Positions 1 through 42,352 of a stretch of 42,352 nucleotides of DNA are shown piece after piece; positions within the stretch are counted from its first letter, which is position 1, and each line of letters begins with the position of its first letter. The position numbers and the translations under genes are program-made. Under the pieces are notes generated by a model. That model was given only the letters and a program-made list of their open reading frames with translations, had not been told where the DNA came from and ran no database searches. The DNA is from Chrysochromulina tobinii (Eukaryota > Haptophyta > Prymnesiales > Chrysochromulinaceae), in contig JWZX01003022.1 in the NCBI GenBank assembly GCA_001275005.1, positions 1 through 42,352 of the forward strand. The letters run 5' to 3'.

Positions 1-2
1 TG

Positions 3-1604
3 GCACTCGGCCGTGGCAAGCGTAAGCGAGCGATCGAGCAGCCAGCTGCCAGCGCTGGCGGCGGCGGCGGCGTGTCTGAGAAGGCACGTGGCAAGCGGCC
101 CGTCGCGGCTGTCGTTCTCGATGTTTTCGAGGACGAGGAGGCGGTTGGCAACGGTGAGGACAAGAACACCTTCGACCTCTTCCGGCCGCTTGCCGTCGGC
201 CGCTTCGCTGAGGCATCGAAGGCGTTCCTCGCGACCCACAGCCCGCTGCAAATGACCGTCAAGCTGACCCCCCAAGAGAGGCGCTCTCGGATGGCATACG
301 GCATCTTCGGCCCCGGCACGCACTCGGTCACGTCATGGCTCCCGAATGCCAACATGACCAAATTCGTGGCGCTCATGAAAGACCTGCAGGCACTGCGCGC
401 CGACGAGCCAAACATGAAGGTCGTCGTCTTTACGCGCTTCAATGAGGTGCAGCAGCGCCTCGTGGATCTCATTCAAGGAGAGACTGGCGCGGGCGGACTC
501 CTCGCTTCCAAGGAGGCTGAGGGGCAGCACACGAAGCCGCTCAAGGTGCTCGAATTCAACTCGAAGACGCCGCCGCTGCAGCGCCACGCGCGCATCAAGG
601 AGTTCCAAGAGAGCAAGGACAACGGCGCGAAGGTCATGGTGGTCACCTACCAGACGGCGGCCGTTGGCATCACGCTCACCGCGGCCAGTCGCGTCTTCCT
701 ACTCGAGCCCTCTTTGGACCCGGCGCAGGAGCACCAGGCGGCGGGGCGTATCCATCGGCTTGGCCAGGACAAGGAGGTCTTCATCAAGCGATACGCCTTT
801 CGCGACTCGATCGAGGAGGCGGTGATCAAGCTGCACGAGAAGATCAAGAGTGGCGACATCAAGGTGCGCAATGGCGTGTTTCCCAAGGAGGCCGTGAAGC
901 TGATGGCGACGAGCGGCGCGGCCATGCCACACGCCTTCGATACGGGCCCGACCTACGTCCGCTCCATGGTCGTCGATGATGTAAAGTGGAGCCCAAGCTA
1001 CCATGCGAAAGCGAATGGCACTGCTGCTCCATCGCCAGGTGCAAGCTCGTGGACACGCGTTTGCCAGGAGCAGGCGTGCGATAGCTGTGGGCTGCGGCGC
1101 ATCGTCGACGGATCATCGACGTGGAACGGCACCGGGATCTACTCGTACCTCAAGGACGTGCACGCCGAACCTCCGTTCCATCCGAGCGGCCGCTCGCGCA
1201 ACCCTCCACCGCGGCCAGTGCCGGCGGCCACGAATGACGACGACAAAGACGATCCCGAGCAGAACGCCCGCCGTAATGGCTATGGCGGCGGCTACTTCAG
1301 ATTCGTGCCGCCGCCGCCGCCTCTTTGGATGCCGACCCATTTTACGGCTGTGGAGCTCAGCCAGAGCCGGTCGGACGAAGAGGCTGCAATAGCCGCCTAC
1401 AATGCTGCTGCACAAGCCGCCTACGATGCTGCTGCAAAACCCGCCAACGATGCGCCAAAACCCGAGTCGGACAGCAAGGTGTTCGATAAGGCGCAGGCGG
1501 CGATTGGCGGAATGCCCCACGCCCCCAAATGGACCTCCTGGATCTGTAACAAGTCCGATGATGTACTACCCTTCATCTACGACGACGACGATCGTGTTTG
1601 CTGA
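3..1604 (+). CDS. SNF2-family DNA-dependent ATPase, C-terminal part (5' end outside window)
   Basis: The reading frame is open to the left edge and ends at TGA 1602-1604. The visible part starts with a basic, NLS-like stretch (GRGKRKR) and then holds the second RecA lobe of a SNF2 ATPase: VVVFTRF (motif IV region), TYQTAAVGITLTAAS (motif V) and QAAGRIHRLGQ (motif VI with the arginine finger). The wording around motif V/VI is closest in style to Rad5/HLTF/SHPRH-type remodelers, which is my reading and not a search result. After the helicase domain comes a Cys cluster (C-x4-C-x2-C after a Trp, about 1050-1090) and a Pro- and Ala-rich tail. The ATP-binding lobe must lie upstream of the window. 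No intron is needed in the visible part. It is convergent with the protease gene to the right. Confidence 0.88.
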   Translation, partial: ALGRGKRKRAIEQPAASAGGGGGVSEKARGKRPVAAVVLDVFEDEEAVGNGEDKNTFDLFRPLAVGRFAEASKAFLATHSPLQMTVKLTPQERRSRMAYGIFGPGTHSVTSWLPNANMTKFVALMKDLQALRADEPNMKVVVFTRFNEVQQRLVDLIQGETGAGGLLASKEAEGQHTKPLKVLEFNSKTPPLQRHARIKEFQESKDNGAKVMVVTYQTAAVGITLTAASRVFLLEPSLDPAQEHQAAGRIHRLGQDKEVFIKRYAFRDSIEEAVIKLHEKIKSGDIKVRNGVFPKEAVKLMATSGAAMPHAFDTGPTYVRSMVVDDVKWSPSYHAKANGTAAPSPGASSWTRVCQEQACDSCGLRRIVDGSSTWNGTGIYSYLKDVHAEPPFHPSGRSRNPPPRPVPAATNDDDKDDPEQNARRNGYGGGYFRFVPPPPPLWMPTHFTAVELSQSRSDEEAAIAAYNAAAQAAYDAAAKPANDAPKPESDSKVFDKAQAAIGGMPHAPKWTSWICNKSDDVLPFIYDDDDRVC

Positions 1605-2228
1605 GGTAGCCAGCGCCGCGCGCGAACACAGCCTTGGGCAGCGAGCCGTACGCACCGACAGGGCACGAAACGAAGGATGGACCCACACAATGGAGAGGTG
1701 GAGCACCCAGTGGCACACGAACGGATCACTCAGTGACAGGCAGAGAGAGCTGCCTCAGCTCACCGACACGGCTACGACCGCGAGATGCTCAGAGTACAGA
1801 AGTACAGACGAGAGAGGCGGATCGTGCGGTTTTTGTAAATACGTACAGAGTCTAGACGCGAGTCGACGTCGATTCAGTTCACGGACGAACGGAAAGGGCG
1901 CTCGAGAGAAAACTGATGCTAGTACACGATACAAGCCTCCTCAATACTGCTCATATTTTCGTTATCGAGTAGAAGGACAGCGTTTCAACACGACAGACGA
2001 CTCCGCGCGTGCAGCTGCACGACACAAGTCACAACGCGCGTCTCCACCACCCTCCACCTCATTACAACGCCTCGGCGCACTGTATGAAACTCTGGCAGGT
2101 TTCCGAGCCTACTCTCGCGCGATTCTCAAAGTTGCTGGCGCCTCCCACTCGGGCAACACGATCAGCGGCAAATCACCTCCTTGGGCTTGGGCACAAAAGT
2201 CGTGCCGCTCCAGTTGTGAGGTGAAGAT
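1605..2228. other. intergenic, convergent 3' flanks
   Basis: Stretch between the SNF2 gene (+) and the protease gene (-). Open frames here are arginine- and serine-rich with no recognisable domain. I see no RNA gene or mobile element; it probably holds two 3' UTRs. Confidence 0.5.
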
Positions 2229-2314
2229 TCCGAGAGGCCATCAGGCCGGCTCAAATGACCTCTGATGACCACTGATTGCATCCCTTATCCGAGAGGCCAT
2301 CAGGCCGGCTCAAA
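2229..2314 (+). repeat. introner-like element with perfect 27-bp flanking duplication, not in an intron
   Basis: A 27-bp sequence beginning TCCGAGAGGCC and ending GGCTCAAA occurs at 2229-2255 and again at 2288-2314. The 32 bp between them begin TGACCTCTGATGACC and end TTGCATCCCTTA, matching the start (CCTCTGATGRCC) and end (TTGCNTCCCTCAT) of the element seen inside several introns of the neighbouring gene. Here it lies on the + strand, antisense to the protease gene, and the right copy overlaps that gene's stop codon. The lower match at its end and the lack of a terminal AG fit a copy not under splicing constraint. Confidence 0.75.
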
Positions 2315-5300
2315 GGTCATATCGCACCCAGTCGAGCCCGACGCGCTCGAGAGAGAATGTGGGCCACCAGCGCAGGTCGAGCTTGAGGGTGGTTACGCGC
2401 AGCCGACCCTCGAGGTCGACGTACCTGATGACGAAGGCACTCAGACGCAATCAACGACACAATCACCGACCATCACCGACCATCAGTGGTGGCCATCAGC
2501 GTACTTGATGCGGAGCACGTCGCCGTCTTGCTTGTGCTTCACGCACGCGAGGAAGGAGGGCAGATTGGGCGTGGGCGTCGAGTCCACCTAAACAGGGAAG
2601 GAAGGGAGGCGCGCGCTCGGGTCAACCTCATTCAAAAGGACGGTAGGGATCGGACGTCGGCGTCGGAGCCCACACACACCTCAATGATGTGCGAGGTCGG
2701 CGCGAGATCATATCTCGACGAGGGAGATCCAAAGAAGCGATACGAGGCGTACACACCGCCTGAGGCCGGCGGAGCGCGCTGCTGGAGCACCGCATCCGGC
2801 GTCTCTTGGAGCAAGAGCCCTGCCCAGCCGAGCACCCTCTGCGTGCCCAGGCCGTCGAGGGCGAGCGTGCGGCAGCGGTGCGTCAGGGGGACGCCCTCGC
2901 GTACCTGATGAGGGACGCAATCATCGGTGCCATCTCACGCACTCAGAGCCAATCAGAGCCAATCAGAGGCAATCAGACAGGCGCGCAGGGAGGCACTCGG
3001 GGGCAGTTGAGTGTGACTCCAGCGTGCTTTGAATCCTCGCGTCGAGCTCGCTTACCAGCTGCACGGTCACCTCATCCTTCCCCTGCAACGCCGCGTCAGC
3101 AGCGAGCAGCGAGCGGATCGGCACGCCGTCGATGCTCAGCAGCAGATCACCGCCCCGCAGAGCTGCCCCCCCGAGCCCCCCCGAGCTCCCCCGAGCTCCC
3201 CCCGATCTCGTCAATGGGGCCGCCGCCATTGCCGCTGGAAGCTCCGTCATGAGCGCCGTCGTGAGCGCCATTGGAGGAGGGGGCCGTGACGTGGCTCACG
3301 CAGAGCACTGAGCCGCCGGCCTCGCCATAGGCCTCTTCGACGCCATCAGCGCCAGGGCTGCTGACGGCGCTGTGAGTGCTCGCGACGGCTCCGTCCGCGG
3401 TGGAGCCGGCGGCGTCGGCCAGCGCGGGCGCGGAGGCATCGAGCAGATCATCAGGCACGCCGAGCCGGCGCGCGGCCGCCATCGAGATGGGCTCGAGCAT
3501 CGCACCTGATGAGGGAGGCAATCAGAGAGGCCATCAGAGGCCATCAGAGGCCATCAGAGGCCATCGAGATGGGCTCGAGCATCGCACCGAGAGTGCGCCA
3601 GCGGGGAGGCTGGACTCCCTTGCGCAAGTGCGCCGTCGCCTCGGCGAGATGATGGACGGGCACGCCGCGGAAGATCTGCGAGTTGTGATTGCCTTTTTGG
3701 TACGCGCACGAGGTCCAGAGGGCCGTCACCTGATGAGGTGCGCAATCGGCGCTCATCAGCCGCAATCCGCCGCAATCCGCCGCAATCCGCCGCAATCCGC
3801 CGCAAGGTCGATGGGGTCGGACTGACCTCGCCCTTGTCATTGGCAATGACGCCACCGTCGACGGGGGGCGCGACCTCCAATCCGATCGTCTCCGAGTTCG
3901 AAATCTGAGCGAGCGAGGGAGTCGGGCGCCGTGGTGAGCACTGGCACGCAAAGGGGGGGAGTCTTCGCAATCAGAGGCAATCACTCCGAGGGCCTCACCT
4001 GGTAGCGCGGCGGGTTTGGCAGCGGCAACTTGATCCAGCCTGAGTTCGCCACCTTCGTCTTGCGAGCGACGAGCTCGACACGGCGCGAGGCATCGAACTC
4101 CTCGTTGAGCCCCGATTTGAGGCCAACGAGCCACGCGGACGTGCCCGTGCTCATCGTGCGCGTGTCCATGGCGAGCCGGGCCGACGTGGCGCGCGCGCGT
4201 CGAGGCAATGCCGCCGGGTCGTACTGCACGAGCGCGAAGTTGTGCATGGGGTGCACGAACACGACACGCGCGGGCACCGCGGCCGCGGCCGCGCTGTTGC
4301 CGCCCACGGTCACGATCACGTCGCCGAGCGTGGACGTGACCGTGTTCCGATCGACCGCGACCAGGCCCTGCGCCGCATCCAGCACCAGGCCAGCGCCGCG
4401 GTAGCGCATCCCCGTCTCCCCATCAATGGAGAAGGGGCGTGTGAAGTCGACTGTGACCAACGATGGCGCGAGGATCGAGGAGACGCTCGGCACGACGCTC
4501 GGCTCGCCCTGGGTCTTGCCGCTCGGCACGACGCTCGGCTCGCCCTGGGTCTTGCCGTCACCGCTGCTGCTGCTGGTGGTGCTGCTGCCGGTGCCGGTGC
4601 CGGTGCCGGTGCCGGTGCTGGTGCTGCTGGTGCTGGTGCTGCTGCTGCTGCTGCTGTCGCCGCCGCCGCTTGCGTCGCCGGTAGACGTCCCTAGGGCAGC
4701 AGGCGTGGGCGCTGTCTTGGGCGGCGCCTCGGCCCGCCACACGCCGTCCGCCGAAGGCTTCCACAGCAGGGCGCCGTCCTGGGCATATGGGGTGGTCGCG
4801 GTGTCCGCGGTGTCCGCGGTGTCCGCGGTGGAGGCGGTGGGGGCGGCAGCAGCTGGGCCGGCGGCTGCACCAGCAGAATCGGCATTGTGCGGCAGCGTGT
4901 GCGTCTGCCAGGTGGACTCGGAGAGCCGCGGGTCCCCGCGCACCGTATCGGCGATTTGGAACCACTTGCGATCGACGGTGAGCGAGGTGAGCTGTACATG
5001 CGTCCTCTCGGCGAGGTCGTAGAACTTGATGGTCAGCTGCTCGCCGTGCGTCGTGTTGCGCATGATCTCGATGAAGGAGGCGAGGTCAGGCGTGGGCACG
5101 CCACCGACGGACGCGATCACGTGCCCGCGCGCCAGCCGCGCCTGACGAAGCATGCCGCCCGGATGCGCATGAGTGGCAATCAGTGGCCATCAGTGGCCAT
5201 CAGTGGCCATCAGAGGTTCTCACCTGACGAAGCATGTAGCCCGGATGCGCCACGTACACTCCACGTGGCGCGACGCCGTGGTTCCGCGCCTGCTGATAGG

Positions 5301-6655
5301 AGAGCTCATTCACAATCGCGCCGCCCATCTCAAAGTAGCGCGAGGGCGTGAGCGCGTGGAGGTCATCCACGCGCAGGCTGTGGGAGATCCGCTGCCCACC
5401 GCGACAGACCTCGAGCGCCACGTGGCCGCCCACCGCGGCGTCGAGCGCCGCCTCGAGCGCGATGAAGCTCGTGCACCACCGCCCCGCCACCCGAAGGAGA
5501 ATGTCGCCCGGCTCGAGCACGCCGTCAGCAGGCCCCTTGGGCAGCACCTGATGAGGGAGGCCATCAGAGGCCATCAGAGGCCATCAGAGGCCATCAGAGC
5601 AGGACCCCTTGGGCAGCACCTCGGAGAAGACGAGCAGGCCGAGCTCGTCGGGCAGCTGGGCGCGAAACGCGGCCTCCTCGGCGGCGGGCAGCCCGAGACG
5701 GCGCGCTTCGTCAAACGGCTGGTGCAGGCACACGGCCTGCAGCGTGCCACGTGTGACGGGCTCTCCAGCCTGTAGCAGGCGCAGCGCGCGCACGGCGCGG
5801 TCGAGCGGCAGGAAGAAGCCGGCCGAGGTCCCCACCTTGCCATGAGAGGTAATTAGGGGACAATTAGGGGGTAATTAGGGGGTAATCAGGGGTCGTCAGT
5901 GGTCATCAGAGGGCAGTCCCCACCTTGCCGCCCGCGTTGAGCGCGATCGCGTGGCCCTTGCCGTTGAGCACCGGCGAGCCTGACGAACCTCCAGAAGTCC
6001 CCGAGGCCGAGTGCATGTAGAAGGTGTCCATGTCGTTGTAGCCGTTGCGATTGTACGTGGGCGCGTTGCGGTCGAGGCGCGCGAGCGTCGAGCGGTGGAT
6101 CGACGACTTCTCACCCGCGTTGTTCCCAATGATCACGATGTCAGCGCCCACGTACGCCTCATCCGGCGCGAGCGGCAGCTGCACGACGTCCATGTGCTCG
6201 ACCGCCTTTGGATCGAACCGGAACAAGGCAAAGTCATGCACCGGGTCGTAGTACGCGACGGTGAGCGGCACCTCCTCGTTGTTGGCAAAGATGGCCTCGG
6301 CGACGATCGGCCCAGGACCTGCGACGTGCCGGTTGGTCATGATGTAGCCGCGCTCCTTGTCGACCACGAAGCCGGTCGCCTGCAGCGTGCCCGACTGAGC
6401 GGTGTCAAAGGCGCGCACGCGGTTCACCTTGATAGACACCACCGCGGGAAGCGCCGCCGTGATCATCGCATTCCACTGCTCTGGCGAGTAGGTCGCCTCC
6501 GTGGCACGTGGTGAAGTGATGGGCGGCTGCGCCTCCGCATGTGTTAAGGTGGCCGCAGTGGCCGCCGTGGCGCTGCACGCTGCAAATCGCACGACGTGTG
6601 GGCGCAGCAGCGCCGCAGCAGCCGGCCGCACCGATTGCGCGAGACGCCAGAGCAT
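2310..6655 (-). CDS. DEG7: DEG7/Nma111-type tandem HtrA (DegP-like) serine protease, 10 exons
   Basis: Exons in transcript order: 6655-5924, 5835-5620, 5547-5224, 5141-3999, 3904-3827, 3729-3588, 3505-3056, 2904-2680, 2587-2505, 2424-2310. The phases agree across every junction, except for one frame change inside exon 7. The product is about 1,168 aa, near the family's usual 1,000-1,100. From ATG 6655 the first protease domain shows the triad His110 ([10 protein letters not shown]), Asp141 (DPVHDFALF) and Ser225 (GGSSGSPV). PDZ regions follow, then a second, degenerate protease domain ([27 protein letters not shown]) whose His position reads VDRNTV, as expected for this family's inactive half. 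Further PDZ segments ([13 protein letters not shown]) end in WWPTFSLE. The N-terminus ([19 protein letters not shown]) looks like an organelle presequence; another in-frame ATG lies at 6736. Relatives act in the nucleus or plastid. A 36-bp tandem repeat and CTG-type tracts expand the linker of exon 4. Confidence 0.92.
2425..2504 (-). other. intron 9 of DEG7, introner-like
   Basis: It splits an AAG codon after ATCAA; the acceptor is ATCAG. The intron begins GTACGCTGATGGCC and the next exon begins GTACGTCGACC. The body is made of CTGATGGTCGGTGATTG-like units and ends TTCGTCATCAG. Confidence 0.8.
2588..2679 (-). other. intron 8 of DEG7 with exon-like 5' end
   Basis: Phase 0, GAG|GT to TTTAG. 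Near its 5' end the intron reads GTGGGCTCCGACGCCGACG, which closely matches the start of the following exon (GTGGACTCGACGCCCACG). It lacks the CTGATGGCC units, so the flanking-copy feature is not limited to introns with that body. Confidence 0.7.
2905..3055 (-). other. intron 7 of DEG7 with introner-like 3' half
   Basis: Donor GTAAGC after a CTG codon, acceptor ending GCGTCCCTCATCAG. The 3' half holds CTGATTGCCTCTGATTGG units. The 5' half is unrelated sequence. Splicing here joins DEVTVQL to VREGVPL in frame. Confidence 0.75.
3506..3587 (-). other. intron 6 of DEG7, introner-like with 28-bp exon copy
   Basis: Phase 1. The first 28 bases of the intron (GTGCGATGCTCGAGCCCATC and on to GATGGC) are repeated perfectly as the first bases of the next exon. 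The remaining 54 bases are CTCTGATGGC units followed by TGATTGCCTCCCTCATCAG. This is the clearest copy of the family. Confidence 0.85.
3730..3826 (-). other. intron 5 of DEG7 with GGCGGATTGC tandem units
   Basis: Phase 0, GAG|GTCAGT to ACCTCATCAG. The body holds four to five tandem copies of GGCGGATTGC, a variant of the CTGATTGC unit. No clear copy of flanking exon is seen. Confidence 0.75.
3905..3998 (-). other. intron 4 of DEG7
   Basis: Phase 0, CAG|GTGAGG to CTCGCTCAG. Two TGATTGC units sit near the 5' end; the rest is C-rich. No strong flanking duplication. Confidence 0.75.
4485..4556 (-). repeat. 36-bp perfect tandem duplication in DEG7 coding sequence
   Basis: Two identical 36-bp units (4485-4520, 4521-4556) encode [12 protein letters not shown] twice. 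The adjacent 4557-4680 is a CTG/CCGGTG microsatellite encoding Ser-Thr and Thr-Gly runs. Both lie in the linker before the degenerate second protease domain, where length change should be tolerated. Confidence 0.9.
5142..5223 (-). other. intron 3 of DEG7, introner-like, exon copy at its 3' end
   Basis: Phase 0. The last 27 bases of the intron (GCGCATCCGGGC to CTTCGTCAG) repeat the last 27 bases of the upstream exon with two mismatches. The rest begins GTGAGAACCTCTGATGGCC, continues with CACTGATGGC units and ends TGATTGCCACTCAT. Confidence 0.85.
5548..5619 (-). other. intron 2 of DEG7, introner-like with exon copy
   Basis: Phase 0. Intron start GTGCTGCCCAAGGGGTCCTG and next-exon start GTGCTGCCCAAGGGGCCTG differ by one inserted base. 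The body is four TCTGATGGCC units ending CCTCCCTCATCAG. Confidence 0.85.
5836..5923 (-). other. intron 1 of DEG7, introner-like, 14-bp duplication across both junctions
   Basis: GGCAAG|GTGGGGAC is present at both the donor and the acceptor junction, so the boundary could slide anywhere in 14 bp but gives AG|GT at both ends. The insert begins CCTCTGATGACC, holds CCCCTAATTAC units and ends CTCTCAT. Confidence 0.8.
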
Positions 6656-6875
6656 TTCCGTGATCTCCGACAGGACGCCGTTTCGGGCGCGTGTCACCTG
6701 TGATGAAAAGCTAGATGTAACATACGTCACGAACAAGCGCGCGCGTCTCGCTCGGTTTGCATGGGTTTTTTACGTTGTGTCTGTCGTGTGAAGATGAACT
6801 CATCGCGCAACAGGTTTCCAATTATGGTCCGGGAGAAGTGATGATTCCGAGAGAGAAGCCTCTCCATCTTGTGCG
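6656..6875. promoter_or_regulatory. divergent promoter region, DEG7 and EF-hand genes
   Basis: 220 bp between the two divergent starts. It contains a TACGTCA element near 6723-6729. No clear TATA box is seen. Confidence 0.3.
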
Positions 6876-7604
6876 ATGGACCTTTTACAGCAGCCTTTCG
6901 AGGGCATCAAGGCCGTCGGTGTTGCGACAGTCGACGGCGCCAAGGCCGTTGGCACGGCCACGGTTGACGGTGTCAAGGCTGTCGGCGTGGCGACAGTGAA
7001 CGGAGCGACCTTTGTCGGCGATGGCGTCAAGGCTACAGGCAACCTTGTGGCCACAGGGCTCGAGAAGACCATTGAGACGCTCGGTCTGGCTCAGGGCTTC
7101 CAGGCTGTCTTTGGCGAGGATATTGACAAGTCGGACGCGGGCCTGGAGGCGGCGTTTGCCAAGGTGGACGTGGACAAGAGTGGCAAGATCAATGCCGCCG
7201 AGATGAAGGCATACATCCTGAGTGTGTATGAGAAGGGCCTCGATGACAAGAGTATCGGCGAGATGATAGCGACGGCAGACACAAACAACGACGGCGAAAT
7301 CGATCTTGATGAGTTCAAGATCATTATGCGCGCCGGGCCCAAGAAGTCGGATGGGGCGATTGTTGGCGTCGTCGGTGCTGGCGTCGGTGCCACTGTAGGC
7401 GGCGTCAAGACCGTCGGGGACGGCGCCGCCTTTGTCGGCAAGCAGTCTGTCGAGGGCATCAAGGCGGCTGGTGCTGCGACCGTCGACGGCGCCAAGGCCT
7501 TTGGCGCGGCCATGGCCAAGGGCTTCGAGTCACCAACTTGGCAGTCGGACGCGGGTGGTCCGGCGTTCTGTGCCTGTGCGAGAAGGGAGGCGAAGGCACT
7601 ATAA
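6876..7604 (+). CDS. EF-hand calcium-binding protein with flanking 11-residue repeats
   Basis: ATG at 6876, 242 aa, no intron needed. Two canonical EF-hand loops lie in the middle: DVDKSGKINAAE and DTNNDGEIDLDE, both with Asp at position 1 and Glu at 12. On each side are glycine-phased 11-residue repeats (GIKAVGVATVD, GAKAVGTATVD, GVKAVGVATVN before; GIKAAGAATVD, GAKAFGAAMAK after), which recall the amphipathic 11-mers of lipid-binding proteins such as synucleins. A Ca-dependent membrane or lipid role is inference. The EF-hand block (7107-7352) recurs almost unchanged in the LRR gene to the right. The last 20 or so residues are unlike the rest, so an unannotated splice near the 3' end is possible. 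Confidence 0.8.
   Translation: MDLLQQPFEGIKAVGVATVDGAKAVGTATVDGVKAVGVATVNGATFVGDGVKATGNLVATGLEKTIETLGLAQGFQAVFGEDIDKSDAGLEAAFAKVDVDKSGKINAAEMKAYILSVYEKGLDDKSIGEMIATADTNNDGEIDLDEFKIIMRAGPKKSDGAIVGVVGAGVGATVGGVKTVGDGAAFVGKQSVEGIKAAGAATVDGAKAFGAAMAKGFESPTWQSDAGGPAFCACARREAKAL
7107..7352 (+). repeat. EF-hand cassette, copy 1
   Basis: 246 bp aligned without gaps to 17192-17437, with about 32 differences counted by hand (about 87% identity). Similarity starts at GTCTTTGGCGAGGA and stops just after AAGTCGGA. Many differences are in third positions, so both copies have been kept as protein. Confidence 0.9.
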
Positions 7605-8291
7605 ACGACTCCCTGAGTAGGTTCCCTGAGAAGGCCTCCCTGAGACGATCAGATCATCACCGTGTCCCCTCTCGCAAGGTTGATGGTGTGGATTGAGCCA
7701 GACACCCGTTCAGGAAGCACCCGAGAACACACGACATGTCACAGCAGATTGCACAGGCCCGAACCGCAGCCGGTGGGCGGCGGGGGTTGGGTGGGGGTCT
7801 AGACGTTACTTATTGAGATCGTGTTGGTGAGATGTGAATGAAAACCCTCTCCAGTGTGGTTGGGGTTGAGCTTGCGACGACAATGCACGACGATCACCGG
7901 CCGGCACGATGACGGACATCGGCATGCACGTGGTCGTGGAGAGCTGGAGAGTGGTGGTGGGGGATGTCTCGAGGTCTCGAGGTGTGATTAGCCCCGCGAG
8001 GCTTTGAATACATAGCGGCCAGTCATTGCGGCCAGTCGACCGCTCGCTGGGGGGGTTCAGCCCGCGTGGAATTGAGCTCGGGTGCGGAGCCGTCCTTTGA
8101 GACGGTGAGATACGGGAGGTGTGGTGAGCGGCGCCGCGCAGCAGGACCGCGACGAAACTGACTGATCTCGGGAAAATTGAGATCGTTGCGTGACACGATC
8201 GTGAATTTCCGCGCACTCCTTTGCCGAGCCGGCGTGATCCCGCGGGACGGATTGCCGCTCTCCGGTGGCCGTGGCTTTAACTGGCGAGGCA
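7605..8291. other. intergenic
   Basis: No convincing gene. It holds the 3' flank of the EF-hand gene and the upstream region of the Cys-rich gene. GCGGCCAGTC occurs twice, 11 bp apart, near 8018-8038. Confidence 0.5.
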
Positions 8292-9017
8292 ATGTCGAGC
8301 GAATTTGCGCCACGCGTTGTGTGCGTGGCTTGTGGTCAACGCGTTGTTGACCTCGGCCGCACGGCTTGTGTGCAGGATTCGTTCGGCTGCCATCTTGTTT
8401 GCGAACTTGCAAGTCTGGCCAAAGACATTATGCAGCTCCGGCCACATCCAGAAGCAGCCCAGTTCCCATTCAAGCAAGGGAAGCTGGCGTGCAAATGCAA
8501 AGCAAACCTGGGCAACATTCAGAATAACGTGACAGCGTTGTTGCCAGTTGCCGGCTTGACAGGGCGAGGTGACTATGCCATTCTCAAGTTTGTGGACGTG
8601 AGCTTCGCCGTCACACCCTCAGAGACCGTTCCACAGCTTACGGGATGGCTACTCGGCCAAGCCGTTGGCTTTGCCTCGGGAAAGGGCGGCGGTCGCGCAC
8701 TGGGTGGCAAAGGGGGTCGCGGTCAGTCGTCATCTCGTGCCGTCAGCGTCACAACTGCGCACGTGCTCCAGGCTGCCGGCAAGACCGACGACCTGAAGCG
8801 CATACTGGAGGCGACGGAAAAGCGACGCAATCTGAACACGACGCGCAGCGTGCTCACGAGTGCCGACGGCAAGGGTGGCGGCGGTGCCTTCGCTGCGCCG
8901 CCCCCAGCGCCCGCCTCCTTGGGCAACGCCTCCTTGGGTGGAATCAACGATATGTTTGACTCCTTCTCTATCAACCCGCAAGCCCACGGGCCCGCAGACG
9001 CCAATGAACTATGCTGA
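8292..9017 (+). CDS. Cys-rich protein with RIG-I C-terminal-domain-like (beta-tent) pattern
   Basis: ATG at 8292; 241 aa to the first stop, though the true gene may splice onward. The first 110 residues carry C11-x2-C14, then RPHPEAAQF, then C67-x-C69 and AILKFVDVSF. That order (CxxC, RPHP..QF, second Cys pair, I-K-F/V strand) resembles the zinc-binding C-terminal RNA-sensing domain of RIG-I-like helicases, or more broadly the Yippee/Mis18/MSS4 beta-tent folds. The second pair is CxC rather than Cx4C, so the match is imperfect. The rest is a Gly-rich segment, a charged helix (KTDDLKRILEATEKRR) and an Ala/Pro tail. There is no helicase domain beside it. The family call is tentative; the gene itself looks real. 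Confidence 0.55.
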   Translation: MSSEFAPRVVCVACGQRVVDLGRTACVQDSFGCHLVCELASLAKDIMQLRPHPEAAQFPFKQGKLACKCKANLGNIQNNVTALLPVAGLTGRGDYAILKFVDVSFAVTPSETVPQLTGWLLGQAVGFASGKGGGRALGGKGGRGQSSSRAVSVTTAHVLQAAGKTDDLKRILEATEKRRNLNTTRSVLTSADGKGGGGAFAAPPPAPASLGNASLGGINDMFDSFSINPQAHGPADANELC

Positions 9018-9199
9018 TCGTACTGGGTGTGGTGCTGTGATTCTGAGGTTGACGCTTCCGGGCAGGACTGGGCAGCAGGAACAGGCGGATAGTTGGGTAC
9101 CGCAAGGCGACTGGATGACCTTCAAGACGGGCGAGCAGCTGTGCCCAAGTACGTCGTCCGCTACACGTGATTGAACTGTTGAACCCAAAGCTGATCTAG

Positions 9200-9280
9200 G
9201 CCTTTGAGGAGCAACAGTCTGAGTTCAAGCAGAAGGGTGTGCCCGATGAGGTTGTGCTCGCGATCCAAGCGTGCCACTAA
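9200..9280 (+). CDS. candidate terminal exon, upstream exon unresolved
   Basis: After a CTAG acceptor-like site the frame reads AFEEQQSEFKQKGVPDEVV and on to a stop at 9278-9280. Its composition is far more protein-like than the surrounding frames. It could be the last exon of the gene starting at 8292, with an intermediate exon around 9095-9150, but I could not find one consistent splice chain. Confidence 0.3.
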   Translation, partial: AFEEQQSEFKQKGVPDEVVLAIQACH

Positions 9281-9486
9281 GGACCTCGCGGCGCCGGCGG
9301 TGGCGGGTGTGTGGGGGATACCTTATTGTCGAGAACTTATCGAGAGCCTATTTTGTCATATATGCGGAATGTACTCGACCACGCCGACCTCTTGACACGA
9401 ATATATAGAAATATGCTAAGCCTAGATTTAGCTCTGGTAGACTCTCAATGGTTCAGTGAGAAATGGGGTGCTGGCAAACCGAAAGA

Positions 9487-9499
9487 CACGTGACACGTG
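9487..9499. promoter_or_regulatory. two CACGTG boxes upstream of the SET gene
   Basis: CACGTG at 9487-9492 and 9494-9499, about 75 bp before the ATG at 9574. CACGTG is the classic bHLH/bZIP G-box. The preceding 9300-9470 is clearly AT-richer than the rest of the window. Confidence 0.35.
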
Positions 9500-9573
9500 G
9501 ACAGATTGGGTTGTCACGCTCACCAGGCTGCTTGTGAGCGGACTGTTCACGCCAACGACCGTGAACTCGGCAA

Positions 9574-12400
9574 ATGCTCGATGTCTTGCTTGAGCTGGCT
9601 AGGCTCGAGCGCACCGCCGATGGCGTGCCGTTTCGAACCTACAGCGTGCCCGACGAGTGGCGCCTCGATGATGAGCGACAGGCCCAGTTTTGGCGCGAGG
9701 CTGCCAAGGCATCGGAGAAGCTCGGCTTTGAGCTCGAGATGGCGATGGCTCGGGCAATCCTCGGGGCGCTGCTCGTGCAGAACAAGTACGTCGACGGGCA
9801 ATCGAGTACGTTTCGCAGCTGGCCATCCCGTGATCGCCATCAGCTCTGGGCGACTGCGTGGCTCGCGCTCCGCTTCGTTTTTGGAAAGAGCTACGAGAAC
9901 GCCGATGTGGACAAGTTGATCCTAGCGCACATGTCCGCCGGGTGCGCGACCGACGCGCTCGTCTTTGCCGTCCGGTCGGAGCTACTGCGCCGCGGCTTCC
10001 TCGTGCCTGCCTCGCTGGACGCGCCCGACGGCCCGCTCAAGCTCTCGCGCGAGCAAGCGAGCTTCCTGCTGGACGGCGACAAGCTCTTCGTGCTGCGGAC
10101 GGCCGTGGCGGCACGGCGGCCTTGGTGGGCTCTGCCACTGCAAGCGCAGTCCGTGGCGGCGCCGCGGCCCGCAATGGGCAGCGCGGCGGCCGCGCTCACC
10201 GCGCGCTCCTTCCGCTGCGTGCTCCTCGAGCCGCTCGGTAGTGGCGGCAGCATCGACGGCGCGTCCGGGAACGCAAGCAGCCAGGACGGCGCCCTCGTCG
10301 CTCAGGACGGCGCCTCGCCGCTGCCGAGCGCACTCTTCGTGCCAGTGGGTGGCGGTGCGCCACTTGCATGCACGCACGTCGAGGGGGGCGTGAGCGAGGG
10401 CGGCGAGTGCTTCGCTGCGCTCGCATGCACCTTTGACGAACCCACCTCATGCATGGAGGTGATTGCGATGGATTGCGATGGATTGCGATGGATTGCGATT
10501 GATTGGCACTCATGGCTACCGATAGCCACGGTTCGCCTCCGATTGTGATTTCGATTGATTGCGATTGATTGCGATTGATTGCCACGGTTCGCCTCCGATG
10601 ACATCCCCCTTCCGCTTCCACTTTCCCCACAGCTACGCATGAGCGGCGCGTCGCGTCTGCCACCGTTTCGCGTCGAGGCGCTCGTTGAGGGTCCAAATAT
10701 GGCAGGTGAGACGTGGAGACTGCTGCAGTGCCAGCCGCTACCGACGGGTGAGGAGCGCCTAAATCAAGGGCGCGACGCCCTTCGGTGCTTCCTGCCGTCC
10801 GCTGCGATACCAACCCGCGGGGGGCTTGGGGCGTCTGCTGGCGCTACTGGCGCTGGCGGTGCTGGTGGTTCTGGCGGCGGCGGCGGCGACGGCGGCGGCA
10901 GCGACGGCGGCGGTGGAGATGGCGGCGGTGGCGGTGGCGGCGGTGGTGGTGAGACAGCTGAGCTCATGGCTTCCGCGTTTGGTCGCTTACTTGAGAGCGT
11001 GGCCGCCCAGTCGGGCGGCGGAGTCTTCGTCACCGACGGAGGGCGCCTCGTCCTCCATCGATGGCCCGGCAAGCAGAAGCAGCAGGCGACCGTTGTGCTC
11101 TGGCTCGCCCTCCATCTCCGGCCGGAGATCTCGTACCTCGAGCACGAGATTGATTGGCTCATCGGCGCGCATCACAGCCGTTCGGCGATCCCCGACTGCC
11201 CGACGATCCGAAAGGAACTCGCTCGACTTGGTTTCATGGAGCGGACTGCGGGCGGCGGCGGCGTGCGCCTCCTCGAGGAAGGGCTCGCCACGGCGCTCCG
11301 TCGGTTGGGACTCGATCCAAATTTGGGACTCGATCCAAATTTGGGACTCAATCCTACCGTATCGGGCGCCGTGTCGGGCGCCGTCGAAGGGCAGGCAGAC
11401 GGGTTGCCTGGGCCACCGGCGGCCAATCAACCGCCACCAGCTGTCACTCCACCGCCATCGGCGCCCAGCACGGCGCCACCACCGGTCACTCCACCGCCAC
11501 CACCGGCCAATCAACCGCCACCAGCGCCCAGCACGGCGCCACTGGTGCCCGTCACGGCGCCACCGGCGGCAAACGTCTCGAGCGACGGGCGCTGGCGGCG
11601 AGCAGCGCCAGCGGTGCCACTCGCGGCGGAGGCGTCAGACCTCGGAGGAGTGCTGACGTCAGACCTCGGAGGGTTGCCAACGGCCGTTCGTGATCGGATA
11701 TTGCATGCGCGTCGTGCGGTGGCCGCCACCCTCTGCTTCGCCCCCCTGACCGGTAAGGGTCTCGGGGTGCTCGCCGCGCGTGCCGTCGAGGAGGGCGAGC
11801 GCATCATCGAGGAGGCGCCTCTGCTGACGCTCACTCCGGATGGGGAAGGGCGCTACGATGGGCAAGTACGCGAGTGAGATGGAGCGGGAGGAGGCACGTT
11901 CGCTGCTGGCCACACTCTGCGTCGCCGGAGTGGGAACCGCCGATGGTGCAGGGGCGAGGGCGGGGGCGAGGGTGGGGGCGGGGGAGGACGGCGCGGAGGC
12001 GCGGTGCGCTCACGACGACGCTTCACTCCTCGGTCGCGCTCACAATGACGCGTCACACCTCGGTCGCGTCATCGAAGCGAACGCCATCGTGATCGAGCCG
12101 TCGGCCGAGCCCGGACGCGAGATCCGCTTCTCCGTGGTCTGCCTGATGATCTCGCGCCTCAATCACAAGTGCTCGCCCAGCTGCAACGCCGAGTTCCGGT
12201 GGAATACGAGGCTGGGCAAGGGCACGGTGTACGCGCTGCGACCGATCGCCCCGGGCGAAGAGATCTGCTTCGATTACGGCGTGGGCAAGCTGCGCTCGCG
12301 CGCCGACCGCCAGAAAGTGCTGCGCGAGAAATTCGGCTTCGAGTGCTGCTGCGAGCGGTGCCGTGAGGAGTGCGACGAGGAGCGGGGGCTGGGCTGGTGA
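9574..12400 (+). CDS. Tandem DUF2087-like / SET-domain protein
   Basis: Exon 1 is 9574-10458 and exon 2 starts at 10633 (phase 0; DEPTSCME joins LRMSGASR). About 883 aa. Two segments match the winged-helix-like DUF2087 pattern: one around residues 80-150 (LRFVFGKSYENADVDKLILA, RSELLRRGFL) and one at about 11090-11270 (EISYLEHEIDWLIGAHHSR, RKELARLGFMER). A Gly run, 18-bp GLDPNL repeats and a Pro/Ala linker separate these from a SMYD-like SET domain: GKGLGVLAARAVEEGERI, SRLNHKCSPSCN, APGEEICFDYG and a Cys-rich post-SET FECCCERC. A lysine methyltransferase role follows from the SET family; nucleic-acid binding by DUF2087 is inference. The frame changes by one base between 11822 and 11877, between two conserved SET pieces, so a short intron or an indel is present there. 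Confidence 0.72.
10459..10632 (+). other. intron 1 of the SET gene, GATTGCGATTG repeats
   Basis: GAG|GTGATTGCGATGG to CCCCACAG|CTACGC, phase 0. Built of TGATTGCGA units. A 19-bp sequence (GCCACGGTTCGCCTCCGAT) occurs twice inside, at 10525-10543 and 10581-10599, as if the intron itself was partly duplicated. Confidence 0.8.
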
Positions 12401-12658
12401 GACAACACGAATTGAGATATGCCGTGCAGATTCCATTACTGCATTGTGGGACGGTGGGCACGGCCAGAGACTTCCATGTACTTCTTGGACGTAGAGTATG
12501 AGCCCGGCGGTCCGACACTCACACTGCTGACTTGTGTACTAATCGCTAAAAAGTCTCCTACACGGCGGCGTGCCTACAGCTACAGTACGCGAGTACGGCC
12601 GTTCCGCCGTTCCCGGTAGAACGCGGCTCGCCTGGGCGTCTCCTTCACAGCGCCTCCT
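12401..12658. other. convergent 3' flanks
   Basis: 258 bp between the stops of the SET gene (+) and the FGE-family gene (-). Nothing further recognised. Confidence 0.4.
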
Positions 12659-14283
12659 TCACAGCTCCTCCTTTTGGACTTCTTCCTTGGCGCGCTCGTC
12701 GGAGAGGTCCTCAAAGCTCTCCGCCTCGATCGCCTCACGCACATACTGCTGCATCATCGCCTCGCGCTTCTCCTTCGCGAGCTCGCGCTTCCGCTGCGCC
12801 TCAGCAGCTGTCATCACCTCCGTGCCGAGCCCGTGCTTGTCCATCCACGCCTGCAGAACCAACCAACGGCCATCAGAGGCCATGAGGGCCAATCAGAGGC
12901 TTATCAGTGGCCATCAGAGGCAGAGCATCAGTGACCGTCAGAGCAATCAGAGGCAATCAGAGGCAATCAGTGGCAATCAGAGGCAATCAGTGGCAATCAA
13001 AGGCCATCCATACTTGGAGGCCCAGATGAGGGACGCAATCAGTAGCAATCAGAGGCAATCAGTGGCAATCAGAGGCCATCCATACTTGGAGGCCCTCGGC
13101 GCCCTTCTCCGCCGCGATCGCCTGCACGAGCTCCTCTACCCCTTTGCCTCCATCCTTGAGCGGGTCGCCAGCTCCTGGTGGTAACCGCTTCTTCTTGACG
13201 TTGTCGTACACGTACCTGATGAGGGAGGCAATCAAGCGGCACTCTCAGCGGCGCGCAGCCGCCTGCAATCCGAGGCCATCCGAGGCCATCCGAGGCCATC
13301 CGAGGCCATCACGCACCCCTGCGGCTTGCGCCCCTGTACGTTGCTCCGCGCGCTCTTCACACATCGGAAGCCCATGTTATCGGCAGAGGAGTCCTCAGTG
13401 TTGCCCATGCGCGTGCTCGTGCTGACCTTATGATTCCACTCACCCGACGCCGAGTCGAGGTACGAGCCGCCGCGCAGCACGCGCTGTCGTGACGACTTGG
13501 CGAGGTATGTGCTCGTCCACTCCCACACGTTGCCGAGCATGTTGTACAGTCCGGCGGCGTTGGGCGCGAAGGCATCGGCGGGCGCGAGACCGCCAAACCC
13601 GTCGAGGGCCGCATCGGAGCTCGGGAAGAAGCCCTGCCACACGTTGAGGCGCCACTCGCTCCCATTACTCGGCACCTAGGGTGAGGTTGGGGCTGGGGTG
13701 AGAGCCGGCGTAGGGGTCAGTGCTTGGGGTGGGGTTCAGGTTCGAATTAGCTTCCGCTGCTCGGCACCTCGTCTCCCCATGGGTATGGCTTCATCGCCTT
13801 GGTGAGGCCGACGTGCGGCTGGCGCGCCGCGTACTCCCACTCCGTCTCCGTGGGCAGCCGCTTGCCCGCCCACTTGCAGTACGCCTTCGCATCGTTGAAC
13901 GAGATGTGCACCGCCGGATAGTTGAGGCGCGACTTGATGCCCGACTTGGGCCCGAGCGGGTAGCGCCACGATGCGCCACGCACAGCGAGCCAGTGCGTGG
14001 CGTCCTTGACCGTCTCGTTGGTTGTGGCGCGTGCCTCCTCGGTGGCGTACAGCTCGAGCACGAACGACCATCCGAAGCCCTCCGCCTCGGTGCGGTAGTT
14101 GGTTGCCTTCCGGAACGCCCTGAATTGCTCGTTGGTCACGACGGTCGCGTCCATGAAGAACTCGCGAACCTCGACGCCCTGCGGCTCCAGGTCGTCGCGA
14201 CCGCGCGGCTCGTTGGGCAGGCTGCCCATTATGAACGAGCCGCCGGCGAGGCGAACCATGCCATCGGGGATTGTGTCCGACAT
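12659..14283 (-). CDS. Formylglycine-generating-enzyme (SUMF/FGE-sulfatase) family protein
   Basis: Exons 14283-13768, 13675-13317, 13215-13086, 12850-12659 join in consistent phase to 398 aa. The FGE fold is clear: MVRLAGGSFIMGS near the start, NYPAVHISFNDAKAYCKWAG, RLPTETEWEYAAR, YPWGDE|VPSNGSEWR across intron 1, GLYNMLGNVWEWT, VLRGGSY and a closing NMGFRC. After GGSY the sequence is LDSASGEWNHKVS, so the two active-site Cys of true FGE (336 and 341 in human SUMF1) are absent. It may be a non-converting paralogue, a different oxidoreductase-type member, or a binding protein. A charged helical tail of about 100 residues follows, ending QKEEL. No signal peptide is seen after the ATG at 14283. 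It is divergent with the LRR chimera. Confidence 0.88.
12851..13085 (-). other. intron 3 of the FGE-family gene, double/nested introner-like
   Basis: Donor CAA|GTATGGATGGCC, acceptor TTCTGCAG. A 23-bp sequence spanning the exon end (transcript strand GGGCCTCCAAGTATGGATGG plus CCT) is at 13073-13095 and again inside the intron at 13001-13023, just after GCGTCCCTCATCT. The body is many TGATTGCCTC/TGATTGCCAC units. Two insertions in series explain this best. Confidence 0.75.
13216..13316 (-). other. intron 2 of the FGE-family gene, introner-like
   Basis: Phase 2. GG|GTGCGTGATGGCC, then four CTCGGATGGC units, ending TTGATTGCCTCCCTCATCAG. The next exon starts GTACGTG, similar to the intron start GTGCGTG. 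Confidence 0.8.
13676..13767 (-). other. intron 1 of the FGE-family gene with exon copy
   Basis: Phase 0. The intron starts GTGCCGAGCAGCGGAAGC and the following exon starts GTGCCGAGTAATGGGAGC (14 of 18 identical). The body is CCCCAACCTGA-like, not CTGATGGCC, and ends CCCTAG. Confidence 0.8.
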
Positions 14284-14517
14284 TTACAATTAAAAGTCAG
14301 CTGGTGACGTGTTCTTTTCGCGCGACCAGACCTCACTGCAGCTCCATTGAGACAACGCCAATGTACAGGTTAGAGATTTTTTTTCTCTGCTTCCAGCCCG
14401 AGAATTCCGCAACAACGTGTCCTAGTATGAATCTTTTGATACAAGAGATTTTGGAGATACCCCTGCAACCGCGTCCCCAAATTCTGAGGCGACGCGGAGA
14501 CCCTTGAGGCGCAGCGG
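14284..14517. promoter_or_regulatory. divergent promoter region, FGE-family and LRR-chimera genes
   Basis: 234 bp between divergent starts, locally AT-rich (TTACAATTAAAAG, AGATTTTTTTTC). No defined element beyond that. Confidence 0.3.
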
Positions 14518-17500
14518 ATGGAGGCCTTTCCATCGTCCGAGAGGGTGCCCATCGTCGCAGGGCAGCCGCGGTCGGATGAGCCCGACGTCATCAATCCATG
14601 GGTTCGAACGAGGTTGTCGAAGGTGCGCAACTTCATCAGCGATGCAGCGCAAGACGTTGTTAGCATGAAGAACGACCTTCAAAGCTTGTGGCGCCGCCTT
14701 CGCGGCACGTATGACGACTTTGAGACAGACATGGATGAGGCGTGGGAGCTCCACAGGTGGGAGGTGTCCATGTGCGTTGCAGCTCTCCTCCTCTCAGCGA
14801 GCCTTCCTCTTCTCGTCCTAGTGCAACAACTTAGGGGCTCACAGCACAAACCGTCCGTGACGCCTTGGGCCGATGCCGCAGCTGCCGATTTGAGCCCGGT
14901 CGTGGCCCTCTGGTACAATGGCGAGTGCATCAGCCGAATGGCCGACGGCGCACAGCTCGCGACCGATCTCTCTGCTCAGCTAGTCGACGGCCTCGCCCCC
15001 GATGCCATCCTGGCCATCGTCCTGAGCGCTCTCGGGCTTTTCCTCATCGCCCGGCTCGGCGGCATCCCCGTGCCCACGGGAGTCGTGGGCACGGCCCTCT
15101 ACGCCCTCTGGATGGCCCTCCTCGCACTCCAGTACGCTCTCGTAGGCATGTCGCTCGTGATGACGGCGCGCTCGCTCGACGCGTTGACCTACGCGCTCGA
15201 AGGGTGCGCCCATAGCGCGGCGACCGTCCGATGGAGCGTGCGCCTCACGCTCGTCGCACAGCCCGCGCTGCTCGGGCCGGCTCTGCTGCTCTTTCTGTAC
15301 AGCTATGCCTTCTCGACCGGCCTCAAGGTGTGGAGCGCGACGCAAGAGAGCGCGCGCAAGCTGCTCAGCCGTGAATCGCTGGTGTCGCAGCTCAAGGAAT
15401 CGGTGCAGAGCGTGCCCTTGGTCTCTGCCCACTACTACGTCTCCTACGCCGCGTTCCTCTGGGCCTGCGCCGTGTTGCTTCTCACGTGGCCTGTGGCGAT
15501 CTTCTTCCTACCGGCTGCCGCCCTCATTGCGGCAGCCATCAAGGGCATTTACTGGCTCGCTGGAGTCACGGATGCCCTGATCCCTCCCCCGGCGCAGACA
15601 TGCGGCATCGAGTTTGGCGCCGGGCTCACCTCGTGGCTCAAGGAACTCAGCGACGTATCCTTTGCACCTGGGGGCTTCAGCCTGAGCTCGAGCGCGAGAT
15701 CGATCGAGCGGATGGGCTTCCTCATCATCGAGTTCGGCTCGGATTCGCACGCCAGACTTGGACTGTCCCATCGCAAAGAGCCAGACGACCCGTCGCTCGC
15801 GGCCCTCAACCTCTCACTGGGCGTCTTCTGGCTACTCCTGAGCCTCGCACTGCCCGTGTGCTTCGGCACGTGGCTCGCCATTCCACTCATGCTCGGCTCG
15901 GCGAGCCTCGAGGCCGTCGCCAGCACGATGGTCAGCCTGGGGCTCGCTGCCCTCGATTCCCTCGTGTCGCTCCTCACGCTTCACTGGCGCTGGACGGACT
16001 TGCTCGCGCTGGACGCCATGCTCGCCTTCCTGCAGGCGCCCGTCTCGGCGCTCGGGCAGGCGTCGGGCGCCATGGTGGGCGTGGGGAGCCTCTCTTATGA
16101 CGAGCTGACCGTCGGCGCTTCCCAACTGCTCGTGCTCAACAGCGTGCTGGCACTCGTCAAGCCTTTGGCCATGGTACTGACCAAGATGATGCTCGTGACA
16201 CCTTGCTTTGGCTCTCAGGTCCTCGAGTTTGCAATCAACCTGGGTGCAAACAAGCTCGGCGCTCGCGTGAGCAATGCGAACGTCATCGTCAAAGTGGATC
16301 TCGAGTCGCCGGCGGCTCATGCGGGCGTCCTCGCGGGCGACCTCGTCCTCGCAGTCGATGACGTTGAGTGCAAGGGGGGGCTCACCGCACCCAAGCTATG
16401 GACTGACGGCGCCGGCCGTCCAAATCGCAAGCTTCGCGTCCATCGTCAAGGAGAGACCGTCCTCCAAACACGCTTCGCTGCAGAGGCCATCAGCTTCGGC
16501 GACTGCGTGCTGTCGGAGGTCGAGGGGCTGCTTGCCCGGCTCGGCGCCAAGCCCGGCCATTACGGCGCCATCGTGCTCGACTGCGCCCGTACGACGCTCG
16601 ACGAGGACGATGTCGCGGTGCTGGTACTCGCGATCCCGATGCTCAGGGAACTTACCGAGATTAACCTGAGTGGCAGCGACATGGGCACGGAGACTGTGAT
16701 CGCGCTCGCAAGGGCGTTCAGTGAGGGCTCGAACACCAAGCTCGCCAAGCTCGACGTCTCGGGCAACCGTTTGGAGCCTGCGGGCGCAAAAGCTCTCGCT
16801 GCCTTCGTGGGCGCGAGTTCGCTAAGGGAGGTGAGTCACTGAGTCCCTTGGCACCTAAGTCGGCGCTCTTTGCTCCGATCGGCGCTCTCAGCTCTGAGTT
16901 CTGTCGCCCGTCCCCTTGCACACCAATCGTGCTTCAATCGTGTTGAAGCTCTGCGCACACCTTGTTCACAGCCGCTTCACACCCTATCCACAGGTGAATG
17001 TGGATGGCGTGATGCTCCCAGTCGACAAGCTCAAGGGCACCGATCCGGTCGATGCGCTCGACTTGTCGCGCAAGGGGCTCGGCACGGCGTCTGCGTTCGT
17101 GATCGCCACCCTGATCGGCACGAACCCCACGCTCAAGTCTTTGAACCTCTCGAGCAACAAATTGGCGGGTGAGGCTTCGATTTGGCAGGAGGTCTTTGGC
17201 GAGGACATTGACAAGTCGGACGCGGGCCTGGAGGCGGCGTTTGCCAAGGTGGACGTGGACAAGAGTGGCAAGATGGACGCGGCCGAGGTTAAGGCATACA
17301 TCCTGACCGTGTACAAGAACGGCCTCGACGACAAGGTGGTCAGCGAGATGATGGCGACGGCGGACACGAACAACGACGGAGAGGTCGACCTCAACGAGTT
17401 CAAGATCATCATGCGCGCCGGGCCCCAAAAGTCGGACGAGAGGCCGCAGATGTCCGGAGTGAAAGCCATCTGCGATACCTTGCGCACCAATAGCACGCTC

Positions 17501-19383
17501 ACATCCCTCAACCTCTCGACCAACCGTCTTTGCGGACTAGACGTGTTTGGCAACGGCTCCTACACCGCCGAGGTGATTCTGGTGCTCGCCGAAGCCCTGT
17601 GCACCAACAAGTTCAGCAACTTGTTGAAGCTGGACCTGTCGTGGAACGACATTGGGTTGATAGGCGCCAAAGCTCTTGCTTCCGCACTTGTTGCGAATCG
17701 TTCAATCATAGAGGTGCGCTCAGCGCCACCGCCTGGGCTGCCCTCCCTTCCACTCACAGTCCACGCCGCGCCGTTTGTATAGGTGAATCTGGAGGGCTTT
17801 CCTCTCCCTGTGAAGAAGCTCAAAGGCACGGATCCTGTAGAGGCGCTCGACTTTTCGCGCCAGAAGCTTCGGCTCGCGTCTGCAGTGGTGATCGCCGCCC
17901 TGATCCGCGTGAATCGCACGCTCACCTCCTTGGACCTCTCGAAGAATCAATTGCTCGGCGTGTACCCGCTCATTGAGTCGACTGGGGTGGAGGCCATCGC
18001 GGACGCTCTGGTCCTCAACTCAACGCTCGCCATGCTCGACATGCGCAACAATGACATCAACGGCGACGCGGCGACGCGACTTGCGACCGCTGTGCTCTCG
18101 AGCAAGTCGATGGAGGTCTTCAACGCGATCCCAATAAAGGCCTTGCGCGCCGACGATGTGACTGTGCTCGACCTGAGCGGCAAGGGCTTGATGGCTGTCG
18201 AGGCGCACGTAATTGGCAACCTTGCGGCGAAGTGCCGCTCCCTGACGTCGCTCGATGTCCGCCACAACGACATCTCTGGCACGGCTGCCAAGCAGCTCGC
18301 CAGCGCTGTCCTCGAGAGCAACTCGATGGAGTTCTTCAGTCTGATTCCAATGAAGGCCGAGCACAACTTGGGAACGACTTCCAGCCGACTTGGACACAAA
18401 AACCAAAAACCCGGAATCCTGGGGTTCGAGCTCGAGCTGAGCAACAGGGGGCTCGGTCCAGTGGAGGCGCACGTCATCAGCTCCCTTGCGGCGCAGAACG
18501 TGGCGCTCACGAGCTTGTTGCTCGGTGGCAACTCTCTCAAGGACGAGGGCATCAGCGCGATCTGTGAGGCCATCCAGAGCAATAAGGAGTCCAAGCTCGC
18601 CTCGCTCGACATCTCCGGGAACAGCATCGGCCCCGAAGGTGTCAAGAAGGTGGTTGCCATGGCGGCTGCCGCTCTTTCGCTCACAGAGGTGCGCCCAAGG
18701 CGCCAAGCTCTCCCCCCACCGGACCGCCTGGGCTACCTCCCTTCCACTCACAGTCCACGCTGCGCTGTTCACAGGTGAATCTGGATGGATTTCCTCTCCC
18801 TGTGAAGAAGCTCAACGGCACGGATCCTATAGAGGCGCTCGACTTTTCTGGAAAGGATCTCGGTTTCGCGTCTGCGGCTGTGATTGCCTCCCTCATCGCC
18901 GGCAATAGTTCGTTGCGTGAGTGCAACATGAGCGGCAACAGCAGCTTGGACAGGGGATCAGCCGAAATACTCGCGAACGTGGCCAAGGCTAAGGGCATAA
19001 TGCTGTTCGGCATCAAGCCCGGCCAGAAGGAGGCCGACTTTCACCATCTGAAGCTCACCCACGCGGATGCCATCCTCATCGCGTCGGATGCGGCAATCAG
19101 CGCGAATCTGGACGGAGTGAATCTGGATGGATTTGCTCTCCCTGTGAAGAAGCTCAAGGGCACAGACCCGGTGTACCAGCTTGACCTCTCGAACAAGCGT
19201 CTTGGCATGCCGTCAGCCATCGTAATCGCCTACCTGATCACCACGAATCGCACGCTGACAAGGTTGGACTTGACACACAACCGCATGACTTTTACGGGAG
19301 AGGCAGCTGTGCGAATGGCTGGTGAAGACAAGGGTTCTGGGTTTGAACTGGCAATACACGGGGCAGTCGGTGCCTTGGGCTAA
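14518..19383 (+). CDS. Polytopic membrane / PDZ / LRR / EF-hand / LRR chimeric protein
   Basis: Exons 14518-16830, 16994-17713, 17783-18688, 18775-19383, all phase 0, giving 1,515 aa. The first 560 residues hold several hydrophobic segments, e.g. CVAALLLSASLPLLVLV, ILAIVLSALGLFLIA, FLWACAVLLLTWPVAIFF and FWLLLSLALPVCFGTW. Then comes a PDZ-like domain (ARVSNANVIVKV, GVLAGDLVLAVDDVE). The rest is leucine-rich repeats of the ribonuclease-inhibitor type (LTSLNLSTN, LAKLDVSGNRL). Blocks of the form VNLDGFPLPVKKLKGTDPVE start exons 2-4 and recur once more near 19118. An EF-hand pair (DVDKSGKMDAAE, DTNNDGEVDLNE) is set between two LRR units in exon 2. A membrane-anchored, Ca-responsive scaffold is the inference. 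No enzyme domain is seen. Confidence 0.82.
16831..16993 (+). other. intron 1 of the LRR chimera
   Basis: GAG|GTGAGT to CTATCCACAG|GTGAATGTGG, phase 0. It precedes the first VNxDG block. No repeat units. Confidence 0.85.
17192..17437 (+). repeat. EF-hand cassette, copy 2, inside the LRR region
   Basis: Aligned without gaps to 7107-7352 (about 87% identical). The LRR pattern runs up to LKSLNLSSNKLAGE before it and resumes at SGVKAICDTLRTNSTLTSL after it, so the cassette interrupts an LRR array between two units. Confidence 0.9.
17714..17782 (+). other. intron 2 of the LRR chimera, homologous to intron 3
   Basis: GAG|GTGCGCTC to TTGTATAG|GTGAATCTGG. It shares a block of about 47 nt (ACCGCCTGGGCT to GCGCNGTT) with intron 3, with three substitutions and one indel. 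Confidence 0.85.
18689..18774 (+). other. intron 3 of the LRR chimera, homologous to intron 2
   Basis: GAG|GTGCGCCC to GTTCACAG|GTGAATCTGG. See intron 2. Intron and following exon start were duplicated as a unit. Confidence 0.85.
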
Positions 19384-19451
19384 GCCACCTACATCGGCGG
19401 CTGCGCCTCAGCATCCTGTACGCGCGTTCGGTACATGTATGTTACAACTGA

Positions 19452-19524
19452 GCAGCTGATGTTCACGCAACAGCAGCTGATGTTCATGTACTATCGTGAG
19501 CAGCTGATGAGCAGCTGATGTTCA
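19452..19524. repeat. GCAGCTGATGTTCA repeat cluster
   Basis: Three full copies of GCAGCTGATGTTCA (19452, 19473, 19511) and a partial one at 19500, between the LRR chimera and the laminin-G-like gene. Each copy carries the palindrome CAGCTG (E-box form), so a regulatory role for the downstream gene is possible. Confidence 0.7.
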
Positions 19525-19734
19525 TTTGACCAGATGTTCACGAGTATCTCCTATCTGAAGTTCCTTTCAAGATTTTAAGTTTCTAGACTGGGCTCGTGCT
19601 TAGACGCTGAGTTCTCTTTTTTTCTTTTCGCTCACCAGTGGAGCTTTTCACGGGTCGCGGACATACGCCTGTGATGAAAACTTGTAAACTCCTGGCTGGT
19701 CGGACGAGATAACCAACCATTTTCTTTGCGAAGG

Positions 19735-22700
19735 ATGCTCGCAAGCACGCTTGCTCTGATGGTCGCTCTTGCGCTCGGTGCCCGCACGCCCGGCGAGGTT
19801 GCGCACTACCGCTTTTACCAACACGAGTGCAATGCTGGGTCCGTCGCGGAGGCGCGGCGCGCCTCCGCATCGTCGCGAGTGCTCAACGTAAACCAGAGTG
19901 CGGGTGCCACGTGCCTCGAGCTCCAGCAAGGAGTTAGCCTCGAGAACAAGTGCGTGCGTGACTACACGACCACTCCCAACTGTACGTTCTCGCCGCTCGT
20001 CTCGAGCTCCGTCGGCTCGCGCCCCGACTTCGCCGCGGAGATAGGGTCGGGCTTCACCATCGAGGCGTGGCTTGCCGCCGACCCGCGGCCGCTGCCAGAG
20101 GCAAACGCGCATCGCGTCATCGTCTCGCTCGCAGACAAGGCGCCCACTGCTGACGAGCCTGACACGCTCGATCGCTGCAAGGTTGTGCAGAGCTCCTCCG
20201 ACTCGAGCACGCCCATCAGTTTCGAGCTCCTGCAGATGGGCGAGGGCTGCGTCTCGATCAAGTTCAAGTACCGCAAGAGCGGGGACGCGAGCACAAGCCC
20301 ATGCGTGATGTTGCCCGCGGACGACACCGGCTTGCTGGCCGGAGGGTGCGGGGTCGCCGATCGGCTCAACATGAGCACGCTAGGCGCGGGCTCCCAGCAG
20401 CATCTCGTTGTGTCGATCAACGGCGAGAATCCCACGGTGAGTGGACAGCCAGCGCTGCCGCGCTTCGCGACGTACATCGATGGTGTGCGCGTGGTCGACT
20501 CGGAGACGTCAGACAGCAACGATGCGCGCAGCTATAAGACCGGCCTGGCCATGCAGTTCTTGCCCAGCGGCACGCGCTTCAACTTCTCGGCTGTGTGGAG
20601 CCCGCGTCACGTGCTGCGCATCGGCACTGATGGGCTCGGGGGCAAGCGGCACGTCTCGAGTGGGAATCGGTTCCTCGGCGACTTCTACGCATGGGGTGGG
20701 CGACTGCACGGGCTCCACTGGTATGGCCGCGCGCTCAACGCGAGCGAGGTACACGCCAACTACGCTGCCGGCCCCGACAACTCCTACCCACGCGCGCAGG
20801 CTGTGAGCTTCGCAGTGCTCGAGGACACGTGCACGCAGCTCCCTGACCTTCGAGCCCACATCCGCGACTACGATGTCGACACGCTCGGTCGGCCGCAGAC
20901 TTTGACGGCGGCACTCGCCGGCACGCGTGCACCTGCGCGGGGCGCCCTCTACTCCGATGTCGGCTGCACTCAGCCTCTTGGAGCGGCAGATGACCTTCCG
21001 GGCGTGTACTTCCGAGCGGTCGCCAACGAGTTCTCGGCACCGCTCGGTGCGCCCTTTGCGTCGCCGCTCGTGCCGGGAAGCACAACCTACACGATCCTCG
21101 CGTGGGAGGCACGCGATGGGGCGGGCGGCACCGCCCTTGGCAATCTGAGCATCGAGGTCGTCGCCGTCAACGATGAACCGGTCGCGCTGCCGGGCGTCGC
21201 CGAGGCCTACATGAGCGTACTTCAAACGCTCGTGATGAACGCGTCAGATGTTGACCACGTATGTGCACCGGGTGCGGGCGCACAGGGCGTGTGCATGGTG
21301 CGCATCACGCAACCGCCAATGCAGGGCACCCTCTTCACACTCGATGGCACGCCGATCGCCGGGCTTGCCGTGCCCTCGCTTACGATGCCCTCGGCCGTCC
21401 TCAACCGGACACTGCTCTACCGCTCGCGCACCTTCCCGCGCGACTGCTCCAACGGCTGCCCACGTCAGGTGGGCACCGACTCGTTTCGATTCGAGGTGCT
21501 TGATCCGACGGGCGCCGTCTCAAGCGCATCGGCGCCCTTTGAGCTCGTGATCGTCGGCGGGCTCGAGGCGCGTTCAACCAGCCTGAGCCCCGCAGCGCGG
21601 GAGGAGGCGCCCGCAGTGCTCACGCTGCGCGCGATCAACCGGTGCACTGATGGACCCGGATGGACTCTGGATTGAATACAACTGACTATGATAGACTTTG
21701 ATGATCTCTGCGTCACGCTGAGTGTCACTGATTGTCACTGATTGCCGTACAGATACCGCCACGTGGCCGACCCGCGCCTCGCGACCAGCTGGTTCCAAAT
21801 CGAGACGCTGCCCGCGCACGGCGCCCTCTATCAGCACACGCCCGAAGTTGCCATCGCCATCGGGCGCGTCGACGGTCTCGTCTGCGGCGCGCATGTGCTC
21901 ACCACGGCGGGTCAGCAGTGCGTGTCCGAGGTGCTGAGCGCGCTCGAGCCGTTACGCATCACGTCGCGCGGCACCAACGTGAGCGACGGCAACATGACCT
22001 GCGCCGACGACGCCGACTGGTACTGCGCGCGAGTCGTCTACTGGGGGGCGCGCGACTTCTTCTCTCACCCGAGCGTCAACAGGTACTCGGGTGAGGCGCT
22101 CAATGTGAGCGACGACTCGGTGGCCTTCGTTCTGCGCTCGGCAGTGGAACAGTCGGCTGCGCAGGTGACGGTGCGCGTCGTCAATGTCAACGACCCGCCA
22201 TGCCTCGTCTCGCCGGGAAACATGACATTCACGCCCTCCTTGTCGGGCTCAACGAACCTCAAGGCCGTCGGGCGTGGCCTGCAGATCATCGACCCCGATT
22301 TGGGCATAGGGTACTGGATGGTGAACCTGCAGGTGCATCACGGCCGCTTTGCATCGGTGCGCCACGGCAACGTGCTCAACCCGGCGCGCTACGACGAATG
22401 GCAGGGCTACCTGCCCATCGTAGCGCACGAGCACCTCTCCTACTGCCCCGTCGACGGCTTTCGCCTATGTTCGTGGAGTGGGTATTGCGACGATACGACA
22501 TGCATTACGGGCGCGGGCGACGCCGGCGACGCGTCCAACGTGCGCGTGTTTCAGGTGCTGCCACGCCGAACGTGACCGGATTACCATCTGCTCGCGATCT
22601 GATTGCATGTGATTACCATCTGATGGCCATCAGCGTATTGCAGGTGTTTGCCACGCCGTACGCGACCAGGCTCCTTCTTCGCGACGTGCTCTACCGCGGC

Positions 22701-24416
22701 GACAACGTGCCCGACATGCTGACCGTCACCATCCGAGACTTTGATGACCAAATGATCAGCGGCCAATACGTCGACGCGACCGGCACGATCACGGGCACCG
22801 TGGGCCGACGCTATGGGCCGGCGCAGGGGGGAGTCAACAGGCTGCCCGACGTGGTGGCTCGCATCGACCTGACGCCTTCGGGCGGCTGCAACTCCTTCAT
22901 CGCCAGTCAGTGCGGCGACGAGGGCGTGGGCATCGTGCAGCTCGCCTCGTGCCGTGGGCTGACGACTACCCTCTACGGCGGCGCGATTGTCGTGTTGGCC
23001 GTCCTCATGTGGGCCATCGCGTGCTGCCGGCAGCGCGGGCGCACCTCGCTCCGTGACCGGCGCGGCCGGCGCAAGCGCTCGCATGAGCTTGCGCCCTCAG
23101 ACATGCGCTGCTGGGTGCCCGCGCTCGCCACCCTCAGCCTCTTGATCACTCTCCTCGGCTTCATGATCCGCTCGGCAAATAGCTTGCACACGCTTTACCG
23201 GCTCGACTTCGTCGCGGACGGCTTTTGCGGCATCAATGCTTCCACGCACGTCCCAGACAACCGTGCTCCGCTGATCGTGCCCGAGACGCGGCTCGAGTTC
23301 GTCAACGGCGTCAACGTCACCGTCGCGACGAACCGGACCATCCAGTATCCGCAGTATAACAACTTTGGTTGCACGGGAGGCGTGCCAGAGGGCTCGTTTC
23401 TCAACAGTATGGGCCGCATGCTCGGCGATGCGCTTGTGCTGGGCACGCTGGGCAACGTCGCCATCATCGAGGCGAGCGGTCGCGTCGGCCATGGGCGCAA
23501 GCTTGCCGCCGCCGCCGCCGGCTTTCTGATCATCTACGTCGTGATCAAGTTTGGCCTCTGGGAGGCGTGGGACGCGCAGTGGCCCGAGTCATCCGCGTGC
23601 CCAGACTGTCCGAATTTCGAGGTGTGCGTCGGCGGCACGCTCGTCCAACTGTCGGACGGGCGACACGAGTGCGTCGGCGGAGAGCACAGGGTGGGCAGGT
23701 GCCTGAACGACATTCGGCCCGATCAAGGGAACATGGTGGGGATGATCCTGCCAGCTCTGCTCGTGCCGTCGATGCTGGTGCTCATGATGCTCTGTGCGTG
23801 CGGGCTGCGCGATCGCAACCGTGCTGCTAAGGACGATGCTTCGGAGGGCGACACGAGCGACGACGAGCGGCGGCGGCGGCACCCCTCTCGCAAGGACCGC
23901 TCCCGCTCGGGCAAGGGGCATGCCCGGGACCGCGACCGCGACGGCGACCGCGATCCGGACCGGGACCGGGACCGTAATTGCAACCACGGCTGTGACCATG
24001 ATCGTCATCGTGAACGTTCGCGACGTCTCGCTGACCCGACGACGCGAACGCCCAAGAGGTGGCGTGGTGAAACGCATGCAATGGAGGTGCTGCCGCACCC
24101 GCCGGATCGCCTAAAGCCGGCCAGCCCCGGCAACGTACCGCACCCGTCGAAGCCCGCCCACCCCGACAATGTGCCGTGCCCTGCCAAGATGCGGCGCGTA
24201 GATTTGCATACTGTGCAGGTGCAGCCGCACCCGCCGGAGCGTCCCAAGCCGGCCCGCCCAACCGACGTGCCGCGATTGGCCAACGCGAGCATAGGACTCG
24301 AACCGAAGCCCAAGCCGCCTAGCCACCCGCACCCGAGCGAGGCCGAGCTCGCTCGGCAGGGCTCGGCGCCCGAGGTGATGCAATCGGGCCTCCGCCTGGT
24401 GACAAATAGCGTTTAA
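19735..24416 (+). CDS. Secreted/membrane laminin-G-like protein with C-terminal TM bundle
   Basis: Exons 19735-21641, 21753-22554, 22644-24416 join in phase to 1,493 aa. ATG 19735 starts a signal peptide (MLASTLALMVALALGA). Residues about 100-330 look like a concanavalin/laminin-G domain (GFTIEAWLAADP, HLVVSING, ATYIDGVRV, HGLHWYGRALNASEV). Cadherin-like Ig stretches follow (VVAVNDEPV, VRVVNVNDPP) with many Asn-x-Ser/Thr sites. The C-terminal third has four or so hydrophobic segments (GAIVVLAVLMWAIACC, WVPALATLSLLITLLGF, LAAAAAGFLIIYVVIKF, MILPALLVPSMLVLMML), then a basic RDRD-rich stretch and a Pro/His-rich cytoplasmic tail. A cell-surface adhesion or sensing role is inference. Confidence 0.85.
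21642..21752 (+). other. intron 1 of the laminin-G-like gene
   Basis: Phase 2, CG|GTGCACTGATGG to CGTACAG|A. It contains CTGATGGACCCGGATGG at the 5' end and TCACTGATTG twice near the 3' end, so it belongs loosely to the CTGAT-unit family. Confidence 0.75.
22555..22643 (+). other. intron 2 of the laminin-G-like gene with exon copy
   Basis: Phase 0. The intron starts GTGCTGCCACGCCGAACGTG; the next exon starts GTGTTTGCCACGCCGTACGC. After that copy the body reads GATTACCATCTG units and CTGATGGCCATCAG, ending TATTGCAG. Confidence 0.85.
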
Positions 24417-24888
24417 CCCGGAGAAACAACCGCAATTCGCGGGTTGCGGGCTCATTGCTCATTGGCGTTCAAGCATGCGATCAAGACAGTGTGGTGGCCA
24501 GAGATGTAGCGTTGGGCTAGTCGTGTTGTCTGTTGAGGTTGTGGGAGGTGTAGCCAAGCGCGTTTCACATATTGATATTCAGCTGAAGGAATGTATGAAA
24601 ACGCTTCAGCTGTCATTGTCATACCGCTACAGCTCCCGGCTGTACCTCCAAAGCTCCGCTCGGCTGCACTCGTCCGCTCATCGCGTAACGCTCTTCACTC
24701 AGTTGGAAATCAGGATACTTGGTTGGTGTGCAAATCGAAATCCCGGGATTTTTTTAAATCCACCTCGCGCCCCTCCCTCTGCCACTTTGGGTAAAGGACT
24801 TTGGAAGTTAAAGTTTGTAAAGGGACTCGCTGAACAGCCAGAATGGCGAATACGCTTGAGCAAGCGCGCGCGAGACCTGCCTGTGTGC
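24417..24888. other. convergent intergenic stretch
   Basis: 472 bp between two stops. It contains a perfect 14-bp palindrome AAATCCCGGGATTT near 24738-24751, followed by a T run. No gene seen. Confidence 0.45.
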
Positions 24889-25644
24889 CTACTCCGGCGT
24901 CGCAGCGGCGGCGGTCCGCGCCGCACCGCCGCCGCTGCTCGCGGCATCGCTGGTCATTGCAGCGGCGGCCGTCTTCGGAGCGCCACCCGTGCTTACCCGC
25001 CTGGCGGGGCCCGTCGACCGGCGCCGCTGTTGCTGTGCACGCAGCTCGTCTGCGAGGCTCTCGGCGAACTGCACCGAGCGTATGCGACGCATAGCCGCTG
25101 CTGCCCACTCGGGCGTCAAACCGCGTGCCACACCGGGCGTGCCTGCGCCTGCGCCTGCGCCCTGCGCGCCCGCGCCGCCCGTGCCCACGCCGCCCGCCGC
25201 AGCAGCGCTAATGCACGCCGGTGCCTTCTGCTCCCGTAGTTGCAGCAAGATCACCTCGAGCTCCGTGCTCAGCTCCGCGCGGTTCACGAGTGCCTCGGTC
25301 AGCAGCTGCACATGCCGCCGAGATTGCTGCAACTGCGCCTCGAGCCAAAAGGAGGCCGGAAGCAGTGGCGACGCCTTGCTAATGGCCTCCGCGCTCTGCG
25401 GCGCGTCAGCGGCGAGCAGTGGCAGCAACTGCTGGCGGACCTCGGCCAGCTCACGCCGGAGCTGCACATTGTCAGCCTCAAGCAAGCGCATTGCCGAGGA
25501 GGAGGCGCCGGAAGACGATGCGGCGGCGGCCGCGCCACGCGACGCGGCCTGTGCGAGCGCACCGATGTCTCCGCGCGATGCGGCCTGCACGAGAGACGGC
25601 TTGGGCGCTGCGGCGCCTGGCGCTGCGGCGCGAGCTCGCATCAT
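24889..25644 (-). CDS. Small coiled-coil protein, function unknown
   Basis: ATG at 25644, 251 aa. Ala-rich N-terminus, then two helical stretches of coiled-coil type (SSAMRLLEADNVQLRRELAE, VNRAELSTELEVILLQLRE), a Gly/Ala linker and an Arg-rich segment (MRRIRSVQFAESLADELRAQ). The heptad-like Leu spacing and loss of such pattern on the other strand make this the coding strand. Divergent from the BAR/PH gene by 145 bp. No family recognised. Confidence 0.6.
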   Translation of the reverse strand: MMRARAAAPGAAAPKPSLVQAASRGDIGALAQAASRGAAAAASSSGASSSAMRLLEADNVQLRRELAEVRQQLLPLLAADAPQSAEAISKASPLLPASFWLEAQLQQSRRHVQLLTEALVNRAELSTELEVILLQLREQKAPACISAAAAGGVGTGGAGAQGAGAGAGTPGVARGLTPEWAAAAMRRIRSVQFAESLADELRAQQQRRRSTGPARRVSTGGAPKTAAAAMTSDAASSGGGAARTAAAATPE

Positions 25645-25789
25645 TCGGTGCGGGTCGGCTTCGCGGCGAAAGACTGTGGCGAAAGTGCTCGTAACGTCGA
25701 TACATTTGCGTTCCTACCAATTGGCAAACCCACCCGGGCCGGACTGCATGGCGTGTGAATAACCGCGACGGGCGGGTAATTTTCCCAAC

Positions 25790-28150
25790 ATGGCCTCCGC
25801 CGCGGCCGCCGTCGCGGCCGCCGACTCGTTCGATGACTTGCCCTCGAAGGAGGACATCAAGAAGGAGTTCTACGGCCTGCTCGAAGGCGTCGGCAAGTTG
25901 CTCGATTACACCTACGTCGAGACGGACGAGACCATCGGCCCGCAGGTGGGCAAGTTTGAGCAGGCGGAGCGGCAGCTGCAGGTCATCGGCCGGGAGCTCA
26001 CGCGGCTGCGCGACGCGACGAGCGCAACGCACGCGGCGCACGTGGAGCTCGCGCAGCTGTGCGAGGGCGGATCTGGCGTCCCGGGCATGCGCACGTTCGG
26101 AGAGCGCCAGGAGGCGCAAGCGCGTCTCTCGCAGTCGCTCGCAGCGAGCTACGACCGCTTCGTGAGCATCTCGGTGAACCAGCTCGAGGGCCTCGCGGGC
26201 GTCGTCGCCAACAAGTACAAGGCCTACTGCAGCAAGGTCATTGAGATGCGACGGCGCAAGGAGCAGCTGCAGCTGCTCGTGAAGCAGCGCGAGCGCTCCG
26301 AGTTGCGTACGCTCGAGCGCTCGCTCATCCCGGCGGCGTCGAGAACGTTCCGGGCGGACATGGAGGGCGTGCTGTTCAAGATGTCGCCGCTCACCAAGAT
26401 CTGGTGGTCGTGCTACGCGCGCCTCGACCGGCGGCAGAAGGTTCTCATCTTCACGAATCGAAAAGACGAGCCTCCTTCCGCTGCGAGCAAGGCGGTCGCT
26501 CTGAGCAAGTATGTGCTCTGCCATGAGCTGCCCGAGCACCACGCGAAGCGCGCGGCGGCCTTTGAGATCGTGCCGCTCCAGACCGAGCTCCCCTTCATCA
26601 CGCTCAGTGCGGACGGGACTCTCGAGGCGCGTCGTTGGGTCTGTGCGCTTCAGGAGGCGATGGACCGCAAGTTGTCCGAGGCCGACGAGGCGCCTCCTCT
26701 GCCCTCTGATGCCGTGTACGCGGCCGAAGCGGCCGATGCGGCCGAGGTACCCTCGCCGATGCCACCGATGCCGGTGGCCAGCACGAGGGGGCCCGAGGTC
26801 GCCCCCTCGCCGCTCAAGCCTCTGGCGGACAAGTTCGATCAACTCGTCGACTTCTCCTCGTCCAAGCTCGACGAGCTCGACAGGCACTTTAGCGGCACGC
26901 TCGCCGAGCAGTCGAAGAGGACGTCGGTGCAGCTCGCCGCGCTCGCCGACGAGCGGCGCGTCGCGGGCGAGCAGTTCCTCACCTCCCTCGACGAGTTCTC
27001 CAGCGCGATGGCTCAGCAGATGGCCGATGAGCTCATCCGTATAGCGGAGGCTCAGCTCACATACCATTCGGCGATGGTGGCGCACCTGCAGCAGCTGACA
27101 GCCTCTCTCAAGACTCGGCGGGCGGACGATGCGAGCGCGGCGGAGGCGAGCGGCGGCAGCAGCAGCAGTCGCGTCGTCGCGGCTCCTGCTGCTGCTGCTG
27201 CTGCTGCTCCTCCTGCTGCTGCTGCTCCCTCTGCTGCGGCACCGCAGCGTGAGCGGCGGTTCAGCGTCGACAACCCTCCGCCGCCGCCGCCAAAGGCGCC
27301 GACGACGCCGGCACCGATGCCGGCACCACCGCCGCCGACGACGCCGGCGACGACGACGACAAAGCCGCCAACGACGACGGCGACGACGCCCGCAGTGGGC
27401 GCGTCGTTACCTGCGCCCGCGGCAGCGCCCGTTGCAGCCGCGACGGGTTTGGGCGCGCTTGGCCCTGCCTGGACGCGTGGCGAGCTCGAGCGGCCTGCGG
27501 GGGAGAAGGATATGGGTGGCTGGAAGGCGGCGGTGTACACGGAGGAGCAGCAGGTGCGCCTTGGGATCGACGCCGAGGGCCACCCCGCTCCTCAGGCAGA
27601 CTCATTGACGAACCCCGCTCCTCAGGCAGAGCGCTCATTGACGAATCCCGCTCCGAAGCCTGAGAGCTCGACTGTTGACGAAGCTGACGAAACTGACGAG
27701 CCCGCTCTTCAGCCAGAGAGCTCGACGGCCGACGTCGTCGTCGATGACGATGGAGCTCAGTCTGAGGCGGAAGATGAGATCGTTGGCGACGATGACGGCG
27801 CCGCCGCAGCGCCTGCAACCTCCCCGGAAGATGAGATCGTTGGCGACGATGACGGCGCCACCGCAGCGCCTGCGCCCCACCCGAGCTTTCCCAGAGGATG
27901 GTCGGGGGATGCAAGCTTCGGGTCGGTGGGGGATGCGAGCTTCGGGTCGGTGGGGGATGCGGGCTTCGACGACACGGGCGACGACGCGGGCTTTGGTGCC
28001 TTTGATGCCGCCCCGTCAGCACCGCCCGCAGAGGGTGAGCAGATGCCCTCCTCGAGTGTGTCGCTGTCGTCGGCGGTCGTGGCGGACGATCCTGAGGTCG
28101 TCGACGGCGACGTGGACGACACCGAGCAGCCCGATGAGATCGTCGACTAG
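25790..28150 (+). CDS. BAR-like / PH-domain protein with Pro-rich and acidic tail
   Basis: ATG 25790, 786 aa, single exon. The first 180 residues are helical and charged like a BAR/IMD-type membrane-curving domain (FDDLPSKEDIKKEFYGLLE, KFEQAERQLQVIGRELTRL). A PH domain follows at about residues 186-290 (MEGVLFKMSPLTKIWWSCYA at the start, ARRWVCALQEAM at the end with the conserved helix Trp). A further helical segment (DKFDQLVDFSSSKLDELDRH), Ala and Pro runs and repeated acidic EDEIVGDDDGA units follow. BAR-PH proteins bind phosphoinositide membranes and shape them in endocytosis. The BAR call is by pattern only; PH is firmer. Confidence 0.75.
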   Translation: MASAAAAVAAADSFDDLPSKEDIKKEFYGLLEGVGKLLDYTYVETDETIGPQVGKFEQAERQLQVIGRELTRLRDATSATHAAHVELAQLCEGGSGVPGMRTFGERQEAQARLSQSLAASYDRFVSISVNQLEGLAGVVANKYKAYCSKVIEMRRRKEQLQLLVKQRERSELRTLERSLIPAASRTFRADMEGVLFKMSPLTKIWWSCYARLDRRQKVLIFTNRKDEPPSAASKAVALSKYVLCHELPEHHAKRAAAFEIVPLQTELPFITLSADGTLEARRWVCALQEAMDRKLSEADEAPPLPSDAVYAAEAADAAEVPSPMPPMPVASTRGPEVAPSPLKPLADKFDQLVDFSSSKLDELDRHFSGTLAEQSKRTSVQLAALADERRVAGEQFLTSLDEFSSAMAQQMADELIRIAEAQLTYHSAMVAHLQQLTASLKTRRADDASAAEASGGSSSSRVVAAPAAAAAAAPPAAAAPSAAAPQRERRFSVDNPPPPPPKAPTTPAPMPAPPPPTTPATTTTKPPTTTATTPAVGASLPAPAAAPVAAATGLGALGPAWTRGELERPAGEKDMGGWKAAVYTEEQQVRLGIDAEGHPAPQADSLTNPAPQAERSLTNPAPKPESSTVDEADETDEPALQPESSTADVVVDDDGAQSEAEDEIVGDDDGAAAAPATSPEDEIVGDDDGATAAPAPHPSFPRGWSGDASFGSVGDASFGSVGDAGFDDTGDDAGFGAFDAAPSAPPAEGEQMPSSSVSLSSAVVADDPEVVDGDVDDTEQPDEIVD

Positions 28151-28645
28151 TCGGGCTTGATTGATTGCTTGCACCGTGCACAGCTCGCTCGTCGACAGGA
28201 ACTTCGGGCGGCGAGTGTGCATGGCGAGGGAACGCGGATCGAGCCATCGTAGACCGTAGATCGGAGAGGGTTGTTACCAGGGTGAAGAGGGGGGTGGGGA
28301 CCGGGTGTGACACACGTACTAGTCTGAATGGAGATATGGCGAGTCGTCCGCCGCGCGCCGCACCCAGCCGGTACCTCACGCAACCAAGATGCCTGTACGA
28401 AAAGTTACGAAACGTGATGTTATACGATACCATTACCGACAATCCCGGACAAGATGGACAAGAACGCTCAACTTCCACACGAAGAAACCGCGGTTTCGTC
28501 AGATTTCTAGTGGCCCCATTTTCACCGACCCCCTTCGCGAACTCGTGCGGTCGACGCGCAAGAGCATAAAAGTCCACACTTCGGCGACGCAGCTTCGGGC
28601 GAAGGAACGGTGCGACGCGCGGAAGGGCACGTCCGTCGACTCCTT
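28151..28645. other. intergenic, upstream of the alpha/beta hydrolase
   Basis: No gene seen. The right half is AT-richer and carries the TATA-like box at 28565. Confidence 0.4.
28565..28572 (+). promoter_or_regulatory. TATA-like box CATAAAAG
   Basis: CATAAAAG about 75 bp before the ATG at 28646, the best TATA match near any start in this window. Confidence 0.4.
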
Positions 28646-29563
28646 ATGCGTCCTTCCTTGAGGCTCGTGATGTATTACGCGCTAGGAGCTGCGGCAGGCA
28701 TTCTCCGCTCGCAGATACTCCTATCCACTGGTCTCAAAATGGAATGGCTCAAGTGCGGAGTCCGCACTTCCGTGTCTCCTCCACCCGTAGTATTCATTCA
28801 CGGCACCTTCCACGGCGCGTGGTGCTGGGAGCAGCACTGGCTGGAGCACTTCTCCAAAGCCGGGCTTGAGGCGCATGCCATCTCGCTGCGCGGGACCTCC
28901 GGCTCACCCGCCGATCAGACGTCGGTCAAGATCACCGAGCACGTGGCTGACCTGAAAGCCTTCGTGGCTGAGGCCTTGGGCCCCGGCGCACCACCGCCTG
29001 CGATCGTGGGCCACTCGTTTGCGAGTGCAACCGTGCTCAAGTACCTCGAGGCGGGCGGCGCGGCCTCGGGCATTGCGTTGATCTGCGGCGTGCCACCCTC
29101 TGGCAACGGCCCAATGACCATGCGCTTCGTGCGCCGGAACCTCGGCCAAGCCTGGTCCATCCTTCGTGGCTTCGCTTTCAAGACAGCCACACGGGAGCCT
29201 GACGTCGCTAGAAGGCTCTTCTTCGACGAGGAAACGCCCGCGAGCACCATTGATCCGTTGCTCCCGCGGCTCGCGGCTGACTCCAAGGTGGGGATCAACC
29301 TGCAGCACTTTAACTCAAACTTGCCGAGTAAGGCAACCGGACAGGACGGGCGTGCGTCGTGGCTGGCAGGCGCGGCGCTGGCGCCATCGCTTGTATTGGG
29401 CGCAACGCGGGACTACGTTGTCGATCGCGAAGGCGTCGAAGAGAGCGCCGCGTTTCTGGGCGTTGAGGCGCAGTACTGTGAGCTGCCTCACGATGTCATG
29501 CTGTGTGAGGGATGGGTGGAACCCGCAGAGCGCGTGATTACGTGGGTGCGGGGGTTGTGTTGA
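28646..29563 (+). CDS. Alpha/beta hydrolase
   Basis: ATG 28646, 305 aa. Oxyanion-loop motif HGTFHGAWCW (52-61), nucleophile elbow VGHSFAS (Ser124), an acid Asp in GATRDYVVD (256 or 260) and His282 in ELPHDVML make a complete triad. The size and the HG-x-WCW pattern fit the esterase/lipase-like group related to hydroxynitrile lyases and methylesterases. A hydrophobic N-terminus (LVMYYALGAAAGILRSQ) may be a membrane anchor or transit peptide. The substrate cannot be told from sequence. Confidence 0.88.
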   Translation: MRPSLRLVMYYALGAAAGILRSQILLSTGLKMEWLKCGVRTSVSPPPVVFIHGTFHGAWCWEQHWLEHFSKAGLEAHAISLRGTSGSPADQTSVKITEHVADLKAFVAEALGPGAPPPAIVGHSFASATVLKYLEAGGAASGIALICGVPPSGNGPMTMRFVRRNLGQAWSILRGFAFKTATREPDVARRLFFDEETPASTIDPLLPRLAADSKVGINLQHFNSNLPSKATGQDGRASWLAGAALAPSLVLGATRDYVVDREGVEESAAFLGVEAQYCELPHDVMLCEGWVEPAERVITWVRGLC

Positions 29564-29739
29564 GAAGTATTACAGCACTGTGTAGAGTGTTGCGACCAGG
29601 TTCCTCTTACTTTTTAACACGGTCGCGACGCGGGAAAGTCCCGCTTCCTTGCTGAGTGCCATCACGCGACGCCTTGGTTTTAACAGCGTTTCCAATGAGG
29701 TTGAGTCACAAGCTAGATCCGAGTAAATCCGAGTATCCG

Positions 29740-31674
29740 TCACTCGACGCTTTTATCGCGGTCCTGCTCAATGAGAAAGGTCCACCATGAGAGGAACTGC
29801 AGCGGCGTCTTCGCCGGGTGCATCGAGATGGGCACTGGGCAGCGCGTGGCGTTCATGTACACAGACTGGCACGTGCTGCGGTCGATGAGCGTGGCCGCAC
29901 TAGTCCGGACGGTCCCGTTTCGACGAACCGTCCCGTTTCGGAAGAGTGACGACGGAAGCGTGGCACGGCCGTCCCGCGCGTCGATGGTGACCAAGCTTGG
30001 ATCGACCGTTGGACTGTAGAGAAGCTCGTTGCACTTGCGCCGTCTCGTATTAATGACGAACCCGGCGAGGCGTGAACGCGAACATTCACAGGGGATCGAG
30101 GGCAGGAATGGCATCATCGTGACGCACGTGCACTGCATGAAGCGAATGTTGAGCAGATGCATGCAAAGGCCGAGGGCTGAGTCCTCAAAGTCGGACGCCC
30201 ACTCGCACCGCGCGCTGCGACTCGTGCTCTCGTTCTTGAGCACCCAAGCGGTGTTGAGACCTCCTGACGCGGAGAGCATGAACGGCGGCGTGACTGGGGG
30301 AGAGTTCGATGCGTTGGTACTCGACGATGCGTTGCCAAGTTTGCGATCGACTCGCAAGACGCGTGGGCACGTGCGATCGGGCGACGCGATGGCCGCCACG
30401 CGCTCGATGCATTTGCTCTTCACGAGCACATAGAGCGACGCGTGGGAAAACCCCTCGAAGCCGCCCTGAGCATAGGGGATGCTGTGGGTGTCCTTGCGCA
30501 CGCGCCGCCCCGCCTCCGTCTCCCATCCAATTTGGAACTCGTCGTCAAACGCACGGTAGAGAGCCTGGAAGGTCGCCGTCGCACGCAGCGGCGCGCGATA
30601 CTCCTTCTGATGGGCCGGCAGAGGATCCGGTGGCCCCCTCGACACCCACGGCGTGCCTGTGTACGAAGGCATGTATGCGCCGTTCCCAAAGTACAACGGC
30701 CCGTCACTGCCGACGGTCCGGTCGAAGCCATGCAGCAGGCGCAGCAGCGCGCGCGGCAGCACGATCGAGTCAAGGTCGATCTTGAGATAGAAACGCTTTC
30801 GCGGCAGTGCCTCGAGCATTGCCTCGAAGATGGCCGCACCCTTGGCCCAGTTGTGATGGTTACCTGATGGGGGAGACGCAACCGAACGCAATCAATGGGA
30901 ACCAGCGCAGCGGCGGCTATCAGAGGCCATCTGAGGCCAACCGAGGCCAACAAAGGCTGATCAACGGCCATCAGAGGTAGTATAGTTACCCTCCTTGAAC
31001 TGCCCATGAAACGTGCGGATGCGTCCCCAGAAGCAACGCGGGAAGATACGGGGCCTTGGGGTCTCGGAGGCGGCTGCGCACAGAGGCCATTGCGCACAAT
31101 GGCGGAGAGCGCTGAAGCCACTGTGCAGCACCGCGTGAGTCGCGAGCCACGGCGGGGGCACGAACGAGAAAGGCAGATGGCGCGGCTTTCCTCGACAAAA
31201 CGGTCTGCCGTCTTTACACTTTCTCAGGGCCTCGAGATCGGCGTCCTGCGAGCAGTTTGGGCCCGGCGACCACTGCTGTCCTCGCGGTGTGAGCACGGCC
31301 TTCTCGCAGATGACCGTGCAATCGTATAGGGCCACGGCATCCACCGTCGCAGGCCTGCCCATTGAGGAGCTCAGGCTGCGCATCCACGTGATCATGGCGC
31401 ATGCGAGGAGCTCGCCTGCGAGGCACGCCACCTCGCTGGTCTGTGCGGAGGTCGCAGAGGGCGCGACGGCCATGAAGCCGAAGCCAATGTCGCCTACCAA
31501 TGTCGCCTTGGTTGGTTTGAAGCTCCGCTCGTCGCCGAGGAGTTCTTTTCGTTGACGCGCCAGCTTAGTCTCGTTCAGGTCCTTGGCTGGGACGCAGATC
31601 CTCGGGTCGGACATCAGCGCCCCGGCGTACCCTTTGTCGAGGCTGCGCGTCTCCGCCAACGGCCTCTGAACCAT
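29740..31674 (-). CDS. GT31-like (galactosyltransferase/fringe-type) glycosyltransferase
   Basis: Exons 31674-30990 and 30863-29740 join in phase 1 (FKEG|NHHNWAKG) to 602 aa. The catalytic part reads like the fringe/core-1 galactosyltransferase group: WAKGAAIFEAMLEALP, then FYLKIDLDS with the DxD-type metal site (DLD), PLYFGNGAYMP, and GGFEGFSHASLYVLVKSKC in place of the GGAGYxxS loop. A Cys-rich C-terminal extension with Asn-x-Ser/Thr sites follows, suiting a Golgi lumenal enzyme. No clear signal anchor is found after ATG 31674; the frame is open a little further 5', so a first exon may be missing. Glycosyltransferase call moderate; acceptor unknown. Confidence 0.65.
30864..30989 (-). other. 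intron of the glycosyltransferase gene, introner-like
   Basis: Phase 1. The intron starts GTAACTATACTACC and the next exon starts GTAACCATCACAAC. The body begins CCTCTGATGGCC and ends GCGTCTCCCCCATCAG, matching the family in DEG7. Confidence 0.8.
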
Positions 31675-31897
31675 CCTCTCTTTGGGCCTTGACGTCGCGA
31701 TGGAATGCACAGGCTTTTCTAGGACGAGGTTCGGTAAATAGAAATTGCATGCGCCTCCATAAACTCAGAGTTCCACATCGCTCTGGGTAAAGATGAGGAT
31801 GCATGCATCGTGCCTTCTCGTGACTCGACTATCCACCGACTAGACCTCTGCGTCTCTCCCGACAAGCCGCTCGCTCCACCTTTCGCGGTCCTCTCCG
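31675..31897. promoter_or_regulatory. divergent promoter region, glycosyltransferase and RING genes
   Basis: About 220 bp between divergent starts; no defined element. Confidence 0.25.
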
Positions 31898-33928
31898 ATG
31901 TCCTCTTCGTGCAACGTGTGCGGCAAGGCACTGGGCAGCAGCATGGTCGTGAAGACCGTCTGCGAAGGCGCCTGCTGCTTTCGGACTGGCGTCCACGATG
32001 AGTGCTTCGCGCACCGCGAGAAAACGGGTATCCGGATGCTCGTGTCGAACAGAGGAGCTCTTGTCGAGACCCTGGCCGGGTGCATTCAGCCCAAGGTGTG
32101 GAAGCGATTCAAGGCGGAGCTGTGGCAGTCGGAGCACCTCGCGACCCAGCGCGCCGTGTGCATCTGCGTGTGCGGCGGCACGTGGGCACCAGCCGAGCGA
32201 GTGCGGATGGGCATGGCCACGCTCTCCGAGAACGTGCCTCCGGAGTGCAACAAGGAGAACCGTGCCTTCAAGCGGCTTGAGCTCGAGCGCCTCGAGCTTG
32301 AGGAGGAACGCGCGCGCCGGCGCGAGGCGCGTGCGAAGCTCGAGCTTGCCAAGGCTACGGCGCAGGAGGAGAAGCGCGAGAAGGATCTCGCAAAGGTTGC
32401 GGCACGGGCTGCGCGGGCTGCGCGGCTGAGCACGCGGCCAGGCGCGGCGGCTGCAGCGGCGGCGAGAGTGACATCGGCTTCGCCGCCTCGCCCGTCCGCG
32501 GCCGTCGAGCCATCCAGCCCGACAGAGATCGCAAGCCCGACCGGCCCGATGAGTCCATCGTACCGCCTCTTGGAGCGCGCGCTCGAGCATGGCGTGGAGC
32601 AGGTCCCCCTCGTCAAGCTGCCTTCGGCCAACGTCCGCGTGGGCGTGAGTGACACTGCCGTCCTCAAGCGGCTGCCGGTGTCGCGCCGGCTGGTGTCGCC
32701 CGTCGTGCTGACGGCTCCGACTGCGCCGCCGCCGCCCGTGTCACTCATCACGGCGGCACCCCCGATGCGTGTGACGCCCTCTGTGATGGCACTGCGCCCT
32801 CGGCCGTGCCCTCCGCCGCTAGTGATCACGCTCAGCCCCTTCGAGGAGCTCAGTCTGCTCACGGTGCCGTCGCTGCTGCGTGCCATCCGTGAAGAGGCAT
32901 TTGAGTGCGGCTGTGCATGCGAGTTCGTCGGAGCGGCCGAGGGCGAGCAAGGCACGCAGCGCGAGCAGAAGCACGGCAAGCGGGGCCCTTGCCTCGAGCT
33001 GCGCCCGCGCCATTGGTCGATGGGCCTCGAGACACTCCTCAAGTGTGCGCCGTGCGATGACGAGGAGGAGGACAACGAGAAGGGCAAGGAGCAGGACGAC
33101 GAGGAGGAAGACCAAGAAGACGGCACGGAGAACGAGGTACGCTTCTCGTGGGATGCGCTCAAGAGACTCGAGCAAGCAGAGGGGAGCATCCTGTGGCTGC
33201 TGAGGCACGAGCATTGCGGATCCCACCGCGCGTGGCGCGAGCACCTTCACTGCCGCCAGGTGCTGCTGCATGAGTTCCATCTGCGGCCCTCTTCGGTTGA
33301 GCTCGCGCCCGAGATACGTCCAGCGCTCGCGAGCCTGAGCCAGGGGCAGGTGCTCTCCGAGCTTGAGCGAGCCATGGACGAGCAGGGTGAGACCGTCTTT
33401 GCACCCGGGCTGAGCCCTGCGCATGTGCGAGTGCTACTGCATGCGCCGCGCGCCTGCTGCTGCTCGCCGGATTCGACGAGCGCCACCGGCATCTGTGCCT
33501 CTCGGATCTGCACGATCCACGTCCTCATCGGACAGAGCGCGAGTGCGGACTTCGTCGCCGAATGCGTGGCTGCCAACGTACGAGCGCGTCTCTTTGAGGA
33601 CCGCCCGTACACTGCGCAGCGGCGACGCGTGAGTGACAGCTCTGCGGACGCGGGGATGGCCGCCATCGTCCCGGCCAGAAAAGCCAGCTCGACCACGCCA
33701 CCGCCGCCGCTGCCGCCGCCGCTGCTGCCTTCAGAGCTGACGGACGACCATGCGGGGCTGTGCCTCATTTGCCTCGAGATGCCGATCTCCCGGATCTTCG
33801 TGCCGTGCGGCCACGTGTCTGCATGCGGCGCATGTGCCGATGCGTGGCTGGCCACGGAGCGCACGTGCCCGCTCTGCCTCGACGAGGCGACAGATGCCCT
33901 CGAGGCGCTCCACGCATCCACCTGCTGA
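31898..33928 (+). CDS. RING-type E3 ubiquitin ligase with N-terminal Cys/His-rich region
   Basis: ATG 31898, 676 aa, single exon. The C-terminal RING is complete: CLICLEMPISRIFVPCGH, then CGACADAW and TCPLC (C3HC4, of the MGRN1/IAP style). The N-terminus has C5-x2-C8, CEGACC, HDECF and later VCICVCGGTW, separated by KRFKAELWQSEH; this order recalls the N-terminal zinc region of Headcase proteins, a weak resemblance. A charged coiled coil (ELERLELEEERARRREARAK) and an acidic run (EEEDNEKGKEQDDEEE) lie between. Ubiquitin transfer is the family role; the target is unknown. Confidence 0.85.
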   Translation: MSSSCNVCGKALGSSMVVKTVCEGACCFRTGVHDECFAHREKTGIRMLVSNRGALVETLAGCIQPKVWKRFKAELWQSEHLATQRAVCICVCGGTWAPAERVRMGMATLSENVPPECNKENRAFKRLELERLELEEERARRREARAKLELAKATAQEEKREKDLAKVAARAARAARLSTRPGAAAAAAARVTSASPPRPSAAVEPSSPTEIASPTGPMSPSYRLLERALEHGVEQVPLVKLPSANVRVGVSDTAVLKRLPVSRRLVSPVVLTAPTAPPPPVSLITAAPPMRVTPSVMALRPRPCPPPLVITLSPFEELSLLTVPSLLRAIREEAFECGCACEFVGAAEGEQGTQREQKHGKRGPCLELRPRHWSMGLETLLKCAPCDDEEEDNEKGKEQDDEEEDQEDGTENEVRFSWDALKRLEQAEGSILWLLRHEHCGSHRAWREHLHCRQVLLHEFHLRPSSVELAPEIRPALASLSQGQVLSELERAMDEQGETVFAPGLSPAHVRVLLHAPRACCCSPDSTSATGICASRICTIHVLIGQSASADFVAECVAANVRARLFEDRPYTAQRRRVSDSSADAGMAAIVPARKASSTTPPPPLPPPLLPSELTDDHAGLCLICLEMPISRIFVPCGHVSACGACADAWLATERTCPLCLDEATDALEALHASTC

Positions 33929-35133
33929 AGCTGAGAGGCTTCGGCGAGCTGCACGTCGGCGAGCTGCACGGCGCAAACTCGCGAATCGGGCGGAGTGGGA
34001 TCGGATAAGGGATCGGACGTCAACGGACGCGATCGGTGCGCTCTCTTCGGGATCCAAGGCCCTTGCGGGATCGGACGTCAACGGACGCGATCGGTGCGCT
34101 CTCTTCGGAGAGTGGGAGATCAGCGGGAGATCAGCGGGATCGGACGGCGCGATGGGCGGCGACGAGAGACACTGAGGCGGGGGACGGGGCCAGTGCTCGC
34201 GTCTGCGCCGCGCAGACGGCGAGCGCGGCGGCACGGGCACGGGCAACAGCAGCAGCGACAATTAAGCGACAATCGCGACAGGTGAGGAGCAACCTGGACA
34301 CGCTCTCACAAGAATCGGAAGCTACTCTTCTGCACATGCAGGCGGGCAAGGGCCAAGGCGATGAGAGGTAACCAGAGAGGCAACACGCCTGGCGTGCAGA
34401 AGAACCGCGTGCTCGTGTAGTGCTCGTGGGCCTCAGCGCGTCACACTGTGACTGTCGGATGTGTGTACCTCCGAACGTACGTTCTTCTTTCGCGGTTTAC
34501 GCCCTGCCTGCGCTGCCTAGCCAGTCGCGTTCACCTTGTTGTTCTCGGTGTACATCAGCTAAATGCCGGGCGTTACTCGCGCAGAGAAACGGAGAGGGGT
34601 TGTGCTGAAGACCCATCAGCCCCCGAGCGAGGGGCCGCGCGCTCGCCACTCGCGAGCCTCGCGAGCGTGGCCGAGATTGAGACTACGTAAATAAACACGC
34701 CACGGCGCAGGGGTCAAACGCCGGGCGCCACCCCAGGCGCCGCGTCGAGGCGCGGGGCGGTGTGTTTGTGCTGTGGTGTACCTGTAGCTCAAGACGATCG
34801 GATGTACGCGATGTTCAAATTCGATGTTGCACCGTAGTCGCCCGGCCGTCACCCGCCCGAAGAAGCGAGCGGTAGCCGGTACCCGGGGTCCACACCCGCG
34901 TCACTTCTTAGTCACTTCTATATTCAGCTGAACATGGTCCCGCCCACCCACCGCGATTCAGAGCCTGGTCTAGCTTTAGCAGGGACCGGGATGTCGCGCT
35001 CACCAGGCTGCCGTTTGTGTACCGGTAGTTTGATGAACCGCCAATCAACCAACGCGACCAAGTTTACATGTATTTTTCCGTATTGGGTAAATCACAGCAT
35101 TGTTCACGGGACGAAAGCCTTGAGATCGAGGCT
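33929..35133. other. intergenic, 1.2 kb
   Basis: No convincing gene or RNA. It contains the 42-bp direct repeats listed separately. The right end is the upstream region of the HscB-like gene. Confidence 0.45.
34009..34108. repeat. perfect 42-bp direct repeat with 16-bp spacer
   Basis: 34009-34050 and 34067-34108 are identical (GGGATCGGACGTCAACGGAC to CTCTTCGG). The spacer does not look like the CTGAT-unit element. It lies just 3' of the RING gene. Confidence 0.9.
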
Positions 35134-35676
35134 ATGCTACTCAGCGTGCGGCGCCTGACGTCAGCAACGATCACCGATCGCTTCGCGCTGCTGCAGGCCG
35201 CGAGGCGCTTTGACCTCGACCTTGACCAGCTGCAGCGTCGGTACAAGCTACTGATGGGCGAAACACATCCCGATCGGCACAGCCGCAGCAACACGGCAGA
35301 TCAGCAAGCCGCCGCCGACCATGCATCGGAGCTGACTGATGCGTACGCCGTGCTGCGAGCGCCGCACACGCGAGCCGTGCATTTGCTTGAGTTGCTTGGC
35401 AAACCGCTAAACGAGGATACGGGCAGCACGCTGCTCTGCCCTACATTCTTGATGGAGGTGATGGAGGTGCGCGAGGCACTAGTGGAGGCGGGTAAGCGGC
35501 TTGACAAGCTGCAGCCGCTGCGCGACGCCAACACGACATCAATGGAGCGGCTATACGACGAGCTCGCGAGCGCGTTTGCTGCCCAGGACATGGAGCAGGC
35601 CCTGAAGCTGACGGCGCGCTTGCAATATCTGCAACGAATCGAGGAGGAAATCCATGAACGCATGCCGGTGAAGTGA
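35134..35676 (+). CDS. HSCB: HscB/Jac1-type Fe-S cluster co-chaperone
   Basis: J-domain with the HPD motif (H45-P46-D47 in GETHPDRHS), preceded by FALLQAARRFDLDLDQLQRR, then the HscB C-terminal helical domain (FLMEVMEVREALVEAG, ASAFAAQDMEQALKL). 180 aa from ATG 35134, whose MLLSVRRLTSAT start suits mitochondrial import; an in-frame ATG at 35068 would add 22 residues. HscB brings the ISCU scaffold to the mitochondrial Hsp70 for cluster transfer. The N-terminal zinc module of animal HscB is absent. Convergent with the twin CX9C gene. Confidence 0.92.
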   Translation: MLLSVRRLTSATITDRFALLQAARRFDLDLDQLQRRYKLLMGETHPDRHSRSNTADQQAAADHASELTDAYAVLRAPHTRAVHLLELLGKPLNEDTGSTLLCPTFLMEVMEVREALVEAGKRLDKLQPLRDANTTSMERLYDELASAFAAQDMEQALKLTARLQYLQRIEEEIHERMPVK

Positions 35677-35855
35677 TGTGTGTTGAGGAGGTGAGGACGA
35701 GGAACACATGCACGAGTTCCGCAGACGTAATATACTTGACAAAACTGCGCTGATCCTGAAAAGATAAACCGAAGCACCTAAGATGCGTTGCGACTTTTTG
35801 TTGTTCGGTGCTGAGGAAGATATCACGAAAATATTCGACACGCATGACAAGCAAC

Positions 35856-36125
35856 TTACTGATGCGTTCTGCGCGCGGTTGCGCTTGCAAGCACGGCTTC
35901 AGCGGCGCGGCGATGGCACAGCTTAAATTCCTCAAGCACCGCGGCGCAGGCTTTGGCCTGGCCAGCATTCTCCTCCACGCACGCTGCCCACTTGCGGTAG
36001 AACGGTTGACAGTCACCCAATCGCAAACCATCAGTCCCAGCTCGTGCCTGCTCGGCCTTAGCCTGTGCCTCCTCCTTGGCAGTTTTGCAATCGACGCACT
36101 CGACCTCAGCAGCCGGAGTCGCCAT
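35856..36125 (-). CDS. Twin CX9C (CHCH-type) small mitochondrial protein
   Basis: ATG 36125, 89 aa. C39-x9-C49 and C60-x9-C70 form a perfect twin CX9C pair in a helical hairpin (CQPFYRKWAAC, CAAVLEEFKLC). Such proteins are oxidised by Mia40 in the intermembrane space and serve in cytochrome oxidase or MICOS assembly. A further CVDC at the N-terminus may be an extra metal or disulfide site. I cannot tell which subfamily. It is tail-to-tail with the HscB-like gene. Confidence 0.85.
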   Translation of the reverse strand: MATPAAEVECVDCKTAKEEAQAKAEQARAGTDGLRLGDCQPFYRKWAACVEENAGQAKACAAVLEEFKLCHRRAAEAVLASATARRTHQ

Positions 36126-36374
36126 GCCACGCCGGCCGACGAGAGAGTTCGGCGAAGTTTTCTGCGTCCTCCCGGCCGCGAGAACTTCGCTGTTCAAAAC
36201 AACGCGTACTCACGGGGGCTACTAGAATGGACGGAGGTGTGGCCAACACAGCCTGCTATACGCAGGCCGAGAGGCCTTTAATCGGCAGAAGGTAGCTTTA
36301 AGGTAGCTTCCCTCAGAGTAAATCGTGAACGATGCCGGGGAGCCCGGGACGACGCTATTTTCAAAAAGAGTGAC

Positions 36375-37883
36375 TCATGGACCGCTCAGTCGCACAAGCT
36401 CCTCGCGTGACATGACGTATCGCTCGACCTTCGTCGGGGTGTCCTGCTGCTCCATGTCCGTGCCCAGCACGCCGAAGTGCAAGTAAAGGAAGACATCGTC
36501 TCCGCGCACGAAGACGCCTGCTACAGGGTGTGCCGTCGCTCGATATTCGATCGGCCCACGCCCACGCTCATCTGCAGTGCGCCACCCAAGCTTAGCACTC
36601 ACCAAGTTGACTGGCTGCGAAAAGTTGACGCCGTCTCTGTTGGACGAAAAGGCCATGGCGACGCACGCGTTGGGTGGCTGGCTCACGGGGAAGAGCGCCA
36701 GCAGCGAGCCGCGTTTGACGGGATTAGCCTGCACGAGAAAGAAGTAGATGTCAACCGTCTCCGCTGGCAGTCCCTTGATCGTCACAGGCTCCCAAGGAGA
36801 CCACGTGCGCAAGTTGTGCGACATAGTGGTCTGCACGGCCCTGCCGCCTACGGGCTCGTGCTGATGCAGGTTGGCTCGCGCATACAGACGAAACGGCTGA
36901 CCGTTGGTGAGATCTCCCAGAGAAGCATCACGCGCTGCAGCCCGATGCAGGCGCACAAGGGAGAGCCGGCCGTCGAACTCGCAGCCAGCATTTCCCGTGT
37001 ACGCCGGCCGTCGATCGATGCAGCCGCGAGGGTTGCTGCCATGGATGATCACCTCAGGTTCGGCTGGCCACCAATTCCATGACCGACTCCGATTGCTCAG
37101 CGTGGGCGGCCATTGTGTTCGCCAGAGCAACACGCCCGATTTGGGATCTTCTCGTGGCGCAGGCAGGCCGTGCCACGAGTCAAATGGAGGAAGCTTCGCC
37201 TTCGGCCCGAGACCCCAGTCTTGAAGCCCGCCGACAAGCAGGTAGTCGGCCACGCCCAGGCGCAGCACAGCAAGATTATGCGCCATATGAGCCATCATCG
37301 GGACGCCGCGAGCAAGGACGGCCTTCTGGCCTCGAGGGTGCCAGAATCTCAAGCCGTCGTCGGACACCGCGTGGACGTGGCCTGGCGATTGAACATTACG
37401 CTTCGCGATCAGGCAAAATTGCGCGAGCACTCCGGCGAGCCGCACGCCGGCGCTGGTGCAGTTTATGATGCTGTAGTAGCGGTATTTTTCATCCACCGTG
37501 TAGTTGTTGATCATCAGCTCGTCGGTTTGGTGCCGTGAGCGGTTGAGCAGCTGTGGGGCACGGCAGATGGCGTTTGCTCTTACACAGTTGTAGTGGACGT
37601 CGCTGCTGCCCCAGTTGCCACGACACTCAGGGCGCAAGGTTTCCATGCGTCCAAGCTGCGCGTGCGCCTCCAACTGAGCCAGTTCTCGCAGCTTCGTATG
37701 CCGCGCTGTGAGCCTCGAATAATATGCATTTGCAAGCCGGCACGTGGCTTCACACACCGAAATGTCTCTGTGCTCCTTCTTGTAGCACGTATGCAAGCAG
37801 ACGTGGTTTATAAACGTGTACTTCTTGGGTAGAAGCACGGGCGGCAGCGGCGTCCTTATATGTCTCTGGAACGAGTCGTTCAT
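36375..37883 (-). CDS. Predicted beta-propeller protein (GH32/43-like), function unknown
   Basis: ATG 37883, 502 aa. The C-terminal two thirds show repeated strands with blade-like turns: CEFDGRLSLVRLH, PFRLYARANLHQHEP, HNLRTWSPWEPVTI, GSLLALFPVSQPP, AMAFSSNRDGVNFS and DDVFLYLHFGVLG. The pattern of Trp-containing turns and SxDG-type loops is that of five-bladed propeller glycosidase-like proteins. No catalytic Asp/Glu set can be assigned. The N-terminal part is Cys-rich (CLHTCYKKEH, CEATC). There is no signal peptide at this start, so a first exon upstream is possible. Confidence 0.6.
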   Translation of the reverse strand: MNDSFQRHIRTPLPPVLLPKKYTFINHVCLHTCYKKEHRDISVCEATCRLANAYYSRLTARHTKLRELAQLEAHAQLGRMETLRPECRGNWGSSDVHYNCVRANAICRAPQLLNRSRHQTDELMINNYTVDEKYRYYSIINCTSAGVRLAGVLAQFCLIAKRNVQSPGHVHAVSDDGLRFWHPRGQKAVLARGVPMMAHMAHNLAVLRLGVADYLLVGGLQDWGLGPKAKLPPFDSWHGLPAPREDPKSGVLLWRTQWPPTLSNRSRSWNWWPAEPEVIIHGSNPRGCIDRRPAYTGNAGCEFDGRLSLVRLHRAAARDASLGDLTNGQPFRLYARANLHQHEPVGGRAVQTTMSHNLRTWSPWEPVTIKGLPAETVDIYFFLVQANPVKRGSLLALFPVSQPPNACVAMAFSSNRDGVNFSQPVNLVSAKLGWRTADERGRGPIEYRATAHPVAGVFVRGDDVFLYLHFGVLGTDMEQQDTPTKVERYVMSREELVRLSGP

Positions 37884-38358
37884 GCAATCCGTGTCGGTAT
37901 CCGGATGCAAAGGCGGTCCGATCGTGTTTTTCCGTCGAAGTTGCAAGAAGTTGCCGCCGCGTCGAGTTATTATCGAGAGTTATTAGTTTCAAAATGGCGA
38001 CATGCGAGAGCGAATAACGTCGGCGCATACTGTGCGCAAATACATGTAGTGTGGTGAGTGTACCCAGGTCTCGTACTAGGCAGTACTGCGTACCCTACTT
38101 TTAGCTTGAGTACCCTACCGACACCGCATAGATGGCATGTTCACATGAAGCACCGCATAAATGGAATGTTCACATGAAGTTTTAGTACGGCGTTCTTGCG
38201 GCCCTTCGCCGCGCGAAACTCTCGAAGCGTTCACGCGCCATGCCACATGGGGGCATGGCACACGCACTCCACCATGGCGCCGTATGGCGCCGGGCCCACA
38301 CCGTGCACTCTGATCGAGTTCGTGAACCGCGTTCCCAGCGCCTAGTGTCCCTAAAGCT
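37884..38358. other. intergenic
   Basis: Upstream region of the propeller gene and 3' flank of the TM gene. Contains the tandem repeat at 38122. Confidence 0.4.
38122..38179. repeat. 29-bp tandem repeat, two copies
   Basis: CACCGCATAGATGGCATG and so on at 38122-38150 is repeated at 38151-38179 with two mismatches, head to tail. Confidence 0.9.
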
Positions 38359-41034
38359 TCAGGCCGCGCACTGCTGGGCCACGGGCACGGGCGCTATTGC
38401 AGCTGGTGCCGCTTGCGGATCCGTAGGGGGCTCGGGCACCGTCTTATCTGCCCCAGAGTGTGCGCCGACCTTGTTCGAGACCCAGCGGTTGAAGATGTGG
38501 TCGCCAAGGAGGTGGAAGAGAATGAGCGCGAAGCCGGCCCAACCCAGTGGTTTCACATGTGGGGTGGGGCACTCGGGGCTCGCCGTGGTGCATGCGACAG
38601 TATTGTAATCGCCCGTAATGTCGAGGTCGACATACATGTGCGACTTGGCGAAGAAGAGCATGTAGGAAGAGGCGATGAAGCCGAGTTTGGGCACGAAGAG
38701 GAGGAGCTTCACTAGCAGCGGCATCTTGTCCCAGGTGGTGACGTCTGCGACTAGAGCATTACGCGCGGCAGAAGCAGCGTCAATCGCGGCCACGTCCTTG
38801 TCCTCCTCGTACGCCTCGACGACCGCCTTTTTGACTGGGTCACGAACAGCCTGGGCGATGTAGTACAGGCAAACCAATGAGGCGACGGATGTGACGGCCA
38901 CGTTAAAGATTGTGATCAGCGACATGACGGTGTTCCAGAATGCGCCCCAGATAGACGCGTAGAAGGCCAGGGTGCCCATCGCGACGAAGGGGGCGATCAA
39001 GATGACAATCGGAGAGGTGGCCAACACCGCTGACAAGGTGGTCATCTTGTCACCGCCAGGCATATTGAACAGGACCCCATAGTACACAGACACGGGCCAG
39101 TCAGCAGGGAACGCGCAAAAGATGAGTACCTTTCCGAGCGAGCAGCCCGGTTCCGAGACGACGTATCGCACGGTACGCATCGGCATCGAATTGGGCGCCA
39201 GCATCGAGCGCACTTTCGGATCGGAGCCCATGCACTCGCCAAAGATCTTTTGGCAGAGGACATTCGAGACGAGCTTGACCAGGAAGCACAGAAAGACGGT
39301 CCAAAAGAATGGGCCGATCACGGGCGTCGCCCTGGTGGAGACCTCGCCGTTCCACGCTTTGTCGCACAGCGGAGTGATGAGAACTCCGCCCATCAAATAC
39401 AAGACAGGGCCGGGGAAGGCGGGGTTGAGGAACATGAAGATGCCCAGGGCGAGGAAGATGAAGGAGACGAGGCCCCAGTTGAGCGGCGAGAGCAGCTGAA
39501 TAAAGTAGGCGACGAAGATGTTGGTGAGCATCGGGAAGTAGAGGAAGAACCATCCAAGCCACGCAAAGAGAGTCGCCCACGACAGCACGCTCACCCATCG
39601 CCAGCTCCGGAGCTCAACGACGAGCTCCGTCGCCTCCTCGGTGAGCAGCCAGCCGCGGCTGTTCGGGACCGGAGGGAGCATGCAGCAGGACAGACACTTG
39701 ATCCGTCCGAGGCACGTGCGGAAGAGCTGCTTGACCATGTGCGTGATCAGGTACGGCACAAAGAACAGCAGCCCCATGACGACGACGAGGCCCTTGAGTG
39801 ACTCATATTCGGCGAGGCGTCTTTTGGCTCCAGCTACTGTCGAGGACTTTCTGGCGGCGTTGAGGAACCGTTTCCATCCAATCGTCGACACGATGATGAC
39901 AGTGCTCACCCAGGCGGTCGTGAACATGAGGACGACGAGCGAGTGGAACAGCACCGACGAGTAGGCGTTGAAGGACATGGCGACCCCAAGCATGGTGATG
40001 AGCGTGACCATCCCCCCCTTGACGGCGAGCTCCACCGCATTGTCCTCGTGCTTCTGTATGAACAGGCCGAACCCGTAAAAGATGCCAGCGAAGAGGTAGC
40101 TGCCGAGAGAAGTGATCAGAGGACAACCCCACAGTAGATACGCGACGAGGCAGGTGTCGGTGGTGCTGGTCACATTGAGCGCCGTGACGTTGGGCTCGGA
40201 GAGGTTGAGCGCGACTGCCCCGTTAAACTGAGATTGAGCGCGACGCATGTCGCATCGTAGCGCCCTCGACCACTTTTGCATGTTTGCATCTGTGTACTGG
40301 TTGCCGACCCCGACCCATATAATCCACGCGAGCAGCACCGCGGTCGCCGCCACGGCAAACGAGATCGCAAACACGCGAAAAATGACGTGAGGCAGCTCGT
40401 TGCTCTTCTTGAAGAGGGTCGAGCGCAGGATGGTAGAGGTCAAGGGCATCAGAAGCACCACCGCGGACAGCGCCCACTCCGGCGACTCTTCCGCGCTGAT
40501 CATCGCCGCGAAGAAGATGAGGAACCCAAAGATCGAGAGGCTGGCGAGCAGCAAGCCTCTGCCCACGCGGCCAACCCAATGCTCGGCGTCGAAGAGGTAC
40601 AGAACGAAGAGCAGAAGGGTTGCGGCTGTCTCCGCTCCCCACTCCGCATTCTGGTTATCAATGTTAGAATAAGGCCCAAGCGCATTCAAGACCTCGGTGC
40701 CCCAGCCGATCTCCGAAAAGAGGATGAGCGGGATGAAAGCTACCGCCGTGAGCAAGAGCACCGATACGACCAAATTTAGCGAGAGCGTCGTCGGTGTACT
40801 TACCACGACCTTCGACGGCGGTGCAGCGTCGGGCGGCACAACCTGGGTCATCTTTGGAGTCGGCTTGGACTTTGCGAGGGTCGCTGCGCTAGTGGCCTCA
40901 GGAAGTTCAGCTGATGCCGGACGAGAAAGCTTTGGGGACGCTGCTGGAGAGGCGGACGTAGGGGACGATGCTTGTGCGCTTTCGCTATCACTTACGCGGG
41001 ACTTCCCACCGCTCGCGCCCATAGCTCCGTGCAT
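38359..41034 (-). CDS. Polytopic membrane protein, about 12-14 TM segments, possible VTT-like core
   Basis: First ATG at 41034 (a second at 41022), 891 aa. A Ser/Pro/Ala-rich cytosolic N-terminus of about 80 residues precedes many hydrophobic segments, for example LVVSVLLLTAVAFIPLIL, VFAISFAVAATAVLLAWII and FIFLALGIFMFL. The stretch FLNPAFPGPVLYLMGGVLIT followed by more helices and FCAFPADWPVSVYYGVLF is reminiscent of the two re-entrant loops of VTT/DedA (TVP38/TMEM41) scramblases. That is a weak pattern match. The C-terminus is Pro/Ala-rich. No intron needed. Confidence 0.8.
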   Translation of the reverse strand: MHGAMGASGGKSRVSDSESAQASSPTSASPAASPKLSRPASAELPEATSAATLAKSKPTPKMTQVVPPDAAPPSKVVVSTPTTLSLNLVVSVLLLTAVAFIPLILFSEIGWGTEVLNALGPYSNIDNQNAEWGAETAATLLLFVLYLFDAEHWVGRVGRGLLLASLSIFGFLIFFAAMISAEESPEWALSAVVLLMPLTSTILRSTLFKKSNELPHVIFRVFAISFAVAATAVLLAWIIWVGVGNQYTDANMQKWSRALRCDMRRAQSQFNGAVALNLSEPNVTALNVTSTTDTCLVAYLLWGCPLITSLGSYLFAGIFYGFGLFIQKHEDNAVELAVKGGMVTLITMLGVAMSFNAYSSVLFHSLVVLMFTTAWVSTVIIVSTIGWKRFLNAARKSSTVAGAKRRLAEYESLKGLVVVMGLLFFVPYLITHMVKQLFRTCLGRIKCLSCCMLPPVPNSRGWLLTEEATELVVELRSWRWVSVLSWATLFAWLGWFFLYFPMLTNIFVAYFIQLLSPLNWGLVSFIFLALGIFMFLNPAFPGPVLYLMGGVLITPLCDKAWNGEVSTRATPVIGPFFWTVFLCFLVKLVSNVLCQKIFGECMGSDPKVRSMLAPNSMPMRTVRYVVSEPGCSLGKVLIFCAFPADWPVSVYYGVLFNMPGGDKMTTLSAVLATSPIVILIAPFVAMGTLAFYASIWGAFWNTVMSLITIFNVAVTSVASLVCLYYIAQAVRDPVKKAVVEAYEEDKDVAAIDAASAARNALVADVTTWDKMPLLVKLLLFVPKLGFIASSYMLFFAKSHMYVDLDITGDYNTVACTTASPECPTPHVKPLGWAGFALILFHLLGDHIFNRWVSNKVGAHSGADKTVPEPPTDPQAAPAAIAPVPVAQQCAA

Positions 41035-41369
41035 GGACGGCGGGTCCAGGGCGACGAGAACCAAACGCCCAGACGTCGTCTACATGTACAAGTCAAGTCA
41101 AGTCAAGGCTTTCGTATGGTTGTCTGGTGTTTCAGTTAGGCTTGATTTGACTTGTCCCCCCACACAAACACCTGCGTACGTGGCGTTTTAAAGTGCACAA
41201 CGTCTCGCGGCACCGTGTTCGCGGTCCTGGCAGCACCGACCTTGATAGGCGGGTCCGCAGTGGCACGCTTTTACGAACAAATCTAGTGTCGTCGAAACCA
41301 AAGTTGATATTCCGGCAATCACTCATGTGTGAGTGTGAATGTGTGTCGATGTGACTTGGGGGCCAAGGA
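41035..41369. promoter_or_regulatory. divergent promoter region, TM and WW genes
   Basis: 335 bp between divergent starts; contains the tandem CAAGT run CAAGTCAAGTCAAGTCAAGG at 41089-41108. Confidence 0.3.
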
Positions 41370-42242
41370 ATGGTGGGTCGCAAACGAGGCGACGAGCAGG
41401 GCGACAAGGTCAGTGCGCAAGTGCTGGAGTTCCAAGAGCAGCTGCAGCAACGGCAGCAGCAGCCATCTGCGCCGCCCGCAGGGACGACCGTGGCCTCGCG
41501 CGGCTTTGTGCCTCGCACCGATGCAACAGATCGAGAAAAGGCGGAAGCCAAGTCAAACTACGATGCCTCGCTGGTGCTCAAGGTGACAGAAGACGATCCC
41601 CAGGTTCGCATCTACAATGACTACGCTAGAGGTGCGAACACGACCGCAGATGGCGTCAACACGAAACGTGGCCTCGGCGCCAGCGAGGGTGGCTTCAGCA
41701 TCCAGCCGGCAAAGCGTTTCATGACCTTTGTGTCTGCCGGCGGCGCGCCGGCTGTCACCGCGGCCTCGACCGGCACCCCGGCAGAGCCTGCCCAGCCCTC
41801 TGCGTGTGCTGCTGCCGCGGGCCCGTCGAGTAGTCTCAGCGGTTTGAGCGCGCACCAGCCGCAACCCTTGGCGACAGACTTGTCGGGCGCGGATTCCCAC
41901 GCCGCCACGGCCGCCACAGCCGGTGCATTGGGCCTGCCGCCAGGCTGGACGGTCGGCACCGACCCTGCCAGCGGCTACCCTTACTATGCCAACCTGGCTA
42001 CCGGCCAAACTCAGTGGACGCCTCCTGCCACAACGCCGCCGCCGCCGCCGCCGCCGCCACCGCCACCGCCAGCTCCGCCGTTGCCGCCTGGATGGACCGC
42101 CGCTACGGACCCGAGCAGCGGCCGACCATACTACTACCATCAGGCAAGCGGCACGACCCAATGGGAGACGCCGCCTAGCTATCCTAGTTACCCTAGTTAC
42201 CCGAGCTATCTCGCCATTCCAGGCAACGACGCGTCTCGTTGA
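41370..42242 (+). CDS. Protein with two WW domains and a polyproline linker
   Basis: ATG 41370, 290 aa, single exon. Two WW domains: LPPGWTVGTDPASGYPYYAN ending TQWTPP, and LPPGWTAATDPSSGRPYYYH ending TQWETP, each with both Trp and the closing Pro. They are joined by a run of about 13 prolines. The N-terminus is charged and Gln-rich (QEQLQQRQQQ). Tandem WW plus polyproline is typical of pre-mRNA splicing and transcription-elongation factors; that role is inference. Confidence 0.85.
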   Translation: MVGRKRGDEQGDKVSAQVLEFQEQLQQRQQQPSAPPAGTTVASRGFVPRTDATDREKAEAKSNYDASLVLKVTEDDPQVRIYNDYARGANTTADGVNTKRGLGASEGGFSIQPAKRFMTFVSAGGAPAVTAASTGTPAEPAQPSACAAAAGPSSSLSGLSAHQPQPLATDLSGADSHAATAATAGALGLPPGWTVGTDPASGYPYYANLATGQTQWTPPATTPPPPPPPPPPPPAPPLPPGWTAATDPSSGRPYYYHQASGTTQWETPPSYPSYPSYPSYLAIPGNDASR

Positions 42243-42290
42243 CCGGGATGCCGTCGCGGTCATGCCCATACCACACACAATGCTTGTTCT

Positions 42291-42329
42291 CAGCACTGAG
42301 TGCCCTGAAATACACCAGCACTGAGTGCC
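42291..42329. repeat. 14-bp direct repeat CAGCACTGAGTGCC
   Basis: Perfect copies at 42291-42304 and 42316-42329 downstream of the WW gene. Confidence 0.85.
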
Positions 42330-42352
42330 AAATGCTTTACTTGTTGAGTGCA

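Follow-up and report, generated by a model that had tools for sequence, protein, structure and literature searches.

The genome of Chrysochromulina tobinii very probably holds thousands of short mobile introns that, judged by their anatomy alone, behave as introners with variable duplications of 14 to 46 bp. The recent, repeated gain of introns by a copied family, as in the original prediction, is well supported by two high-copy families, by the duplications, and by elements shared between unrelated genes. As an explanation of the whole we favor, at just short of even confidence, introner-like introns that include a LINE-type engine. How spliceosomal introns originate is a long-standing question, and systems are rare in which a new intron has a related copy elsewhere and its doubled target is still readable. 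Here some duplications reach 46 bp and are 100% identical, and elements have matched copies in unrelated genes; the insertions can therefore be ordered by age, their ends can be mapped, and new introns might be caught soon after birth.

Duplicated exon copies in DEG7 and its surroundings

The window is the whole analyzed stretch of 42,352 nucleotides (contig C1863:1-42352) and comes from an assembly of 53 Mb in 2,253 contigs. Its DEG7 gene (Table 1) has a trypsin-like domain supported by Pfam, with PDZ below the cut-off, and a DNA search with the DEG7 region gave no second copy among the 40 scored of 1,097 candidates. Introns 1, 2, 3, and 6 had been predicted to sit between repeats of exon sequence, and we found such copies with lengths of 14, 17, 28, and 29 bp, respectively; the cores made of units of about 10 bp and the endings ascribed to them were likewise seen in DEG7. 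Exact 14-mer repeats separated by 40 to 200 bp formed eight binned clusters in the DEG7 stretch, compared with a mean of 0.008 and a maximum of 1 cluster in 500 codon shuffles. In this stretch the repeats are thus in excess over shuffled sequence.

The predicted splice sites are supplied in three ways. In class A, which includes the clean cases of family 2, the donor comes from the left copy and the AG from the element; in class B, the element provides the donor and the last bases of the right copy provide the AG; and in class C, both sites come from an AG|GT inside the duplication. Intron 1 belongs to class C, with an AAG|GTG inside the copies that can supply both sites. In intron 2 (class A) the left copy gives the donor and the core gives CATCAG, while in intron 3 (class B) GTGAGA opens the core and the AG is the end of the right copy. 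The exonic copy at intron 3 encodes AHPGYMLRQ, matching the related protein P0002, whereas the intronic copy would read AHPGGMLRQ; the conserved Tyr is kept in the former and lost from the latter, so the intronic copy has drifted.

When one copy plus the core is removed at introns 1, 2, 3, and 6, the resulting protein is gap-free against its relatives at the modeled junctions. Junctions 1 to 6 are gap-free against P0001 (80% over 55% of the query), P0002, P0003, P0004, P0008, and P0071, of which P0004 and P0008 are from oomycetes and P0003, from Emiliania huxleyi, has no residues upstream of junction 6; E. huxleyi is the best named relative and indicates haptophyte kinship. The frame of this hand-built model breaks within exon 7 and continues in another frame, in which a comparison with P0002 and P0003 shows no gap at junctions 7, 8, or 9. 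A G-rich stretch lies at the frame change (window 3165-3200) and may reflect a small insertion, a missed intron, or an assembly error. This continuity of the protein supports insertion into exons, with the message restored by predicted splicing.

The element antisense to DEG7 (core, 2256-2287) is not a coding intron of this gene, given its orientation and its position at the stop codon. As it lies outside the coding sequence and also has a 27-bp duplication, insertion need not create an intron, and splicing would then filter which insertions survive in coding exons. Related cores had been predicted in further genes of the window, and similar arrays do occur there. The gene labels given to them held in part: Pfam supports FGE-sulfatase and SET, but the frames tried for "glycosyltransferase" and "laminin-G-like" had nothing above the cut-off. 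For the array at the DUF2087/SET frame, a splice-consistent offset was sought and not found. Intron content appears very uneven from gene to gene in the window, where long open frames (665 to 906 amino acids; 14488-28150 and 38359-41079) adjoin intron-dense genes. At 34009-34108 lies a direct repeat of two identical 42-bp copies, 16 bp apart, that has no relation to family 1 or 2.

Table 1. Features of the window, with the sites of family 2 and the contigs carrying endonuclease and reverse transcriptase (RT) matches
Feature	Position in window	Strand	Description
DEG7	~6655 to 2310	minus	nine-intron model, hand-built from sequence
DEG7 intron 1	5836-5923	minus	site 5828..5929; identical 14-bp copies GGCAAGGTGGGGAC at 5916-5929 and 5828-5841; core 5842-5915
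DEG7 intron 2	5548-5619	minus	site 5533..5621; copies at 5605-5621 and 5533-5549; 17 bp identical, longer with one inserted base allowed
DEG7 intron 3	5142-5223	minus	site 5141..5250; 28-bp copies, 26 identical, at 5223-5250 (exonic) and 5141-5168 (intronic)
DEG7 intron 4	3905-3998	minus	family-2 intron, 21-mer at 3925-3945; no duplication left
DEG7 intron 5	3730..3826	minus	degenerate units, CATCAG end; no clear duplication
DEG7 intron 6	3506-3587	minus	site 3478..3588; identical 29-bp copies at 3560-3588 and 3478-3506; class A
DEG7 intron 7	2905..3055	minus	ends TGATTGCGTCCCTCATCAG; short copy remnant (GGTAAGCGAG / GGTACGCGAG), by eye
DEG7 intron 9	2425..2504	minus	units, CATCAG end; short copy remnant, by eye
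Element antisense to DEG7, at its stop codon	2229..2314	plus	identical 27-bp copies at 2229-2255 and 2288-2314
Array, DUF2087/SET frame region	10525..10599	plus	identical 19-bp copies at 10525-10543 and 10581-10599
Nested arrays upstream of FGE-sulfatase frame	12868..13311	minus	doubled GGGCCTCCAAGTATGGATGGCC, by eye
Array in a further gene without Pfam match	30887..30977	minus	CATCAG end
Family-2 places	3905-3998		also L009, L025, L029, L032, L062-L096
Contigs with APE-type endonuclease and RT			C914, C1728, C1323, C1586, C962, C1004, C367, C1778, C767

Two high-copy intron families

(i) Family 1. The cores of this family are minisatellite arrays, whose CTGAT/CTAAT units may resemble branch sites. 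A 19-mer of the unit occurs 4005+4057 times genome-wide with up to 2 mismatches (control, 1+0) and the 20-nt 3' end 995+1055 times (~2,050) with up to 1 mismatch (control, 0); like all our genome-wide k-mer counts, these are lower bounds. The assembly is fragmentary and has probable haplotype pairs. The 20-mer had no match in IMG/VR, where records near the genome of the window may be left out. Besides the window, the sample held 20 stretches, each of 10 kb and spaced evenly over the contigs, for a total of 242 kb. Arrays with at least three units gave 57 rows in this sample, which were merged; after dropping arrays less than 90 bases from an end or longer than 400 bases, 44 were left, 11 of them in the window. 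With the units masked, the flanks of 16 of these 44 arrays aligned with a score of at least 12, compared with 0.5% of 1,408 cross-locus pairs. Flank duplications were found at 15 of 35 arrays in stretches chosen by hits (3.8% of 1,134 pairs) and, unmasked and pooled, at 42 of 79 (5% of 6,000 pairs). Most arrays have no duplication detectable by this flank alignment test; such arrays could be nested, of greater age, or of a different kind. Tandem series of exon copy plus core, in two to four rounds, were observed at L044, L063, L035, and L061.

(ii) Family 2. Listing direct repeats gave 86 pairs, 31 with array cores and 55 without, and in doing so we met a second intron family that lacks an array. 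Its layout is a conserved 26-nt block, TGCATGCMAGTGCTCACCACGGCGCC, followed by a variable pyrimidine tract and then CACAG. A 21-mer of this family has 638+666 (1,304) matches genome-wide with up to 2 mismatches (control, 0). A flanking duplication scoring at least 12 was found at 31 of 49 fetched copies, which are partly non-independent as several loci hold two or three, against 1.3% of 2,334 cross pairs; for the first 33 copies the figures were 23 and 2.1%. The copy starts exactly after the AG of the element in 19/49, with a variable 5' side, although 3 of these 19 are not clean (L029, L064, and the offset found for L078). L066 and L070 look like a single insertion found on two contigs, as do L093 and L096; each pair probably reflects haplotypes or a recent duplication.

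The same duplications in a family without an array indicate that the minisatellite does not define the process. Originally, the flanking exon duplications and a common core, described as a minisatellite, had been taken to define the family; minisatellite growth is rejected as the cause. Nor did repeats anchored on GT, whatever their family, support further families: among 57 such pairs, GC precedes the second copy more often (17/57) than AG does (9/57), and six of the nine pairs with AG clearly belong to family 1 or 2. That AG does not lead this list, which was drawn up without targeting a family, also counts against the explanation we favor.

The only exact match of the family-2 21-mer in IMG/VR (which may leave out records near the genome of the window) is in L082 (4335-4554), a contig that looks chimeric, with a bacterial or phage-looking stretch joined to a haptophyte-like end. 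That end carries (ACGAACCCTG)n and a family-2 acceptor, flanked by copies of ~38 bp that are nearly identical.

(iii) Same element in unrelated genes. Many similar introns lie at non-homologous sites in this genome, as is characteristic of introners in the broad sense, and in two cases the same element could be followed between genes. The element of L090 (contig C182) recurs at L099 (C670) with 47/48 nt identical, and that of L083 (C37) at L098 (C421) with 41/41, while the flanking exons of both pairs are unrelated by eye. Of these four sites, three each carry a clear duplication: 18 bp at L099, 35 bp with one mismatch at L083, and 46 bp at 100% identity at L090 (44 counted after the AG); at L098 only a decayed duplication is discernible by eye. 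The core of DEG7 intron 1 is 94% identical over 80 bp to contig C1641, and the two have CAAGGTGGG in common at the exon boundary. A 28-mer of this core has six genome matches with up to 2 mismatches, four on C1641, one in DEG7, and a weak one on C2177. The end of the L075 element has no further match at up to 2 mismatches, which counts against simple copying.

Insertion junctions and the source of the inserts

From 58 scored events in both families, we selected those of family 1 in which the donor is GT, GC, or GA and the duplication does not exceed 46 bp. The resulting 24 events with a splice-consistent offset, some of them nested (both L019 events and those at L030, L038, and L040), comprise 9 of class A, 9 of class B, and 6 of class C. 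Inserts tend to retain either the AG end or the GT end of the intron, and the opposite end is ragged. Microhomology of at least 3 bp with the array was present at the junction away from the splice site in 3/9 class A events (left; null, 2%) and 4/9 class B events (right, with L019 nested; null, 2.5%) and at the splice-site junction in 0/9 of either class, all of which are small samples.

If the left copy serves as the donor, it is expected to be a better donor than the exon copy. This is sometimes the case (GTGAGC versus GTGCGC at L070, GTAAGC versus GTGTGA at L091, and GTAAGC versus GTACGC at DEG7 intron 7), as judged by eye and uncounted. The left copy of L070 shows a donor change from GTGCGC to GTGAGC. 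L032 and L074 (minus strand) have long near-perfect duplications in which the only message-neutral offset implies a GA donor. A clustering of duplication lengths by helical turns was also noticed.

We propose that new introns arise when part of an existing one is copied into exon sequence whose target site is staggered. The variable duplications point to overhangs of 14 to 46 nt, or to a target that is copied again; filling in the overhang would double the target. One of the two copies would lie inside the new intron and be removed by splicing, leaving the message unchanged, with the splice sites supplied flexibly by class A, B, or C. In the most likely engine, excised and debranched intron RNA would be copied by target-primed reverse transcription of the LINE type. 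A start at the 3' end of the RNA with an early stop would yield class A, which keeps the 3' end and is truncated at the 5' end, and priming inside the RNA with a run to its 5' end would yield class B, which keeps the 5' end. That excised intron RNA is retroposed in this way on a genome scale, by LINE-type machinery working from the AG end or up to the GT end and doubling 14 to 46 bp, is a real but somewhat doubtful possibility; that RNA serves as the template, which enzyme copies it, and that the elements are spliced in the cell are inferred.

Target-primed retroposition of LINEs and SINEs gives variable duplications, a fixed 3' end with 5' truncation, and microhomology at one junction. Our inserts share with it the variable length of the target duplication and the microhomology at one junction, but they are pieces of introns, and at the RT loci checked we did not find a tail shared with a LINE. 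The clean family-2 cases and class A agree with a fixed 3' end and 5' truncation; in class B it is the 5' end that is fixed. The genome has 26 places with an RVT_1 match, and on nine contigs an APE-type endonuclease match lies at most 1.4 kb upstream of an RT match on the same strand, two of the nine having a stop codon inside one match. In nine RT frames, Pfam identified RVT_1 in all nine and RNase H in three. No array of at least three units was found at 12 RT loci of ~2.5 to 3.7 kb (a two-unit match occurs in two), and a 701-base stretch downstream of one RT match, inspected by eye, showed no partner LINE tail. The lack of any visible poly-A-like tail at the inserts counts against retroposition, and the tandem series of copy plus core argue against it as well, as they are no direct product of target-primed reverse transcription. 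Duplications as long as those seen here are not known for L1-type elements, which also counts against it.

Several of these features also fit the main rival, repair at the DNA level by template switching or at staggered breaks, which we consider unlikely as the full account, though it has to be taken seriously. In such repair, an exon end would anneal by a few bases to an existing intron, copy part of it, and return upstream, doubling 14 to 46 bp; repeated rounds would give the tandem series, and the positions of the splice sites would reflect selection. The microhomology at one junction, the presence of all three classes, the iterated units at L044, L063, L035, and L061, and the similarity of the DEG7 intron 1 and C1641 cores agree with this, and template switching explains the iterated units and the CAAGGTGGG boundary better than retroposition does. 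However, the shared CAAGGTGGG is a single pair in which AG|GT is expected anyway, the repair-type repeats of Daphnia measure 4 to 12 bp, and break repair alone leaves the AG-exact ends of family 2 with their variable 5' side unexplained. Exact AG or GT ends with a ragged partner fit the copying of intron RNA at least as well, although selection alone could account for such ends. The original suggestion of break repair that copies the target is therefore kept alive by the microhomology and the iterated units and loses its advantage at the AG and GT ends.

Many introners have been attributed to non-autonomous DNA transposons, and such an element would explain the high copy number, the copying from gene to gene, and a co-option of splice sites like that of known introners. 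A transposon appears improbable here, as the target duplication would have to be unusually long and loose: DNA-transposon-type introners have a short characteristic duplication of 3 to 9 bp, while ours vary from 14 to 46 bp, the 5' end is variable too, and by eye there is no terminal inverted repeat beyond CTGATG/CATCAG (6 bp), which the unit itself produces. Plain tandem duplication of exon sequence followed by minisatellite growth between the copies is very improbable, even though the duplication by itself could suffice for the splicing of class C introns and family-1 cores are repetitive, because the cores are common to thousands of places and those of family 2 are non-repetitive. In its pure form, it is ruled out by the shared cores and, for family 2, by the same element in unrelated genes. 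That we are looking at assembly artifacts or chance repeats, as a fragmentary assembly and the difficulty of assembling repeats might suggest, is hardly credible in view of the null controls, the precise protein continuity, and the conserved Tyr kept in the exonic copy of DEG7 intron 3 and not in the intronic one.

Retroposition of intron RNA, break repair, and DNA transposition can be tested directly against each other by the pattern of one fixed and one ragged end. If the retroposition proposed here is true, existing introns give rise to new ones throughout the genome by target-primed reverse transcription.

Relation to known intron gain systems

Introners were reportedly treated by Huff et al. 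in 2016. The comparisons that follow draw on parts of the published sources. New introns of Daphnia arise from staggered breaks and have repeats of 4 to 12 bp (PMC4202315); ours resemble them in having direct repeats of the target at both ends and an insertion at a staggered break, but the repeats at the opposite ends are of 14 to 46 bp, and the sequence between them belongs to one or the other high-copy family. Rogers and Bendich 2025 (PMC11782384) described repeats of 4 to 30 bp (mean, 11.4 bp) at 213 introns of all classes and, as we do, read direct repeats at intron borders as marks of insertion; those described here are long, mostly near-identical, and tied to two families. Fungal stwintrons, in the part of the source covered, have no duplication. 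The introner elements of Amoebophrya (PMC7789003) are likewise repeated introns with direct repeats at the exon-intron borders, but these repeats are of 3 to 5 nt, compared with 14 to 46 bp here, and they are accompanied by inverted repeats of 8 to 20 nt and non-canonical splice sites.

The closest likeness is to the introners of Gozashti et al. 2022 (PMC9860276), in which similar introns occur at unrelated sites with flanking duplications, and either or both splice sites are co-opted from the duplication, as they are here. Duplications are given there as 3 to 9 bp for earlier families and as 4 bp in the Symbiodinium example and in a Chrysochromulina MAG, and the main text does not contain tobin, Phaeocystis, Haptophyta, or minisatellite. 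In the literature surveyed, which consisted of passages from openly accessible papers, we met no introner family whose duplications reach such lengths and vary so much. The long variable duplications predicted to set these introns apart from described introners thus do so, at 14 to 46 bp versus the published 3 to 9 bp, together with the one ragged end and the 10-bp minisatellite core of family 1. The introner kind is known, and the long variable duplications, the ragged end, and the minisatellite core of family 1 look like its new features.
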